NCBI RefSeq assembly: GCF_005503555.1
Contig: NZ_SCNG01000002.1
Coordinates: forward strand, 1-64,000
DNA: 64,000 nt
Direction of reading: 5' to 3'
Source of the DNA: Rudaea sp. 3F27F6
GTDB lineage: Bacteria; Pseudomonadota; Gammaproteobacteria; Xanthomonadales; Rhodanobacteraceae
Of the stretch, positions 1 through 64,000 are shown piece by piece (positions within the stretch are counted from its first letter, which is position 1; each line of letters starts with the position of its first letter). The translations under genes and the position numbers were made by a program. Below the pieces are notes generated by a model. That model saw nothing but the letters and a program-made list of their open reading frames with translations. It had not been told where the DNA came from and made no database searches.

Positions 1-351
1 TCTCCACTGGAAGTGCCAGCGCACCGATGCGCAGACCCGGACCGAGCGACTTCGACAAACCGTTGACGTGAAGCGTGATGTCCGGCGCCAGAGCGGCCAG
101 CGGCGGCTCCGTTATCGATCAGATCCTTCTGAACGGAGACGATGAGACCACTCGCCAGCCATTGCTCCACCAACGCACAGGACAGCGGCGCCGGCTCCAT
201 CGGCATGTCGCGAACGATCGCCTCGGCTGCATCCATCATCTCCACTGGAAGTGCCAGCGCACCGATGCGCAGACCCGGACCGAGCGACTTCGACAAACCG
301 TTGACGTGAAGCGTGATGTCCGGCGCCAGAGCGGCCAGCGGCGGCTCCGTT
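1..351. repeat. 238-bp tandem duplication inside the MocR gene (113 bp of the left copy visible)
   Basis: Bases 1-113 are identical to 239-351. The junction is at 113/114. The layout fits a tandem copy of 114-351 whose left copy starts before the window. Confidence 0.85.
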
Positions 352-1169
352 GCGGCGAAGGCATATACACCGTCTTCGATGATCGACGCGCCCGCCTCGC
401 GGCATATCTCGACGATCGTCTGCCGTCGCAGGCGGCTCATCGTCGCGGTCGTTGGGTTGTGCAGCGTCGGGGTCAGATAGACCGCCTTGCGCTCCGCTTT
501 CTCCTCGGCAAGCGCGACCGCCAATGCCTGCGGGATCATTCCCTCCGCGTCGATATCGACGCCGCGCATCCGCTGTCCGCCGCGCCGCGCCAAGGCGATC
601 GCCCCGGAATAGGTCAGCCGCTCGGTCAGAATAATTCCGTGCCGGCCGCAGGCCAGTTCGAATGCCAGTGCGATGGCTTGGCGCGCATTGCCGGTCAGAA
701 CGAGATACGCCGGATCGGCAGGCACGCCCTGTGTTTCGAGCCAGCGGCCCATGAGGCGACGGTGTTCGAGATGACCGCCGGGAGGCGCATAGAGATTGAG
801 ATGATCCGCGTCGATCTTCTTCGCGACCTCGGCCAGCGTGCGTGCAAGCAGCCGATCGGTCAGCAGTCTCGGCGGAGCATTGGACGAGAGGTCGATCTGC
901 CGCCGCTCATGAGCCTGCAGAATCGCGACGAATGTTCCGCGTCCTTTGACGCTCCGTGTCAGACCGCGGCGGTCGAGAGCCGCGTAGGCCTTGGTCACAG
1001 TCCCGAGTCCGATCCCGAGTTTCCATGCGAGATCGCGATGGGCAGGAAGCCGGTCGCCGCCTTTCAGCCGGCCTTCGACGATGTCGTCTGCGAGCGCCAG
1101 CACCAGCCGCTCGGTGGTATTTGCCTCTCTATCGGCGAGACGCGGCGTCCAGGGAGATCGAAGGCGCAT
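1..1169 (-). pseudogene. MocR/GntR-type PLP-dependent regulator, disrupted by internal duplication and partial at the window edge
   Basis: Read on the minus strand from the ATG at 1169, the frame gives an N-terminal GntR winged-helix domain (about residues 10-75, with LPAHRDLAWKLGIGLGTV as recognition region). An aminotransferase class I fold follows. The PLP-binding lysine lies in HVNGLSKSLGPGLRIGAL near residue 280. This is the MocR/PdxR domain order, and such proteins sense amino-acid- or amine-like ligands. The frame is open to position 114. There the sequence jumps back: bases 1-113 repeat 239-351 exactly, 238 bp apart. Because 238 is not a multiple of 3, the repeated piece is read out of frame and the C-terminal half of the aminotransferase domain is lost. 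Either the gene is broken or this is an assembly artefact at a contig end. It is divergent from the VOC/LysE pair, which it may once have controlled. Confidence 0.75.
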
Positions 1170-1182
1170 CGTTGATGATTCC

Positions 1183-1204
1183 AATAGTGTCACGTGACAC
1201 TATT
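1183..1204. promoter_or_regulatory. 22-bp perfect palindrome, candidate operator between mocR and the VOC-LysE operon
   Basis: The half-site AATAGTGTCAC is followed directly by its exact reverse complement. It sits 14 bp upstream of the regulator's ATG at 1169 and about 85 bp upstream of the VOC start. The GTGTCAC/GTGACAC core fits the GT...AC pattern of GntR-family operators. The most economical reading is autoregulation plus control of the divergent operon. Confidence 0.6.
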
Positions 1205-1290
1205 TTCATAGCGCCAATGTGTAACGCGTTATAGGCTAAGGCCGAAAGCTTTGGAAGCGCACGCCACCGTGGCCTGTGCACGGAGGCAGA

Positions 1291-1731
1291 ATGTTCAGCC
1301 ATGTGACCGTTGGATCGAATGACCTTGAGCGTGCCGCTCACTTTTACGATGCGGTGCTTGCGCCGCTCGGCCTCAAGCAACGGCTCGTCACGCCGGATGG
1401 CGGACCTCCGGCGCTTTGCTGGATATCCGGCCAGGCATCGCTGCCGCGTTTCTACGTCTACAAGCCGCGCGACGGACAGCCCGCCACGGTCGGCAACGGC
1501 AGCATGGTCGCGTTTCTCGCGCTCAGCCGCGAAGCGGTGACGGCGGCGTGGGCGGCGGGTTTGGCGAACGGCGGCAGCGACGAAGGCGCAGCAGGCGAGC
1601 GGCCGCACTACGGCGCAGGCTACTTCGGCACCTATCTGCGCGATCCCGACGGCAACAAGATTCATATCGTCCACCGCAGCGATCTTCAGCCGCATGCAGG
1701 CAGCTCGCAGAATCAGGAAATCGTTGCATGA
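1291..1731 (+). CDS. VOC (glyoxalase/bleomycin-resistance) family protein
   Basis: This 146-residue protein begins MFSHVTVGSNDLERAAHFYD, the usual first beta-alpha-beta module of vicinal-oxygen-chelate proteins. It ends with the second module, YFGTYLRDPDGNKIHIV. The metal-ligand pattern (an early His, then Glu or His in the second half) is only partly visible, so the reaction is unknown. The ATG at 1291 is preferred over an in-frame GTG at 1276 because GGAGG stands just upstream (1282-1286). Its TGA overlaps the ATG of the LysE-type exporter in an ATGA, so the two are translationally coupled. It may be a small-molecule resistance or detoxification protein working with the exporter. Confidence 0.85.
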   Translation: MFSHVTVGSNDLERAAHFYDAVLAPLGLKQRLVTPDGGPPALCWISGQASLPRFYVYKPRDGQPATVGNGSMVAFLALSREAVTAAWAAGLANGGSDEGAAGERPHYGAGYFGTYLRDPDGNKIHIVHRSDLQPHAGSSQNQEIVA

Positions 1732-2357
1732 TCGCCAGTCAGATCGCACTCGTGTATGGCACCTATCTCGTCGCTACCGCCAGTCCGGGACCAAGCAATA
1801 TGGCGATCATGGCGACAGCCATGCGCGACGGCCGCGTCCCTGCCCTCGCCCTCGCGGCCGGCGTCATCACCGGCTCACTCTTCTGGGCGGTTCTTGCCGC
1901 GACAGGCATTTCCGCGGTATTGGCGACCTATGCCGAAGCGCTCTTCGTCATCAAGCTCATGGGCGGTGCTTATCTTCTCTATCTGGCGTTCCGTGCCGGA
2001 CGCTCGGCTATGCGCGCGACGTCCGATATCGTCGACATGAACAACGGCCGCTCGGTGCTGCCCTATGGCCTGCTTTATCGCCAAGGCGTGCTCATGCATA
2101 TTGGCAATCCCAAAGCCGTGTTGGCATGGATCGCGATCATGTCGTTGGGACTTCGCAACGATGCCCCCGCCGGCCTGCTACCCGCGATCATCGGCGGCTG
2201 CGCCGTACTCGGCGTTCTCGTCTTCGGGGGCTATGCGATCCTCTTCTCGACCGCCCCGATGATCGCCCTTTACGGACGACTGAGACGCTGGATCGAGGGC
2301 AGCTTGTGTGCCTTGTACACCGCCGCCGGCATAAAGCTCATCGCCTCGGAAAGGTAG
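1728..2357 (+). CDS. LysE/RhtB family amino-acid exporter
   Basis: A 209-residue, strongly hydrophobic protein with about six membrane segments. It starts with the family signature around YGTYLVATASPGPSNMAIM (residues 9-27), where the PGP(S/N) turn is typical of RhtB/LysE translocators. The length matches the family (200-210 residues). These inner-membrane proteins export amino acids and related metabolites. The start overlaps the stop of the VOC gene by 4 bp, so the pair forms an operon. The upstream palindrome and the divergent MocR regulator suggest induction by an amino-acid-like compound. The substrate cannot be read from the sequence. Confidence 0.88.
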   Translation: MIASQIALVYGTYLVATASPGPSNMAIMATAMRDGRVPALALAAGVITGSLFWAVLAATGISAVLATYAEALFVIKLMGGAYLLYLAFRAGRSAMRATSDIVDMNNGRSVLPYGLLYRQGVLMHIGNPKAVLAWIAIMSLGLRNDAPAGLLPAIIGGCAVLGVLVFGGYAILFSTAPMIALYGRLRRWIEGSLCALYTAAGIKLIASER

Positions 2358-2491
2358 CAGACACAAGCGATGCCCATCGGGCTCACTGTGTATTTGCGCC
2401 CGCCGAGATCGCACATGTGTTCGACGGACTCGTCCAGGAATAACGAGCACTCCTCATCGGGCAGGCTCGATTGAGTGTTTCGCGGTCCGCT

Positions 2492-3394
2492 TCATTTTTT
2501 CGCTAGTCGCAGTTCGTGAATCAGGTCGATCAGCGCGCGCAACCGCGTCGGCACGAACCGGTGACCTGAGTAATAGAGCCGCAAGCCACCGAACGGCTGG
2601 CACCACGCAACCAGCACGGGCTTCAATGCACCGGACTTCAACTCGTCGGCGACGAACCATTCGGAGATGAATCCGATGCCCAGTCCGAGCAGCACCGCCT
2701 GCTTGATGGCGGCAAGCTCGTTGAGCGCCATACGCACGGGTAAATCCATCTGCAGCTTGTGCTCGCCGCTTTCCAGTTCCCAGTGATAGATGCCGCCGTG
2801 CGACATGCGCATGCCGATGCTCTGATGCGTAAGCAGGTCGCGAGGATGCTTCGGTGTACCGTGGCGCTTGAGATACTCGGGCGTTGCGACGACCAGCATG
2901 CGGATATCGGGCGACAACGGCACGGCAATCATGTCCTGCGGTACGGACTCGGCCAGGCGGATGCCGGCATCGAAACCTTCGGCGACGATGTCGACCATGC
3001 GCGATTCACTCACGATGTCGATGCGCACCTGCGGATAGCGCCGGGCATAGTGACTGAACAGCGGCTCCAGCAGAAGGAAGGCCGCTCCCTGCGGAACATT
3101 GATACGCAACGTGCCGCTCGGTGTATCGGGCCCGGTGCTCGCTTCTTCGCCGGCGCTGCGGATTTCGGCAATCGCCGGAGTGATGCGCTCCACGTAACGC
3201 CGCCCCGCATCGGTAAGCGCAACGCTGCGCGTCGAGCGATTGAACAGGCGCACTTTCAGGCGCGCCTCCAATCCCGCCACCGCGCTGCTCACGGCCGTGG
3301 TCGACATGCCCAGTTCCAACGCCGCGCCGCGAAAGCTGCGGCGGCGCGCGACGGCCAGGATTACCTCGAGTTCGGTCATTCCCGTGCGGTGCAT
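2492..3394 (-). CDS. LysR-family transcriptional regulator (AaeR/DsdC-like subgroup)
   Basis: The protein has an N-terminal winged helix-turn-helix (about residues 6-65, including [20 protein letters not shown]) and a periplasmic-binding-protein-like effector domain with [21 protein letters not shown] at its start. At 300 residues it is of standard length. The ATG at 3394 ([11 protein letters not shown]) is preferred because AGGAC precedes it; an in-frame GTG at 3418 would add eight residues. It is transcribed divergently from the aldehyde dehydrogenase, the classical arrangement in which a LysR protein activates its neighbour and represses itself. The ligand is unknown. Confidence 0.9.
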
Positions 3395-3440
3395 GAATTG
3401 TCCTGATTTTCGGGACACATCATCAAAAATATGACGCCTT

Positions 3441-3454
3441 ATCAGAACAATGAT
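3441..3454. promoter_or_regulatory. Possible LysR operator (short inverted repeat) in the regulator-ALDH divergent region
   Basis: ATCA-N6-TGAT lies midway between the divergent genes. The spacing is one base short of the standard T-N11-A box, so this is a weak candidate. Confidence 0.3.
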
Positions 3455-3542
3455 CTCTCCTTAGATTGGGTTACGCAACGATTCGATCGCCGGCTCCCGA
3501 CGCGCTGTGCGAACCACAAGCCAGGTCTTCTGAGGACATCAC

Positions 3543-4976
3543 ATGCAACGCATTGAACACATCTACATCAACGGCGAGTTTCTTTTGCCGCACGGCCAGG
3601 AATGGTTCGAACTGCACAACCCGAGCACCGAGAAAGTCATCGGTCAGGTGCGCCTCGGCGATGAGCACGATGCACGGCGCGCCATTGCTGCGGCCAAGGC
3701 GGCGTTTCCGATCTGGTCGCGCACCACGCGTCAGGAGCGCATTGCCGCCCTGCAACGCATGCATCGAGCCGTCGCTGCGCGCGAGGATCAACTGATGGAA
3801 GCCGTCGTGATGGAGTACGGAGCCCCTTCCGTGCGTTCGCGCTGGATGGCGACCTATCCGGCCGATGTGATTGCCCAGACCATCGACGCCCTGAAATCCT
3901 TCGAGTTCGAGGAACAGGCCGGCAACGCGCGCGTGATCCAGACTCCGGTTGGCGTGGCCGGCCTGATCACTCCCTGGAATAGCAACGCCGGTTTCATCTG
4001 CAACAAGCTGGCAACCGCTCTCGCCGCCGGCTGTACCGCCGTCATCAAGCCCAGCGAGATGAGTGCGCTGCAGACGCAGATCGTTGCCGAAGCGTTGCAC
4101 GAGGCAAGCCTGCCCAAAGGCGTGTTCAATATCGTCAACGGTCGCGGCGACGTGGTCGGTGAAGAAATCGCGCGCCATCCCGATGTCGCCAAGATCTCCT
4201 TCACCGGCTCATCCGCCGTAGGTCAACATCTTCTCAGCGCGGGCGCCGCCACGATGAAACGCGTGACGCTGGAGCTCGGCGGCAAGTCGCCCACCGTCGT
4301 GCTCGACGACGCAGATTTCACCGACATCATGCCGCTCGTGTTGCAGGCTGGATTCGCCAACAGCGGCCAAGCATGCATCGCCGGCACACGCATCCTCGTA
4401 CCGCGTCATCGGCTCGCGGAGTTCGAATGCATCGCCCAGCAAGCGGTCGCGCACATCAAATCCGGCGACCCGCGCGAGGCCGATACCGACATCGGCCCTA
4501 TGGTCAGCGCGAAGCAATGGGAGCGCGTTCAGAGTTACATCCGCCTCGGCATCGAGGAAGGAGCACGACTGCTTGCCGGCGGCGAAGGACGGCCGCATGG
4601 CCTCGATGCCGGTTGGTTCGTCAAGCCGACCCTCTTCACCGACGCGACCAACCAGATGCGCATCGCGCGCGAAGAAATCTTCGGCCCGGTGCTCACCGTT
4701 ATCGCCTATGAGGACGAAGCCGATGCGATCGCCATCGCCAACGACACACTCTACGGCCTGAGCGCCGTCGTGCTCGGCAAACACATCGACCGTTGCGAGC
4801 GCGTGGCGCGCCAGATCGATTCCGGCCGCGTGCTTGTCAATACACTGGCCCACGAACCCCGCGCGCCGTTCGGCGGATTCAAATATTCAGGCCTCGGACG
4901 CGAAATGGGCAAATGGGGCATGAGCGCGTATCTGGAACCCAAGACATTGTTGATGGCGCCAAGGTCGTCCCACTGA
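3543..4976 (+). CDS. NAD(P)-dependent aldehyde dehydrogenase
   Basis: A 477-residue ALDH-superfamily protein covering the full domain. The cofactor-binding PWNSNAGF motif is near residue 143 and the Rossmann FTGSSAVG near 220. The general-base glutamate is in LELGGKSP (E244) and the nucleophile cysteine in NSGQACIAGTR (C278). EIFGPVL and the C-terminal PFGGFKYSGLGRE oligomerisation region are present. All catalytic residues are intact, so it should oxidise an aldehyde to the acid in the cytosol. Substrate specificity cannot be assigned. GAGGA precedes the ATG. It is divergent from a LysR gene that probably controls it. Confidence 0.93.
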   Translation: MQRIEHIYINGEFLLPHGQEWFELHNPSTEKVIGQVRLGDEHDARRAIAAAKAAFPIWSRTTRQERIAALQRMHRAVAAREDQLMEAVVMEYGAPSVRSRWMATYPADVIAQTIDALKSFEFEEQAGNARVIQTPVGVAGLITPWNSNAGFICNKLATALAAGCTAVIKPSEMSALQTQIVAEALHEASLPKGVFNIVNGRGDVVGEEIARHPDVAKISFTGSSAVGQHLLSAGAATMKRVTLELGGKSPTVVLDDADFTDIMPLVLQAGFANSGQACIAGTRILVPRHRLAEFECIAQQAVAHIKSGDPREADTDIGPMVSAKQWERVQSYIRLGIEEGARLLAGGEGRPHGLDAGWFVKPTLFTDATNQMRIAREEIFGPVLTVIAYEDEADAIAIANDTLYGLSAVVLGKHIDRCERVARQIDSGRVLVNTLAHEPRAPFGGFKYSGLGREMGKWGMSAYLEPKTLLMAPRSSH

Positions 4977-5006
4977 CGTATTCCACTCGATAACGCTCCG
5001 TCAGTG
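4971..5006 (+). terminator. Possible hairpin at the end of the ALDH gene
   Basis: CACTGACG (4971-4978) pairs with CGTCAGTG (4999-5006) across a 20-nt loop and overlaps the ALDH stop codon. There is no T-run, so termination activity is uncertain. Confidence 0.3.
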
Positions 5007-5135
5007 AAGTAGTGGCCGTGCCGGATAGCTTGCCAGTTGGCCTGTCGACTCATGCGAAGACCTCTTGTCGAGCATCAACGGGCTAGCCCAACGCGCTCTG
5101 CAACGGATCATCGCTGCCTGAGCGCCGGACCGGGT

Positions 5136-5978
5136 CTATTTCAGAGTTTCGGCAACGGCGTCCATGTCTTTGCAATCCCGTTCGGAAGGCTTGCTGCCTG
5201 CGCGTTCGTCAATCGCCATTGTCGCAGCGCGAGCCTTCTTCAGCCGTTCGATCATGGCCGGAGATTGGTCGTTCGCCAGCAAACGGGACGTCATATCCGT
5301 CACCACCATAGCGCGTTTGTTCAACTCTAGTTTGGTGCAGCCGCCCGCGCCGTTCGTCGTCGGCTCGTCGGTATCGGCTTCCGCGGATGCGTGCGCCTTC
5401 GCAGCAGGATCGAGCAACTTGACGGTCGAAACGGCGAGGTCGCAAGCCGGCGCGAATTGCTCCGCCTTATCTTTACGGTAGATGCACTCGAAGTTATAGG
5501 CCTTGCCGCCGACAACGGTGAAAACATAGCGCTTTACCTGAAAATCTTCTTTGCTGAAAGGCAATCGTCCGTTATGGAAAACCATGTCCACCGCCGGCCG
5601 GCCGAGCATCGTCGTCATCGTTGAGGATTTGAGTTCGATCGATGGACGAACCGCTATTGCCTTCTTGAACGCGTCGGTAATGGACTGGCGCGTCCGTTCG
5701 CTCACTTCCTGGATGTCGCCGGCGTCGCGAGGCCCCAGGAAGGTGATGAGCACGTCACCATTGGCCGGCGTGGAAGCCTTGACGCCCGTTACGTTCCCCG
5801 TCCCGTCCGCGAATAGATGATCCAAAGAGAACATCAGCGGATATTCGAAGCGGTAGCTTCCGTCCCCCGCCTCGAAAGTGCGCGTTTCGGCGGCGTGAGC
5901 GTGCTGCGGCGCAAGCACACCCGGCAGGACCAGGGCAGCAAGCATCGCCAAACGGACCGAGACGGCGGAATACGACAT
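5136..5978 (-). CDS. Hypothetical exported protein
   Basis: A 280-residue protein with a clear Sec signal peptide (hydrophobic stretch LAMLAALVLPGVLA and cleavage after AHA-AE near residue 29). The mature part starts with a beta-rich segment (TRTFEAGDGSYRFEYP) resembling proteins that bind or report on membrane stress, but no family can be named safely. Three further cysteines occur (in YNFECIYR, FAPACDLAV and GGCTKLEL) plus one near the C terminus, which would allow disulphides in the periplasm. It is convergent with the ALDH gene and appears to be a single-gene unit. Confidence 0.75.
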   Translation of the reverse strand: MSYSAVSVRLAMLAALVLPGVLAPQHAHAAETRTFEAGDGSYRFEYPLMFSLDHLFADGTGNVTGVKASTPANGDVLITFLGPRDAGDIQEVSERTRQSITDAFKKAIAVRPSIELKSSTMTTMLGRPAVDMVFHNGRLPFSKEDFQVKRYVFTVVGGKAYNFECIYRKDKAEQFAPACDLAVSTVKLLDPAAKAHASAEADTDEPTTNGAGGCTKLELNKRAMVVTDMTSRLLANDQSPAMIERLKKARAATMAIDERAGSKPSERDCKDMDAVAETLK

Positions 5979-6425
5979 GAGAGAAAGCTCCTTGTTTCAA
6001 TGACACGCGTCGTTGAACCGCCCCGGATCTCGGAGTCTTCCCAACTCACGTTCGCGCTTGCGCCTCGGCATCTTCCGTCGCCGCCTCATCCTCGGTCAAT
6101 AGACAGTACAGCGCGTTCGCGTTCAAGCCGCGAACGCGGCAGATTACACGCTTGGGAATTTCCGTCTGCCAATCGCAACGGATGATCGCCAGGAGGATTT
6201 CACGCTTATGTGTTTTCTTGTGCGCCGCCTGATCGCTGCATGCTCCACTTGTTCGAGGCCACCTCAGTCACCTGAAACTGAGGCCTGCGACTCCACCCAA
6301 AACCGGCGGAGAAAGGAAAGCAAAAAAAGCCCCCCGGCAGAACCGAGGGGCTCAGTGAATTTCTCGACCGGGCTTTGAGGAAGGCCGCCGAGCAAAAGTC
6401 GAAATGATTATGCGACGAGCGGCAC
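5979..6425. other. Intergenic region, 447 bp
   Basis: This holds the promoter side of the exported protein at 5136-5978 and, near its right end, the terminator of the small peptide gene. No other coding signal is supported. Confidence 0.6.
6322..6352 (-). terminator. Rho-independent terminator of the small secreted peptide gene
   Basis: AGCCCC (6328-6333) pairs with GGGGCT (6347-6352). Read on the minus strand, the hairpin is followed by a run of seven T. It lies about 75 bp downstream of the 79-residue peptide gene. Confidence 0.85.
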
Positions 6426-6665
6426 TTAATCCTTCTTCGCGGTTTGATATCGGATAAACATATCCCTGCAGCCACCGTCCACTTGGCACATATATTCCTC
6501 AACCCAGCCACCGCCAATCGGCACCAGCTTGACGTACCAAACGAGAGTTCCTCCAGACCCGGGATATCCTGGAACGCCATCCGCGTTGGCAGCAAACGAG
6601 AGCGCCAGCAAGAGAAAGCCTAGACTCAATGAAGCGAAGGAATGCTTCGACAAATTTCTTTTCAT
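6426..6665 (-). CDS. Small secreted peptide, unknown function
   Basis: A 79-residue protein with a positively charged start (MKRNLSKHSF) and a hydrophobic core ending in ANA-DG near residue 29, i.e. a standard signal peptide. The mature part is about 50 residues, rich in Gly, with two cysteines in YMCQVDGGCRDMF that could form a disulphide. A good ribosome binding site (AGGAAG) and its own terminator support it as a real monocistronic gene. It sits in a locally AT-rich patch unlike its neighbours, suggesting recent acquisition. No family is recognised. Confidence 0.75.
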   Translation of the reverse strand: MKRNLSKHSFASLSLGFLLLALSFAANADGVPGYPGSGGTLVWYVKLVPIGGGWVEEYMCQVDGGCRDMFIRYQTAKKD

Positions 6666-7022
6666 GGATATCTTCCTTTTTTATTCGGCAGATTTTTCAA
6701 TGACGCGGATTCTCCGCATTGCCACGGAAGTGAATTATGATTTCCAATTGTTTTATAGGAGTCATATTATTTTCCGCGAGGCACTACCCTACGCTTGATG
6801 TCGCAAACCTGTAAATCCATCTCCCGGATATTTCTGTCATTGGAAAAAGAAATTATTCGATAGGTCGCTGCCAGCAGGAATCTATGGCCTGATGGCGGTG
6901 GCGAGTGAGCTCGCGGCGTCGAATTGCCGAGAAAGCGTAAAGCTGCTTGTACAGCTGCACGTCGACCGGTTCGGAAATTTGCAGTCGTCAGCCGAGAACT
7001 GCCGTGGTAGGCAGCGGTGCTC
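6666..7022. other. AT-rich intergenic region, 357 bp
   Basis: This holds the promoter side of the small peptide gene. No gene is supported; short open frames on the minus strand have no recognisable content or start signals. Confidence 0.5.
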
Positions 7023-7211
7023 GTGAGGTGGGGGATCGCTTTCTTCGAATATCTCACCTAGGTTCCGGCCAACCGCCTCGGGGCGACGATGCTCAACCTG
7101 GCGCAGCTCAAGATCCTGCAGGAGTTGATCACGCTGTGCGTGTTCGCTCCGTTCGTACTCTACGTGATGAAGATCCCTACTCGGGATGGCTCGGTCTTGG
7201 ACGAAACATAG
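7023..7211 (+). pseudogene. DUF486 (DMT-superfamily small membrane protein) remnant
   Basis: Translation from 7023 gives VRWGIAFFEYLT, a stop (TAG 7059-7061), then VPANRLGATMLNLAQLKILQ and so on. This matches the conserved core of DUF486 proteins (WGIAFFEY..QVPANR...LAQLKIMQE), and the stop sits exactly where Gln is expected (CAG to TAG). The N-terminal third is missing, and the C terminus diverges after YVMK and stops early at 7211. It is therefore a decayed fragment, not a gene. It lies next to the AT-rich patch, consistent with a site of past rearrangement. Confidence 0.7.
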
Positions 7212-7216
7212 ATTGT

Positions 7217-7235
7217 CCCCCGGCATAACCGGGGG
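7217..7235. terminator. Hairpin CCCCCGG-N5-CCGGGGG
   Basis: A 7-bp GC stem lies just after the DUF486 remnant stop. There is no clear T-run on either strand. It may be the old terminator of that gene. Confidence 0.4.
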
Positions 7236-7276
7236 TTGTCTCAATACCGAGTTGCAAATGTCGTTTCCGAGTTGTC

Positions 7277-7302
7277 AGGCGTTGATCCGAAGATCAACGC
7301 CT
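7277..7302. terminator. Perfect 11-bp stem hairpin with a 4-nt loop
   Basis: AGGCGTTGATC pairs with GATCAACGCCT around the loop CGAA. It lies about 100 bp downstream of the minus-strand hypothetical gene at 7405-7869. There is no T-tail, so it may be a transcript-end stabiliser rather than an intrinsic terminator. Confidence 0.4.
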
Positions 7303-7404
7303 GCATCCGCACTCCCAACCCATGATGAAATAAAAAATTGCGGTGAACCTGTCAAGGAATTCATGTGCACGCCGGCAGCCGGCATGTTTGCCGCATTTGC
7401 TCGG

Positions 7405-7869
7405 CTACTCGCGCGCGGTAAACAAGACCTCGCCTTCCGCCAAGTGACCATTCCCGCCTTGGCCCAGAATAAACAGCGGCGCAAATACCAATTTGTCATC
7501 GAGCCAAAGACGCAGCGCGCTGACCTCCTTGTTGCCCGAAGCAAAGAACTTTCCGCGCTTGCCGACCAGATCCTGTCGCGACATGGCTACATTGACAAAT
7601 CCGCCGGTGCCGTGAAAGCTGAGCTGACGCACTGTGAACGAAGTCGACACAAAACGGATTTTGATCGGATCGAACGGATAGGTGATCCAACCGCCGAGAA
7701 ATCCCGACTCGCGATCGTATGCCAGGGTGGCACTTACAACCGCGAGACCTGCCGGGGCAACCAAGCCTTGGCCCCCCGCCTGTTTCTGCAGGTCCGGTAG
7801 ATGCTCAATGATATCCACCGCTTTCTGATGCTGCGGCAGAAGCTCGTTGTCTAAAATTTCGCTTGCCAT
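7405..7869 (-). CDS. Hypothetical protein, 154 residues
   Basis: The ATG at 7869 (MASEILDNELLPQHQKAVDI) has a strong GGAGG seven bases upstream, which fixes the start and strand. An overlapping plus-strand frame has no such signal. There is no signal peptide. A short helical N terminus precedes a Gly- and Val-rich, probably beta-sheet body (APAGLAVVSATLAYDRESGF, FHGTGGFVNVAMS). The second half has the look of a small beta-barrel, but no family could be named. It lies 168 bp upstream of the stop of the large repeat protein on the same strand, with no sign that they are co-transcribed. Confidence 0.6.
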   Translation of the reverse strand: MASEILDNELLPQHQKAVDIIEHLPDLQKQAGGQGLVAPAGLAVVSATLAYDRESGFLGGWITYPFDPIKIRFVSTSFTVRQLSFHGTGGFVNVAMSRQDLVGKRGKFFASGNKEVSALRLWLDDKLVFAPLFILGQGGNGHLAEGEVLFTARE

Positions 7870-8037
7870 GCTAATCCTCCAGTCATTGGTCATGAGTTGG
7901 TTCAGCAGCTTTGCACTGTGGTCAAGGTTCGAACTCTTCTCCAAAATCACCGCGGTCCGATCGGCCCCGCGATTGATGCAAAAGGTGATCGAGTACGGCC
8001 CGGATATTCCGACGTCGGTCCGATTCCTCGATGAAGA

Positions 8038-11000
8038 CTATTTCGAATAGCGCCTTGTCCAACCTACGAGTCCGAGCAACAGGCTGAGCAAAGCCAGCGC
8101 ATACCGCGTCAACGCCGGCGCAGGCACGACCGGCGTTTGTGCCTCGACCGCGAGCGCCAACATCTGGGTCGTCGCGGTCGCGGTGAAGTTGGCATCGCCC
8201 GCGTAGAAGCCGCTGAGCATTTGCGTGCCCTGTACGGCAAAGCTCGTCGTGCAGACCGCAGTGGAACTCGTCGTGCCCGGCACCAATTGCACCGCAGAGC
8301 AAAGACGCGTACCCCCAGTACAGTTCGCATCGATCGTCGTTGCGTTGTTGCAGAACGTCACGGTGCCTGTCGGCGGATCGCCGGTTACCGTCGCCGTGAT
8401 CGTTATGGTTTGTCCCACCTGCGCAGCGGTCGGTGCCGCGGCCAGCGTGATCGTCGTCGTCTTACGCGCGATCGTCACTGCCAGTGTCGCCTGCGTGGCC
8501 GCTGCGTAGCGGGTGTTGCCCGCCTGATTGGCCAGCAATGTGCAGGTACCCGCGCCGAGCATCGTGATGGTTGCGCCGTTCGTGCCGCCCGCGCTGCAGA
8601 CGCCCGCGCTTGCGGTTGCGATCGAGAACGTCACCGGATTGCCCGAGCCGCCGCCACTCGCCGATACCGTGAACGTGCCCTCTGCCGCAAACGTCGGACT
8701 CGCTGGCGCGGCAACGAAGCTGCTGATCGACTGGCTGGCGAGACCGATCGCGACGTTCTGAACGACTTGTGCCGCCGCGTTGTAGTTGGCGTTGTCGGCC
8801 TGATCGGCCGCAATCGTGCAGGCGCCCACGTTGAGCATCGTCAGCGCCGTGCCGCTGACCGAGCACACGCTGCCGGTAAGCGAGGAATACGTGATCGCGT
8901 TGCCGGAGTTCGGCGTTGCACTCGTCGCCGGCGGATTGATCGCGAAGCTGCCGTTCGGCACAAAGGCATGGCTTGCCGGGTTCTGTGTGGGGAAGACAAT
9001 CGTCTGGTTCGCCTTGCCGATGTTCAAAGTTTGCGTCGCCGTACCTTGCGCATAGTTCTTGTTGCCGGCCTGCGTCGCGACGACGGAGCAGTTGTTGGTG
9101 CCCGCATTGATCCCGCTCACGACACCCGTGCTCGTCACTGAGCAATCGCTCGAACTAGTCGAATATGTGATCGGATTGCCCGAGTTGGGGCTGGCGCTGG
9201 TTGCGCTTACGCTACCCGTACCGTTGACCACCACCACCGGCGCCGCGCCGAAGCTCAGTGTCTGCGCGGCCAAGCCGATCGCCACGCTCTGCGTGACTGT
9301 TGCCGCCGCGTTGTAGTTGGCGTTGCCGCTCTGATCGGCCGCGATGGTGCAGGTGCCTACATTGAGCATTGTCAGCGTCGTACCGCTAACCGAGCACACA
9401 CTGCCGGTGAGTGAGGAATACGCGATCGTATTGCCGGAGTTCGGCGTCGCACTCGTCGCCGGCGGAGCGATCACGAACGTACCATTGGATGCGAAAGCAT
9501 GACTTGGCGGACTCTGCGCGGGGAACGCGATCGTCTGATTCGCCTTGCCGATGCTCAAAGTCTGCATCGCCGCACCTTGCGCATAGTTCGTATTGCCGGC
9601 TTGCGTCGCGAGGACCGCGCAGTTGTTGGTGCCCGCATTGATCCCGGTTACGACACCTGTACTCGTCACTGAGCAATCGCTCGAGCTAGTTGAATATGTG
9701 ATCGGATTGCCCGAGTTGGGGTTGGCGCTGGTTGCGCTTACGCTACCCGTACCGTTGACCATCACGGCCGGTGCCGCGCCGAAGCTCAGAGTCTGCGCGG
9801 CCGTGCCGATCGCCACGCTCTGCATCACGGTTGCTGCCGCGTCGTAGTTGGCGTTGCCGGCTTGATCGGCCGCGATCGTGCACGTACCTGCACCGAGCAT
9901 CGTCACCGTCGTGCCGCTGACCGAGCACACGCTACCAGTGAGCGAGGAATACGCGATCGCATTGCCGGAATTCGGCGTCGCACTCGTCGCCGGCGGAGCG
10001 ATCACGAACGTACCATTGGAGGCGAAGGCATGGCTCAGTGGACTCTGCGCGGGGAACGCGATCGTCTGATTCGCCTTGCCGATGCTCAAAATCTGCGTTG
10101 CCGTACCTTGCGCATAGTTCGTGTTGCTGGCCTGCGTCGCGACGACGACGCAGTTGTTCGTACCGGCATTGATCCCGGTCACGACGCCCGCACTCGTCAC
10201 TGAGCAATCGGTCGAGCTGGTCGAATATGTGATCGCGTTGCTCGAGTTCGGACTCGCACTCGTCGCGCGCACCGTGCCCGTGCCGTTCACTACCAGCGTC
10301 GGCGCCACACCGAAGGCCAGCGTCTGCACGGCCTGGCCGATGCTGAGGGTCTGCGTCGCCGTGCCTGTCGCGTAGTTCGCATCGCCGGTCTGTGTGGCGA
10401 CGATGACGCAATTGTTCGTGCCCGCATTGATACCGGTCACGACACCCGCGCTCGTCACTGAACAATCGGTCGAGTTGGTCGAATACGCGATCGCATTGCC
10501 CGAGTTCGGCGTAGCGCTGGTTGCGTTGACCGAGCCGATGCCGTTCACCGTCACCATCGGCGCGACGCCGAAAGTCAGCGTCTGCGCGGCCAACGTCGCC
10601 AGCGAGATCGACGCATCGATAGACAGAGATTGAGTCAGCGACGCGCCTATTGTTGAACTGGCGGTCATGCTGATCAGCCATATCAGCGAGTCGCCCGCGG
10701 GAATGGTCGCGGAAAACGCCGCGCTGCAAACTCCTAGTTCGCCCGGAGGAACGATGTTCTCGTACGTCTGCGTCGGATTCGGGGCCTGCAAAGTGCTCGC
10801 GTCGACAAACGTACACGCTGCCCCCGGCACCGCAACCAGTTGCCCGGATCCTCCTTGTCTTTGAAACCGGTACAGTTGCGCAGTAACAGTCAGCCTTACC
10901 CCTATGAGGATCTGTGTGTTTTGCGGGTTGATGATCGCGTTCATTTTCGTGAAGGTCATCGCGACCGGCATCACCTGCAGCACGCCTCCATACACGTTCC

Positions 11001-11259
11001 CGAAGTAGGCTTTGCCGTTGCTGGCCTCGAGCTGGATGACAGGCACCGCGGTCTGGCTGTAGCCCGAGACCGGCATCAGCGCACCGCTTGAAGGAAAACC
11101 TGCCGTCTGGGTGGTCAGCGTGGCCGCCTTCTTCACGTCGCCGACGCCCATGCTCGATAGGAAGACGCTCTGCGCACGGGCCGAGAAGCCCGGGAGCAAA
11201 AGTGCTGTCGCGAAAAATGCGCGGACAGCCAGACGGGAAAATGGACAGACGGTGTGCAT
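8038..11259 (-). CDS. Large secreted repeat protein with Ig-like modules and a sorting-signal-like C terminus
   Basis: 1073 residues. A signal peptide (ending SARAQ near residue 31) precedes a domain of about 185 residues that is homologous to the whole neighbouring protein at 11267-11926. Then come eight tandem modules of 80-95 residues in the order A A B A B A B C. A modules carry NGTGSVSATSA..SGNPITYST and two cysteines (DCSVTS...GTNNC); B modules carry GSVCSVSG...CTIAADQ. A last bacterial Ig-like domain follows (TTITLAAAPTAAQVGQTITI). The protein ends VPAPALTRYALALLSLLLGL plus WTRRYSK. That Pro-rich start, one membrane helix and basic end resemble IPTL/PEP-CTERM sorting tails. The ATG at 11259 starts 7 bp after the stop of the paralogue. 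It is probably a surface or matrix protein. Confidence 0.85.
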   Translation of the reverse strand: MHTVCPFSRLAVRAFFATALLLPGFSARAQSVFLSSMGVGDVKKAATLTTQTAGFPSSGALMPVSGYSQTAVPVIQLEASNGKAYFGNVYGGVLQVMPVAMTFTKMNAIINPQNTQILIGVRLTVTAQLYRFQRQGGSGQLVAVPGAACTFVDASTLQAPNPTQTYENIVPPGELGVCSAAFSATIPAGDSLIWLISMTASSTIGASLTQSLSIDASISLATLAAQTLTFGVAPMVTVNGIGSVNATSATPNSGNAIAYSTNSTDCSVTSAGVVTGINAGTNNCVIVATQTGDANYATGTATQTLSIGQAVQTLAFGVAPTLVVNGTGTVRATSASPNSSNAITYSTSSTDCSVTSAGVVTGINAGTNNCVVVATQASNTNYAQGTATQILSIGKANQTIAFPAQSPLSHAFASNGTFVIAPPATSATPNSGNAIAYSSLTGSVCSVSGTTVTMLGAGTCTIAADQAGNANYDAAATVMQSVAIGTAAQTLSFGAAPAVMVNGTGSVSATSANPNSGNPITYSTSSSDCSVTSTGVVTGINAGTNNCAVLATQAGNTNYAQGAAMQTLSIGKANQTIAFPAQSPPSHAFASNGTFVIAPPATSATPNSGNTIAYSSLTGSVCSVSGTTLTMLNVGTCTIAADQSGNANYNAAATVTQSVAIGLAAQTLSFGAAPVVVVNGTGSVSATSASPNSGNPITYSTSSSDCSVTSTGVVSGINAGTNNCSVVATQAGNKNYAQGTATQTLNIGKANQTIVFPTQNPASHAFVPNGSFAINPPATSATPNSGNAITYSSLTGSVCSVSGTALTMLNVGACTIAADQADNANYNAAAQVVQNVAIGLASQSISSFVAAPASPTFAAEGTFTVSASGGGSGNPVTFSIATASAGVCSAGGTNGATITMLGAGTCTLLANQAGNTRYAAATQATLAVTIARKTTTITLAAAPTAAQVGQTITITATVTGDPPTGTVTFCNNATTIDANCTGGTRLCSAVQLVPGTTSSTAVCTTSFAVQGTQMLSGFYAGDANFTATATTQMLALAVEAQTPVVPAPALTRYALALLSLLLGLVGWTRRYSK
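8470..10590 (-). repeat. Tandem in-gene repeats (A and B modules) of the large secreted protein
   Basis: A/B pairs of about 530 bp recur with high nucleotide identity (compare 8880-9400, 9410-9940 and 9945-10140). Near-identical copies imply recent expansion or gene conversion and invite length variation. Confidence 0.85.
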
Positions 11260-11266
11260 CGCAGCG

Positions 11267-11926
11267 CTACGGCGACAGCGAGATCGACGCATCGATTGAC
11301 AAACTCTGCGTCAACAGCGCACCGGGGGTTGTCGGACTGGCGGTCATTCTGATCACCCACATCAGCGAGTCGCCCGCGGGAATGGTTGCGGAAAACGTTG
11401 CGCTGCAAACTCCCAGCTCGCTCGGAGGGATGATGTTTTCGTACGTCTGCGTCGGGTTCGGCGCCTGCAAAGTACTGGCATCGGTAAACGTACATCCCGC
11501 CCCCGGTACCGAAACCAATTGCCCCACCGGCCCTTGTCTTTGGAACCGGTACAACTGCGCAGTAATGGTCAGCTTCGCCCCCAGCAGAATCAGCGTATTT
11601 TGCGGGTTGATGATGGCGTCCATTTTCGTGAACGTCATCGTGGACGGCAGCGCTTGCAGCACGCCCCCATAGACGTTTCCGAAGTAAGGCTCCCCCTGGT
11701 TAAGGTCGAGAGTGAGCAGGGGCACTGCGGTTTGGCTGTAGCCGGACACCGGCATCATTGCCCCGCTCGAAGCAAGGCCTTTTTCCTGGGTGGTCAGCTT
11801 GGCCGCGTGCGCGGCGGTGCCGTCGCCCATGCTCGACAACAGCACAGTCTGCGCGTGGGCAGAGAACCCCAGAAGCAGAAGCGCCATCACGAAATAGGCG
11901 CGGACAATCAAACTGGACGTTGTCAT
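11267..11926 (-). CDS. Secreted paralogue of the repeat protein's N-terminal domain
   Basis: 219 residues with a signal peptide (MTTSSLIVRAYFVMALLLLG, cleavage after AHAQ). The mature sequence aligns throughout with the first domain of the protein encoded directly downstream: ALMPVSGYSQTAVP/AMMPVSGYSQTAVP, YFGNVYGGVLQ, NPTQTYENI, PAGDSLxW. It stops exactly where the other protein enters its repeats (LSIDASISLSP). The two genes are separated by 7 bp and form an operon that arose by tandem duplication, with one copy extended by the repeats. The domain has no recognised family; it may be a secreted adhesin or fibre subunit. Confidence 0.85.
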   Translation of the reverse strand: MTTSSLIVRAYFVMALLLLGFSAHAQTVLLSSMGDGTAAHAAKLTTQEKGLASSGAMMPVSGYSQTAVPLLTLDLNQGEPYFGNVYGGVLQALPSTMTFTKMDAIINPQNTLILLGAKLTITAQLYRFQRQGPVGQLVSVPGAGCTFTDASTLQAPNPTQTYENIIPPSELGVCSATFSATIPAGDSLMWVIRMTASPTTPGALLTQSLSIDASISLSP

Positions 11927-12312
11927 TTACGCTCTGCCTTTTTCTATAGATCGGTGTATCGAACTCGCCCGAAAGCCATGCGACGTCGTGAGGGTGATGT
12001 TGCGCAGCCGAACGCCAGGGAACGACCAAAGTGGACGTGCGCCAAACCCGGCAACAAGGCAAAAACTGCATGACGGATCGCTTCGGTCGTCGCCGAGATC
12101 CGTCTCGAAAGCCCCTTCGAATCGCCTCCCGCAACGGCAACGCGCAGAAGGCGCCGGCGCCCGTGCAAGTCCATGCGAACCCTGTGTCGCAACGGCGCGT
12201 TTGCTACACTGGCGAGCGGCAAGTGTATTGAGCGTCGGACACGACCACTTGACCGGATGCCTCAGATATTTGACTGAGCACTTCAGTGTCGATCGCTCCA
12301 GGGGGAGCCGAG
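11927..12312. other. Divergent intergenic region, 386 bp
   Basis: This separates the secreted-protein operon (minus) from the AraC gene (plus) and should hold both promoters. No gene or clear motif was seen. Confidence 0.5.
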
Positions 12313-13368
12313 ATGGCGCAACAGCAACCGACCGTACAGTCCGGCAACGTTCCGTTCGTGCGCTTCTCGACCGCGGATCTGCCCGTTGGCGATGCTTACC
12401 CGATCTGGCGCGAAACCGTATCGGTGATATTCGAGCCGACCATCGACGCCGACGATGAAGAGCCGTTCCGTGCCGCAGTCGACACTTTCCATCTCGGCGA
12501 TATGCTGTTTTGCGAAACCTCGGTTGCCAGACAACGCTTCGCGCGCACGCGGCGCATGATCCGTCGCGACGGGATGGACCATTTCCTGATCCAGGTCTAT
12601 CACAAGGGCGGTTATCGCGGCGACGTCGACGGCGAATCCATCGACCTGCGTCCCGGTGAAGTCAGCATCCTCGATTTTGCCAAGCCGCTCGCGACGCAGG
12701 CCGACAGTTCCGACACGCTCTCGCTCATCGTTCCGCGCAGCATGTTGGAACGGCTGCTCGCCACCGACCGGCTGCACGGCCGCGTGCTGCGCGGCACGGC
12801 CGCGGCCTTGTTCTCCGACTACGTGTTTTCGCTGCAGCGCCGCCTTCCATCCTTGTTGCAGGAGGAAGCGCCGTTGGTGACTCAATCGTTGACCGGACTG
12901 TTTGCCGCGCTCATGCAGCCGACGAACGCGAATATCGCACCGACCGTGCAAGAGGAACTGGCGCTGGCGCGCGCCAAACGCTGTGTTGAAACCCTCCTGC
13001 ACCGACCGCGGCTCGACACAGAGGAAATCTGCATGGCGGCCGCCATTTCGCGTGGCAGCCTGTATCGGCTGTTCAAACCTTATGGCGGTATTTCCCGCTA
13101 CGTGCTCGCGCGGCGCCTGGCGCGTTGTCGCCATGCACTCGAAAATCCCGGCCACGACCGCCTCATCGCCGAAATCGCATATGCGCACGGCTTCGTCAGC
13201 GAAGCGCATTTCAGCCGCGCGTTTCGCCAGGCTTACGGCATCGCGCCGCGCGATGCACGCCATGACAGGCGCGCGGCAGCGACCACTACGGTGCGTAGAC
13301 AGCAGGCACTCGTAGCCGAGGCCGACTTCAGCAATTGGATTCGGCGTTTTCAGTACGAAACCGCGTGA
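12313..13368 (+). CDS. AraC-family transcriptional regulator
   Basis: 351 residues with an N-terminal cupin-like AraC-binding domain (FSTADLPVGDAYPIWRETVS at about residues 20-39) and a C-terminal double HTH (about residues 225-325; the second helix pair ends HGFVSEAHFSRAFRQAYGIA). The ATG at 12313 is chosen because GGGGGAG precedes it; an upstream GTG at 12286 lacks this. A 40-residue tail after the HTH is unusual. It lies upstream of, and in the same direction as, a siderophore-type TonB receptor 426 bp away. That layout resembles PchR-type activators of receptor genes, but a link is only inferred. Confidence 0.88.
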   Translation: MAQQQPTVQSGNVPFVRFSTADLPVGDAYPIWRETVSVIFEPTIDADDEEPFRAAVDTFHLGDMLFCETSVARQRFARTRRMIRRDGMDHFLIQVYHKGGYRGDVDGESIDLRPGEVSILDFAKPLATQADSSDTLSLIVPRSMLERLLATDRLHGRVLRGTAAALFSDYVFSLQRRLPSLLQEEAPLVTQSLTGLFAALMQPTNANIAPTVQEELALARAKRCVETLLHRPRLDTEEICMAAAISRGSLYRLFKPYGGISRYVLARRLARCRHALENPGHDRLIAEIAYAHGFVSEAHFSRAFRQAYGIAPRDARHDRRAAATTTVRRQQALVAEADFSNWIRRFQYETA

Positions 13369-13794
13369 CTGTGCTTGCAGCCGTCGGCTCCAACTTGAAT
13401 CGTTCGCACCAATCGTTGATCTGCGCAGTGCGTCGGCGTTGGAGAAATGGAGGCGGGAAGCAAGTCGCAAATCGGCACGCGCCATCGCAGGAAGTGAATC
13501 GTCCGCAGTCACATCGACCGGCATGACGCCGCCGAATTCTCTACAGACGACGGAACTCACCCGACTCACTGATTGAAGTCAGGCTTGCCACATCGCTTAC
13601 AAATGACAATAATTCACACTCTTGTATAGACGATCACCGATCGCGACATCGCGATCCCACCATCGTCTACCCGAGCCTGACGCAGCCAGCGCCACGCCAG
13701 CCCACTTGCACTAAATTCACGAATCGCTTCAACGCGAGGGCTGAGTGCGGGCAAGCGGGGCGTTTCTATCCCTGCTGCGATCAAAGGCCTTCCA
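13369..13794. other. Intergenic region upstream of the TonB receptor, 426 bp
   Basis: No gene is supported. It contains a weak Fur-like site at 13604-13618, and the receptor promoter should be here. Confidence 0.5.
13604..13618 (+). promoter_or_regulatory. Weak Fur-box-like site
   Basis: TGACAAT-A-ATTCACA matches the 7-1-7 Fur pattern (TGATAAT-N-ATTATCA) with three mismatches. It lies 177 bp upstream of a siderophore-type receptor, which makes iron control plausible but unproven. Confidence 0.35.
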
Positions 13795-15885
13795 ATGCGT
13801 CTTCTTCCCCTGCCCGCCGCCCTGTTGGCGGTCACCGCGTACAACGTTTCCGCAGCCGATGCCGAGCCGGCTGAGTTGCTCCCCAAAGTCACCGTGCATG
13901 CCGAACAAACCGGCGACTACCGCGCTCGTCGCGCAATCAGCGCGACCAAGATCGAAGCCGAACTGCGCGACGTGCCGCAAACGATCAACGTCGTCCCGGC
14001 CGCGCTGCTGCGCGACCAACACGCCACCTCGATTCAAGACGCGCTGAAAAATGTACCCGGAGTCGGTTTTTCCACCGGCGACGGTCAGCGCGACCAAGTC
14101 TCCATTCGCGGTTTCACTGCGATCGCCGATCAGTTCGTCGACGGAATCCGCGACGATGCGCTCTACTTTCGCGACCTGTCGAACATCGAGCGGATCGAAG
14201 TGATCAAAGGACCGGCTTCGGTCCTGTATGGGCGCGGTTCCTCCGGCGGCTTGATCAACCGCATCACCAAACAGCCAGGCATCGACATCGGCGAGGTCAG
14301 CCTCAGCTACGGCACTTGGGCCGACCGCCGCGCCGAACTGGACATCGGCCATCGCTTCGGCGACAGCGACAACGCTTGGCGCTTGACCGGTGCGACGGAA
14401 GACGCCGACAGCTATCGCGACCCGCAATTTCTCAAGCGCCGAACGATCGCGCCGTCGCTCCTGCTGAACCCGAGCCAGGACACGACCCTGCTATTGCAGG
14501 CCGATTATTTGCAGGACCGCCGCGTGACCGACTTCGGCATCCCGGCGTTTCGCGGCCGCCCGGTTGACGTGCCGGTCGGTACCTACTACGGCGCGGCCAA
14601 TGCTCGCAACGTCGATACCAGCGAATCGAAAGTGACGTCGACCACGGCAACGCTGAGTCATACATTCAACGATCACCTCTCCCTTCGCAACACCTTGCGC
14701 TGGTACGACTACACGCTCGATCGGAACAACACGTTGCCGGGCAGCGTGAATGAGCAGGCGAAGACGGTCACGCTCAATCGTTCCAACGTGCTCCGTGACG
14801 AACACGGGTGGTTCAACCAAACCGAACTCAACCAGCGCTTTGCAGTCGGCGCGATCGCTCACGACTTTCTCTATGGCATGGAACTCGGCAGACAAGACAA
14901 ATCGTTGCTCAATCGCAGCGCCAACGGCGTTGCGGTGGTCGACTTGTTTCATCCGCAATTGCCTGTGCTGCCTCTGACCGTGACGCTCCCGCCGAGCGCG
15001 AACAATCTGGGCCGTTTCGACACGACCGCGGTATACGTGCAGGACATGCTCAGTTGGGGCGAGCATTGGAAGGCGCTCGTCGGCATACGTTACGACCGTT
15101 TCAAGCAGGCCACGGAAAACCGCTTACCGGGGCAACCGAACCTGTCGCGCACGGACAGCGCGCCGAGTCCTCGCGCCGGCTTGGTCTGGCAACCGTCCGC
15201 GGCACAGTCGTACTACCTTTCATGGAGCCGTTCGTTCCAACCCTCCGGCGAGGCCTTTGCGCTCGCGGCGAACAATGCCGACATCGCTCCCGAGCACACC
15301 CGCAACACCGAACTCGGGGCGAAATACGATTTGTTCGAAGGGCGTGCGAGCTTCACTGCGTCGCTGTTCCAACTCGAACGCGACGGAATCAAGACCACCG
15401 ATCCGCTGACGCAGAAGGTGTTGCCGATCGGCGAGCAGCGCACACGCGGCGTGGAACTTAGCGGCGCCGCCGATCTTGCCGACGGCTGGCGCTTGCTTGC
15501 CGGCTACGCCTACCTGGACGCGCGCATCACTCACTCGATCGCCATGGACTCGGGCCAACCGATACAAGGCAAGCGCGCCACGCTGACGCCTCGCCACAGC
15601 GGCAATGTCTGGGTGACGCATTCGTTTGCCGAGCACTGGCAATTCGGCGGCGGCCTCAACCTGGTCGGTGCGCGTCAGGCCAATCCGGGCAATACCGTCA
15701 CTCTGCCCGGCTACGTCACCGCCGATCTGATGGCGCAGTACTACGCCGGCCCACTGAGTCTGCAGCTCAATTTGACCAATCTCACCAACGCACGCTACAT
15801 CGTGTCCGGGCATGGCAGCAGCCCCAATCTCAATCTCCCCGGGGCGCCGCGAGGCGCGAGCCTGACGGCGCGCTATTCGTTCTAG
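13795..15885 (+). CDS. TonB-dependent siderophore-type receptor (catecholate/Fiu-FhuE-like)
   Basis: 696 residues. A short signal peptide (cleavage after NVSA near residue 19) precedes a plug domain with DVPQTINVVPAALLRDQ and the typical IERIEVIKGPASVLYGRGSSGGLINRITK (quoted in part: VIKGPASVLYGRGSSGG) near residue 145. A 22-strand barrel follows, ending in the aromatic-terminated strand LTARYSF needed for BAM assembly. A PRAGLVWQPS stretch and the plug text are typical of ferric-siderophore receptors. It should import an iron chelate across the outer membrane, powered by TonB-ExbBD. No N-terminal signalling domain is present, so it does not signal to a sigma factor itself. The upstream AraC gene and Fur-like box suggest its control. 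Confidence 0.9.
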   Translation: MRLLPLPAALLAVTAYNVSAADAEPAELLPKVTVHAEQTGDYRARRAISATKIEAELRDVPQTINVVPAALLRDQHATSIQDALKNVPGVGFSTGDGQRDQVSIRGFTAIADQFVDGIRDDALYFRDLSNIERIEVIKGPASVLYGRGSSGGLINRITKQPGIDIGEVSLSYGTWADRRAELDIGHRFGDSDNAWRLTGATEDADSYRDPQFLKRRTIAPSLLLNPSQDTTLLLQADYLQDRRVTDFGIPAFRGRPVDVPVGTYYGAANARNVDTSESKVTSTTATLSHTFNDHLSLRNTLRWYDYTLDRNNTLPGSVNEQAKTVTLNRSNVLRDEHGWFNQTELNQRFAVGAIAHDFLYGMELGRQDKSLLNRSANGVAVVDLFHPQLPVLPLTVTLPPSANNLGRFDTTAVYVQDMLSWGEHWKALVGIRYDRFKQATENRLPGQPNLSRTDSAPSPRAGLVWQPSAAQSYYLSWSRSFQPSGEAFALAANNADIAPEHTRNTELGAKYDLFEGRASFTASLFQLERDGIKTTDPLTQKVLPIGEQRTRGVELSGAADLADGWRLLAGYAYLDARITHSIAMDSGQPIQGKRATLTPRHSGNVWVTHSFAEHWQFGGGLNLVGARQANPGNTVTLPGYVTADLMAQYYAGPLSLQLNLTNLTNARYIVSGHGSSPNLNLPGAPRGASLTARYSF

Positions 15886-15897
15886 CCTCTCTATCGG

Positions 15898-15936
15898 GTG
15901 CATGACTCCTCGACTCAGCACCGAGGAGTCATGCAC
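15898..15936. terminator. Perfect 15-bp inverted repeat between convergent genes
   Basis: GTGCATGACTCCTCG (15898-15912) pairs exactly with 15922-15936 around a 9-nt loop. It lies between the stops of the TonB receptor (plus) and the beta-helix gene (minus). It is a likely bidirectional transcript end although T-runs are absent. Confidence 0.65.
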
Positions 15937-15949
15937 GACTTCGCTGTCG

Positions 15950-17602
15950 TCAGTGATTGGCTTCGTAGAAGCCGCGCGTCGGCACCGCCGTCGCCGACAC
16001 GACATTGCCGAAGTAGTCCAGGCCGCCATTGTTCGAAATGACTGCTCCGCTGCCGATCGCGGGCGAACCCGGGCCCACCTGGTATCCCGATACCGATCCG
16101 GGGCCGATCGGTGCCGTTGCAGATGCCGCCACAAACAGCGGGTCGGACGTGATCTTGAACGGATCGGCCGGTTCGCCGCTCGGATGATTGCCGAAGAAAA
16201 GATTGTGGTTGAGCGTCGTGCCCGAACCGGTCGGAACTTGATAGTTGCCGGTGCCGAAGTTGGCAATGATGTTGTTCTGGAAACTCAACGGATTGTACGA
16301 ATTCGTGGCGTAGCCGTTCGTGCAGTTCCAGCCTTCGCAGTTCATCAAGTTCGCCGACATGCCGGCAGCCATGTAGACCGTATTGTTGTAGATCGCGGTA
16401 TGCGGTATCACTCCGTAGGCGAACGTGAACACTCCGGTCAGGTTGCCCCAGCTGTCGTTGACGCTGAGGTTGTAGCGCACCGTGGCATTGATGCCTGTGC
16501 CGAGACCGCCTTCCATCACCAGGAACCCGCCCTGGTTGTCGTGGCTGTAGTTGTACTGCAGCGTCACGTACTGCGCGCAGAGATCGATGTCGTAGCCCTC
16601 TCCATCGACGCCTTGCGAAGTGAGCACGCCGTACACTTCGTTGTATTCCACCAGGACGTTGTACACGCGGGCAGGCCACAAGCCCACCGCCGACGGCTCG
16701 GTCGAACCCTGCACCGTCACCGATCCAGCGTTGCCGACGATGTTGTGATCCATGATCGAGTTCTTCGCGCCGACCATGACGATGCCGTCGCTGTCGACGT
16801 TGTAGACCCGGTTGCCGTGGATCGTGATGTTGTTGCTGAGCGCACTCGGGTCGAGAGAAAGATAGAAGCCCGTCGAAGCGTCCCAGAACGTGATGCCCGT
16901 GCGGCCGACATGCTCGACGAGGTTGTTCGCGATGACGACATCCTCGTAGTTGTCCGTGCCGTGCCAGAGCGGGCTGTGCGGGTCCGCCGCAACGACGATG
17001 CCGCCGTTGATCTGGGGATTCACGTCGCTGCAGGCGAAGCAGCCATTCACGTCATGCACGTAGTTGTTCTGGATGGTGATGCCGCGATAGGTCTGCTGGC
17101 CGCCGTTCAACGGAGAATCGTTGTCGACGTAGATGCCATAGCGGCTCAGGCCCTGAGCCGAGGCACTGCCCACGTTGTTGACTCCGGAGTTGTTGACCAC
17201 CTCGAGCCCCTGGATGGTCCAGTACTGCTGGTTGTACAGATAGACCGCACCGCCGGTGGCCAGCGAACCTCCGTCGATGATCGGCATCGCGCCGCCGCCG
17301 TAGCTCGAAATGACGATGGGCGATCCGGCCGCACCGGATCCCTTCGGATGGAGCTGCCCCGCCCAGCGTTGGTCGGTGTGCAGCAGAATCTGATCGCCTG
17401 CGGCAAAGGTCGTCGCGCTCACCTTGGCCAGCGTTTGCCACGCGGTCGCCGCGCTCGTGCCGGCAGCGCTGTCGGAACCGTTGACCGAATCGATGTAATA
17501 GGTGGCCGCCTCGGCCGCTGTGGTAAAACAGCCTGCGATCAAGGCCAGAGTCAATAAGCCTACACGCGAGCGACGGGTGGAAATGGAATTCGCATCGAAC
17601 AT
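15950..17602 (-). CDS. Secreted right-handed parallel beta-helix protein
   Basis: 550 residues with a signal peptide (MFDANSISTRR start, cleavage after AEAA near residue 33). The mature N terminus TYYIDSVNGSDSAAGTSAAT is the DUF1565-like cap seen in parallel beta-helix proteins. The rest is a regular ladder of Asn/Gly-rich turns (IQNNYVHDV, IHGNRVYNV, IYNNTVYMA, FQNNIIANF) expected of pectate-lyase-like solenoids. Such proteins bind or cleave acidic polysaccharides outside the cell. No catalytic residues can be picked safely, so a lyase is possible but not shown. It is downstream of the hydrolase/TonB operon, separated by 332 bp, and probably a separate unit. Confidence 0.85.
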   Translation of the reverse strand: MFDANSISTRRSRVGLLTLALIAGCFTTAAEAATYYIDSVNGSDSAAGTSAATAWQTLAKVSATTFAAGDQILLHTDQRWAGQLHPKGSGAAGSPIVISSYGGGAMPIIDGGSLATGGAVYLYNQQYWTIQGLEVVNNSGVNNVGSASAQGLSRYGIYVDNDSPLNGGQQTYRGITIQNNYVHDVNGCFACSDVNPQINGGIVVAADPHSPLWHGTDNYEDVVIANNLVEHVGRTGITFWDASTGFYLSLDPSALSNNITIHGNRVYNVDSDGIVMVGAKNSIMDHNIVGNAGSVTVQGSTEPSAVGLWPARVYNVLVEYNEVYGVLTSQGVDGEGYDIDLCAQYVTLQYNYSHDNQGGFLVMEGGLGTGINATVRYNLSVNDSWGNLTGVFTFAYGVIPHTAIYNNTVYMAAGMSANLMNCEGWNCTNGYATNSYNPLSFQNNIIANFGTGNYQVPTGSGTTLNHNLFFGNHPSGEPADPFKITSDPLFVAASATAPIGPGSVSGYQVGPGSPAIGSGAVISNNGGLDYFGNVVSATAVPTRGFYEANH

Positions 17603-17934
17603 ATTTCCCTCTCTATGTAGTTGGTGTTGTTATGGCGCGGCTGTTCATCGATGCCGCAGTGGTATCACCGAGTGCGACGTTCCGCGCGGTTCGTTCAACA
17701 GGCGGCCGCACTCCTCCGCTGCGCGAAAAATCTCGCGCAGATACTTTTGTCTATCGCGCCGGCGCTCGCGCGCCGCAGCGCGGCGGGTGAAACGATTTCA
17801 TCGGCGCTGCAGAGCGGCCGATCTTGTCCTTGCCGATACGTCTCTGTAGAAGTGCTCGCTGCGACGCTTCGGGCAACGCACGCGCCGAGGCCGGTCTTTC
17901 CGTTGCGCCGTACACCGGCAGCCCATGTCGCCGG
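17603..17934. other. Intergenic region, 332 bp, with a small hairpin
   Basis: CTGCGCGA (17719-17726) pairs with TCGCGCAG (17733-17740) and may end the hydrolase transcript. The region also holds the promoter of the beta-helix gene. No gene was seen. Confidence 0.4.
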
Positions 17935-19170
17935 TCAACACGACTTCGGCAACGGCTTTCCGTCGAGCCGATCGTGCAGCCAGTCGAGGGCGTGTGACGC
18001 GTCGAAGGTGTTGTGGCTCTTGTCTTCCTGAAAATCGACGTCGATCTTCGTGCCGAGCTTGCAGGCGTCCTCGATCGCCTGTTTGGTCCATGCCGGATTG
18101 ATGTATTCGTCCTTGCCGACGTAGATCACGAGCATCGGCGCATCGGCCTTGCGTTGCGGCACGGCCAGTGCCTGCAGGTTGGCCTGCAGCTTGAGCGTCG
18201 CCTCGTGCGTCGCCGGCTTCAGTTCATCCGGCTTCATCTGCAGCGCAGCGGCGGTGCGCGCGGCCAGATCCTTGCAGCTTCCGAGCACGTCCCAATTCGT
18301 CTTCACCGAACCGCGGCGGTATTGGTCGGCATCGAAGTCCGAATGGACCCAGGCCTGGGTGATCAGCATCGCGACATACGCCGCGCTCTGTATCGGCGTC
18401 ATCGCCCCGTCTTCCGCCATTTGCGCGTAGCCGGAAATATTCGCCGCCGGCACAGCGTTGACTGCACCGAGAAGCCGCAGCTCGGGCGCGTACACCGGCG
18501 CCTGCTCGGCCGCCGACCACGAAGCCCCTCCTCCCTGCGAGTTGCCGACGGCCACCCAGCGATTGGAGATCACGCCGGGTTTCGCGTTGCGCAGCGCACG
18601 CACTGCATCGATGACGTTGTAGCCCTCGGTCTTGTTGTCCAGATAGACATGCTTGCCGTCACCGCCGAGGCCCTGATAGTCGGTGAACGCAACGGCGTAA
18701 CCGGCCTTCAGATAAGTCACCACCACGACCGCCATGCCGTAGAGGTTCGGCGAACTCGATGGGCCGCAGTCGGCAGTCACGCCCGTGGTGCCGTGCGCGT
18801 GCGAAAGCACGGGCCAGCCGCCCGACGGAGGCGTGCCCGAAGGAATGAACAGCGCGCCGGTGACGACGCTGTGCTGGCCGTCGCTCGAGGTGGAGCGGTA
18901 GCGCACGCGTAGCGCTTCGGCACCGAGATCGCGAATCGATGGATCGATATCGGCGTACGGCTTCACTTCGACGATGGTGCCGGGCGCTTCGCTGGCCGGC
19001 GTGGAAGCGGTGGGCCGAGCGAGCGGTGCCGCCGCTGAACCTGCTGATTCGTCGCGGCCACTGCAGCCGGCAAGTACGACAAGCCCGGTCCATCCGAGCA
19101 GCCCCAACCACCGCCGCCGCCTTTCGCCCACCACTCGCACAGTCGGCACGAACTGCCCGGACCGGCTCAC
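17935..19170 (-). CDS. Lipoprotein alpha/beta hydrolase (secretory-lipase-like)
   Basis: 411 residues from a GTG at 19170 that overlaps the TGA of the TonB receptor (GTGA), so it is translationally coupled. A lipobox, VVLAGC, lies near residue 38, predicting a lipid-anchored periplasmic or surface protein. The hydrolase core has the nucleophile serine in GNSQGGGAS, a candidate aspartate in IYVGKDEYIN and histidine in DKSHNTFDA. The order and spacing resemble the secretory lipase (LIP) family. Cysteines are numerous. Coupling to a signalling TonB receptor suggests that it cleaves an ester in the imported ligand, for example a siderophore or lipid ester. The ligand is unknown. Confidence 0.88.
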   Translation of the reverse strand: MSRSGQFVPTVRVVGERRRRWLGLLGWTGLVVLAGCSGRDESAGSAAAPLARPTASTPASEAPGTIVEVKPYADIDPSIRDLGAEALRVRYRSTSSDGQHSVVTGALFIPSGTPPSGGWPVLSHAHGTTGVTADCGPSSSPNLYGMAVVVVTYLKAGYAVAFTDYQGLGGDGKHVYLDNKTEGYNVIDAVRALRNAKPGVISNRWVAVGNSQGGGASWSAAEQAPVYAPELRLLGAVNAVPAANISGYAQMAEDGAMTPIQSAAYVAMLITQAWVHSDFDADQYRRGSVKTNWDVLGSCKDLAARTAAALQMKPDELKPATHEATLKLQANLQALAVPQRKADAPMLVIYVGKDEYINPAWTKQAIEDACKLGTKIDVDFQEDKSHNTFDASHALDWLHDRLDGKPLPKSC

Positions 19171-21875
19171 AGCGCATACCTCACGGTCAAATAGTACGAC
19201 CGCGGCGATTGCGGCTGGAATGCGTTGTTCATCACGTAGCCGCGACGATCGGTGAGGTTGTCGATGTTGAAGCGGAAATCCAAACGGTTCCATTTGTAGG
19301 CGGCAAACGCGGACACCTGAGCGAGACCAGGCAGGTGTACGTCGTAATGCCAGTCTCCGCCGAGCACGCCGCTCGTGGACGTTTGCGCATGCAGCCAGCC
19401 GCCGAGGCTGAAGCCTTGCAGCGGACCTTCTTTGAATGTGTATTTGGCCGTGAGGTTCGCGGCCTGGCGCGGCGCCGACCCGAAGCGCATGCCGATCTGC
19501 TGCGGCACGCCGGGATACTCGAGATACTTGGCTACGGGCAAGTCGGTGAAGTTCGCCGACAGTTGCCAGTTCTCGTTCGGCAACCAGGTCACCTCGGCCT
19601 CGAAACCCTGCGCGCGGCCGACGCCGCCGAGGTTGTACTCGACCAGCCCGCCGTTCTCGCCCATATGCGAATAGTCGGGCGTGGCGATATTGCTGAGATC
19701 GTCACGGAACACGGAAACGGTGCTCGTCACCGCGCCGTTGAGCCACGCCGTCTTCACGCCGAATTCTTTGCCGGTGCCTTTCTGCGGCGGCACCAGTTCG
19801 GTGGTACCCGGCTGGATGATCCCCGACGGCGTGAACGACTTCGAGTAATTGGCGAAGAACGCGGTATCGGCAAAGAACGAATCCGGCGCGAACGGTTTGC
19901 CGAGAATGCCGATCTGCGGCGTCGTTTCACTGGAAGCAGATTCCACGCCCTGGATGACTTCGCCTTCAGTCTTGGTATGACGCAACCCGAGCAGGACATG
20001 CAGGCGGTCGTCGAACATCGACATCTGCTCGGCCATGTAATAGGCGTGCGTATTGGCATGTCCGACGTCGTGCAGATTTTCCAGATTGGGCGTCGGAGAA
20101 ATCGCGTGCAGGATCGCGTTCTCATTTCCGAGCATCAGAGGACCGTCGCGGAAGAAATTCCACGGCAGGCCTTGCGCGTTTACCGGAGCCAGCGGGTAGA
20201 CCCAGAATCGCGCGTAGTCCAGCGACGAGTAGGACGCCTGAAAACCGACGAGCAGCGAATGGCTGATCGCGCCGGTATCGAACGAAAATGCCGCTTCGAG
20301 CTTGTTCTCCCATCCGGACCCGGCCTGCTTGCCGGTGAAGAAGCCGGAGGCGAGACCGTACGTGCTGACGTTGCCATCGGGTCCGAGCACCTTGGCGCCG
20401 CTCTGCAGCAGGGAAAGGAACCCCCAGCTGAAATCGACGTGGCCGAACGTGTCGCGTATCTGGATGTGGTCGTTGACCGTGTAATTGATCTCGGTACTCC
20501 AGAAGCGCGACAGCTCGTTGTTGTAGTTCTGCGGCCCGAGCACGTTGTAGCGCGCGCCACCCGGCAGATACTTCTCCACCGTGATCGTCTGCGGCGGCTC
20601 ATTGGCGCCGTAGTTCTGCGCGACCCAGTTGTCGAGGTACGTATCCTGCGGCGCACCCGAGCCGATGAAGCCCGGATGGCTGACCGGCAGCGTCGACACC
20701 TGATCCTTGTTCTTGATGTTGCGGTAGTTGAAGTTGATGCTCAGATCGTCGATCGGCTTCCAGGTCAGACCGAGGATGTAGGTGCGCTCGTTCTGCCCGG
20801 TCCAGTTGACCCAGCCATTGGCATTCTTCGCGTAGACGTCGACGAGATAGGCGAATTGGTCGTTCACCGGCCCGGTCGAAAAAAATTCGCCGCTGCGATA
20901 GGCCCAACTGCCGTACTCGCCTTCGAAATACGTCTGCGGCGTGAACGAAGGTTTCTTGTAGATGATGTTGATCGAGCCGCCCGGCGGCACGTTGCCGTTG
21001 AACACGGCCGATGGACCTTTCAACACCTCGACGCGATCGACGCCGGCGCTCGAACCGAGTCCGCCTGCGATCGAAAGAGAATCGAAGCCGTCGATCTGCG
21101 GCGTCACCGCATATCCGCGTACGCCGAAATTCGTGCCGACCTCGCCGCTGTTGTTCTGCCCTGTCACGCCGGTCAATGCACCGACCGCCGTCATAAGCCG
21201 CGAGGAACCGGTGTCCTCGAGAAACTGCGAATTGAGCGCGGAAATCGAGATCGGCGTGTTGATGATTTCGGTCACCACGCCCGTCGCGCTCGTCGCCGCA
21301 CTGGTGCGATAGCCGATCACCTGGACGGCGCCCATCAGCGACGGCTTGTTGCCGCCCTCCGCGGACCCGCTGGCTTGAGGGCTGCTCGTTGCCGGTGAAG
21401 CCTGCCCGTACGACGCAGAGGCAGCGGCTCGCGCTTCGTCTTTGTCTGCGTCCTTGTTTGCCGAATTGCCTCGCTGCGACGGCGCCGTGGCGCCGTCGTC
21501 GCCTTTCGCCCTCGCCCCCGACTGGCGAGCCGACTGCACAACGATGGAACGTGCCGAAGTTCGTCGGGCTTGAAGGGTCGTGCCTTGCAGCACCTGTTCC
21601 AGCGCTTGCTGAACGCCGAATCGTCCATGCAATGCCGGAGCGCGCATTCCCTCGACGATGCCGGATTCGAACAAGACGTTCGTGCCGGTGCGCTGCCCGA
21701 TGTCGCGCAGCGTCACGGCCAAAGGCTGTTCCGGCAAATCGAAATCGTAGATCAGTGCCGCGGCCGCGGACTGCTCGTGCGCGACCGGATTCTGTGCATG
21801 AAGCTCTTGCGAAATAGCTGCCGACAACGCGCTTGCTATGACCAGCGCAAACCTTCGATCAAGATGACGCCACAT
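19167..21875 (-). CDS. TonB-dependent receptor with N-terminal STN signalling domain (FecA/FpvA type)
   Basis: 902 residues from the ATG at 21875 (MWRHLDRRFALVIAS), with signal cleavage after ELHAQ. An STN domain (about residues 38-115: YDFDLPEQPLAVTLRDIGQR, IVEGMRAPALHGRFGVQQAL) is followed by a low-complexity linker of about 60 residues rich in Ala/Ser/Lys/Asp. Then come the plug (RVEVLKGPSAVFNGNVPPGG) and a barrel ending SYYLTVRYAL. The STN domain contacts the anti-sigma factor FecR, so the receptor both imports its ligand and reports it. It is co-directional with fecI and fecR just upstream and coupled to the hydrolase lipoprotein downstream. The ligand is probably an iron chelate, but a carbohydrate or ester compound is possible. 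Confidence 0.92.
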   Translation of the reverse strand: MWRHLDRRFALVIASALSAAISQELHAQNPVAHEQSAAAALIYDFDLPEQPLAVTLRDIGQRTGTNVLFESGIVEGMRAPALHGRFGVQQALEQVLQGTTLQARRTSARSIVVQSARQSGARAKGDDGATAPSQRGNSANKDADKDEARAAASASYGQASPATSSPQASGSAEGGNKPSLMGAVQVIGYRTSAATSATGVVTEIINTPISISALNSQFLEDTGSSRLMTAVGALTGVTGQNNSGEVGTNFGVRGYAVTPQIDGFDSLSIAGGLGSSAGVDRVEVLKGPSAVFNGNVPPGGSINIIYKKPSFTPQTYFEGEYGSWAYRSGEFFSTGPVNDQFAYLVDVYAKNANGWVNWTGQNERTYILGLTWKPIDDLSINFNYRNIKNKDQVSTLPVSHPGFIGSGAPQDTYLDNWVAQNYGANEPPQTITVEKYLPGGARYNVLGPQNYNNELSRFWSTEINYTVNDHIQIRDTFGHVDFSWGFLSLLQSGAKVLGPDGNVSTYGLASGFFTGKQAGSGWENKLEAAFSFDTGAISHSLLVGFQASYSSLDYARFWVYPLAPVNAQGLPWNFFRDGPLMLGNENAILHAISPTPNLENLHDVGHANTHAYYMAEQMSMFDDRLHVLLGLRHTKTEGEVIQGVESASSETTPQIGILGKPFAPDSFFADTAFFANYSKSFTPSGIIQPGTTELVPPQKGTGKEFGVKTAWLNGAVTSTVSVFRDDLSNIATPDYSHMGENGGLVEYNLGGVGRAQGFEAEVTWLPNENWQLSANFTDLPVAKYLEYPGVPQQIGMRFGSAPRQAANLTAKYTFKEGPLQGFSLGGWLHAQTSTSGVLGGDWHYDVHLPGLAQVSAFAAYKWNRLDFRFNIDNLTDRRGYVMNNAFQPQSPRSYYLTVRYAL

Positions 21876-21992
21876 GGTTTCCCCGATTTTCCGTGGTGAT
21901 CCGATGTGACGTAGACGACCGACTGTAGCCAACCCTCAGCAGAACGAAAAATTTTTTTCGAAATGAGCAGGCTGCGCGGCGAGCCGCGTCGT

Positions 21993-22979
21993 TCATTGCC
22001 TGGTCAAGCGTATATGGCCGGCTTCTTCTTTCACCTTGAGCCCGTATATCGACGCAACGGATTGGGCGAAATCGAGGTTGTCTCCGGTGCGGTAGATACC
22101 GCTGACGCGAACTTGTCCAAGATCGGCGTCGTCGATTTGCACGCGACGCGGATCGTAGCGATTCATTTCCGCGACGGCTTCGCCGAGCGGAGTGCCGTCG
22201 AGAATCACTTCGCCGCGACGCCAGGCAGTCGCCGCGTCCGCACGTCGGACGTCCAGTTGCGGTCGTTCGCCCGCCCGTACGCGCAAGTATTGACCGGGCT
22301 TGAGCGTGATCGCGCCCTGCTCTTTCTCGACGGCCCATGAAACTTTCGCGGCCGACAACGACGCCACGCTGACCTTGCCTTCGAGCAGCGTCACATCCAT
22401 TTCGTCGGGCTCTTTGCGAACGACGAATGATGTGCCCAGTGCGGTCACTGTGCGATCGCCGACCAAGACGACGAAGGGGTGCTGCGCATCATGCGCCACC
22501 TCGAACAACACTTCGCCGCGCGACAAATGCACGATGCGCTCGCGTGCGCCGTAGTCGACGTCGACGGCGCTGTCCTGGTTCATGGAAAGCCGGGTGCCGT
22601 CGTTCAGGCGAACGCTACGCTGCTCGCCCATTCCCGTCGTGTACTGCACGCCGCGCGGCAGAAGCAGGAACACCCCCAATCCGAGAGCGCTCAGCACCAG
22701 CGCTGCCGCCGCCAAGCGCCAACGCGGGGGCTTTCTTTCGCGAGCACTCGGCGCGGCAACGCGCGCCAGACCGCGAATATCGACTTGGCCGGCCGTGTCC
22801 CAAATTTCGGTCACCCGCTCGAACGCTCTGGCGTGATCGCCGGAGCCCGCTTTGAGCCACGCCCGAAAGTCCGCTTCGAGTTCGGCGTCCCGGCCTGCTC
22901 CATGCAACTGAGCCAACCAAGCCGCGGCTTCAGCGTAGGCGGCGCGTGATGGACGAGGTGGAGTCATTCGATTGCTCAT
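21993..22979 (-). CDS. fecR: FecR-type anti-sigma factor/sigma regulator
   Basis: 328 residues. An N-terminal cytoplasmic part with the DUF4880-like AAAWLAQLHGAGRDAELEAD and WLKAG...HARAFERVTEIWD segments is followed by one membrane helix (about residues 82-100, LAAAALVLSALGLGVFLLLP). The periplasmic FecR domain (GEQRSVRLNDGTRLSMNQDS, VDYGARERIVHLSRGEVLFEV) and a C-terminal STN-like region complete the family pattern. The ATG at 22979 overlaps the TGA of the sigma factor gene (ATGA). It transmits ligand occupancy from the STN receptor to the sigma factor. The symbol is given by family. Confidence 0.92.
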   Translation of the reverse strand: MSNRMTPPRPSRAAYAEAAAWLAQLHGAGRDAELEADFRAWLKAGSGDHARAFERVTEIWDTAGQVDIRGLARVAAPSARERKPPRWRLAAAALVLSALGLGVFLLLPRGVQYTTGMGEQRSVRLNDGTRLSMNQDSAVDVDYGARERIVHLSRGEVLFEVAHDAQHPFVVLVGDRTVTALGTSFVVRKEPDEMDVTLLEGKVSVASLSAAKVSWAVEKEQGAITLKPGQYLRVRAGERPQLDVRRADAATAWRRGEVILDGTPLGEAVAEMNRYDPRRVQIDDADLGQVRVSGIYRTGDNLDFAQSVASIYGLKVKEEAGHIRLTRQ

Positions 22980-23458
22980 ATACGATCCATCCACTCGGCC
23001 AGGAACAAGACCGCCTTCGCCACCTGCTTCTCCACCGCACTGACGGTAACCCCCATACGTGCCGCGATCTGAGCATGACTGTAGCCCTCGACGCGATGCA
23101 GCAAAAATATCTCGCGCGTACGCGGACTCAACTGATCCAGCCCTGCACGCAGGCCGCGCAACCTCTGCTGCCCGAGAACCACGTCGTCCGGTGCCGAACC
23201 CGTTTGCGCAAGCGGAAGCGCCTCTACTTCTGCAAGCGAGACCGGACGCCAACGCGAGCGCCGGCGAATGTCGTCCGCGACCACGTTGATGACGGTGCGT
23301 ACCAGAAAAGCCTCAGGCTCCTGTACGTGTCGATCCTGTCGGTAGCGTTGCAATCGGAGGAACGCTTCCTGGATCGCTTCGTCGGTCTCGTCACTGGTCC
23401 TGCCGCGACTGTGCAGCAATTTGCGCAGCTTCAAGATGAGAACGTTCACCGCTTCCAT
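22976..23458 (-). CDS. fecI: FecI-like ECF RNA polymerase sigma factor
   Basis: 160 residues with region 2 (about residues 20-75: DETDEAIQEAFLRLQRYRQD ... AFLVRTVINVVADDIRRRSR) and region 4 (about residues 105-155: LDQLSPRTREIFLLHRVEGY, HAQIAARMGVTVSAVEKQVA). This is the short FecI subgroup that controls TonB receptors. It is the first gene of a four-gene operon with fecR, the STN receptor and the lipoprotein hydrolase. The sigma factor should recruit polymerase to the receptor promoter in the 117-bp gap 21876-21992. The symbol is given by family. Confidence 0.92.
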   Translation of the reverse strand: MEAVNVLILKLRKLLHSRGRTSDETDEAIQEAFLRLQRYRQDRHVQEPEAFLVRTVINVVADDIRRRSRWRPVSLAEVEALPLAQTGSAPDDVVLGQQRLRGLRAGLDQLSPRTREIFLLHRVEGYSHAQIAARMGVTVSAVEKQVAKAVLFLAEWMDRI

Positions 23459-23825
23459 GGATCAAAGATGACACGCGCGGGAAGCCCGCACCAGCGTGCC
23501 GGGAAGCAAACAACATTATTTTTTCAGCCGCCTGCGGATTATTCGCGCTCGCACGTCTACAGCATCCATGATCATTCGCGGCGCCTCTCACTAATCGGGC
23601 GAAGCGCTTGCGGACGACAGTGAAGCGAACGCCGATCCCTGACGGCCGCATCACCGTGCTCCACTATCGATATGAATCGCCTTTGGCTGCCAAAGCAAGG
23701 TGCGCCATTCCCAAGAACTGCTAAACGACTACACCCCTGCCGATTCGCTATGATCTTGCGCCTTGCAAAGACTTCCACCATGCCGGACTCGGCCGCAGTT
23801 CTCAGTACCGATTGGCGCCCTGGAG
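23459..23825. other. Divergent intergenic region, 367 bp
   Basis: This lies between fecI (minus) and the phosphoesterase (plus). It includes an AT-rich ATTATTTTTT stretch near 23515 that could be part of the fecI promoter. A full Fur box was not found and no gene is supported. Confidence 0.5.
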
Positions 23826-24722
23826 ATGTCGGGTAAAGCGATGATCGGGAAAAGAAGTCGAATGACACGGGCGGTCCGGCGCTGGTTACTCGGTGTTATC
23901 GGCCTATCGTTGGCGGCCCTCACGACCCTGATTCTGATCGGAATAGGCAACGCACGATCGACACCGGTCATGCGGGAGACAACGCTGCATCTGGCCGGGC
24001 TTCCGAGCAGCTCACGTTCGCTAAAGATCGCGCTGCTCGCCGACATTCATCTCGGCAACCGCGGCATGACGCCGGAACGGCTTGGCGAAATCATCAGTGA
24101 GGTCAATACGTCGCAGCCCGACCTGATTCTTTTGGCGGGCGATTTCGTCACCGGTCATGACGCAAGCGGCGCTGCCGATCGGGCCGCCGGGCTGACCGCG
24201 CCCTTTGCGCGTCTGCGCGCCCCGCTCGGAGTGCTGGCGGTGCTCGGCAACCACGACCACTGGACCGCGCCGGACGCGGTGCGCGCCGCATTGGCCGAGG
24301 CGGGCGTTACCGTTCTCGAAAATCAGGCGGTCCGGCGCGGGCCGTTCGCCATCGTCGGTATCGGAGACCGCTTCTCCGGCCACGACGATGCGCCATCCTC
24401 GCTGGCCGCGGCACACAGCATCGGAGGCGTTCCGATCGTGCTGACCCATTCTCCGGATATCGCCCCCGACCTGCCCGCCAGTCAGCCTCTCGTCCTCGCC
24501 GGACATACCCATTGCGGCCAGGTCGTTCTGCCATGGATCGGCCCGCTCGTCATGTATGCGCCGAGCGATCATTGGCGACAGCTCTACAATCCCCGCTATC
24601 GCTGCGGGATCGTTCGCGATGGCGCGCGTACCACCGTCGTGACGGCAGGAGTCGGATCAGGTACTTTCCCGCTCCGCCTTGGCGCCCTGCCGGACTGGTG
24701 GCTGATCACCCTAGAACCTTAG
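23826..24722 (+). CDS. Membrane-anchored metallophosphoesterase (YkuE/YaeI-like)
   Basis: 298 residues. One N-terminal membrane segment (RRWLLGVIGLSLAALTTLIL at about residues 15-34) precedes a calcineurin-like phosphoesterase domain with all metal motifs: ALLADIHLG, LLAGDFVTG, VLGNHDHW, a later HSPDIAP and AGHTHCGQ. This is the YkuE/YaeI group, whose members hydrolyse phosphodiester or pyrophosphate bonds of lipid-linked substrates at the membrane. In-frame starts exist at 23826 and 23841; the first is given because GGAG precedes it. It is monocistronic. The exact substrate is unknown. Confidence 0.85.
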   Translation: MSGKAMIGKRSRMTRAVRRWLLGVIGLSLAALTTLILIGIGNARSTPVMRETTLHLAGLPSSSRSLKIALLADIHLGNRGMTPERLGEIISEVNTSQPDLILLAGDFVTGHDASGAADRAAGLTAPFARLRAPLGVLAVLGNHDHWTAPDAVRAALAEAGVTVLENQAVRRGPFAIVGIGDRFSGHDDAPSSLAAAHSIGGVPIVLTHSPDIAPDLPASQPLVLAGHTHCGQVVLPWIGPLVMYAPSDHWRQLYNPRYRCGIVRDGARTTVVTAGVGSGTFPLRLGALPDWWLITLEP

Positions 24723-25046
24723 CGCATGTTTTTGCGCTGAGCGCAGGCGCAGCGCTTTGAGTCGTCGTCAGCACTCCGATTCGCTTCAAGAGCTGACGAG
24801 GATTGCGCAGGCGCCGTAGTCCCTGCCGTTCAGAACGCCTTGAACTCTTTTGATCGCACTCGGACCCGGCGCCCCGCTTTGCCGTAGCCGCGCCGGTCGG
24901 GAAAAGAATTCGGCTGCCTGAGCGCGGATCGCGACGTTTTTGCCGGCAATGGCATCTTTGATCTCAATACCGTGACGTCCTTTTCGAATCGAGGGCGTGA
25001 ATGCCGGCGTTTCGATTCCGTTCGCCGATTGCCAGACGAGATCGCC
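24723..25046. other. Intergenic region, 324 bp
   Basis: This should contain the promoter of the serine hydrolase. A minus-strand open frame crosses it, but it has no start signal or recognisable content, so it is not called. Confidence 0.4.
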
Positions 25047-26456
25047 ATGATCCATAGAGATGCCTGGAGAACTGCAAAGCAGATTGCTGCGTGCATCCTG
25101 GTACCGGGTCTCCTTGCCGCATATGCCGTCAGCCCTGGCGCACGCGCAAAAGACAATCCAGAGGAATTCATTGCAAAGTTCATGCGCGATGAACATATCC
25201 CCGGCCTGTCGATCGCCGTAGTGCGTGACGGCGTTCTCTTCGCCGCGAAGGGCTACGGGATGGCGGACTTGGAGACGAATACTCCCGCAACCGCCGCAAC
25301 GGTCTACAAGACGGCCTCACTGAGCAAGATGGTGATCGCCGATGCCGTGCTTCTTCTCGCACAGGACGGAAAGCTGTCGCTGGACGACGATGTGACCAAG
25401 TATCTGCCCGGCAGGCCCGAAAACTGGAAAGGCATAACGATCAGGAATCTTCTGACCCACACCTCGGGAATCGTGCGCGACCCTCCCGAGTACCATCCCT
25501 ACCAAGAGCAGGCGATAGCAGACGTCATCGAAGCAACCTATCCCGTACCACTCAAGTTCCCGCCCGGTGAGGGGTGGCTCTATTCCAATGTCGGCTACTA
25601 CATTCTGGCCGAGATCGTCACCAAAGCCAGCGGCGAACCTTGGGACCGATTCATTGCAGCAAAACTGTTTGCGCCCGCGCACATGACATCGACGCGGACA
25701 ACGACCGCGGTCGAGATCGTCCCGAATCGTGCGAGAGGCTACCAATGGACCGACGGGCGCATGACCAACGCCGAAGACTGGATCGCGATACGACCGAGCG
25801 GCGCCTTCCTGTCCACAGTGTTGGATCTTGCCAAATGGGATGCGTATCTGGCCCACGGCAGCCCGGTGTCCACGGCCAACCGCAAGCTCGCCTGGACGCC
25901 GGCCACATTGAAGAGCGGAAAGCAAACCACCTACGGTTTCGGTTGGGGCATCGACTCGTTTCTGACCCACTCGCGCATTCACCATAACGGCCAATTCCCA
26001 GGCTTCCGCTCGGACTACGAGCGGCTCGACGACGGCAAGCTGACCGTGATCGTGCTGGCCAACTCCGATCGTGCCAATTTGGAATCATTCGCCTTGAAGA
26101 TCGCGGGTTTCTATGACCGCGGGTTTTCCATTCCTCCCTTTCGCCTCAGTGCAGAAGCGCCGGCTTCGGCGAAGATCGACGGCGGCCCGCTATCGATTGT
26201 CATCACCGCGAAAGACGAGGGTTCCGTGGCACCGGATAGCGTCGTCGAGATGGAAATCTGGGATGCCTCCGGGAAAGCCGTCTACAAGCAGAATCAAGCG
26301 AATGAAAATTTCGCCATGGGCGAAACACGCAGCTACCGTTTTTCCTGGACCCCGGCGAAAACCGGACGCTACAGCGTGAACGTGGGGGTATACGGCCACG
26401 GCTGGGTTCCCAGCTATGCGTGGAAATTGGACGCTGCCGCGATTGTGGTGGAATAG
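25047..26456 (+). CDS. Serine hydrolase, class C beta-lactamase fold, with C-terminal beta domain
   Basis: 469 residues from the ATG at 25047. A signal peptide ends near residue 34 (PGARAK). The penicillin-binding-type active site is intact: SLSK (S91-K94), a YSN triad in WLYSNVGYY, and a late HHNG box replacing the K(T/S)G of PBPs. The beta-lactamase domain ends near residue 345. The last 120 residues are a separate beta-sandwich-like domain (IVITAKDEGSVAPDSVVEME) that may bind substrate. Such proteins are periplasmic esterases, D-aminopeptidases or carboxypeptidases; the reaction cannot be set from sequence. It is the first of four relatives in this window and stands apart from the others. 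Confidence 0.88.
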   Translation: MIHRDAWRTAKQIAACILVPGLLAAYAVSPGARAKDNPEEFIAKFMRDEHIPGLSIAVVRDGVLFAAKGYGMADLETNTPATAATVYKTASLSKMVIADAVLLLAQDGKLSLDDDVTKYLPGRPENWKGITIRNLLTHTSGIVRDPPEYHPYQEQAIADVIEATYPVPLKFPPGEGWLYSNVGYYILAEIVTKASGEPWDRFIAAKLFAPAHMTSTRTTTAVEIVPNRARGYQWTDGRMTNAEDWIAIRPSGAFLSTVLDLAKWDAYLAHGSPVSTANRKLAWTPATLKSGKQTTYGFGWGIDSFLTHSRIHHNGQFPGFRSDYERLDDGKLTVIVLANSDRANLESFALKIAGFYDRGFSIPPFRLSAEAPASAKIDGGPLSIVITAKDEGSVAPDSVVEMEIWDASGKAVYKQNQANENFAMGETRSYRFSWTPAKTGRYSVNVGVYGHGWVPSYAWKLDAAAIVVE

Positions 26457-26473
26457 GATTTTGCATTTCGTGC

Positions 26474-27475
26474 TCAGTGACTGAAGCCGACGAACGCCAG
26501 CCCTGCGGCGAACACGCCATAGAGCAAACCAAAGAGCATCAGGCGCAACGAGGTCAAGGCGCGTCGCCGCAGCAGTAGCCACAACCCGGAAATCGATATC
26601 ATCGTCACCACCGCTGCCAGGATCAGAGCCCGATCGAACATCCACGGCGTGAACCCGATACCGAGAGCGCTCGGCACCGTTGCCTGGATCATCATGGCGC
26701 CGCTGATGTTGGCGAGTGCCAAGCCGGTTTTGCCCTGACGCACCCAAATGATCGCGTTCATGGTTTCCGGCAGTTCGGTGGCTATCGGACTGAGCAGCAG
26801 CGCGACGATGGCGGGTGGAATGCCCAGCCACGGACCGATGTGCTCGAGTTGCGTCACGAACACATGGGAAGCGCCGAAGATCAGCACCAAGGCCAGGACG
26901 GTTTGAACGAGCGCCCAGGTCAGCGGCGGCGCAGGGTCGCGCGGGCGAAATTTCAACGGCCCCAGTTCTTCGCCTTCGTGCGGTGTGCCCTCTTGGCGCA
27001 TCTCCACCCAGAAGTACGCTGCGTACGCGGCCAGAAACAGCCACCCCAGCCACGGTTTGATCGAAAACGCGACGAGGCCCAAGCCGACCTTGAGCGCGAA
27101 GATGATCAAGAACCAGCCCTGATCGCGGGCCAGATGGCCGTCGGTATCGGCGAGCGCCGCGATGCGCGCCCTGCCCGCAGTGAGCAGGAGCATGAGGCCG
27201 ACGACCGCATACGAAACCGTACTCAGCACCAGGGGACCGCCCAGGGCTGCGCCGACCCCGATGTTCTTGGCGGCCTCGTTGGTTCCGAACACGACAGCAA
27301 CGAAAGTCACCACGCTTTCTGGCAACGCCGTTCCAAAGGCGGCCAGGATGGTGCCAACGGCTTTCTGCGCCACGCCCGCGCGTCGCCCGACCCATTCGAC
27401 GCCGTTGACGAAAAACTCGCATGAAAGATAGATCACGCCGGCCGATAGCAGCAACAACACGACGGTGGTCAGCAT
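26474..27475 (-). CDS. Sodium/calcium exchanger family membrane protein (CaCA)
   Basis: 333 residues from the ATG at 27475, with about ten membrane helices in two inverted halves. Each half carries the alpha-repeat signature of the family: GTILAAFGTALPESVVTFVA in the first and LLLSPIATELPETMNAIIWV in the second. The ion-binding glutamates in LPE are present in both. It should exchange Ca2+ or another cation for H+ or Na+ across the inner membrane. The central hydrophilic loop is short (GTPHEGEELGPLKFRPRDP). It is convergent with the serine hydrolase and divergent from the nickel regulator, with no operon partner. Confidence 0.9.
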   Translation of the reverse strand: MLTTVVLLLLSAGVIYLSCEFFVNGVEWVGRRAGVAQKAVGTILAAFGTALPESVVTFVAVVFGTNEAAKNIGVGAALGGPLVLSTVSYAVVGLMLLLTAGRARIAALADTDGHLARDQGWFLIIFALKVGLGLVAFSIKPWLGWLFLAAYAAYFWVEMRQEGTPHEGEELGPLKFRPRDPAPPLTWALVQTVLALVLIFGASHVFVTQLEHIGPWLGIPPAIVALLLSPIATELPETMNAIIWVRQGKTGLALANISGAMMIQATVPSALGIGFTPWMFDRALILAAVVTMISISGLWLLLRRRALTSLRLMLFGLLYGVFAAGLAFVGFSH

Positions 27476-27871
27476 GGCAAACCTGCCAAAGCTACCAAAG
27501 CAATCGATGATGGGTTGAGCCCGTGCCTGTCGGGCGTGCGATAAGAGAATTGAAACACGGCGAAATCCTTGGGGCCGGACGGTCGCATGAGCCAATGACA
27601 TACGCCCCGTCCAGCCCGGATGAGGTGCATGTCATTGGTCTCGCCGGGCCTTGGGGTTGAACGCGCCATGACCAGTCGGTCAAGTGTGTTGACGCGCTCC
27701 CTCTCGGGATACGAGAGTCGGCTACTCCCCAATAACGTGGCGGATGCTACTCGCTATCGCGGGCAGATGCCAGTCGCGATACCGGCGTCGCGTTGGGGTC
27801 CGCTGGCCCTTTGCCGAACCGGCAAGGCGAAACAGCTATATCTTTAATGGATACCCCGGTATAGTATGCCT
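27476..27871. other. Divergent intergenic region, 396 bp
   Basis: This lies between the CaCA exchanger and the metal-responsive repressor. Its right end holds the repressor operator and a TATAGT -10 candidate. The rest shows no supported gene. Confidence 0.5.
27851..27867 (+). promoter_or_regulatory. RcnR/CsoR-type operator overlapping a -10 box
   Basis: ATACC-CC-GGTAT is followed by AGTAT. This C-tract flanked by A/T-rich inverted ends is like the operators of RcnR, FrmR and InrS. TATAGT at 27860-27865 is a good -10 element inside the operator and lies 6 bp before the ATG at 27872. Confidence 0.65.
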
Positions 27872-28144
27872 ATGCACACCAAACTGTCACCGCATGGAAC
27901 TCACCCCGATATCGTCAAGCGCCTTCGGCGCGCTATCGGTCAGCTCAACTCCATCGTTGCAATGATCGAAGACGAACGCCCCTGCACCGATGTCGCAATG
28001 CAGCTTCAGGCGGCCGAGAAGGCGATTACTCAGGCGAAGAAAACCTTCATCCACGATCATATTGATCACTGTCTCGATGACGGCGTGATGAAGACGTCCA
28101 AGTCTGCTCTAAAAGAATTCAAGACGATTTCCAAGTACCTCTGA
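27872..28144 (+). CDS. Metal-responsive repressor of the CsoR/RcnR family (nickel/cobalt)
   Basis: 90 residues forming the three-helix DUF156 fold (PDIVKRLRRAIGQLNSIVAM, CTDVAMQLQAAEKAITQAKK). The metal-ligand cysteine at the start of helix 2 is present (ERPC, C38) and histidines cluster near the end of that helix (IHDHIDHC, H61, H63, H66). An N-terminal His at position 2 matches the RcnR-type ligand set. The ATG at 27872 is preferred over 27866, because the latter lies in the operator and the predicted transcript starts near 27872; the mRNA may be leaderless. It is followed after 8 bp by the efflux gene rcnA, which it should derepress when nickel or cobalt binds. Confidence 0.88.
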   Translation: MHTKLSPHGTHPDIVKRLRRAIGQLNSIVAMIEDERPCTDVAMQLQAAEKAITQAKKTFIHDHIDHCLDDGVMKTSKSALKEFKTISKYL

Positions 28145-28152
28145 GCTTTCCA

Positions 28153-29295
28153 ATGACTTCCTTCACCGATCTGCTCCAGCAAGGAGCCGGGCACGCTTGG
28201 CTGTTCATTCCGAGTGCTGTCCTGCTCGGCGCCCTGCATGGCCTGGAGCCGGGCCACTCGAAGACAATGATGGCCGCGTTCATCGTTGCCATTCGCGGCA
28301 CCGTGGCTCAGGCCGTGCTGCTTGGCTTGTCCGCAACGATTTCTCACACTGCGGTGGTCTGGGCGATTGCGCTCGTGGGCTTGCATCTTGGCGCGCAGTT
28401 CAACGCCGAACGAACCGAACCTTACTTCCAACTCGCCTCGGCTGCCTTGATCATCGGCATCGCCCTATGGATGCTCTGGCGCACCTATCGCGAGCATCAA
28501 CGCGAGAATCTGGAAAGCGGGCACGATCATCACCATAGCCACGATCACGGCGACGAGACCAAGCGCGTCGAACTCGGCCACGGCCGGACCGTGGCAATCG
28601 AGGTCTTCGAACAAGGCGTGCCGCCGCGGTTTCGGCTGCGTTTCGAACACCATGATCAAGCGACTTCGCCGCCGGCTGCCGACACGATATCGATCACCAC
28701 GACGCGGGACGACGGCAGCACGCAGCGATTCGCGTTCGTCTCTCGAAACGGCTATCTGGAATCGGTGGACCCGATTCCCGAGCCGCACGAGTTCACTGCG
28801 CGCCTGCATGTATCTGATCACGAACGCAGCGACGACTACGATGTGGTATTCGAAGAACACGGCCATCATCACCATGATCATGCCGGACTCGATATGGCAA
28901 GCGTGGGCTATCAAGACGCGCACGAGCTGGCGCATGCCAACGACATCAAAAAGCGCTTCGCATCCAAAAACATCACCACCGGCCAGATCATCCTGTTCGG
29001 CCTGACCGGTGGACTCATCCCATGCCCGGCATCGATCACGGTGTTGCTGCTGTGCCTGCAGCTCAAGCAGTTCAGCCTGGGCGTTGTCTTGGTGCTGTGT
29101 TTCAGCATCGGGCTAGCATTGACGCTCGTCGCTTCGGGCACGGTCGCTGCGCTCAGCGTACGTCAGGTGTCCAAGCGCTGGAGTGGTTTCGGCACCTTGG
29201 CGCGCCGCGCACCTTATGTATCCAGCCTGCTGATCATCCTGGTGGGTCTCTATACGGGCTACCTCGGCTGGCGTGGACTCATCGCGCTCACGTGA
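28153..29295 (+). CDS. rcnA: Nickel/cobalt efflux permease RcnA
   Basis: 380 residues with about six membrane segments and the family motif LLGALHGLEPGHSKTMMAAF near residue 25 (HxxxPGHSK core). A large hydrophilic loop (about residues 115-260) is rich in histidine (HDHHHSHDH and HGHHHHDH). The second half carries the conserved TGGLIPCPASITVLLLCLQL. Such proteins pump Ni2+ and Co2+ out of the cytosol across the inner membrane. The loop is much longer than in E. coli RcnA and includes a non-His beta-rich insert (RFRLRFEHHD, ISITTTRDDG) that could be a soluble metal-binding domain. It forms an operon with the upstream repressor. Confidence 0.92.
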   Translation: MTSFTDLLQQGAGHAWLFIPSAVLLGALHGLEPGHSKTMMAAFIVAIRGTVAQAVLLGLSATISHTAVVWAIALVGLHLGAQFNAERTEPYFQLASAALIIGIALWMLWRTYREHQRENLESGHDHHHSHDHGDETKRVELGHGRTVAIEVFEQGVPPRFRLRFEHHDQATSPPAADTISITTTRDDGSTQRFAFVSRNGYLESVDPIPEPHEFTARLHVSDHERSDDYDVVFEEHGHHHHDHAGLDMASVGYQDAHELAHANDIKKRFASKNITTGQIILFGLTGGLIPCPASITVLLLCLQLKQFSLGVVLVLCFSIGLALTLVASGTVAALSVRQVSKRWSGFGTLARRAPYVSSLLIILVGLYTGYLGWRGLIALT

Positions 29296-29424
29296 TGAAT
29301 GTGAGCGTGAGCTCACCCAGGTATGATTTGCTGCGCAATGCGTTTGTCGGCACTCGATGGGCGCTGTGATCGTTGGCAATCGTAGCCAGCGAGCGCGTAT
29401 TCGACGCCCCGACAGGAATTCCAC

Positions 29425-30027
29425 ATGCAACAAGTCGAGGCGCTGAACCAAGCGCTCTTTCTGGCGATCAACGCCCATCCGGATGCGAATCCCCTGACGA
29501 TCGACGCCGCCATTGTGATCGCAGTGGCGTTGATTTATTTGATTCCGCTCTTGCTTGTTGGCCTGTGGCTCTGGGGCGACGAGCGCAAACGCAATGCGGC
29601 GCTCAGGGCGTTTCTGGTTGTGTCGATCGGAATCGGCCTGAACCAAATTCTCGCTCTCGTTTGGCCGCATCCTCGCCCCTTCATGATCGGACTCGGACAA
29701 ACCTGGCTTGCGCATGCGGCGGATTCGTCGTTCCCGAGCGATCATGCAACCGTATTCGCCGGCGTAGGCGTTACCCTGCTTTTTGCCGGCGAGGTCGGGC
29801 TCGCCTGCGCGACATGGGCGGTCGGCCTGTGCGTCGCCTGGGCGCGCATCTACCTGGGAGTCCACTTTCCGCTGGACATGCTCGGCGCGCTCGGCGTCGC
29901 TGCCGTCGCCTATGCAATCACTCTGCCGCTTTGGCATGCGCTCGGTGAACCGGCAACCCGGTTTGTGCAGCGGCTCTATCGCCAAGTAATGGCGTGGCCG
30001 ATCGATCGAGGCTGGGTCCACCGCTGA
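29425..30027 (+). CDS. PAP2-family undecaprenyl-diphosphatase-like protein
   Basis: 200 residues with five to six membrane helices and the three phosphatase motifs: PHPRPF near residue 83, SFPSDHATVF near residue 101 and RIYLGVHFPLD near residue 144. The histidines and arginines of the active site are intact. By similarity to BcrC it should dephosphorylate undecaprenyl pyrophosphate or another lipid pyrophosphate at the outer face of the inner membrane, recycling the cell-wall lipid carrier. It follows rcnA by 129 bp and is probably a separate unit. The substrate is inferred from the family only. Confidence 0.88.
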   Translation: MQQVEALNQALFLAINAHPDANPLTIDAAIVIAVALIYLIPLLLVGLWLWGDERKRNAALRAFLVVSIGIGLNQILALVWPHPRPFMIGLGQTWLAHAADSSFPSDHATVFAGVGVTLLFAGEVGLACATWAVGLCVAWARIYLGVHFPLDMLGALGVAAVAYAITLPLWHALGEPATRFVQRLYRQVMAWPIDRGWVHR

Positions 30028-30165
30028 GATATCCCAGGAAGCTTTGCTCTCGAAAAGATGCTGCGCGAACCGAGCAGCCGATCAGCCATTGTCGGAGAAC
30101 AGAACTGCCGCATCGCGTTGCGCCGATGCAGCAGCAGTGCCAATGCCGGGAAGCGGTGATCGACT

Positions 30166-31590
30166 CTAGATACCGACGTGAAATCGAACGCCGAATATGT
30201 AGACCGGGCCGTGCCGGTCGGCGTTGTAGCCGGAGTTATCGATGATCTGAAAGTCCGGGCTGATCTGCACGCCCTTCAACACTTGATAGTTGTAGTACGC
30301 CTCCAGAATATTTTCGCGGGCGTAGTGTTTGAGTTGGCCGTCGCCGAGAAAGCCGCCGAGCCCGCCGGCGGCGAGGTAAGCGCGATGCTGCCGATTCAAG
30401 CCCGCGGTGGAAACGGCAACGCCGAATACGTCTTGCGGACGTTGCCAACGGGTGCCCTTGATCGCAACGCCTGCGGACAATGCATTGTCTATTTCGGTGA
30501 AGGCATATTCTTCGATGCGGTCGTTCGCGGAACTGCCGCGCGCAAACACACCGATGTCGTCGCTGAGTCTCTGTTCGAAGCTGACTCCGTAACCGATCTT
30601 GGCGGCGTCCTTGCGTACGCTGGTGACGTCCGGTGTCGTACCCGTCTGCTTGGCCGCTTCGATCGCGTCGAGATAATTTCCGGCAAAAGTACGATTGCGG
30701 AAGGCGAGCACTCGCACCAGGCCGGGCAAGCCGTTGAGAGTGTGGTCGTGCTGCACTTCGACGACATCGCCGTGATAGCGCTCAAGGTTGTAGTTGAGTT
30801 TGCTGCCGTTGGCGACTTGCGGCTCCATATAACGCCCCGCGCGGAATGCCCATTCGTCCCAGTAGAACTCGCCGGCGGCGCCGATCGTGTACGCACGCGC
30901 ATCGGCCGCATAGTCCCAGGCACCATGCGTGATCAACGCCCAGTTGAGGAATTGAGTACGCGGATCGTTGGCATACGAACTCTTCTCGAACAGATCGGTC
31001 TGGGTGACCTTGCCGAGCGTGAGCACGACGCGACGAGTCTGATAGTTACTCGCGAGCTGGTTGGCGTCATCCTCCGCACGCACGGTTTCGCCGCCGAGAT
31101 CGAAGGTCTGCCGCAGAAACGCACGCGCCCAATAGCCCTTCGGCTTGGTGCCGCCGTTTTTCTGGATTTCTCCGTTCTGGATGCTGGCCAGACCGAACAG
31201 ATGCGAGAACGGATCACCGACTACCACTTCAGGATTGACGTAAAACTCGGCGCCTTGCCACAGACGCAAGCCGAAGAAGACGGTGGCCGTCCATGTGTAG
31301 CCGTTTTCAGTCGACGGGATCAGGCTCTGCGGGCCGGTATACGGCGCGCTGAACGGATTTTTATGCTGCCCCACATAAGTCGTCTGAAAATGCAGGTTCC
31401 AGCGCTGCTCTGAAGTCTCGACGGGACTTTCCTGCATCGCCGTCGTGGAGGGTGAGCCACGGTCGGCATCGTCGGTCATTGCAAGAGCGGTTTGCGCCTG
31501 CGCTCCGGTGCTGGCGCTACAAGCAAGCACCGCGATCCAGAAAGCCAGCGGACGTGAACGAAACGTAGTCGTAGGTGGGAGGGAATGCAT
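30166..31590 (-). CDS. Carbohydrate porin, OprB family
   Basis: 474 residues from the ATG at 31590 (GAGGT upstream), with a signal peptide ending GAQAQ near residue 33. The mature protein matches OprB: a variable acidic N terminus, then WNLHFQTTYVGQHKNPFSAP, and a 16-strand barrel ending YIFGVRFHVGI with a terminal aromatic-hydrophobic strand. A GKVTQTDLFEKSSYANDPRT segment (constriction-loop region) is typical. OprB-type porins admit sugars across the outer membrane, but members near metal transporters may serve other solutes. It is downstream of the NRAMP-like gene on the same strand with a 157-bp gap, so co-transcription is possible. Confidence 0.88.
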   Translation of the reverse strand: MHSLPPTTTFRSRPLAFWIAVLACSASTGAQAQTALAMTDDADRGSPSTTAMQESPVETSEQRWNLHFQTTYVGQHKNPFSAPYTGPQSLIPSTENGYTWTATVFFGLRLWQGAEFYVNPEVVVGDPFSHLFGLASIQNGEIQKNGGTKPKGYWARAFLRQTFDLGGETVRAEDDANQLASNYQTRRVVLTLGKVTQTDLFEKSSYANDPRTQFLNWALITHGAWDYAADARAYTIGAAGEFYWDEWAFRAGRYMEPQVANGSKLNYNLERYHGDVVEVQHDHTLNGLPGLVRVLAFRNRTFAGNYLDAIEAAKQTGTTPDVTSVRKDAAKIGYGVSFEQRLSDDIGVFARGSSANDRIEEYAFTEIDNALSAGVAIKGTRWQRPQDVFGVAVSTAGLNRQHRAYLAAGGLGGFLGDGQLKHYARENILEAYYNYQVLKGVQISPDFQIIDNSGYNADRHGPVYIFGVRFHVGI

Positions 31591-31747
31591 GGAGGTAACC
31601 TCGGAAGAATTGGCATACGTGGAAAATTCGGGGCGCAGCATCCCCCGCGGCGAACGCTGTCGCGTTTGCCGTTGCAAAGAGGGATGCCAAGTTGTCAGCG
31701 GTGGTCGATCGCGCGGGCCTTGTCACCGGGCATCGAAGTAGGATTCG

Positions 31748-33400
31748 TCATTGGCCGGCTGTGAAGATGACCTCCGTCACTTTGACGATCGCCAGGATCA
31801 ACGCGGCGATGAGATAGGCGCGAAGCACGCCGAGCCACAGCTTGCGCCGCAGACTGATCTGGGCCGGCGGCAACTTGTGTAGAGGCGGCATGCGCCAAGC
31901 TGCTTTTTCTTCCACAGTCGCCGGCACCGTTGCCGGAGCACCGCGCTTCGTGCGCCAGTGGACGACGCCCAGAGTCAATGCCACCAAGGCGGCGGTCGCC
32001 AAGCCACCGATGAGAATTGCGAGAATTTCGACACTGCCGATCGACGGATACAGCACCGATGCGGTGAGAATGATCGACAGCAGGACGAGTACCAAGACCA
32101 CGGCGCCGGTAAAGAGATTGGTCAGCGGTTTGTTGACCCAAGGTCCCAGTACGGCTTTGTCGTTGCAGAGCAAAAGCAGGAACACGGTCGCACCCGGCAG
32201 CAGAATCCCCGCCAGCGTCTGCACGGCATTGGTGATGATGCCGAGCGGCGCATTGGGAATAAGCACCAGCGCCGCAGCCAGCACGATCAGCGCGGCATAC
32301 ACGCCGTAGAATGTTTTGGCTTCCGCCGGTTTGCGGTGCAGGGAATGATTCAACGACAGCACATCGCCGATCGCGTAGGCGGTCGACAGCGACACGGCAG
32401 CCGCGCCGATGATGCTCGCGTCGATCAGTGCGATCGAGAACAGCACGGCAGGCACTTCGCCCACGTATTTGGCGATACCGTCGGCAACCGCACCGGCATC
32501 GGCGAACTGGCCCATCTCCGGTTTGCCCGCGAACGTCGCCGCAGTGAAGGCGATCATCGCCACGGCACCGACGATGACCAGCGCGATGCCGATGCACAGA
32601 TCGGCCTTCTCGTAAGCCATGAAGCGCGGCGTGATCCGCTTGTCGATCACGTAACTCTGCTGGAAGAAGAGCTGCCACGGTGCCACGGTGGTGCCGACGA
32701 TCGCGATGATCAGCAGCATGACTTCGCTCAACGGCGCATCCTTGGGCATGCCCGGTATCAACAAGCCATGCGCGATCTGGGCGACCGGCGGATGCACCAT
32801 CAGCAGCACCGGCACGAGCAACAGGCTGCCCATAACGAGCAGCAAGGCGAAGCGCTCGAACCGGCGGAAGTTTCCGGTCGACGCGGTGAGGATAATCAAT
32901 CCCGCGGAAATCGCCACGCCCCACACGCGCGAGAGCCCCAGATGATCGAGCCCAAGGCTGATGCCGATGAACTCGGTGACGATGGTCAGGGCGTTGAGAA
33001 CGAACAGGTCGATGACACTGAAAGCACCCCAGAACTTGCCGAACCGTTCGAGGATCAATCGAGCGTGCCCTACCCCGGTCACCACGCCCAAGCGCAAAAC
33101 CATTTCCTGATTCACATAGAGCACCGGAATCAGCAGGGACAAAGTCCAAAGTAAAATCGTGCCGTAATTCTGCCCCGCCTGCGTGTAGGTGCTGAACGCA
33201 CCGGCGTCGTTGTCTCCGACCATGACGATCAGGCCGGGCCCAAGGATGGCAAGTAAAGTTCGCCATCTCGCCCACCAGGTCGTTCGTCGATCGCGGTCGT
33301 CTTGGGTGATCGTACCGAGCGCACCGCGGATGTCGCCGACGTGGGCGCTGTCCAGCACCGCGTGATCGGCGGTTTCTTTGAATTCGAGAACACTGCTCAT
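31748..33400 (-). CDS. NRAMP-family divalent metal transporter, divergent subgroup
   Basis: 550 residues from the ATG at 33400 (GAGGT upstream) with about eleven membrane helices. The first helix reads GPGLIVMVGDNDAGAFSTYT, where canonical NRAMPs have DPGN. Helix 6 reads TTVAPWQLFFQQS where they have (A)xxMPHNxxLHS. The metal-binding Asp is kept, but the Asn and Met positions differ, as in NRAMP-related proteins that do not prefer Mn2+/Fe2+. An N-terminal tail of about 40 residues and a long C-terminal tail are present. It should move a divalent cation across the inner membrane; Mg2+ or another metal is possible. A structured 5' region lies upstream. Confidence 0.88.
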   Translation of the reverse strand: MSSVLEFKETADHAVLDSAHVGDIRGALGTITQDDRDRRTTWWARWRTLLAILGPGLIVMVGDNDAGAFSTYTQAGQNYGTILLWTLSLLIPVLYVNQEMVLRLGVVTGVGHARLILERFGKFWGAFSVIDLFVLNALTIVTEFIGISLGLDHLGLSRVWGVAISAGLIILTASTGNFRRFERFALLLVMGSLLLVPVLLMVHPPVAQIAHGLLIPGMPKDAPLSEVMLLIIAIVGTTVAPWQLFFQQSYVIDKRITPRFMAYEKADLCIGIALVIVGAVAMIAFTAATFAGKPEMGQFADAGAVADGIAKYVGEVPAVLFSIALIDASIIGAAAVSLSTAYAIGDVLSLNHSLHRKPAEAKTFYGVYAALIVLAAALVLIPNAPLGIITNAVQTLAGILLPGATVFLLLLCNDKAVLGPWVNKPLTNLFTGAVVLVLVLLSIILTASVLYPSIGSVEILAILIGGLATAALVALTLGVVHWRTKRGAPATVPATVEEKAAWRMPPLHKLPPAQISLRRKLWLGVLRAYLIAALILAIVKVTEVIFTAGQ

Positions 33401-34316
33401 GAAAGACCTCGGGATTTCGTGTCGTCGTTGTGCACGACGGCGAATGGAATGGGTCGTCGGGACGAACGACGGCCGCGAGCGGACCTCGACGATCCGTGCA
33501 CGCAAGGGCGCGTCGCTCAACGACGAAAAAAAGGTGTGCGCAGGCAGGCGGCCCTGATCTGAATCCGGGTCGCAAAGGAAATACCTACGTGAGCTGCCCG
33601 CAGAGCAGCTATCAGACGGCAGGAGTGCCGGGAGGGATACCGGTCGGAAGCGTACGCTTATTCGGGATCGCAGCCGCGTGGAGAACGCGGCGTTGCAATA
33701 AAAGCGCTCCGACACATCGGAGCAGAATCAAACGCGAGTTGTGCATAACTCACCTCATCAAGCGCCGTGCAGCGCGAGAGGCGAGTCGAAACTTTCCTAG
33801 TCGTGGAAAGCGCAGACTGGCCGCATGCGATCGCTGATCGGGCTTGCGTTGAACTTGGGGTGCGCCAGTGCCGGATCTTTAAATCCGACGCCAGCGCTTC
33901 GACTTGGAGGTCTACTGTCCATTTCTCGGATAGTGTTGATACGAGGCGCCACGGGTATCCCGAAGGCGGCGGAACGATACCCATCGGGGTATACGGATGT
34001 CAACCCACTTGCAACGTTGTAACAGCGATTTTGTTTGCGTGGAAAATTCGCGGCGAATGACACGGGGTCGCATGCCTCACTTGCAGCGAGACAAGAACAA
34101 GCGACGCGATCGTGCTCGGCGGCTGCGCGCGCAAATCGGCTCCATCTAGCGCGCCGGCGTTTCGCATGAATCGACCCGACCTATGCTCCAGTTCCCAGCC
34201 TCTGGTCGAACGCTCTTGGACTGAGAACAAGGAAATCCCAGGTGCGCCGGGAACGCCTTCTCTTTCTGCGAATGGTCGACGAGTTACCATGCTCGCCGCA
34301 TACGACGGGAGGAGTC
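33401..34316. other. Long intergenic region, 916 bp
   Basis: No gene is supported. Three hairpins in the orientation of the NRAMP gene lie at 33592-33610 (AGCTGC stem), 33673-33691 (GCCGCG stem) and 33706-33723 (GCTCCGA stem, then T-rich on the minus strand). The remainder up to 34300 is open in several frames but without start signals or recognisable domains. Confidence 0.5.
33592..33723 (-). promoter_or_regulatory. Candidate structured leader of the NRAMP-like gene
   Basis: Three stem-loops, each with 6-7 perfect base pairs, follow one another 190-320 bp upstream of the start codon. Known riboswitch consensus elements (yybP-ykoY, M-box) were not recognised, so function is open. Confidence 0.3.
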
Positions 34317-35339
34317 ATGCGACTTACTATTGGCATCGCAGCGGCGATGTCGCTGTACGCCATGCTTGCCACTGCGGCAGAGACTATCGAAGCCTGCCGC
34401 AGTGTGGCATCTGTTTCACCGCCGGCGGCAGACATGCCGACAGTGAATGATCGCAATCGCCTGCGCAACTGCGCGTCCATCGATTTGTACTACGGCCTCG
34501 CGAACAAGCAGGCCGATGCGCGCGACGCACGCTTGTGTGCCTATATCGAACTCGCTCAAGGCGAACAATCGCTGCCGACACAGGGCGCAGGTATGTTGAT
34601 GACAATTTATGCCAACGGCAGCGGCGTCCCGCGCAACGCACAATTGGCGAAGCACTTCGCTTGCCTGATCGAATGGCAACGCGACGGCATCGAACGGCTG
34701 TTGCTGAATATCGACGAGCACGCCCACACTGGCAAGCCCGTCGGTGTCTGTGACGTCGCCCCTTTCTGGCCGGCCGATGACATCTGTTCGGGCTACGAAG
34801 AAGCGATCGAAACACAGCGCATCGCCGGCGAGCAGCATGCAATTGCATCGCGGTGGTCAGCGTCGCGCAGGGATGCCTTTGCCCTGCTGGCGAAGGCCGC
34901 GGACGTCTACGCACACCGGCGCGAGTCTGCCGAAATCTTCAAGAATGATCGGCCGGCACGCATGGACTCAATCCGGAATCAGTTCCGCCGCGAACTGCTT
35001 GATGCCATCAAGGCGCTCGATGCGCCAGCGGGATTGCCCACCCGCGACTTGGCTGCTCTCGATCGCGACTTGAACGCAGCCTACCGCACGCTGACGAAGG
35101 CGGTCGAACGTGCCCATGCCGAAAACTCCGATGTCTATGATCCGTTGACGCCGGCCAGCCTACGTGCGGCGGAGCTTGCCTGGTTACGCTACGTCGACAG
35201 TTGGCAACGATTTCGTGCCGCGGAGTATCCGCAGACCTCGCCGGAGCGGTTGCGCGCCCTGCTCACCGAGCAGCGTCTCGCTGCGCTGCGCGCGGTGCGC
35301 GAGGAATTCCATCTCGACAGCTATTGGCCCGACGCCTGA
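34317..35339 (+). CDS. Secreted LprI-like (DUF1311) protein
   Basis: 340 residues from the ATG at 34317, which has a strong GGGAGGAG. The signal peptide is cleaved after MLATAAE near residue 20. The N-terminal half has paired cysteines in a Sel1/TPR-like alpha-helical region (ACRSVASV, RNCASIDLYYGLA, ARLCAYIELAQGE). The C-terminal 120 residues match the lysozyme-inhibitor LprI N-terminal domain (RDLAALDRDLNAAYRTLTKA, LRAAELAWLRYVDSWQRFRA). Such proteins are periplasmic and may inhibit lysozyme, though many members have no tested role. It is convergent with the serine hydrolase operon at 35415 with a 75-bp gap. Confidence 0.82.
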   Translation: MRLTIGIAAAMSLYAMLATAAETIEACRSVASVSPPAADMPTVNDRNRLRNCASIDLYYGLANKQADARDARLCAYIELAQGEQSLPTQGAGMLMTIYANGSGVPRNAQLAKHFACLIEWQRDGIERLLLNIDEHAHTGKPVGVCDVAPFWPADDICSGYEEAIETQRIAGEQHAIASRWSASRRDAFALLAKAADVYAHRRESAEIFKNDRPARMDSIRNQFRRELLDAIKALDAPAGLPTRDLAALDRDLNAAYRTLTKAVERAHAENSDVYDPLTPASLRAAELAWLRYVDSWQRFRAAEYPQTSPERLRALLTEQRLAALRAVREEFHLDSYWPDA

Positions 35340-35414
35340 GAGTTTTCTCACGATCTGGCGAAAACCGAGAAAATGCTGGAGCGCACCCTTCCCTATCCGC
35401 GATAACGCCTCTTG

Positions 35415-36503
35415 TCACCGATCCAGAAACAGTTCGCCGATGGTGAGCGCGAGCGGATAAGGCTGGTAGTCGTTGCGGTTGCTGAGGACGATCACGGCAA
35501 GATGCTGCTTCGGCCAGCGCACGATGACGTTGCGGAATCCGATGCTCTCGCCCGAATGCCACACCGTGTCGCCGCTGAGGCGCCAGCCGAACCCATAGTC
35601 GACGTCGGGGTCGGCGATCGGATCGGTCGGCGTGAACGCCAGCTTGCGCGATTCGGCATTCAACAGTTTGTCGGTGTACAACGCGGCATCCCATTTACCC
35701 AGATCGTCGACCGACGAATAGATGCCGCCGTCGCCGCGCGTCGCACTGGTGATGCTCTGGTCGGTTCGCGTCCACTTGCCGTCGGCCTCGCTGTAGCCGT
35801 AGGCGCGGTTCGCCACTTCGGGACCGCGGCCGTGTTCGTACATCAGCGTATGTTCCATGCCGAGCGGCTGGAAGATGCGCTTCTTCATAAAGTCGGCCAG
35901 ATCCATGCCGGAGACGCGTTGAACGATCAGGCCGAGCAGAACGAAGCCGCCGTTGCTGTAGCGATGCGCGCTGCCGGGCTCGAAATACAGCCGCTGCTGC
36001 GAAGCAATCATCTTCAGCACGTCGTTGTCGTCGAGCTGAGTCTTGCGCTCGGGTGGAACCAGGTCTTCGTAGTCGATCAATCCGCTGGTGTGGGTCAGCA
36101 AATTGAGCAGCGTGATCTTGGCGTCGCTGGGCGGCAGCTCGGGCAGCCACTTGCGCACCGGGTCTTCGAGCCTCAGCTTGCCGTCCTGTTTCAGCAACAG
36201 GATGCTGGCCGCGGTGAACTGTTTGGAGACCGATGCGAGGCGGTAGTTGGTTTCCGGTCCGGCCTTGATACGGTCTTCCAGATTCGCGTAACCGAATCCT
36301 CGCCGGACGATGGCTTTGCCGTCCTTGACCACGAGCAGCGATGCGCCCGCGCCGTCGCCGGCGTAGCGGCTCATCAAGCTGTCGATATCGGCGCGATTCG
36401 CCGTTGCCGTCGATTGCGCATGCGCGCAGACGGCGAGCATCAGCCAGGCCAACGCGGACGCGACGACACTTCCACGCACGATCGATGCGGCGTTCTTAAT
36501 CAC
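35415..36503 (-). CDS. Serine hydrolase, class C beta-lactamase fold (operon gene 5)
   Basis: 362 residues from a GTG at 36503 that overlaps the stop of the preceding gene by 8 bp. A signal peptide ends CAHAQ near residue 30. Active-site motifs are SVSK (S91-K94), YSN in HRYSNGGFV, and WHSGES near the C terminus in the KTG position. As with its neighbours, the family covers D-aminopeptidases, DD-peptidases and esterases. It is the last gene of the operon starting at dgcN (41399), which places it with D-glutamate and DAP enzymes. A role in trimming D-amino-acid peptides in the periplasm is a reasonable inference, not shown. Confidence 0.9.
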   Translation of the reverse strand: MIKNAASIVRGSVVASALAWLMLAVCAHAQSTATANRADIDSLMSRYAGDGAGASLLVVKDGKAIVRRGFGYANLEDRIKAGPETNYRLASVSKQFTAASILLLKQDGKLRLEDPVRKWLPELPPSDAKITLLNLLTHTSGLIDYEDLVPPERKTQLDDNDVLKMIASQQRLYFEPGSAHRYSNGGFVLLGLIVQRVSGMDLADFMKKRIFQPLGMEHTLMYEHGRGPEVANRAYGYSEADGKWTRTDQSITSATRGDGGIYSSVDDLGKWDAALYTDKLLNAESRKLAFTPTDPIADPDVDYGFGWRLSGDTVWHSGESIGFRNVIVRWPKQHLAVIVLSNRNDYQPYPLALTIGELFLDR

Positions 36504-38046
36504 AGGCGTGCTCCCGCGTGAAAGCCAGATCCTCAAAATCGGAACTGAAGTCGGCGTCGGGATCGACCTTGGCCATGCGCAGCGTGCCGCCCGACTTTTC
36601 CGGGAACCGCAACCAGGCTTCGACGTTGTCGTCATCCCAGTGCACCAGATAGCGATCGCCGACGCGCATGACCTGCCCGCTCAGCAAAGGCGACTTCGCC
36701 GCGGCGAATCGCACCGTATCGCCTTGCGCACAGATGCGCGCCTCGCCGAGCCACGGGTCGCGCCACAGGCCGAGTTGTGTCTTCAGGTCCGCCACCGTCG
36801 CCGGCTTGCGCGAGGAAGTGTCCGGCACACGCGAGGCGTGCTGCCGGTGCTCTTCGCGCTCCAGCTCGTCGGCGTAACTGGCGACGCTGCGCAGTTTCGC
36901 CGGCGCGGTGAAATGTTTGGTCAACATCTCGATCAACACGCTGCGCGCGGCATCGGCATCGGCGTTGATCAGGAACACGAAGCCGCTCTTGCGCAACGGC
37001 AGCAGCACCATCGCCGAGTACATGCCCGACAGCGTGCCGGTGTGCGACACCGTCATTTGTCCGTCGACGTCGGCGATGCGCCAGCCGTAGCCATAACCGT
37101 AGAACAACGTACCGTCCCATTCGCGACGCCGCTTGGAAATCGGCATGGCGGTATAGGCGGTCCATTCTTTGTGCCGCTGTTCTGCCGACAGCCAATCGAG
37201 TTGCTTCGGCGTCGGCGCGAGCCAGTTCATGGCCCAGGTCAACATGTCGTTCAAACTGCAGCGCACGCCGCCGGCCGAATCCATCGCCGCAGGCTGCACG
37301 ATCGGCCCTTTGCCCGGTTCGAGCGTGTAGCGGCCGTCGCGCCAGATATTCGGGTCCGCGACATTGCCGACCTCCTCGCGACTCCACGTGCCGATCTGGC
37401 AGCGCTGCATGCCGAGCGGTTCGAATATCTCGCGCCGTAGCAATGTCGGATACGGCGCACCGCCGGCCGCCGCCGCAACCTGGCCGGCAACGATGTACAA
37501 GGTATTGTCGTAGGCGTAACCCGCGCGAAAACTGTAGGCCGGCTTGAGGTACTGCAAGCCGGCGACGACGTCTTCGGGCGTGAAGCGGTTCGGCGTCGGC
37601 CACAGCATCAGGTCGCCGGCACCTTCGGGCAGGCCGCTGCGATGCACGAGCAGGTCGCCGACCTGCATGTTCGCGGTGACCCACGGATCGTACATGCGGA
37701 ACGACGGCAGGAATTTCGTCACCGGATCGTCCCAGCGCAACTTGCCTTGCTGTACCAGCCGCGCCAACAGCGTCGAGGTCATGGCCTTGGTATTGGAGGC
37801 GATCTGGAACAAGGTCTGCGCGTCCATCGGCTTGCCCGAGGCGAGATTGCCGAGCGTGCGCGTGTAGACCACCTTGCCGTCGTCGATAACGCCGACGGTC
37901 ATGCCCGGCAGGTGATAGCGCGCGACTACGCCGTCGATCACTTGGTCGTAGTCGGCGCGCGAATCCGTGTCCGCGGCGGCCGGCGCAACGTTCGCGCCGA
38001 GCGCGAGCACGGCAGCGCAAAGGACGGATTGGACGAAACGGCTCAT
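36496..38046 (-). CDS. Serine hydrolase, class C beta-lactamase fold with C-terminal extension (operon gene 4)
   Basis: 516 residues from the ATG at 38046, which overlaps the lysA stop in ATGA. The signal peptide is cleaved after APAAA near residue 25. The active site has SNTK (S84-K87), YDN in YAYDNTLYIV and VSHTGTLSGM in the third motif. The beta-lactamase domain ends near residue 385. It is followed by a DUF3471-like beta domain (GLWRDPWLGEARICAQGDTV, RFPEKSGGTLRMAKVDPDAD). This architecture is common in secreted esterases and D-aminopeptidases. It is co-transcribed with dgcN-dgcA-lysA upstream and the second hydrolase downstream. Confidence 0.9.
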   Translation of the reverse strand: MSRFVQSVLCAAVLALGANVAPAAADTDSRADYDQVIDGVVARYHLPGMTVGVIDDGKVVYTRTLGNLASGKPMDAQTLFQIASNTKAMTSTLLARLVQQGKLRWDDPVTKFLPSFRMYDPWVTANMQVGDLLVHRSGLPEGAGDLMLWPTPNRFTPEDVVAGLQYLKPAYSFRAGYAYDNTLYIVAGQVAAAAGGAPYPTLLRREIFEPLGMQRCQIGTWSREEVGNVADPNIWRDGRYTLEPGKGPIVQPAAMDSAGGVRCSLNDMLTWAMNWLAPTPKQLDWLSAEQRHKEWTAYTAMPISKRRREWDGTLFYGYGYGWRIADVDGQMTVSHTGTLSGMYSAMVLLPLRKSGFVFLINADADAARSVLIEMLTKHFTAPAKLRSVASYADELEREEHRQHASRVPDTSSRKPATVADLKTQLGLWRDPWLGEARICAQGDTVRFAAAKSPLLSGQVMRVGDRYLVHWDDDNVEAWLRFPEKSGGTLRMAKVDPDADFSSDFEDLAFTREHACD

Positions 38047-39308
38047 GCGACTTGCCACTCCTGCGCGCGTTGTTCGCCGGCGAGCATATCCTCTAAAGTC
38101 TGCCGGCGCCGCACCACAGCGTAACGACCGCGATCGGCGAGCACTTCCGCGGCCAGCGGCCGCGAGTTGTAGTTCAACGCCATGGCCGCGCCGTAGGCGC
38201 CCGTGGTCTTGATCATCAGCAGATCGCCCGCTTCGCAGCGCGGCAGTTCGCGGTCGACGGCAAAAGTGTCTCCGGTTTCGCAGACGGGCCCGACGATGTC
38301 GTAGACCTGCAGCGGGCGCGCTTCAGGTATTACCGGCACGATCTCGTGCCAGGCGTCGTACAGGCTGGGCCGCAGCAGTTCGGTCATGGCCGCGTCGATC
38401 ACCAGGAACAGGCGTTGCCGGCCTTGCTTGATGCGGATCACGCGCGTCAGCAGCACACCGGCTTCGGCCACGAGCCAGCGCCCGGGCTCGAGCACGATGC
38501 GGCCGCCGAAGCCGGCCAGCGCGTGGCGAAGGATGTCGACGTACTCGTCGATCGCGATCGGCCGTTCGCGGTCCGGGCGATAGCACACGCCAAGGCCGCC
38601 GCCGACGTCGATGCTGCGGATCACGTGACCGGCAGCGGCCAGTTCGCGCCAGAACGCCGCCACGCGCTGCAGCGCCGTGCGGATCGGATCGAGAGTCAGC
38701 ATTTGCGAGCCGATGTGCACATGCAGGCCGTCCAGGCGCACGTGGGTCAATCGCGCGCCGTCGGCAAACCAGCGGCGTGCTTCGTCGATGCCGACGCCGA
38801 ATTTGTTTTCCGATTTGCCGGTGGAAATCTTCGCATGGGTGAGCGCATCGACGTCGGGATTGACGCGCACCGCGGCGTGCGCGATCACATCGCGCTCTGC
38901 GGCAAGACGCTGCAGCAGGTGCAGCTCGTCTTCGGATTCGACATTGAAACGGGCGACACCGGCGGCCAGCGCCTCGACGATCTCGTCGGCGCTCTTGCCG
39001 ACGCCGGAAAACACGATGCGCTGCGCCGGAATGCCGGCGCGCAGACTGCGGTGCATTTCTCCGGCCGACACGATGTCGGCACCGACGCCGGCCTCCGCCA
39101 TCAACTGCAGGATCGCGACATTGCTGTTGGCCTTGGCCGCGTAACACACCAGCGCATCGAACCCGTGCAATGCCGTGTGCAGCGCGTCGATCCGCTGCCG
39201 GATCATCGAAGCGGAATAGACATAGCACGGCGTTCCCACTCGCCGGGCCACAGCCTGCAAGTCAACACCGTCCCACAACGCGTCGGCAGCACTCGCGGAT
39301 TCCGTCAT
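38043..39308 (-). CDS. lysA: Diaminopimelate decarboxylase-like PLP enzyme
   Basis: 421 residues, full length for the fold-III decarboxylases. The PLP lysine is in VCYAAKANSN (K59). HVHIGSQ, the phosphate-binding GGGLG, EPGRW, the active-site cysteine in PVCETGD and the closing GAYGAAMALNYNSRP are all present. These are the full set for meso-DAP decarboxylase, which makes L-lysine in the cytosol. GAGGAAG precedes the ATG. Its place in an operon with D-glutamate conversion genes and secreted hydrolases is unusual for biosynthetic lysA. It suggests a catabolic role, turning DAP from peptidoglycan peptides into lysine. A decarboxylase for another D-centred amino acid is possible. Confidence 0.9.
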   Translation of the reverse strand: MTESASAADALWDGVDLQAVARRVGTPCYVYSASMIRQRIDALHTALHGFDALVCYAAKANSNVAILQLMAEAGVGADIVSAGEMHRSLRAGIPAQRIVFSGVGKSADEIVEALAAGVARFNVESEDELHLLQRLAAERDVIAHAAVRVNPDVDALTHAKISTGKSENKFGVGIDEARRWFADGARLTHVRLDGLHVHIGSQMLTLDPIRTALQRVAAFWRELAAAGHVIRSIDVGGGLGVCYRPDRERPIAIDEYVDILRHALAGFGGRIVLEPGRWLVAEAGVLLTRVIRIKQGRQRLFLVIDAAMTELLRPSLYDAWHEIVPVIPEARPLQVYDIVGPVCETGDTFAVDRELPRCEAGDLLMIKTTGAYGAAMALNYNSRPLAAEVLADRGRYAVVRRRQTLEDMLAGEQRAQEWQVA

Positions 39309-39375
39309 CTTCCTCGCCTATTGTTCGTATTCTTGGTGTTTGAATCCGCGATCTTCCTGCTTTGCCCAGCAAGGC

Positions 39376-40362
39376 TTATTCGCCCCAGAACCCCGGCGAC
39401 GGCGGCATCAGCCTGCTTCCCTGCAGGCGGACGCCATCGGGGTAATCATTCGCCAGCCACAGCGGTCCGTCGAGGTCGATAAAGTCCGCTTCGCGCGCGA
39501 TTTCCAGCGCCGGCGCGATGCCGAGCGACGAACACACCATGCAACCGACCATGATGCCGAAACCGCCGGCTTTGGCTGCGCGCAACAGACGCCAGGCTTC
39601 GGTCAGGCCGCCGGTTTTATCGAGCTTGATATTGATCGCTTGATAGCGGTTTGCCAGCGCGGGCAGGTCCGCCGCGGTATGGCAAGACTCGTCGGCGCAG
39701 ATCGGAATCCGGCTCGAAAATTCAGCGAGCGCATCGTCCGCGTCCGCAGGCAGCGGTTGTTCGAGCAGGCTGACGGAGAGGCGTTCGAGCGCCGGCTGCG
39801 CGTCGCGCAAGATATCGATCGTCCAGCTTTCGTTCGGATCGACGATAAGCCGCGCCGAAGGCGCCGCACGCCGCACGGCTTCGATGCGCGCAACAGGATC
39901 GTCGCCGTCGACTTTGATCTTGATCAAACCGGCATCGGCGATGCGCGCCGCGGCCTTCTGCATTTCCTGCGGTGTATCGATGACGACCGTCAGCGCGGTC
40001 ACCAGCGGCAAATGCGGCGGCCGCGCCAGTCGGTTCCAGACGGGCACGCCGCCGAGGCGCGATTCCAAGTCCCACAGCGCCGCATCGAGCGCATTGCGTG
40101 CCGCGCCGGGACCGAGGCGCGCCTGCAATTCTTCGCGCCCCATGCCGGCGCAAAGCTCGTGCCGCAGCGCTTGCATTTCTTCGATCACCGCCGCGACGGA
40201 TTCGCCGTAGCGCGCATAGGGAACGGATTCGCCGCGGCCGATGCAACCCGCCTGATCGAGTTCGACCGTCACCACGTCCGCCGCGTGTTTCACCCCGCGC
40301 GCGATGCGGAACGGCGATCGCAACGGCAAGCTGCGATGCTGGATGCTCAATCCGCGCAACAT
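39376..40362 (-). CDS. dgcA: Enolase-superfamily dipeptide epimerase / N-acyl-glutamate racemase-like enzyme (DgcA-like)
   Basis: 328 residues from the ATG at 40362, overlapping the end of dgcN by 16 bp. It starts with the capping domain (SIQHRSLPLRSPFRIARGVK). The barrel has the first catalytic lysine in KIKVDGDDP, metal ligands in DPNESW, LLEQPL and ICADES, and the second catalytic lysine in INIKLDKTGG. This is the L-Ala-D/L-Glu epimerase (YcjG) group. When paired with a DUF1611 protein, homologues have been described as DgcA, racemising N-acetyl-D-glutamate to N-acetyl-L-glutamate. Both readings concern D-Glu. The symbol follows the DgcN pairing and should be treated as provisional. Confidence 0.85.
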   Translation of the reverse strand: MLRGLSIQHRSLPLRSPFRIARGVKHAADVVTVELDQAGCIGRGESVPYARYGESVAAVIEEMQALRHELCAGMGREELQARLGPGAARNALDAALWDLESRLGGVPVWNRLARPPHLPLVTALTVVIDTPQEMQKAAARIADAGLIKIKVDGDDPVARIEAVRRAAPSARLIVDPNESWTIDILRDAQPALERLSVSLLEQPLPADADDALAEFSSRIPICADESCHTAADLPALANRYQAINIKLDKTGGLTEAWRLLRAAKAGGFGIMVGCMVCSSLGIAPALEIAREADFIDLDGPLWLANDYPDGVRLQGSRLMPPSPGFWGE

Positions 40363-41399
40363 GAAAGCAGATTGTCCACGATGACCTCGACGCCCATGGT
40401 GACCGGGTCCTGGCAAGGCAGGCCGAGCCGGTCGCTGATCTCGCGACAGGCGATCAGCGCCTGACGCTCCGGCAGGTTGGACGTGTTGAGTGCGACCCCG
40501 ACCGCCTTGACCGCGGGATTGGTCAGGCGCGCAGCGGAGAGATTCGCTTCGAGGCAACGCACCAGATCGGGAATGGGATAGTGCGGCAGCCCGCGCATGT
40601 GACTGCGCGTCGGTTCATGGCAGAGCACCAAGGCATCGGCCTGCGATCCGTGAAGCAGGCCGAGCGACACGCCGGCATACGACGGATGGAACAACGAGCC
40701 CTGTCCTTCGATCAGATCCCAGCCACCGTCCTCGCGCGCCGGTGAGATCAGTTCGGCCGCGCCGGAGATGAAATCGGAAATCACCGCATCGACCGGGAGA
40801 CCGTCGCCCGCGATAAAGATGCCGGTCTGTCCGGTCGCACGAAAATCCGCGGCGACGCCGCGGCTGCGCAGGCTGCGCTCCAGCGCAAGCGTGGTATACA
40901 TTTTCCCGACCGAGCAGTCGGTGCCCACGGTCAGCAGACGGCGGCCTGCGCGCTTGCGGCCATTGCCGACGGAGAGTTTTCGATTCGGTTCGCGCGCATC
41001 GAACAGCACCCGGCCGTTGCGCCTGGCTGCGGCCACGATCTCCGCGTTGTCGCGCAGCTTCTGGTGCAGGCCAGCAATCACATTGAGGCCGGCATCGAGC
41101 GCAGCGACGATATCGGCCACGGTCTCCTGAGCCATCACGCCGCCGGCATTCGCCGTGCCGACGACCATCGTATTCGCGCCGGCGGCCACCGCCTGCGCCG
41201 GCGTCATGTCGGGCAATCCGAGCGTCTGGTTGCAGTCGCTGCGCCGATGCTGGCCGATGCACGACTCAGGCCGCCAATAGGCCAGGCCGCGCGCGGTCTT
41301 GATGGCCAGATCGTCGGCCGCGCCGCCCAGGTAAAGCAGGTAGGGTGGTCCCCAAACAGTCTGCGCGGCTGCTCCGCCTTCATTAGTCATGAAATCCAT
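40347..41399 (-). CDS. dgcN: DUF1611 protein, DgcN-like (D-glutamate N-acetyltransferase family)
   Basis: 350 residues. The N-terminal domain (YLLYLGGAADDLAIKTARGL ... ANTMVVGTANAGGVM) is typical of DUF1611. The C-terminal P-loop-like domain begins GTDCSVGKMYTTLALERSLR near residue 158 and continues with ATGQTGIFIAGDG and IEGQGSLFHPSYAGVSLGLL. Members paired with a dipeptide-epimerase-like enzyme have been described as DgcN, acetylating D-glutamate as the first step of D-Glu catabolism. An alternative ATG at 41390 is possible. It is the first gene of a five-gene operon preceded by a conserved LysR-type promoter (41439-41506) and divergent from a LysR gene. Confidence 0.87.
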   Translation of the reverse strand: MDFMTNEGGAAAQTVWGPPYLLYLGGAADDLAIKTARGLAYWRPESCIGQHRRSDCNQTLGLPDMTPAQAVAAGANTMVVGTANAGGVMAQETVADIVAALDAGLNVIAGLHQKLRDNAEIVAAARRNGRVLFDAREPNRKLSVGNGRKRAGRRLLTVGTDCSVGKMYTTLALERSLRSRGVAADFRATGQTGIFIAGDGLPVDAVISDFISGAAELISPAREDGGWDLIEGQGSLFHPSYAGVSLGLLHGSQADALVLCHEPTRSHMRGLPHYPIPDLVRCLEANLSAARLTNPAVKAVGVALNTSNLPERQALIACREISDRLGLPCQDPVTMGVEVIVDNLLSCCAD

Positions 41400-41438
41400 G
41401 CTCCCACCTGAGTCCGTCTGGCATTGAAAGTTTCGAGG

Positions 41439-41506
41439 AGGATAACCAGCGGCCGGCGCCAGCCACCAATGAAAAGACCGGCACGAGGCATAACTCAGGG
41501 TTGTGG
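41439..41506 (-). promoter_or_regulatory. Shared promoter module, copy A (dgcN operon)
   Basis: In gene direction: CCACAAC-N5-GTTATG (palindrome ATAAC-N5-GTTGT at 41490-41504), then TTTTCATTGG (ending 41466), then after 21 bases TATCCT (-10, 41444-41439). The four copies in this window share order and exact spacing. The -10 lies 40 bp before the ATG at 41399. Confidence 0.85.
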
Positions 41507-41623
41507 TCGTCTTCGTCCCGCGCGTCGAACCGATCGGCGCGCAGTGTGACGTTTGCCTTACAGTCGTAAATTGTGCTCGACTCCGGCAGCGACGCCGCCG
41601 GGCAAAATTGTTGGGGAAGCCAC

Positions 41624-42526
41624 ATGCACTTGCGTTACATCGAACTCTTTCACGCCGTGTTGACCACCGGCAGCATCACTGGCGCAGCGAAGCTGTTGAA
41701 CATATCGCAGCCGGCGGCGAGCAAGGCGATGCAGCACGCCGAAGACCGGCTCGGCTTTGCCCTGTTCAGTCGCGTGCGCGGGCGCCTGCAGCCGACGTCC
41801 CAGGCGATGCTGCTGCGCGACCGGATCGAGAAGATCATCCAGGACGTGCACGACCTGGAACGTCTTACCAAAAATATGAGCCAGCCGGGAAGCTGTCCCC
41901 TGCGGGTGACTTGCACGCCGACTCTCGCCCTGACTTTGCTCGCCGATGCGACGGCGCTGTTGCGCAAGGCCGTGCCCGACGTGACGGCCGAGCTGTCCAC
42001 GCAACATTCCGCGGCGATGTGCGAGTCGCTGTCGCTGCGCGATACCGATATCGGACTCACCTTGCAGGACACCGGCCATCAGAACCTGCGCCAGCGCGTG
42101 CTGTGCCGCGGACAAGTCATGGTGATCGCTCCGCCGGGCTGGTGGCCCGAGGCGGAATTGAGCCAGCCGCTGTCGATCGGCGCACTGGCGAATCAACCGA
42201 TGATCGGCATCACCGTGCGCGACGCGCTCGGCAATATGCTGCAGAGCCACCTCGCCAAGGTCGATCCGGCGCCGCGAATCACCGTCTGGGTGCAGACCTA
42301 TCAGCTTGCCCATTCGCTCGTCGCCAAGGGCGAAGGCCTGGCGCTGGTCGATCCGTTCACGGCGCGCTGCGGCGGTATGCACAGCGTGCAGATGCGCCCG
42401 CTGAAACCGCATCTCGACGTCATCCTGTATGCGATGCACCGGCCCGACAATCCTTTGAATCCGGTGCAGAAGCGATTCCTCGATCTGGTACGGCAGCTCG
42501 CTCAACGCATGCTTGCGCAACGCTAA
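41624..42526 (+). CDS. LysR-family regulator, probable controller of the D-amino-acid peptide locus
   Basis: 300 residues from the ATG at 41624 (GGGGAAG upstream). The HTH (about residues 4-62: RYIELFHAVLTTGSITGAAK, LLNISQPAASKAMQHAEDRL) and a LysR substrate-binding domain (RVTCTPTLALTLLADATALL onwards) are complete. It is divergent from the dgcN operon across a 224-bp region that contains a palindrome of the T-N11-A type (41490-41504). The same element recurs in front of three further units (42.7, 44.2 and 53.7 kb). The simplest model is that this protein binds all four sites and responds to D-glutamate or a related metabolite. Binding is inferred from position and motif class. Confidence 0.9.
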   Translation: MHLRYIELFHAVLTTGSITGAAKLLNISQPAASKAMQHAEDRLGFALFSRVRGRLQPTSQAMLLRDRIEKIIQDVHDLERLTKNMSQPGSCPLRVTCTPTLALTLLADATALLRKAVPDVTAELSTQHSAAMCESLSLRDTDIGLTLQDTGHQNLRQRVLCRGQVMVIAPPGWWPEAELSQPLSIGALANQPMIGITVRDALGNMLQSHLAKVDPAPRITVWVQTYQLAHSLVAKGEGLALVDPFTARCGGMHSVQMRPLKPHLDVILYAMHRPDNPLNPVQKRFLDLVRQLAQRMLAQR

Positions 42527-42867
42527 AACATTTTCAATTCAAGGGCTGACAGACTCGCCCTATTCCGCTCTTCGGGCAGCTCAAAAATTTTACTTCCCTG
42601 GCGCATAGCGCGGGGCGAGGTGCCGAAGATGGAAGGGGGCGCTGTTGTAAGCAGATAAATCGAAGATGCTCCAACACCGAGAACGAAGATGCACCGCCTG
42701 GGCAGATACATCCACAACATAGAGTTATGCCTTGCCTAGGTCTTTTCATTGGCCGTCTGCCGCGTCTGAAGTTTATTCTCCGCTCTCCGCGCGGTGATTC
42801 GAAACGAAGGACTGCGCAAACGGCGCGTGCTCATTTGTCGAGCGGCTCACGAACGAAGGCGGTTGGC
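42527..42867. other. Intergenic region, 341 bp, with shared promoter module
   Basis: This holds copy C of the shared promoter at 42712-42779. No gene is supported in it. Confidence 0.6.
42712..42779 (+). promoter_or_regulatory. Shared promoter module, copy C (serine hydrolase gene)
   Basis: CCACAAC-N5-GTTATGC (42712-42730, palindrome 42714-42728), TTTTCATTGG ending 42752, then after 21 bases TATTCT (42774-42779). The geometry is identical to the copy before dgcN. The predicted transcript start is about 80 bp before the ATG at 42868. Confidence 0.85.
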
Positions 42868-44085
42868 ATGAACATCGGGCGCATGCTGCGGATGTGCACG
42901 GGATGCCTGTTTTTCATTGCCGCTGCGGCGCGGGCCGACAGCCCGGTTGCGAGCGTGCGCATCGGCTTCGATCGCGACGGCATCACTTCGGTACAAGCGG
43001 AAGGCTTTGCCGACAAGGCGGCGGCGCGCAGGATCACCGCCAACGATCCGGTGCGCGTCGCCTCGATTTCCAAACTGGTGACCATGCTCGGCGTGATGCG
43101 CCTCGTCGAGGCGGGCAAGCTCGACCTCGACGCCGACGTCTCCCGCTATCTCGGATGGAAGCTGCGCAACCCGGCGTTTCCGAACGCGCCGATCACCCTG
43201 CGCATGCTGGTGTCGCACCGGTCCAGCCTCACCGACGCCGCCGGCTACTGGCAGACCCCGCTCGACGGCCGCCTGCGCGACACGCTCGACAATCCTCGTG
43301 CATGGGACAGCGAACACGCACCGGGAACCTACTTTCGCTACACCAATCTCAACTTCCCGGTCGTGGCGCAGGTCGCAGAGCGCATCACCGGCGAGCGCTT
43401 CGATCGGCTGATGCAGCGTCTGGTGCTCGCGCCGCTCGGCATCGACGGCTGCTTCGGCTGGGACACCTGCGGCGAAGCGACCGCCGCCCGCGCGGCGGTG
43501 CAATACGACACCGACGGCAAACCGATCATGGACGACAACCGCGGCCGCAAACCGAGTTGTCCGGTCAGGCCCGCGCGCAACGGCGGCTGCGACTTGTCGC
43601 ACTATCGGCCGGGCGAGAACGGCGCCTTGTTCGGCCCACAAGGCGGCCTGCGGATTTCGGCAGTCGATCTCGCGCGCATCGGCATGCTGCTGCTCGGCGA
43701 CGGGACACTCGCCCTCAACGGCGTGCATCTGCTGAAGCCGGCCTCCGTGCAGGCAATGGCCACGCCGCTCTGGGAATACGACGGCCGCAACGGCCTGACC
43801 TATGAGGAAGACAGCGCCGACCATCAACCGGGCTTCTTCTGCCGCTGGGGCATGGGCATGCAGATTCTCGCTACGCACGGCGAAAATTGCCGCGACGACC
43901 CGTTCGGCGACCGTGTCGCCCGCATCGGCCACTCCGGAACGGCTTACGGCTTGCAGGCCGGGATGTGGCTCGACCGCGAACGCGGCACCGGCGTGATCTG
44001 GTTCGCCACGGGCATGCCCGAAGAACGCGTCGGCGGACGTTCCGCGTTCAGCGTCCTCGAAGAAAAACTCGCGCGCGAGCAGTGA
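42868..44085 (+). CDS. Serine hydrolase, class C beta-lactamase fold
   Basis: 405 residues from the ATG at 42868. A signal peptide ends AAARADS near residue 24. Active-site motifs are SISK (S66-K69), YTN in FRYTNLNFPV, and IGHSGTAYGL in the C-terminal motif. Between them lies a Cys-rich insert (GCFGWDTCGE, CPVRPARNGGCDL, FFCRWG, GENCRDD) that should form disulphides; this is unusual for class C relatives and may define the substrate pocket. It is driven by copy C of the shared promoter, which groups it with the dgcN operon, ggt-gltS and the Oar-like receptor. A periplasmic D-peptidase or amidase role is inferred. Confidence 0.9.
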   Translation: MNIGRMLRMCTGCLFFIAAAARADSPVASVRIGFDRDGITSVQAEGFADKAAARRITANDPVRVASISKLVTMLGVMRLVEAGKLDLDADVSRYLGWKLRNPAFPNAPITLRMLVSHRSSLTDAAGYWQTPLDGRLRDTLDNPRAWDSEHAPGTYFRYTNLNFPVVAQVAERITGERFDRLMQRLVLAPLGIDGCFGWDTCGEATAARAAVQYDTDGKPIMDDNRGRKPSCPVRPARNGGCDLSHYRPGENGALFGPQGGLRISAVDLARIGMLLLGDGTLALNGVHLLKPASVQAMATPLWEYDGRNGLTYEEDSADHQPGFFCRWGMGMQILATHGENCRDDPFGDRVARIGHSGTAYGLQAGMWLDRERGTGVIWFATGMPEERVGGRSAFSVLEEKLAREQ

Positions 44086-44187
44086 CCGGCGATTTGAGCG
44101 GTCAAAACCGCGGAAAAAAAAAACAGCACATCAAAAAATCGGCATCGATTCGAAGACGCACGAATCGGCCCGTTCGCGGCAACCCAC

Positions 44188-44255
44188 CCACAACCTCAAG
44201 TTATGCAAAGCACCGACGTTTTCATTGGCGGCGGGTTCGCTCACGTGCCTATGCT
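44188..44255 (+). promoter_or_regulatory. Shared promoter module, copy D (TonB remnant-ggt-gltS)
   Basis: CCACAAC-N5-GTTATGC (palindrome 44190-44204), TTTTCATTGG ending 44228, then after 21 bases TATGCT (44250-44255). The spacing equals the other copies. It reads toward ggt. Confidence 0.85.
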
Positions 44256-44583
44256 GGGGGCACAAGTTAGGGCCGGAGACCGATCGACTCTCATCGGTGC
44301 GAAACTGCGCCTGGCTGCCGGAAAACAAAAATATGTCGGGAGATCAAGAACACATCTTTTGGTTACTTACGATCAGCCGTTTCCCGGCAAATGGATTTTC
44401 GATGTCGCGGCGAACTACAGCGTGAACCGGTTGAAGTTCACCCTCGGCGTGGACAACCTGTTCAATACCTATCCGAGCAAGGTGATTGCCGCGAACAACA
44501 ACGGCGCGTTTCCCTACCCCGGCGTTTCGCCTTTCGGTTACGAAGGTGCGTACGTCTACGGCAAAGTCCAATATCGCTGGTAA
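44203..44583 (+). pseudogene. C-terminal remnant of a TonB-dependent receptor
   Basis: The last 70 codons (about 44371-44583) read as the end of a TonB-receptor barrel: PFPGKWIFDVAANYSVN, LKFTLGVDNLFNTYP (the conserved NLFN motif), FGYEGAYVYGKVQYRW with the final aromatic. Plug, signal peptide and most of the barrel are missing. The apparent ATG at 44203 lies inside the promoter module, upstream of the predicted transcript start, so the open frame upstream of 44371 is not a real N terminus. An internal deletion has joined the receptor's promoter to its tail. The stop is 18 bp before ggt, showing the original order receptor-ggt-gltS. Confidence 0.8.
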
Positions 44584-44601
44584 GGTCTTCGGAGCATAAA
44601 T

Positions 44602-46338
44602 ATGAGCAACCGCCTCATGCCGCTATCGCACACGCAATCCCGCAACCCGTCGTGGCCGCATCGACTCGCCCTCGCGGCTATCGTCGTCGCGCTTTGCTCA
44701 CCCGTGTTTGCGCGCGATACCGGCACGACGACGAAAACAGCCGCAATCGCCAGCGCCAACGCGCACGCCACGGAGGCCGGCTTCAGCGTGCTCGCCGAAG
44801 GCGGCAACGCGATGGACGCGGCGATCGCGGTCGCCACGTCGTTGTCGGTGCTGCAGCCGGAAGCGTCCGGCATCGGCGGCGGCTTTCTCGCCTTGATCCA
44901 CGATGCGGCGAGCGGCAAAGATACGTTTATCGACTCGCGCGAGATGGCGCCGGCGGCGGTGAAGTCGGCGGACTATCTCAATACGGACGGCACGCCCAAT
45001 CGCGACACGTCGCTCAACGGTCCGTTGGCCGCGGGCATCCCGGGATCGCCTGCGGGCCTGGCCTATATTGCGCAACATTTCGGCAAGCTGCCGCTGAAGA
45101 AATCGGTGCAGCCCGCGATCGACTTCGCCGAAAAAGGAGTCCACCCGACTTCGGCGCTCGTGCATTCGATCGAACACCGCGCCGACGTGCTGCGCCGCTA
45201 CGCCGCGTCGACGGCCAAGTTTTTCCCGAACGGCAAAGCGCCGACAACGGGCGACATCTTTCGTGACCAAGCGCAGGCACGCACGCTGAGGATTTTCGCG
45301 GAAAAAGGCGCCGACGGTTTCTACAAAGGCGAAGTCGCCGAAGAAATGGTCGCGGCGGTAAAAGCGGCCGGCGGCACCTGGACGACGACCGATCTCGCGA
45401 GCTATCAAGCCAAGGAGCGCAAGCCGATCGAGCTGACCTACAACGGCTTCAAGATCCTTACGGCACCGCCGCCGTCGGCGGGCGGTGTCGTCGTCGGCGA
45501 GGTGCTGAACATACTTGCCGGCATCGATTTGCAGGGTCTCGATCAGGCCCACCGCATCCATTACGAAGTCGAAGCGATGCGCCGCGCCTATCGCGATCAC
45601 AACGAATATCTGGGCGATACCGATTTCGTGAAAGTGCCGATGGACATGCTGCTGTCGCCCTACTACGCGGACGGATTGCGCCAAAGCATCCTGCCCGAGC
45701 AGGCGACGAAATCCGAATGGCTGCCGGCCGCACATGCGCCGGAAGCGGGCATGCACACCACGCATTTCTCGATCATCGACAAGGACGGCAACATGGTGTC
45801 GATGACTTGCACGGTCAACACCACGCTGGGCTCCGGATTCGTCGCAGGCAAGAGCGGCGTGCTGCTCAATAACGAGATGGACGACTTCGCCCTGGTACCC
45901 GGAAAGCCGAACGCCTACGGCCTGATCGGCGGCTCCGCCAACGCCGCGGTAGCGGGCAAACGCATGCTGTCGGCAATGACGCCGAGCTTCGTCATCGGCA
46001 AGGACCGCGTCGCCGTCATCGGCTCGCCTGGCGGCTCGACCATCATGACCCAAGTGCTCGAAGGCATGCTCGCTTTCATCGACGGCAAGAGCGCACCCGA
46101 GATCACTGCGCAGAAGCGCTTTCATCATCAGTACCTACCCGATCGCATCGACGTCGAAACCGGCAGCCTGCCCGCCGACGTGATCGAAAAACTCAAAGCG
46201 ATGGGCTACGCCATCCACGACCGCGAATCGTGGGGCAATATGAATGTGGTGGTCTGGGACAAGACCACGAACACGAAGACGGCGGCGAGCGATCCGCGCA
46301 GCAAAGACGGTCTCGGCAAGGTGCAGGCGGTCCGTTGA
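44602..46338 (+). CDS. ggt: Gamma-glutamyltransferase
   Basis: 578 residues with a signal peptide (cleavage after PVFAR near residue 38), so a periplasmic enzyme. The large-subunit features include NAMDAAIAVATSLSVLQPEA and the glutamate-binding arginine in IDSREMAP. The autocatalytic cleavage site and nucleophile threonine are in GMHTTHFSIID (T386). The small subunit has CTVNTTLGSGF, NNEMDDF and the oxyanion region IGSPGGSTIMTQ. All are intact. It hydrolyses gamma-glutamyl bonds (glutathione, gamma-Glu peptides) or transfers the glutamyl group. Release of glutamate next to the GltS gene 22 bp downstream makes a scavenging unit. It is transcribed from copy D of the shared promoter. Confidence 0.95.
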   Translation: MSNRLMPLSHTQSRNPSWPHRLALAAIVVALCSPVFARDTGTTTKTAAIASANAHATEAGFSVLAEGGNAMDAAIAVATSLSVLQPEASGIGGGFLALIHDAASGKDTFIDSREMAPAAVKSADYLNTDGTPNRDTSLNGPLAAGIPGSPAGLAYIAQHFGKLPLKKSVQPAIDFAEKGVHPTSALVHSIEHRADVLRRYAASTAKFFPNGKAPTTGDIFRDQAQARTLRIFAEKGADGFYKGEVAEEMVAAVKAAGGTWTTTDLASYQAKERKPIELTYNGFKILTAPPPSAGGVVVGEVLNILAGIDLQGLDQAHRIHYEVEAMRRAYRDHNEYLGDTDFVKVPMDMLLSPYYADGLRQSILPEQATKSEWLPAAHAPEAGMHTTHFSIIDKDGNMVSMTCTVNTTLGSGFVAGKSGVLLNNEMDDFALVPGKPNAYGLIGGSANAAVAGKRMLSAMTPSFVIGKDRVAVIGSPGGSTIMTQVLEGMLAFIDGKSAPEITAQKRFHHQYLPDRIDVETGSLPADVIEKLKAMGYAIHDRESWGNMNVVVWDKTTNTKTAASDPRSKDGLGKVQAVR

Positions 46339-46360
46339 CGACGGCATCCGAAGAACGCGC

Positions 46361-47575
46361 ATGCTGACGCTCGACCCGATTCAGACTCTGGCCGCCGGCG
46401 GCTTGTGCCTGCTTGCCGGCTATGCCATCCGGCGGCGGCTGCCGCAGCTTGCGCGGTTCAACATCCCGGCGTCGGTGATCGGCGGTCTGCTCGTCGCTCT
46501 TGCGCTGCTCGCGTGCCGGCATTGGGACGCCGTGCCGGTGCAGTTCGACACGACGCTGGAACGGCCGCTGATGATCGCGTTCTTCACCAGCATCGGTTTC
46601 AACGCGAGCGTAAGCCTGCTGCGGATCAGCGGCCGCCAGGTCGCGCTGTTCCTCGGTCTCGCCACTTTTCTCGCCGTGGTGCAGAACGTCGTCGGCATCG
46701 GTTTGGCCAAGGCCTTCGGTCTGTCGCCGCTGTTCGGCGTCGTTGCCGGATCGGCGACGCTGACCGGCGGACCGGCGACCGGACTGGCGTTTGCGCCGCT
46801 GTTCGAACAGGCCGGCGTGGTCGGCGCGAAGAGCATCGCGCTGGCCTCGGCGATGGCGGGCATCGTCATCGGCTCGATCGTCGGCGCACCGCTGGCGACG
46901 ATGCTGATCGAGCGCCACAAACTCGCGCACGCCGGATCGGCGGCGGCAGCGAGCAGCGCCGCGTCGGAAACGCCGGCAGCCGCGGCGGCAAGTAACACAG
47001 GCAGCACAAACGAGCGGCTTCCGCACGGACTCAAAAGCCTCGTGCTGCTGCTCGTGGCGATGGGGCTCGGCGCATGGGTCAGCGACGGTCTGCACGCGCT
47101 CGACCTGACCATGCCGAGCTATATCGGCGCGATGCTGGTCGGCGCCGTGATGCGCAATATCGACGACCATTTCGGCTGGTTCGGTCTTTCCGTGCCGAGC
47201 ATCGACACGATCGGCAGCATCTGTCTTTCGCTGTTTCTCGCCGTCGCCCTGATGGACCTGCATCTATGGGAACTCGCCGGCGTGGCGACGCCGCTCCTGG
47301 TCAACCTCGGCGTGCAGACGATCATCGTCGTGGCTTTCTGTTGCTGGCCGCTGCTGCAGCTGATGGGGCGCGACTACGATGCCGCGGTCATGACCGGCGG
47401 CTTTGCCGGATTTATGCTCGGCATCACGGCGAACGCGATGGCCGTGATGGATTCATTGACCGAGCGTTTCGGGCCCGCTCCGAGGGCATTCCTCGTCGCG
47501 CCCCTGGTCGGCGCGTTTCTGATCGATTTCACCAACGCGATTGTGATTACGTTCTTTATCAATGCGTGGAAGTGA
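46361..47575 (+). CDS. gltS: Sodium/glutamate symporter GltS
   Basis: 404 residues with about ten membrane segments in two inverted halves. The family repeats are FFTSIGFNASVSLLRISGRQ, the pore loop GSATLTGGPATGLAFAPLFE in the first half, and MTGGFAGFMLGITANAMAVM in the second. An Ala/Ser-rich cytoplasmic loop (about residues 190-223) separates them. GltS takes up L- and D-glutamate with Na+, which fits the D-Glu enzymes of the locus. The ATG at 46361 follows the ggt stop by 22 bp, in the same transcript. Its partner role is to import glutamate freed by Ggt and the serine hydrolases. Confidence 0.93.
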   Translation: MLTLDPIQTLAAGGLCLLAGYAIRRRLPQLARFNIPASVIGGLLVALALLACRHWDAVPVQFDTTLERPLMIAFFTSIGFNASVSLLRISGRQVALFLGLATFLAVVQNVVGIGLAKAFGLSPLFGVVAGSATLTGGPATGLAFAPLFEQAGVVGAKSIALASAMAGIVIGSIVGAPLATMLIERHKLAHAGSAAAASSAASETPAAAAASNTGSTNERLPHGLKSLVLLLVAMGLGAWVSDGLHALDLTMPSYIGAMLVGAVMRNIDDHFGWFGLSVPSIDTIGSICLSLFLAVALMDLHLWELAGVATPLLVNLGVQTIIVVAFCCWPLLQLMGRDYDAAVMTGGFAGFMLGITANAMAVMDSLTERFGPAPRAFLVAPLVGAFLIDFTNAIVITFFINAWK

Positions 47576-47647
47576 CGCCCAGGTCTTCCGCCATGCTCAG
47601 CAACGCCCGAACGTAACTCTTGTTTGAACCTGTCGCAAAATTTACGC

Positions 47648-47783
47648 CGTTCGTGTTGAGCGTAGCGGAGCGCAGTTCCGCGAAGTCGAAACACCACGAT
47701 CAATGCGACCTCCGACCCCTTCGATTTCGGCACTCCGCGCCGTAGCCTGTCCTGAGCGAAAGTCGAAGCGCTCAGGGCGAACG
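47648..47783. repeat. Intergenic palindromic (REP-like) element with imperfect terminal inverted repeats
   Basis: CGTTCG-N3-TGAGC (47648-47661) pairs with GCTCA-N3-CGAACG (47770-47783). The interior has further short inverted pieces of the GAGCG..AGTCGAA type familiar from dispersed elements in gammaproteobacteria. It sits between convergent gltS and dat and may serve as a transcript end. Confidence 0.6.
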
Positions 47784-47787
47784 GAGT

Positions 47788-48651
47788 TCAGCCCGCTTCG
47801 CGTTTCTTGAGCGCCTGAAACTCTTCGAACACGCGGCGCCAGAGCGGGCCCGGCTGGCCCGTGCCGACAACCTTGCCGTCGAGCCGCGTGACCGGCAGCG
47901 CTTCCCGCGTCGAACTTGCGATCCAGATTTCGTCCGCGGCCAACAACTCGTCTCGATGCACTTCACGCACGTCCAGCGGCAAGCCGAGCGCGTCGAGTAC
48001 ATCGCCGACGACGAGGCGCGTGATGCTCGGCAGACGTTCGCGGCCGGGCGGCGGCGTGACGATGCGATCCTGCTTCACCACGAATACAGCACTCGACCCG
48101 CCTTCGGCGAGAACGTCGCCGCGCAGCAGGATCGCTTCGTCCGCGTCTTGCTGCGCGGCCTGCATGCGCAGCAGCACCGGACCGAGCAACGAGATCGACT
48201 TGATGTCGCAACGCGACCAGCGGATATCTTCCAGCGTCGCCGCCGCAATGCCTTGCTGCAATGACGCAGGCTGCGGCTCCTTCAGCCGCCAGCAGAAGCC
48301 GAAGACCGTCGGCTTCATATCCGCTTCGGGCAAAAAATCGCGGCCGCGGCCGGTGCCACGCGTGACCTCGAGATAGATGCCCATATCGCCGCCGCCGTTC
48401 GCGGCGATCAGTTCGTGCACGAGTTCGAGCCAGCGTGCGCGCGGGTAAGGATCGGCGATCTGCAGCGCATCGAGGCCCGACCGCAATCGTTCGAAGTGCG
48501 CCTCCAGGCGAAACGGCTTGCCGTTGTAGCTCGGCACGACTTCATAGACGCCATCGCCAAACAGGAAGCCGCGATCGAACGGCGAGATGCGCACCTCGTG
48601 GGTGGCGACGATGGCGCCGTCGAGCAAGGAGTAAGGAAGTGCGTCGGTCAT
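47788..48651 (-). CDS. dat: D-amino-acid transaminase (class IV aminotransferase)
   Basis: 287 residues with the DAAT pattern: EVRISPFDRGFLFGDGVYEV near residue 19, LEVTRGTGRGRDF, the PLP lysine in DIKSISLLGP (K151), and EAILLRGDVLAEGGSSAVFV with the PLP-contacting glutamate. The SISLLG text after the lysine matches D-amino-acid transaminase better than BCAT or ADC lyase. It interconverts D-amino acids and 2-oxoacids, typically D-Ala + 2-oxoglutarate with D-Glu + pyruvate, in the cytosol. It is convergent with gltS and followed by a TPR-sulfotransferase on the same strand. In this locus it supplies or consumes D-Glu, linking D-Ala to the Dgc route. It is not preceded by the shared promoter. 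Confidence 0.9.
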   Translation of the reverse strand: MTDALPYSLLDGAIVATHEVRISPFDRGFLFGDGVYEVVPSYNGKPFRLEAHFERLRSGLDALQIADPYPRARWLELVHELIAANGGGDMGIYLEVTRGTGRGRDFLPEADMKPTVFGFCWRLKEPQPASLQQGIAAATLEDIRWSRCDIKSISLLGPVLLRMQAAQQDADEAILLRGDVLAEGGSSAVFVVKQDRIVTPPPGRERLPSITRLVVGDVLDALGLPLDVREVHRDELLAADEIWIASSTREALPVTRLDGKVVGTGQPGPLWRRVFEEFQALKKREAG

Positions 48652-48696
48652 TTCAGCAATGCAGTGGACAGTGGTGAGTGGAATTGGAGTTCACGT

Positions 48697-50313
48697 TCAT
48701 TCCAACGCAACCCCGGCAGCCTGCAGGCGCTCGCGCAGCCGATCGAGCTTGTCGCCGTAGCGCGCGCTGCGCGCGGTGTCGCGGCGCAGCGGTTGGCGCA
48801 CCTGCGCCGCACTCGGCGCGCTCAGCACGGCGCGCGAGGTCTTGTGGAATTCGAGGCAGGCGGGATCGAACGGCAGATCGCAGAATTCCAGCAGGCGGCG
48901 AATTTCCGCTTCCGGTTCGGCCTGCAGGGTTTCGTACTGAAGATCGAGCACACGCTCGGGAAATTGTTCGCGCCAGAAACGCGTGAGGCGCAGGAAGTCA
49001 ATGCAGTAGTCGGCCAGTTCGTCGAGATCGCAGGCAAAACTGCTGCGTTCGCTGAAAAGCTGACGGAAGCACGCGAGGCACGTCTCCACCGGATCACGGC
49101 GAATGATCACCACGCGCGCCGCCGGCAGCATCGCCAATGCCGCGCCGACGAGATACCAGTTGAGCAGGCTTTTGTCGGTGAAGCGCGGCCGCGTCCGGCG
49201 CCAGCGTGCGGTTCGCGCAAGATAATCGCGACCGAGGCGCTGCCAATCCTCCGCCGTCGCATCAGGCACCCAGAGCGGGAATGCCGAATTGCGCCGCCGC
49301 GTTTCCGCGTCGATGATCTCGGTCATGTCCTTGATCTCGTTCGCGCCTTCGACCTGCGGATGCGAAGCGAGGATCTGCTCGACCAGGGTCGAACCGGAAC
49401 GCGGAATGCTGACGATCAGGATCGCTTCGGCACCGAGCCGGTCGTCCAACGGCGATGGCGTTCCGTCGGCAAACACGCGCTGGATTTCCTCGACGCGCTT
49501 GCGCTCGCCCGCGGCGTCCCACGTCACTCGCCGGCGCCGCGAGGCATTGGCGGTGCGGAACGCTTCGAACGCCTGCGCATAGTCGCCCTGGTCTTCGAGT
49601 GCTTTTGCGTAGCTGAAGCCGAGCAACTCGCGTGAACGCGGCGGCAAGTCCTGACGCGTCAAAGCGCGCTGCAAAGACACGACATCGGCCGCGTCGAAGC
49701 GCACCGTGTTGAGATTCGACAGGCCGAACCAGCCTTCCGCATTGCCGGGGTCGCGGCGCAGCAGTTCGCGGAATCCCGCGATCGCGGTGTCGATCTCGCC
49801 GAGGCTCGCCTGCGCCTTGGACAAGGACAGCCGCGCCGATACATGCGCGGGATCGAGCTCGAGGGCGCGGCGCAGCGCGACGACCGCTTCGCCGGTATGC
49901 ACTTGCTGCACGAGTGCCTCGCCGAGATTGAACCAGGCCGATGCGGAGCGAGGGTCCAGCGCACACGCCTGGCGCAGATGCTGCACCGCATCCGCGGTTT
50001 CGCCGCGCTCGTGCAGCGCGATGCCGAGGCAGACGTGAATGTCGGAGTCGTCGGGATGCGCTGCCAGCACGCGCCGGAAACAGTCGATCGCGCGCGCGTG
50101 ATCGCCAAGACGCTGGACCGCCATGCCGAGCATGCGCACCGCACTCAGCTCGTCGGGGGCCAACGCGAGCACGTTGGACAACGAGTGTTCCGCGGCGGCG
50201 AAATCGCGGCGCTCCCACTCCTCTTTCGCGCGCGCCAGCATGCGCGCGGCGGTGCGCGAAAGCGGTGCGCGCGAGGCGTTCTGCGCAAGTCGTGGATCTG
50301 TGTGCGGCGTCAT
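48697..50313 (-). CDS. TPR-containing sulfotransferase family protein
   Basis: 538 residues. The first 240 form about six TPR repeats (LGMAVQRLGDHARAIDCFRR, LGIALHERGETADAVQHLRQ, LGEALVQQVHTGEAVVALRR). The C-terminal 270 are a sulfotransferase domain with the 5'-PSB loop in VSIPRSGSTLVEQILASHPQ near residue 297 and the 3'-PB region in VVIIRRDPVETCLACFRQLF near residue 397. Such fusions occur beside TonB receptors in Xanthomonadales and sphingomonads; their acceptors are unknown. The gene is immediately downstream of the Oar-like receptor gene on the same strand, separated by that gene's terminator, and starts 45 bp upstream of dat. No signal peptide is present. Confidence 0.88.
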   Translation of the reverse strand: MTPHTDPRLAQNASRAPLSRTAARMLARAKEEWERRDFAAAEHSLSNVLALAPDELSAVRMLGMAVQRLGDHARAIDCFRRVLAAHPDDSDIHVCLGIALHERGETADAVQHLRQACALDPRSASAWFNLGEALVQQVHTGEAVVALRRALELDPAHVSARLSLSKAQASLGEIDTAIAGFRELLRRDPGNAEGWFGLSNLNTVRFDAADVVSLQRALTRQDLPPRSRELLGFSYAKALEDQGDYAQAFEAFRTANASRRRRVTWDAAGERKRVEEIQRVFADGTPSPLDDRLGAEAILIVSIPRSGSTLVEQILASHPQVEGANEIKDMTEIIDAETRRRNSAFPLWVPDATAEDWQRLGRDYLARTARWRRTRPRFTDKSLLNWYLVGAALAMLPAARVVIIRRDPVETCLACFRQLFSERSSFACDLDELADYCIDFLRLTRFWREQFPERVLDLQYETLQAEPEAEIRRLLEFCDLPFDPACLEFHKTSRAVLSAPSAAQVRQPLRRDTARSARYGDKLDRLRERLQAAGVALE

Positions 50314-50368
50314 ATCGTCAACGTCTTCAAGTCAAAGCAACAGGCTACACAAGACGCTCGACGTCCAC

Positions 50369-50399
50369 AAAAAAACGCCGGGCCAATCCCGCCCGGCGT
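50369..50399 (-). terminator. Rho-independent terminator of the Oar-like receptor gene
   Basis: ACGCCGGGC (50375-50383) pairs with GCCCGGCGT (50391-50399). On the minus strand the stem is followed by T7. It lies 20 bp after the receptor stop. Confidence 0.9.
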
Positions 50400-50419
50400 G
50401 GAGACACGGCTTGCACTCT

Positions 50420-53400
50420 TCAGAAGTCGTAGGCGACGGACAGTCGGACATAGCGCGGCGGCTGCGAGTCCTGGATCATTCCGTAGGTCGGGTTCGGGTT
50501 GGACGTCGATCTGAAGCTGTCGCCGTAATACAGCGCCGTCTGGTTGTTGAACACGTTGAGGACAGCCAGATTGAAATCGAGCTTGTGGTCGGCCCAGTTC
50601 GGCCTGTAGTCCACGTTGAGACCGAGCTGATGGTTCCACGGCAGGCGGCCTAGCGAACCCGGCGGAACCGGCACACCGCCGCACCAGTAATACGTATTGG
50701 AACCATGCAGGGCAACCTGGTCCACGCCGTAGCGGCCGCGGCACATGCGCGGTGTGCCGGAGGCGACGTACAGATTGCCGCCGAGCGTCCATTCCGAAGT
50801 GAGCGCATACGCGCCGAAGATTTTGAGCTGGTGCTTGCGGTCGTTCGGCAGGAGGCCATTGGAATATTCCATTCTTTCCGGGAAATCCCAGGCGGTAGTG
50901 AGCGACTCGTAGGAACCGCCCTGCGCAGAATACGTGCTCACCGGTCCTTCGGTGTTGCCCCAAGTGCGCGAGAACACATAGTCGATCTTGGCGAACCACT
51001 TGCTGTCCCAGGTATGTTCCAGCGACAGATCGATCGAGTAGTAGCGGCGCTTCGGGCCCATCGGAAAACCCTGATCGGCGGCGGTGAACTTCACCGGGAC
51101 GAGGCTTCCGTCCGGCGCCTTCATCAGCAGGTTGTTGGTCGCACCGGGGTTCATCAGGACCAGACTCTGCGCCCACTGATCACAGGTTTCCGCCGTCATC
51201 CAGGCATAACCCTGAGCGCGTCCGGCGGCGCACTCGTTCTGGATCGCGTCGACGTCGTCGATGATGCGGTTCATGCGCTGGTACGTGCCGGTCGCGCCGA
51301 ACGTCCAATTCGTGCCGAGCATCTCGAACTGCTGCTGGATGCCGAAAACGAAGTTGTCGGAGAACTCGGCCTTGATGTTCTGCGCAGCGGAGATGCGCGG
51401 GTCCTTGGCCTGGCCGTACTCGCTGTCGATCGACACGCCCGTCCCCGGATTTTGCGGCAGCGGCGTGAAACCGATCGGCTCGCCGGTGGTCGGGTTGATG
51501 CCCGTGTAGGTGCCGTAGACGCCCGCGTTGGTCACCGGCGCGGCGATCGACAATGCCACATTGGCCGGCAGCGCCAGATAGTAACGGCCGGCATTGCCGA
51601 ATATCTTCAGGCTGGAATCGCCGTGCACGTCCCAACTGAAGCCGAGGCGCGGCGCCCACTGCGGTTTGGTCTCGCGGATGTAGGGCACGCCCGAACCGTC
51701 GTAATTGACGAACGAATCGTCACGGATGCCGAGGTTCAGCAGCAGGTTCGGCGTGACTTGCCAGTTGTCCATGATGTACGCGGCGCGCTGCGCCACGCGC
51801 ACCGAGGCGGCCGAGATATCGACGTGCTTCTGCACGTAATAGCATGGAATCTTGCCGTTGGGACCCGCGACGCTCGCGCACTGCGTCGACGGCCCGACAT
51901 ACGGCGGCACGTTGGGGTCGACGCCGAACACCGGTTGACCGGCCGTACTCGTGCCGTAGATCCACTGATAACCGGGTCCCGGATTCACCGAGCCATCGTT
52001 GAGATCCTGGGAGTTGATATTGTCGATGCCAAACTGGAGTTGGTGGTTGCCGAGTTTCCACTCCAGACTCAAGCGGTAATTGGTCACCGTTTCCCGATGA
52101 TTCGGATCGGCGATCGACGAGTTGCCCTGCGCGTTCTTGATGCCGCCGGGCGGCACGAATGCCGGGTCCTGGAAGGATGCGCTGGCAACGTGCGGCAACG
52201 ACGGATCGTAACCGGGATAGCCGGGCTGCGTCGTGTAGTACTCGCCGTGCATCTTGCCGAACATCGCGTTCAAGGTCAGGTTGTCGGTGAGATAGGACGT
52301 GTAATTCGCCACCCACATGCGGAAAGCGGTCTTGGTGGTCTGGTCGAGAGCGTTGAAGCCGCCGCGCTGCAAGCTGCCGTAGTCGAAGTCGTAAATCGTC
52401 CCCCAGGTCTTGTGCTCGTTCTGCAGGCCGGTGAGGCTGAAGACGTTGGCGTCGTTGATGTTCCAGTTGATCTTGGCGTAGACCTTGGGATCGTGCTGGG
52501 TCACGTTTTCCGTGGTGGCGCCACTGCTGGCGAAAGACGTCGTCGTCCGGTAATGGGTGTTGTCCTGCTCGACGCCGAGGAAGAAGAACAGCTTGTCCTC
52601 GATGATCGGGCCGCTCACGTAGGCATCGTAGGTCGTTTCGTCGTGGCCGTTGTTCTTGCGGAAATAGGCCAGATTGCCGACCTTGTTGGCGCCCGTCGTC
52701 AACAATGGATTGGCATAGTAGTAATTGATCGGATCGTCGCGCAGGCTGCCCGGCTGCCACAGCGCGCGTGCGCCGAAATGCCACTCGTTCGAGCCGCTCT
52801 TGCCGATCTGGTTGACCACGCCGCCGATCGAGCGGCCGTAGCGGGCGTCGTAGCCGCTGATATAGGTCTGCTGCTGCTCGATGGCGCCGTACGGCAGGGA
52901 GACGCCGCCCATATTGTTGAGCAGCTCCGTGGTATTCATGCCGTCCACGTAGTAGGCATTCTCGGCCGCGGAAGCTCCGCCGAAGACCAAGGTCGGCGTG
53001 CCCAACGGGCCGGTGCCCAACTCGGCCGAAGCCATGTTGACGCCCGGCGCGAGCATGGCGATGTCTTCGGCGGTGCGCGCAATCGGCAACTGCTGCAATT
53101 GTTTCGCCGTGATCGTCGTCACCTGATTGGTGGTGGACACGTCGATGGTGGCGACCTGCCCGACGACCTTGACCGTGCCGAGTGTCTCGGACGATGCCGC
53201 CGCGCCCTTCTTGCCGAAGTCCACCGCGACCGCGCCTGCGGCCACCGGGCTCACATCGTTGCGCGATTCCACGACCTTGCCGTCCTGCAACAGCGAAACG
53301 GTATACGTGCCGACCGGCAGCGTGACCGAATATTTGCCGTTGGCATCCACTTCGACGGTGCGATTGAAACCCGCGCCGCCGGTGATCTGGATCGTTTCAC

Positions 53401-53557
53401 CGGCAGCCGCCGGAACCGTACCGTAGATGGTGCCGTTGGTCGCCTGCGCCCACAGCGTACCTGTGAAGCCCAAGGTGACCGATCCGATGGCAAGTGCCAG
53501 CGCTTTGCGCCGAAAGACGTTTTTGCGATACGCCGAACGCAGGGACGTGCCCTTCAT
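50420..53557 (-). CDS. Oar-like TonB-dependent receptor with carboxypeptidase-regulatory-like domain
   Basis: 1045 residues from the ATG at 53557 (GGGAGT upstream), with a signal peptide ending LWAQ near residue 38. A carboxypeptidase-regulatory-like beta-sandwich (about residues 40-100: ANGKYSVTLPVGTYTVSLLQ) precedes the plug (TAEDIAMLAPGVNMASAELG, NAYYVDGMNTTELLNNMGG) and a large barrel ending PPRYVRLSVAYDF. This is the Oar/CirA-like class common in Xanthomonadales and linked to peptide or oligosaccharide uptake. It is under copy B of the shared promoter and so belongs to the same regulon as dgcN, ggt and the serine hydrolase. The likely cargo is peptides or peptidoglycan fragments. Confidence 0.9.
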   Translation of the reverse strand: MKGTSLRSAYRKNVFRRKALALAIGSVTLGFTGTLWAQATNGTIYGTVPAAAGETIQITGGAGFNRTVEVDANGKYSVTLPVGTYTVSLLQDGKVVESRNDVSPVAAGAVAVDFGKKGAAASSETLGTVKVVGQVATIDVSTTNQVTTITAKQLQQLPIARTAEDIAMLAPGVNMASAELGTGPLGTPTLVFGGASAAENAYYVDGMNTTELLNNMGGVSLPYGAIEQQQTYISGYDARYGRSIGGVVNQIGKSGSNEWHFGARALWQPGSLRDDPINYYYANPLLTTGANKVGNLAYFRKNNGHDETTYDAYVSGPIIEDKLFFFLGVEQDNTHYRTTTSFASSGATTENVTQHDPKVYAKINWNINDANVFSLTGLQNEHKTWGTIYDFDYGSLQRGGFNALDQTTKTAFRMWVANYTSYLTDNLTLNAMFGKMHGEYYTTQPGYPGYDPSLPHVASASFQDPAFVPPGGIKNAQGNSSIADPNHRETVTNYRLSLEWKLGNHQLQFGIDNINSQDLNDGSVNPGPGYQWIYGTSTAGQPVFGVDPNVPPYVGPSTQCASVAGPNGKIPCYYVQKHVDISAASVRVAQRAAYIMDNWQVTPNLLLNLGIRDDSFVNYDGSGVPYIRETKPQWAPRLGFSWDVHGDSSLKIFGNAGRYYLALPANVALSIAAPVTNAGVYGTYTGINPTTGEPIGFTPLPQNPGTGVSIDSEYGQAKDPRISAAQNIKAEFSDNFVFGIQQQFEMLGTNWTFGATGTYQRMNRIIDDVDAIQNECAAGRAQGYAWMTAETCDQWAQSLVLMNPGATNNLLMKAPDGSLVPVKFTAADQGFPMGPKRRYYSIDLSLEHTWDSKWFAKIDYVFSRTWGNTEGPVSTYSAQGGSYESLTTAWDFPERMEYSNGLLPNDRKHQLKIFGAYALTSEWTLGGNLYVASGTPRMCRGRYGVDQVALHGSNTYYWCGGVPVPPGSLGRLPWNHQLGLNVDYRPNWADHKLDFNLAVLNVFNNQTALYYGDSFRSTSNPNPTYGMIQDSQPPRYVRLSVAYDF

Positions 53558-54167
53558 GATTCGTACTCCCCAATCGTGGAAACTCAAGTGATGTCGTCTT
53601 GATGCGGCAATGACGGGTTGCCGCACCTTGTTGTCGGAATTCCACGCGGCCGCATGCGCATGACGTCTGCGAGCCGGCCGCATTGCAGTACCGTTTGAGA
53701 ATACTCATCGCCCAAGCGCAGGAACCAATGAAAAGACCAGCACCCGGCATAGCTGTGGGTTATGGTTTTTCATCGATTGCCGCGGCGCATCATCCTTTGG
53801 AAAACCGCGATCTGACGCGGAAATTCGTCGGTCTGCGCAAGCGCGGGCGCGTGCGGTTCGGCAAGCAAGAACCGTCTCTACAAGCCGATGCCTAGCCGAT
53901 ACGATCTTCGCCGTCTCGCAGCGATCGGCATGCCTTTGGACGGCTGAAATCGCCAGGCTTGGGAGCGACGGTCACTGCGCAGCTAGCGCGTTTTTCACGC
54001 CATCGGAATACGGTGTGCTGCGCATGGATGGGAATGACAACGACGTAGGGCCGGCTGCAGCTACGGCGCGGGGTCACGCGGGCATTGGGCAATCCGTTCG
54101 AGAGCAAACAACTTGCAGCTGATATCCCGCCCGATCGGGCATGCCATCGAGTAGTTCGGAGAACAGA
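53558..54167. other. Divergent intergenic region, 610 bp
   Basis: This holds copy B of the shared promoter (53698-53765) for the receptor. The rest, up to the M61 peptidase start, shows no supported gene. Confidence 0.6.
53698..53765 (-). promoter_or_regulatory. Shared promoter module, copy B (Oar-like receptor)
   Basis: On the minus strand: CCATAAC-N5-GCTATGC (palindrome 53749-53763, ATAGC-N5-GTTAT on the plus strand), TTTTCATTGG ending at 53725, then after 21 bases TATTCT (53703-53698). The geometry matches copies A, C and D. The -10 is 140 bp before the ATG. Confidence 0.85.
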
Positions 54168-56066
54168 ATGAAACGGCTGACATGGTGGCTTGGTGCGGTG
54201 GTCCTAGCAGCGTGCATGCCGTGCATGGCCGAGACAGGCAAACAAGGCACACTCGGCACCGTCGAGTTGACGGTACGTCTGCCGAACCCCGGCCAGAAGA
54301 TTCTCTATGTGCGCGAAATCATCCCGGCCGAACCGGGATCGTTGACGCTGTACTACCCGAAGTGGATTCCGGGCGATCACTCGCCGGACGGCAGCATCGA
54401 CGAGGTCATGGGTTTTGCATTCACGGCCGGCGGCCGGCGCATCGAATGGCAGCGCGATGAACTCGACCGGTTTGCGTTCCATCTGACCGTGCCTCAGGGC
54501 GAGCACCAGGTCGAGATCGGTTTCCAGTTTCCGGGCGGCAATCGCGTGACGCCGAACCTCATGGACCTTACCTGGGATCAACTCGCGCTGTATCGCGCCG
54601 GTTCTCCGACCAAGGAACAGATATTCCAACCGACGCTGGTCATTCCCGCCGACTGGCAATATGCGAGCGTGCTGGAGACGGCCGCACGCGACGGCGAACG
54701 CATTGCGTTCAAGCCGGTGCCGTTCAATACACTCGTCGATTCGCCGGTGATTGCCGGCAAATATTTCCGCACGGTCGATCTGACGCCGGCAGACTCGTCG
54801 GTGCATCGCTATCTCGACTTGGTCGGCGACGACGCCGCGGCGATCGCGATGTCCGACAGCCAGATCGCCGGCTATCGGCATCTGGTCGAACAGGCGCAGG
54901 CACTGTTCCGCTCGCATCACTATGACAGCTACCATTTTCTGCTGACCTTGAGCGACTACACTTCGGTCGGCGGCCTGGAGCATCATCAGTCGAGTGACGA
55001 TCGCGCGCGCGGCGGCTCGAAGATGCTCGCCGACGCCGGCCATTTCATGCTCGACGGCTCGCTGCTGCCGCACGAATACACGCACTCGTGGAACGGCAAG
55101 TTCATGCGCCCCGAAGGATTGTGGCAGCCCGATTTCGAGCAGCCTCAATACACCCAGCTGCTGTGGGTCTACGAGGGCCTCACCGTCTATCTGGGCGACG
55201 TGCTGACGGCGCGCAGCGGACTGTGGTCGGCGGATACCTGGCGCGAGGCATTCGCTTACCGCGCCGCGTCGATGGTGCACCATGCCGGCCGCGCATGGCG
55301 GCCGCTGATCGACACGACCACCGCGGTCAATTACGGCTCGCCCAATGCCTGGTCGAACTGGCGCCGCGGCAACGATTTTTATCCCGAAGGCGAATTGCTC
55401 TGGCTGGCGGTGGACGCGAAGATCCGCGAGCTGAGCCGCGAACGGCGCTCGATCGACGATTTTGCCCAGAGTTTCTTTGGCGTCGACGACGGCAGCTTCG
55501 TCACGCATACCTACACGTTCGACGATGTCGTCGCCGCGCTCTACAAAGTGCAGCCGTTCGATTGGCAGAAATTTCTGCGCGCTTGGATCGACGGTATCGG
55601 TGAACAAGTGCCGCTGCTGTCCGGCATCGAAGCCAGCGGTTGGCGGCTGGTCTATACCGATACGCCTTCCGGCTACGAAAGCGCGCTGGAAAACGTCGGC
55701 ATGGGCGAACTCGAGGGCAAAGGCTTCAACGAAATGTTCTCGATCGGCATGTTCCTGCACAAGGACGGCAAAATCGTCGATGTGCTCTGGGACGGCCCGG
55801 CATTCAACGGTGGCCTCGCGCCAAATATGAAACTCGTCTCGGTCAACGACCGCGACTTCAGTCCGGCCGTGCTACGCGAAGAGATCGCGCGCGCACAGAA
55901 GAGCAAGAAGCCCTTGCAACTGCGCGTTGAGAACGACGGCGTGAGCGAGCTTCATGCGATCCGCTACGACGGTGGTCTGAAGTACCCGCATCTGGTCCGT
56001 GTGCCCGGCAAGACCGACTATCTGCAACGGATTCTCGCCGCCAAACCCGTCGGCAAAGGTTCGTGA
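54168..56066 (+). CDS. M61-family aminopeptidase (glycyl aminopeptidase-like), probable lipoprotein
   Basis: 632 residues from the ATG at 54168 (GGAGAAC upstream). The N terminus MKRLTWWLGAVVLAACMPC has a lipobox-like LAAC. The peptidase domain carries HEYTH (H302-H306, in LPHEYTHSWNG) and the glutamate ligand in VYEGLTVYLGD. The C-terminal part has a PDZ-like domain (GMFLHKDGKIVDVLWDGPAF, KLVSVNDRDF). M61 enzymes remove N-terminal Gly or Ala from peptides. It is divergent from the Oar-like receptor and upstream of the transglutaminase and YkuD genes on the same strand. It should act in the periplasm on peptides that enter by that receptor. It is the only ordinary L-peptidase here. Confidence 0.9.
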   Translation: MKRLTWWLGAVVLAACMPCMAETGKQGTLGTVELTVRLPNPGQKILYVREIIPAEPGSLTLYYPKWIPGDHSPDGSIDEVMGFAFTAGGRRIEWQRDELDRFAFHLTVPQGEHQVEIGFQFPGGNRVTPNLMDLTWDQLALYRAGSPTKEQIFQPTLVIPADWQYASVLETAARDGERIAFKPVPFNTLVDSPVIAGKYFRTVDLTPADSSVHRYLDLVGDDAAAIAMSDSQIAGYRHLVEQAQALFRSHHYDSYHFLLTLSDYTSVGGLEHHQSSDDRARGGSKMLADAGHFMLDGSLLPHEYTHSWNGKFMRPEGLWQPDFEQPQYTQLLWVYEGLTVYLGDVLTARSGLWSADTWREAFAYRAASMVHHAGRAWRPLIDTTTAVNYGSPNAWSNWRRGNDFYPEGELLWLAVDAKIRELSRERRSIDDFAQSFFGVDDGSFVTHTYTFDDVVAALYKVQPFDWQKFLRAWIDGIGEQVPLLSGIEASGWRLVYTDTPSGYESALENVGMGELEGKGFNEMFSIGMFLHKDGKIVDVLWDGPAFNGGLAPNMKLVSVNDRDFSPAVLREEIARAQKSKKPLQLRVENDGVSELHAIRYDGGLKYPHLVRVPGKTDYLQRILAAKPVGKGS

Positions 56067-56139
56067 GGCCATCGGCGCGCGGTGTATCGTCGATCGGATC
56101 AAGACGTGGCGAAGCAAAGGACCAAGCAAGGTGCATGAC

Positions 56140-57654
56140 ATGCGAAATCCGCGACTGACCGGCGCAACGCGCGACTCGCGTTCGTGCGCGGCGATGCTGA
56201 CCGCGCTGCTAGCTCTGGCATTGCCGGCGGCGGCCTCCGACCTTTCTTCCCCGGATGCCGGCAGCGGCGATCTGAATACGATCGTCGATCTCGTGACCGC
56301 CGGGCAATTCCAAGCCGCCGAGGCGCGCATCGATGCCGATCTGAAACAGCCCGGGCTGTCCGCGGAGACGCGCCGGGCATTCGAATTCCAGCGCGAACGC
56401 ATGACACGCATACGCGACGATTTCAGCCTGGATGCCGATCAAGTCAAATCGAAACTGCGCGAGCAAATTCCCGATCTCGCCGATGCCGATTTTGTTCGAT
56501 GGGATCGGCAAGACTTGTTCGAGCACATGCTCATCGACGGTGAGCGAAGGTACTTCCAGCGTTCGCCGTCCAATCTGTTTCGGCTGAGCACCGAAGCGCG
56601 CGCACGCAGCAAAGGTCTCTCACCGTTCGCCGACAACGGCCTGCCGAAAGACATCAACGATCGCTATGCCGAGGACGACGGGAAGACGCTTCGGCAGGCG
56701 CTCGCGACGAATCGGTCCAGCGTGCTGCCGCAGCGCGTGAAGGTGACGCAAAGCCTGACTGTGAACGCCGACGCCGTGCCGGCCGGCAAAACCATTCGCG
56801 CCTGGATCCCCTACCCGCGCGCCATTCCGGGCCAGCAAGAGCAAATCCGCTTCATCGCCAGCCAGCCGTCGACCCGTCGCATCGCACCCGAATCGGCCTT
56901 GCAGCGCACGATCCATCTCGAACGCACGGCACAGGCCGGCAAGCCGACGGTGCTTTCGGTGACCTACGAGGTGACGCTCTTCGCGCAGTATCACGCGATC
57001 GATGCCGACAGGGTCGTGCTGGCGAATATCACACCGGAGCTTGCGCCGTTCACCGCCGAGCGGGCGCCGCATATTGTGTTCACCGAGCCGCTGCGCGTGT
57101 TCTCGCGTCAGGTGGTCGGCGATACCGTCAATCCCTATCGCATCGCGCAGAAGATCTTCGCGGCGGTGGACGAAATCCCGTGGGCCGGCGCTCTCGAATA
57201 TTCCACCATCGCCAACCTGAGCAGCTACACGCTGCAAGCCGGCCACGGCGACTGCGGCGAGCAGACCATGCTGCTGATCGGGTTGATGCGCATGAACGGC
57301 ATCCCGGCGCGCTGGCAGTCGGGTTGGACCTTCACCGACGGCGACTACAACAATATCCACGACTGGGCCGAGATTTATCTGGCCCCGTACGGCTGGATTC
57401 CCGTCGACGTCACCTACGGCCGGCTCGATGTTGCCGACCCGCCGCTGAAATGGTTTTACCTCGGCGGCCTCGACAATTTCCGCATCGCCTTCAACGACGA
57501 CTTTTCCCAGGACTTCGTTCCGCCGAAGCAATTCTTCCGCTCCGACACCGTCGATTCGCAACGCGGCGAAGTCGAATGGGAAGGAGGCAATCTGTACTAC
57601 GACCAATGGAACTACGACTTCAGTTGGAAGATTCTGGCGCCGAGACGAGATTGA
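56140..57654 (+). CDS. Secreted transglutaminase-like protein
   Basis: 504 residues from the ATG at 56140 (AAGGTG seven bases upstream). A signal peptide ends LPAAAS near residue 29. After an alpha-helical region (residues 35-120) and a beta-sandwich (VKVTQSLTVNADAVPAGKTI), the core domain has the catalytic triad: cysteine in GHGDCGEQTMLLIG (C372), histidine in NIHDWAEIY (H407) and aspartate in IPVDVTYG (D423). Bacterial members are papain-like peptidases or amidases rather than cross-linkers. It follows the M61 gene by 73 bp in the same direction, suggesting an operon for extracytoplasmic peptide processing. Substrate not known; gamma-glutamyl or murein peptide bonds are attractive candidates. 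Confidence 0.88.
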   Translation: MRNPRLTGATRDSRSCAAMLTALLALALPAAASDLSSPDAGSGDLNTIVDLVTAGQFQAAEARIDADLKQPGLSAETRRAFEFQRERMTRIRDDFSLDADQVKSKLREQIPDLADADFVRWDRQDLFEHMLIDGERRYFQRSPSNLFRLSTEARARSKGLSPFADNGLPKDINDRYAEDDGKTLRQALATNRSSVLPQRVKVTQSLTVNADAVPAGKTIRAWIPYPRAIPGQQEQIRFIASQPSTRRIAPESALQRTIHLERTAQAGKPTVLSVTYEVTLFAQYHAIDADRVVLANITPELAPFTAERAPHIVFTEPLRVFSRQVVGDTVNPYRIAQKIFAAVDEIPWAGALEYSTIANLSSYTLQAGHGDCGEQTMLLIGLMRMNGIPARWQSGWTFTDGDYNNIHDWAEIYLAPYGWIPVDVTYGRLDVADPPLKWFYLGGLDNFRIAFNDDFSQDFVPPKQFFRSDTVDSQRGEVEWEGGNLYYDQWNYDFSWKILAPRRD

Positions 57655-57684
57655 AAGCCCCGCAGTGCAAAGAGCGGTTTTGGC

Positions 57685-57806
57685 CACGGATAACACGGAT
57701 AACACGGATAACACGGATAACACGGATAACACGGATAACACGGATAACACGGATAAAGCATAGATCTAAATTTTTCTTGATCCGTGTTATCCGTGTAATC
57801 CGTGGC
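57685..57806. repeat. 9-bp tandem repeat array with inverted partner (long hairpin)
   Basis: Eight copies of CACGGATAA fill 57685-57756. After 24 bases, 57781-57806 holds inverse copies (TCCGTGTTATCCGTG...), so the array can fold with its end: 27 of about 29 pairs are kept. It lies between the transglutaminase and YkuD genes. It is not coding on either strand. Confidence 0.85.
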
Positions 57807-57910
57807 AAAAATGCTCTTGAACTTAGCAACGAGTTTGCCCAGCGACCAAGGTCCAGCGTCAACCGGGAACGACTTCGCAATCCTTCGTTTCATCCACTTC
57901 GCAGGTTCGC

Positions 57911-58699
57911 ATGCATCACGAGCACCGTCGCAATTTTTTAATTCCGTGGCTGCTTTCGGCCGTCGCACTGTATCTCGCTGGCTGCGCCACGCGCGCGCCG
58001 CAAGTGCCATCGCGAGAGTCGCCCTGGCGGGATTCACGCCAGCTCGTGCTCGTGACTATTGCGGATTGGAATACGAACCGCGGCAGTCTGCGCACCTATT
58101 CGCGCGAGGGCGATCGCTGGCATGCCGCGGACACGGCACAACCGGTCACGATCGGACACGCCGGTGCTGCCTGGGGATTGGGCTTGAATGAAACGCATGG
58201 CGACGGTCCGATCAAACACGAAGGCGACGGCCGCAGCGCCGCAGGCGTATTCCGCATCGGCGAGGCGTTCGGCTACGGCAACCGCGCAGACACCGGGTTG
58301 GCTTACCGCGCTCTGCAGGCGTCCGACTATTGCATCGATGTCGACGGCTCGCCGTCTTACAACCGGATCGTCGATGCCAACACGGTCGATGCCACCGGTT
58401 CCAGCGAACCGATGCGGCGCGATCTGCATTTGAACGGCGATCAACATTATCGCCTCGGCTTCGTGATCGAGCACAACGCGGCCGGCAAGCGCGGTGCGGG
58501 CAGTTGTATTTTTGCGCATCTATGGCAATCGCCCACGGATACCACGGCAGGCTGCACCGCGATGAGCGATGCCACGATGACGCATTTGCTCGCGTGGCTG
58601 AAGCGCGAAGATGCCCCCATCTTCGTGCTGCTGCCTGAGCGCGAGTACACGCGCCTGCATGTCGAATGGGGCCTCCCGCCGCCGGAGGTGCAGCTATGA
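57911..58699 (+). CDS. YkuD-family L,D-transpeptidase-like lipoprotein
   Basis: 262 residues with a lipobox in YLAGC near residue 25. The catalytic domain resembles the YkuD/YafK type: the HGDGPIKHEGDGRSAAGVFR stretch, then the active-site text with GSCIFAHLWQSPTDTTAGCT, where the second cysteine (C215) is the expected nucleophile, with histidine in FAHLW. Such enzymes form or cut L,D-bonds in peptidoglycan (DAP-DAP or lipoprotein links) from the periplasm. The gene ends in an ATGA overlap with the following amino-acid symporter gene, so the two are translationally coupled. This is an unusual pairing that places murein cleavage with glutamate-type import. Confidence 0.87.
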   Translation: MHHEHRRNFLIPWLLSAVALYLAGCATRAPQVPSRESPWRDSRQLVLVTIADWNTNRGSLRTYSREGDRWHAADTAQPVTIGHAGAAWGLGLNETHGDGPIKHEGDGRSAAGVFRIGEAFGYGNRADTGLAYRALQASDYCIDVDGSPSYNRIVDANTVDATGSSEPMRRDLHLNGDQHYRLGFVIEHNAAGKRGAGSCIFAHLWQSPTDTTAGCTAMSDATMTHLLAWLKREDAPIFVLLPEREYTRLHVEWGLPPPEVQL

Positions 58700-59937
58700 G
58701 CGCAACGACGCGGGTGTTGATCGGGCTGGTGTTCGGCGCGGTCGTCGGTCTGGCTTTGGACGCCTACAACACCTCCGTGGCGCTCAGTGCGGCCGACTGG
58801 ATTCAACCGTTCGGACGCTTGTGGCTCAACGCCTTGCAGATGACCGTGGTGCCGCTGGTGTTTGCCCTGGTGGTCGTCGGCGTGAATGCGGCCAGCGATG
58901 CGGCCGCTTCGGGACGTATTGCACGGCGCGCGCTCGTGGTGTTCGTGGTACTGCTGGCAATCGGCGTCGCTGTCGCTGCAGTGATGGCGCCATTGTTGTT
59001 CGGCCTGTTCAACCGCCATCCTTCGTTGACCGCCGCACTCAGTGGCGCGGTCGCACCGCAGACACCGCTCGCTGCGCAGGGAGTCGGCTGGGCCGACTGG
59101 CTCAACGGCATCGTGCCGAGCAACGCGCTGATGGCCGCCGCGCAAAGCGCGATGTTGCCGCTGGTGGTGTTCGCCTTGTTCTTCGGCTTTGCGCTGTCGC
59201 GCATCGAAGCGGCGCGGCGCGAACTCGTGGTGTCGTTTTTCCAGGCCATCGCCGATGCGATGATCGTGACCGTGCGCTGGGTGTTGTGGGCGGCGCCGCT
59301 CGGCGTGTTTGCCCTGATCCTGGCTGTGTGCGCGCGGGCCGGCATACATATGATCGGCGCACTCGGCGTCTATGTGCTCGTGGAGTGCACGCTGTATCTG
59401 ATGGTCACGCTGTTGATGCTCGCGGTGGCCTGGTTGTGGGGCCGCGAACGTCTGCGACGCTACATTCCCGCGCTGATTCCCGCACAGATCGTGGCCGCAA
59501 GCACGCAGTCGTCGCTGGCCTCGCTGCCGGCCATGCTCGAAAGCACCGTGCAGCGTCTGGGTCATCCGCAGCATATCGCCGCGCTGGTGTTGCCAATGGC
59601 GGTGAGCCTGTTCCGCCTGACGAGCCCGGTGCAATACGTCACCTCCGCATGCTTTATCGCCTGGGCTCTCAATATCGATCTCGGGCCCGCACAGCTCGTC
59701 GCGGGCGCGGCGCTCGCGGTGGTCATCAGCCTCGGTTCGGTCGGCCTGCCGGGACAGGTGAGTTTTATGGCGACCAATCTGCCGGTCGCGCAGGCGATGG
59801 GCGTGCCGGTCGGCCCGCTCGCACTGATGCTCGCCGTGGACACACTGCCCGACGCCATCGCCACTCTCGGCAATGTCACGGCCGACATCACCGCGGTCAG
59901 CGTGGTGACTCACCAATCTTCGTCGGATGCGGTATGA
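58696..59937 (+). CDS. Dicarboxylate/amino-acid:cation symporter (DAACS, GltP-like)
   Basis: 413 residues, about eight membrane helices with two re-entrant loops. The substrate motifs are TQSSLASLPAML (HP1, the serine-rich stretch) and VISLGSVGLPGQ (HP2). TM7 reads FRLTSPVQYVTS, where canonical carriers have NMDGT; this change suggests an altered substrate. The ATG overlaps the YkuD gene stop and has GGAGGTG in front, so it is made with it. It imports acidic amino acids or dicarboxylates with Na+ or H+ across the inner membrane. Together with GltS it gives two glutamate-type transporters within 12 kb. Confidence 0.9.
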   Translation: MSATTRVLIGLVFGAVVGLALDAYNTSVALSAADWIQPFGRLWLNALQMTVVPLVFALVVVGVNAASDAAASGRIARRALVVFVVLLAIGVAVAAVMAPLLFGLFNRHPSLTAALSGAVAPQTPLAAQGVGWADWLNGIVPSNALMAAAQSAMLPLVVFALFFGFALSRIEAARRELVVSFFQAIADAMIVTVRWVLWAAPLGVFALILAVCARAGIHMIGALGVYVLVECTLYLMVTLLMLAVAWLWGRERLRRYIPALIPAQIVAASTQSSLASLPAMLESTVQRLGHPQHIAALVLPMAVSLFRLTSPVQYVTSACFIAWALNIDLGPAQLVAGAALAVVISLGSVGLPGQVSFMATNLPVAQAMGVPVGPLALMLAVDTLPDAIATLGNVTADITAVSVVTHQSSSDAV

Positions 59938-60028
59938 AGAAGCGGGTCTTTTAGGCCGTTTGCAGCGCGACGCGCACTGCAGTGAATCAACTCAACCAAG
60001 CTCGTTGAGAGTGCGTGCCCGCGCCCGA

Positions 60029-60424
60029 TCAATCCATGACTGCAATCGCATCGACCTCGATCAGGTACCCCGGTGACAGCGACGCCACGCCGAGCACGAC
60101 GTCCGCGGGCTTGTGGGTGCCGAACAACGCAATCCGGGCTGCTTCGATAATCGGCAAACAGGTATCGCGATCGTAATTGACGACATAGATCGTGATCCTC
60201 GCGACCTGGTCCGGCCTGGCGCCCGCAGCGGCAAGCGCACGACCGAGATTGGCGTAGACCTGGCGCGCCTGGGCCGCAAGATCGCCTTCGCCGACGAGCT
60301 TGCCGTGAATGTCTTCGGGTTCCTGTCCCGCGATAAATACCAATTTGCTGCCCGTTGCAACGACGACCTGCGTGTACGTTTGCTGCGGCGGTAGATCGGC
60401 GGGATTGATGCACTTGAGCGTCAT
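60029..60424 (-). CDS. RidA-family protein lacking the catalytic arginine
   Basis: 131 residues covering the whole RidA/YjgF fold (LVFIAGQEPEDIHGKLVGEG, ANLGRALAAAGARPDQVARI, LSPGYLIEVDAIAV). Canonical RidA uses Arg105 (in PARSCVEV) to bind the imine substrate. Here the aligned text is HKPADVVLGV, with Asp in that position. Enamine/imine deaminase activity is therefore unlikely, and it may belong to one of the arginine-less Rid subgroups. It is convergent with the DAACS gene and stands at the end of the D-amino-acid locus, where PLP enzymes would create reactive enamines. Confidence 0.87.
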   Translation of the reverse strand: MTLKCINPADLPPQQTYTQVVVATGSKLVFIAGQEPEDIHGKLVGEGDLAAQARQVYANLGRALAAAGARPDQVARITIYVVNYDRDTCLPIIEAARIALFGTHKPADVVLGVASLSPGYLIEVDAIAVMD

Positions 60425-60945
60425 GGACTACTTCTCCTGAGTGGTGGCTGCTGTCGGCTCGAAAAAAAATCACACCTGGTTACACAGATGCACGCAGCGT
60501 CAACGAGATTCTTGCATAGCGCTTCAAGTGGCGCGTGGGTTCCAAGGATGCCGGCTGCGCAATGATTGCGAGAAGCTCGTCTTCAGCATGGAGCATTTCT
60601 TGGACATGGTCGCCACCTTTCCGAGCTGTCGATTGCTCCCTTACTAAAAAGTTATGGATTCCTAAATTGCTGCCAATGCAGAACCGCAAGACCAACTTTT
60701 CTGCGCAGATAAGTGGTTCCTGGCGAATTATCAAAAGCGGCTCCTCGGCCATACCATAAATACAATAGTATGATTAATATGATTATTGGACTGCAGCGTG
60801 CCGGGGTCGCGCATTGTCGCGAACCGCACTCCCGCCGCCCATGGTGACGAATTGCATGCCGGCAGTTCCAGCTCGCACCAGCCTCAATCGTGTCGAGCGG
60901 GACTTCGTCAATTGAATCGTTTGACCACACGAGGGAGGGATGGCG
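60425..60945. other. Intergenic region, 521 bp, partly AT-rich
   Basis: This lies between the RidA-like gene and the alpha-galactosidase. The stretch 60640-60790 is AT-rich and should include the GH27 gene promoter. Short open frames on both strands have no recognisable content. Confidence 0.5.
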
Positions 60946-62514
60946 ATGAGCAAAACCAATTCAAAGAGACCTTTGTTTTCGAAATTCATACGAAGAAAAA
61001 TCTCATTTCTGCTCTTAGGTGCCGCAAATCTGTTGTGGGCAGCTCACGCGTCTGCACAGTTGAACGGCACCGGCGCAAGGCCATACATGGGATGGACCAC
61101 GTGGAGCATGCAGGCGCATGTCGCCACATCGGAAGCCACGGGAGACGGCTTTCAGAACGAAACGAACATTCGCGCCAACTCCGATGCGATGCGGCAGAGC
61201 GGCCTGACCGCGCACGGCTTCAAATACATCAATATCGACGGCGACTGGGATAACGGCAATCTTTGCCAATGCGGCGGCCCGACCACCTTCGATACGTGGG
61301 GGCGGCCGGTGGCGAACGTCGTGCGCTTTCCGAGCGGCATGGCTGCGCTCGCGGCCTATATCCACCATAACGGACAAAAGGCCGGCATCTATTGGGAAAA
61401 CGGCGTCCCACCCGCGGTGTACACCGCCAACACTCCCATCCTCGGCTCTACGCACAGGGTGCAGGAGATCGTCAGCCAGCCGCTGGTGGCAGACAACAAC
61501 GGCTTCTACCAGATCGACTACACCAAGCCGGGCGCCAAGGAATACACCGCGTCGATCGCCCAGTTGTTCGCGCAGTGGGGCTTCGATTATCTGAAAATCG
61601 ACTTCACCCAGGTAGGCATGGCGCCTTACGGCCAGAACCTGCCCATCGATCACCGGCCGAGCATCCAGGCCTACGCGCGCGCGATTGCTGCGACGGGACG
61701 GCCGATCTATCTCAATCTTTCGTTCGCGCAAAACCATGACTACGCGTCGTGGTGGCAAGCCTGGAGCAACGGTCGACGCGTCGATGGCGATGTCGAATGC
61801 TCCCGGCACAAATGTCCGACGAGCTTGACCCAATGGTCGAACATCCTTCCCCGTTTTAGCGATCTCATTTTGTGGACGACCAATGCCGGCACGGCTCGCG
61901 GCTGGAACGATCTCGACTCGCTCGAAATCGGCAACGGCACCAACGTCGCCTACCCCGCCGACACGCCCGAGATCTTGATCGATTCGGATCCGGCACCGAC
62001 CGCGGCGGTATCGATGAGCACCTCTCCGGCTTTCGTCGACGGCCTCAGCAACGATGAGCGGCAGACGGCCATGACCCTGTGGTCGATCGGAAACTCGCCG
62101 TTGCAACTCGGCGACGATCTCACCCTGCTCGACAGCTTCGGTATCCGCCTGCTGACCAATGACGAAGTGATCGCGGTCGATCAGTCAGGACGCCCCGGCA
62201 ATGTCGTCGTCGAAGGCAACACTCCGGTCTGGGCACAGAATCTGTGCGACGGATCGTACTACGTCGCCTTATTCAATCTGACCGACGCCAGCACGCAAGT
62301 CAGCGTGAATTGGAGCAACCTCGGGTTCACGGGCCATGCTTCGGTGCGCGATCTCTGGGCGCGGCAGAATGTAAGCAATGCAGCGACGGGATATACGACA
62401 ACCCTGAATGCTCACGCGTCGTCGCTCCTGCATGTGCGTCCGCAAAATCCTGCGCCGCCGTCCGACTGGATCAGTTGCGAGGCCGAGACCGGTTCGCCAT
62501 TCAACTCGTGGTGA
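60946..62514 (+). CDS. Secreted GH27-type alpha-galactosidase/N-acetylgalactosaminidase-like hydrolase
   Basis: 522 residues from the ATG at 60946 (GGGAGG seven bases upstream; an ATG at 60940 is too close). The signal peptide is cleaved after AHASAQ near residue 38. The (beta/alpha)8 domain starts RPYMGWTTWS. The nucleophile aspartate is in DYLKIDFTQ (D219) and the acid/base region in GWNDLDSLEIGNG near residue 325, matching the KxD and WNDxD motifs of GH27. A C-terminal beta domain follows. The protein ends CEAETGSPFNSW right where related enzymes often begin a carbohydrate-binding module, so it may be truncated. It should release terminal galactose or similar sugars outside the cell; the next gene encodes a TonB receptor. 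Confidence 0.85.
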   Translation: MSKTNSKRPLFSKFIRRKISFLLLGAANLLWAAHASAQLNGTGARPYMGWTTWSMQAHVATSEATGDGFQNETNIRANSDAMRQSGLTAHGFKYINIDGDWDNGNLCQCGGPTTFDTWGRPVANVVRFPSGMAALAAYIHHNGQKAGIYWENGVPPAVYTANTPILGSTHRVQEIVSQPLVADNNGFYQIDYTKPGAKEYTASIAQLFAQWGFDYLKIDFTQVGMAPYGQNLPIDHRPSIQAYARAIAATGRPIYLNLSFAQNHDYASWWQAWSNGRRVDGDVECSRHKCPTSLTQWSNILPRFSDLILWTTNAGTARGWNDLDSLEIGNGTNVAYPADTPEILIDSDPAPTAAVSMSTSPAFVDGLSNDERQTAMTLWSIGNSPLQLGDDLTLLDSFGIRLLTNDEVIAVDQSGRPGNVVVEGNTPVWAQNLCDGSYYVALFNLTDASTQVSVNWSNLGFTGHASVRDLWARQNVSNAATGYTTTLNAHASSLLHVRPQNPAPPSDWISCEAETGSPFNSW

Positions 62515-62525
62515 CGGGCATCCAT

Positions 62526-62556
62526 CGTCACCGGCGCGATCAGCGGTCCGGTGACG
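62526..62556 (+). terminator. Hairpin after the GH27 gene
   Basis: CGTCACCGG (62526-62534) pairs with CCGGTGACG (62548-62556). It lies 12 bp after the GH27 stop. The following bases are only moderately T-rich. Confidence 0.5.
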
Positions 62557-62723
62557 AATTCAAAATCATTTTCCAATTGCCATTTTTCTTCGCGTGTCGC
62601 GAGCAATCGCAAGAAGTTTGAGTCGTACGCAAAAATTTTTTCCGGGGTGGGAAAAAAGGGGAGCAGAACGAGCGCAGGAATCAAACAACTGCGGCCATTG
62701 CTATTTCCGAATGAGGACACTCT

Positions 62724-64000
62724 ATGAAACGCGACAAACTTGCCGTTGCCCTTGCGGCTGCCCTGCTCGCCTCGATGTCGAACATGGCATCTGCGCAAAC
62801 TACCGATGCTTCGGCGACCAAGGCCGCGCAGACGCAGACCAATACGCCCGCGGAAAAGCAACAATTGCAGGCGATCACGGTGACGGGCTCCGCAGTTCCG
62901 CGCACCGACCTGGAAACGCCCTCTCCGGTGACGGTGATTTCCGCGGCGGATATCCAGCGCAGCGGCTTCAGCACGGTGTCCGATCTCGTGCATTCGCTCT
63001 CGGCGGACAACAGCGGCTCGTTGCCCAACGCGTTTTCCGGCGCCCTTGCCGTGGGCGCTTCGGGCGTGGCGCTGCGCGGCCTGACAGTGGATTCCACCGT
63101 CGTCCTCGTCGACGGACTGCGCAACGCGATCTACGCCGCCGCGGATGACGGCGAGCGCTCGTTCGTCGATCTCAATACCTTGCCGCTCGTTGCGGTCGAC
63201 CATATCGAGGTGCTCAAGGACAGCGCCTCCTCGCTTTACGGTGCGGATGCCATCGGCGGCGTCATCAATATTGTGCTCAAGCGCGACTTCCAAGGGCTCG
63301 AGGTGACCGCCGACCTGGGCAACTCGCAGCGCGGCGGCGGCTTCGCCAAGAAGGCGACGCTGCTCGGCGGTATCGGCGATCTGCAGAAAGACGGCCACAA
63401 TTTCTATTTCGGCGTGCAGTACGAATCGGATACGCCGATCTGGGCGCGCGATCGTCCCTACCCATTCAACAGCAACGATCTTTCACCGATCGGCGGCACC
63501 AATCCCAACGTGCCCGGAAGCAATGTCGGCTCCGTATACGGTTCGGTGATGCCAGGAACGATCTTCGGCGGCAGCCTACTCAATGGCATACCCAATCCCG
63601 GCGCGCTGCTGCAGCCTCTGCGGCCGTGCGGCCCCGGTTCTACGACGGTGAGCAACGATCCGAACAATCCGGGCACCTATTGCTCGCAGAATATCGCCGG
63701 CCAGTATGGCCAGGATCAGCCTGCGTCCAAGCAACTCGGCCTCTACGGACGCGCCACCTTCCAGATCAACGACACCACGCGCGCCTATCTCTCTGCCAGC
63801 GTCTTTCAGTATCAATCTTGGGCCAACCAGGCCAGCCTGCCGCAGATTCAGACCGGAAACCCGATCAATACAGACTACATTGCGCTGCCTCCCCTGCTGG
63901 CCAACGGGCAGCTCAACCCGAACAACCCCTATGCCGCGCAGGGACAGTACGCGCTGATCAACTATGCCTTCCCGGTACCGCAGTTGCAGTACACCGACAA
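62724..64000 (+). CDS. TonB-dependent receptor, 5' part (runs off the window)
   Basis: The frame is open from the ATG at 62724 (GAGGAC upstream) to the window end, 425 residues. A signal peptide ends NMASAQ near residue 25. A TonB-box-like segment (LQAITVTGSAVPRTD), the plug (ETPSPVTVISAADIQRSGFS, LVDGLRNAIYAAADDGERSF) and VDHIEVLKDSASSLYGADAI lead into the first barrel strands. The plug text VLKDSASSLYGADAIGG is typical of the large receptors of Xanthomonadales and sphingomonads that take up oligosaccharides or other organic compounds. It lies 209 bp after the alpha-galactosidase gene in the same direction and may import its product. Confidence 0.92.
   Translation, partial: MKRDKLAVALAAALLASMSNMASAQTTDASATKAAQTQTNTPAEKQQLQAITVTGSAVPRTDLETPSPVTVISAADIQRSGFSTVSDLVHSLSADNSGSLPNAFSGALAVGASGVALRGLTVDSTVVLVDGLRNAIYAAADDGERSFVDLNTLPLVAVDHIEVLKDSASSLYGADAIGGVINIVLKRDFQGLEVTADLGNSQRGGGFAKKATLLGGIGDLQKDGHNFYFGVQYESDTPIWARDRPYPFNSNDLSPIGGTNPNVPGSNVGSVYGSVMPGTIFGGSLLNGIPNPGALLQPLRPCGPGSTTVSNDPNNPGTYCSQNIAGQYGQDQPASKQLGLYGRATFQINDTTRAYLSASVFQYQSWANQASLPQIQTGNPINTDYIALPPLLANGQLNPNNPYAAQGQYALINYAFPVPQLQYTD

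Follow-up and report, generated by a model that had tools for sequence, protein, structure and literature searches.

Among the closest described systems is that of Pseudoalteromonas CF6-2, in which DgcR activates dgcNA. Searching annotated plasmids at the protein level gave 11 records, of which two are Pseudoalteromonas dgcR genes, including that of CF6-2, where dgcR is annotated beside dgcN and dgcA; the defining paper on this system is Yu et al. (2023, ISME J). Two further LysR-family regulators, OccR and E. coli LysR, offer points of comparison, and the OccR consensus is ATAA-N7-TTAT. In the excerpted text of PMC5002191, the LysR regulator OccR (octopine, Agrobacterium) has its highest-affinity site at -64, E. 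coli LysR is assigned inverted repeats of 15 bp, the arms 5 bp apart (ATATC-n5-GATAT), with predicted centres at -64 and -43, and LysR-family systems are described with a first repeat near -64 and a second near -43 or -33. Among the papers listed for the site letters, for LysR regulons of Rhodanobacter and Dyella, and for DgcN and DgcR, none showed a description of the regulon reported below, a scope outside which Yu 2023 and subscription journals fall.

We analysed a window of 64,000 nucleotides from Rudaea sp. 3F27F6 (contig NZ_SCNG01000002.1, positions 1 to 64,000), for which a sequence-only reading had proposed four copies of one promoter architecture forming a regulon under the adjacent LysR gene. 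Direct reading of the sequence found all four exactly as that reading had described them, inside 12.3 kb:

Site 1, 41506-41439, minus strand: upstream of dgcN; exact match, profile E 2.5e-19
Site 2, 42712-42779, plus strand: upstream of a serine hydrolase; exact match, profile E 3.4e-11
Site 3, 44188-44255, plus strand: upstream of a TonB-receptor remnant, ggt and gltS; exact match, profile E 5.1e-12
Site 4, 53765-53698, minus strand: upstream of an Oar-like TonB receptor; exact match, profile E 8.0e-15

In gene direction, each of the four sites spans 68 bp and reads CCAYAAC-N5-GYTATGC, 12 bases, the block TTTTCATTGG, 21 bases and TATNCT. The spacing of the blocks is identical in all four and the bases between them differ, as had been claimed. 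The first block, interpreted in the sequence-only reading as a LysR-type T-N11-A box, is indeed such a box at all four sites, in the form ATAA-N7-TTAT that also occurs in loci of distant homologues; its position at -65 rests on an assumed transcript start 7 bp after TATNCT. At site 1 the first box occupies 41488-41506, with the start of the divergent lysR 118 bp away. A TTGACA-like hexamer 17 bp before TATNCT is absent at all four sites, and we also considered whether CTATGCT, by its consensus, could be a sigma-S element.

Within this genome the architecture was seen at these four places only. With up to three mismatches, the full pattern has no other match in the window and none arises in 100 dinucleotide shuffles, and the 40-bp core has no fifth copy in the whole genome (5,704,709 bases), with a reversed-pattern control also at 0. 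A genome scan with a matrix of the sites had been suggested; our profile, derived from 93 sites in other genomes and leaving out the window's own four, was scored on 150 of 1943 first-look candidates and recovered the same four sites, with E between 2.5e-19 and 3.4e-11, and the next match, at 7210-7239 with E 0.05, was rejected as a GC hairpin, CCCCCGGTTATGCCGGGGG. The exact first box alone occurs four times in the genome, always at these sites. When up to two mismatches are allowed, it gives 61 matches against 164 for the reversed pattern, so a box with one or two mismatches does not rise above the control and is unusable by itself as a genome-wide probe. The sequence-only reading would have been undermined by a motif lying before many unrelated genes, and the whole architecture lies at only four sites genome-wide. 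The four-site observation is correct and far beyond chance.

Family models and, for the remnant, a match to a receptor identify behind the sites the units that had been named from the sequence, namely the dgcN operon, a serine hydrolase, a remnant with ggt and gltS, and an Oar-like receptor. The genes, with putative enzymatic roles assigned by homology, are as follows:

36496-38058, minus strand: serine hydrolase, beta-lactamase/AmpH-like superfamily (Pfam Beta-lactamase 9.5e-63)
38043-39308, minus strand: second, stand-alone diaminopimelate decarboxylase LysA (TIGR01048, 460 bits, cut-off 298)
39376-40557, minus strand: dgcA, N-acetyl-D-Glu racemase (NCBIfam DgcA, 435.7 bits, cut-off 400; ORF as listed)
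40347-41399, minus strand: dgcN, D-Glu N-acetyltransferase (NCBIfam DgcN, 520.6 bits, cut-off 480; ORF as listed)
42835-44085, plus strand: serine hydrolase, beta-lactamase superfamily, behind site 2 (from the first start past site 2)
44370-44583, plus strand: TonB-dependent receptor remnant, C-terminal end (59% over 71 residues, E 8e-27, to the L110 receptor)
44602-46338, plus strand: gamma-glutamyltransferase, GGT (TIGR00066, 433 bits, cut-off 358)
46244-47575, plus strand: gltS sodium/glutamate symporter (TIGR00210, 328 bits, cut-off 311; model from residue 42 of the listed ORF)
47788-48651, minus strand: class IV aminotransferase, closest to D-amino-acid transaminase (TIGR01121 at 237 bits, below its cut-off of 277)
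48697-50313, minus strand: TPR-sulfotransferase, next gene after the receptor (Pfam Sulfotransfer_3 7.8e-40, and TPR)
50420-53683, minus strand: Oar-like TonB-dependent receptor behind site 4 (Pfam OMP_b-brl_4, Plug)

These genes make up four units: dgcN-dgcA-lysA-serine hydrolase; serine hydrolase; remnant-ggt-gltS; and receptor-TPR sulfotransferase-aminotransferase. Their spacing and strand suggest that the downstream genes belong to the same operons. The DgcN model begins at about 41345 and the DgcA model covers residues 70-392. For the hydrolase at 36496-38058, AmpH is the best NCBIfam match, at 86 bits far under the cut-off of 266, while the Pfam match behind site 2 (Beta-lactamase, 6.9e-45) was obtained on the longer ORF 42727-44085. 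The genome's other LysA copy over the cut-off is a bifunctional aspartokinase/diaminopimelate decarboxylase beside MurL. The TonB remnant had been correctly recognised: the frame that ends at 44583 aligns with the final ~70 residues of a receptor of 830 aa in L110, a receptor that in relatives stands whole behind such a site.

The candidate regulator lies between sites 1 and 2:

41624-42526, plus strand: LysR-type regulator, DgcR homologue, proposed activator (Pfam HTH_1, LysR_substrate; 31% to CF6-2 DgcR)

At ~300 aa, with an N-terminal HTH_1 and a C-terminal LysR substrate domain, the protein has the build of a LysR-type regulator. Its pairwise similarity to CF6-2 DgcR (31% over 287 aa, E 1.5e-47; no tree) and the location of its gene beside dgcN-dgcA, as in CF6-2, suggest that it is DgcR-type. 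The best NCBIfam model is PRK11013, at 130.7 bits and below the cut-off of 288, a model on which E. coli LysR scores 590.7 bits. The predicted structure has a mean pLDDT of 87.7, and the 50 PDB rows among the matches listed in a structure comparison are LysR-family and generic, which does not identify the inducer. Among nine distant LysR loci, eight have the ATAA-N7-TTAT box; six of these loci are GC-rich, with <=0.015 boxes expected by chance, and two are AT-rich Pseudoalteromonas loci, where chance alone would give a box about half the time. L052 and L053, two of the distant loci, were without a profile match; L052 has the box and L053 has none.

We found that the regulator and the sites travel together. 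Across 147 genomes of the family, this LysR (E<=1e-60) is present in 29 and the motif in 32; all 29 LysR-bearing genomes have the motif, versus 3 of the 118 without LysR (Fisher 1.2e-27, kinship not corrected). These three are G009 (89% complete, 520 contigs), G159 (95% complete) and G094, which has one 3-mismatch match. Six genera hold both genomes with LysR and motif and genomes with neither, suggesting that both were acquired or lost jointly on more than one occasion. A scan of 60 relatives, the window genome included (36 from its own family and 24 from other families of the order), found the core with <=3 mismatches in 11, all from the window's own family, and in 0 of the 24 from the order's other families. 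A LysR match at E<=1e-30 is present in 12 of the 60: ten, at >=68% identity, all have the motif, and two, at 35-38% identity, are without it. DgcN-family genes occur in 19 of the 60, 8 of them without the motif. Since DgcN is present in 19 relatives and the motif in 11, the motif tracks LysR, found in 10 of the 11 motif genomes, more closely than it tracks dgcN.

To extend the comparison, a named genome collection (84,980 species) was scanned for the near-exact form, which yielded 66 stretches of at most 8 kb each. Many are titled Rhodanobacteraceae or Rudaea, Dyella, Rhodanobacter, Frateuria or Fulvimonas; the remainder are Luteimonas and MAGs titled Proteobacteria, Gammaproteobacteria, Lysobacterales, Lysobacteraceae, Steroidobacteraceae, Hydrocarboniphaga and Aquitalea. 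Together with the window they contain 101 distinct sites at <=5 mismatches and 99 at <=4. Because the stretches were selected by first box and block, conservation of those letters is partly built in, and since many sites are orthologous copies, the counts are not independent events. TATNCT played no part in collecting the sites of other genomes, and it stands, in at least 5 of 6 letters, exactly 21 bp after TTTTCATTGG at 82 of the 94 usable sites outside the window (6 of 6 letters in 67, 5 of 6 in 15), versus 0-5 sites at each of eleven other spacings. Columns beyond the search pattern are also conserved, as GTC-TTTTCATTGG-TGGC and TATGCTCG. The LysR gene is seen in 35 of the 66 stretches and not in 31, many of which, at <=8 kb, end short of lysR; one stretch, L081, holds a site, with neither a LysR in its 8 kb nor a match to TATNCT. 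The comparison with related genomes that the sequence-only reading had proposed supports it, with layout and target genes conserved across Rhodanobacteraceae.

Four copies within 12.3 kb could also stem from a promoter cassette that is mobile or was recently duplicated, with no regulator in common. The differing inter-block bases already contradict such an origin, the same layout precedes equivalent genes in many genera, and the sites co-occur with LysR; we regard it as almost certainly wrong. The proposal that the four sites are one regulon under the adjacent LysR draws support from their uniqueness, the family-wide layout and targets, the co-occurrence and the homology to DgcR, and is further backed by a comparable layout at dgcN of Pseudoalteromonas CF6-2. 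On the sequence comparisons, the adjacent LysR very probably operates the four sites.

The genes behind the sites were surveyed at 99 sites, the window's 4 included, by the gene starting within 500 bp. That gene is dgcN for 26 sites; 23 have an Oar-like receptor and 14 have GGT, with single occurrences of an aminotransferase, a serine hydrolase (only the window's) and a transglutaminase-like protein. A Pfam scan of 25 of the 33 other targets gave 14 TonB plug proteins, 7 amidohydrolases and 1 peptide-binding protein, and 2 of the 25 are FAD oxidoreductases that exceed the cut-off of a model for D-amino-acid dehydrogenase. Nine of the 99 sites are without a target class: one after the Pfam scan, two outside it and six without an ORF before the end of the stretch.

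The most puzzling part of the promoter is its second block. Among 103 matches with <=3 mismatches anywhere in the 147 family genomes, TTTTCATTGG is perfect in 96 and the full first box in 65, with the A3/A5/A6-T15/A16/T17 core intact in 99. At positions 4/14/19 the first box falls into the classes C-T-C (55 of 103), T-C-C (27) and T-T-G (10), and in the named set 15 of the 22 T-C-C sites precede an Oar-like receptor, the comparison having left the other 7 unclassified. Of 91 exact first boxes, 83 have the block; the 8 without it were set aside as reverse-strand readings of listed sites. By comparison across genomes, an asymmetric block as invariant as the operator core is unusual and puzzling. 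It is conceivable that LysR reads only the first box and that TTTTCATTGG is recognised by another DNA-binding protein or through an unusual contact of a sigma factor, given that the block outdoes the whole first box in invariance, forms no inverted repeat and matches the first box poorly. However, it lies at -43/-34, some two helical turns away from the first box's right half, where LysR regulators place their second dimer (in the excerpted text of PMC5002191); in CF6-2, TTCATT stands at the same distance from TATGCT; and all 94 blocks in the 66 named stretches, which were chosen for both elements, have a first box of >=9 of 14 letters. We therefore consider two separate factors quite improbable. 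By analogy, the position of TTTTCATTGG fits a LysR activation site, yet its letters are unlike those of the first box.

Collectively, these observations favour a DgcR-type LysR activator that would drive a four-unit programme for the import and consumption of wall peptides, a reading to which we assign a probability of roughly 0.83. The LysR at 41624-42526 would act as a DgcR-type transcription activator, binding CCAYAAC-N5-GYTATGC (core ATAA-N7-TTAT) centred ~65 bp before a transcript start expected ~7 bp after TATNCT. With inducer, it would contact the -43/-34 block TTTTCATTGG, located where a -35 element would be, and this contact would recruit RNA polymerase. By analogy with LysR-family promoters, LysR would recognise its target at the first box and activate through the -43/-34 block, and the site positions resemble those of the LysR-family repeats in the excerpted text of PMC5002191. 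The lysR gene is divergent and starts at a distance from the box that suggests an autoregulated pair. The four units would then import cell-wall peptides and consume their D-glutamate, diaminopimelate and D-alanine, with D-Glu or a derivative as the most likely inducer.

The presence of D-Glu, diaminopimelate and gamma-glutamyl bonds among the predicted targets points, by homology, to wall peptides as food. Poly-gamma-glutamate as the food would account for GGT and DgcN and leave LysA unexplained; LysA, however, is not a constant member of the set (see below). A search for MurI gave no match in the window genome, and MurL is present. In the 60 relatives, MurI is over the cut-off in 1, with weak matches in 19 more, and MurL has matches in 57, 39 of them over the cut-off. 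In a genome with MurL and without a MurI match, free D-Glu may signal scavenged wall. If the site-4 aminotransferase is truly a D-amino-acid transaminase, D-Glu could also arise from D-Ala, likewise wall-derived. Counting against the preferred reading, the product of DgcA needs a deacetylase. It is tempting, and no more than tentatively so, to go further and hypothesize that in bacteria with MurL and without a glutamate racemase free D-Glu does not serve as an intermediate in building the wall, and that the DgcR-type LysR has for this reason become a dedicated sensor for peptidoglycan of foreign or recycled origin. It would then direct a wall-feeding programme of several operons from a rigid promoter of two parts, the activation element being no more variable than the operator core.

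Another possibility is that the inducer is meso-diaminopimelate or a muropeptide containing it, rather than D-Glu, and that the regulator works as E. coli LysR does on lysA; regulon and regulator would be the same, and the conflict concerns the inducer only. The best NCBIfam match, PRK11013, which E. coli LysR matches at 591 bits, and the second diaminopimelate decarboxylase in the dgcN operon are in keeping with such an inducer, and E. coli LysR responds to diaminopimelate (excerpted text of PMC5002191). However, identity to E. coli LysR is only 28%, and CF6-2 DgcR also best-matches PRK11013, so this match says little. Moreover, dgcN is the commonest target, and lysA shares a stretch with it in only 6 of the 28 dgcN stretches (<=8 kb each), so LysA is not a constant member. 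We consider diaminopimelate the less likely inducer and continue to favour D-Glu or a derivative.

A LysR regulon is in kind ordinary; here the evidence is unusually clean and the content is larger than the CF6-2 neighbourhood. Our findings provide a candidate operator and regulon for cell-wall feeding in Rhodanobacteraceae, including which receptors may import fragments, and bear on how D-Glu may be turned into L-Glu without a racemase and on what D-Glu may signal where it is not produced for the bacterium's own wall. Among the known systems, OccR is likened here by description and differs in its opine, not cell-wall, substrates. The E. coli LysR-lysA pair shares the best NCBIfam model and a lysA gene in the set; its regulator is distant (28% identity), its box letters are others and it has one biosynthetic target, and its lysA-lysR spacer held no matching layout by eye or by profile. 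CF6-2 has homologous LysR (31%), DgcN (50%) and DgcA (45%), encoded in one neighbourhood as they are here. Upstream of CF6-2 dgcN, TATAAACATAGGTTATAG, TTCATT and TATGCTC stand in the same order as here, with 27 bp from CATT to TATGCT in both CF6-2 and the window sites, and with 31 bp from box to CATT versus 33 in the window, where the box is 2 bp farther. The window differs from CF6-2 in its longer block, TTTTCATTGG, in a lysR divergent from dgcN, and in its several units, with TonB receptors, GGT, GltS, serine hydrolases, a second LysA and a transaminase, and so would tie the Pseudoalteromonas DgcR pathway to another bacterial group with a much larger gene set.

The genome of Rudaea sp. 3F27F6 carries four DgcN-family genes, and in a whole-genome motif search the window copy is the only one of the four with the promoter motif. 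Within the first box (41488-41506 upstream of dgcN, and its equivalents), the letters covary across 103 sites in classes defined at positions 4, 14 and 19, with C at positions 4 and 14 together in a single site (1/103). A GC-rich hairpin at 7210-7239 resembles the first box, and the weak profile match there was rejected on that ground; it is possibly a terminator.

Four further features are considered here:
44370-44583, TonB receptor C-terminal remnant, between site 3 (upstream of ggt-gltS) and ggt
48697-50313, TPR-sulfotransferase, next after the Oar-like receptor
about 1.03 Mb on contig C9 of the same genome (L134), MurL adjoining a bifunctional aspartokinase/DAP decarboxylase
L097:3960-4149, two divergent sites on a contig titled uncultured Aquitalea

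In relatives, an intact TonB receptor lies downstream of a site of this kind, where the window keeps the remnant. The order Oar-like receptor then TPR-sulfotransferase recurs in 18 of 26 receptor-bearing stretches, several of the others stopping too early to show it.

MurI gave no match anywhere in the window's genome; among the 60 relatives scanned, it exceeded the cut-off in G053 only, and G053 is one of three genomes that have no MurL match.

On the Aquitalea-titled contig, which encodes a LysR homologue (38%), the divergent sites precede a DppA-like gene and a D-amino-acid-dehydrogenase-like gene.
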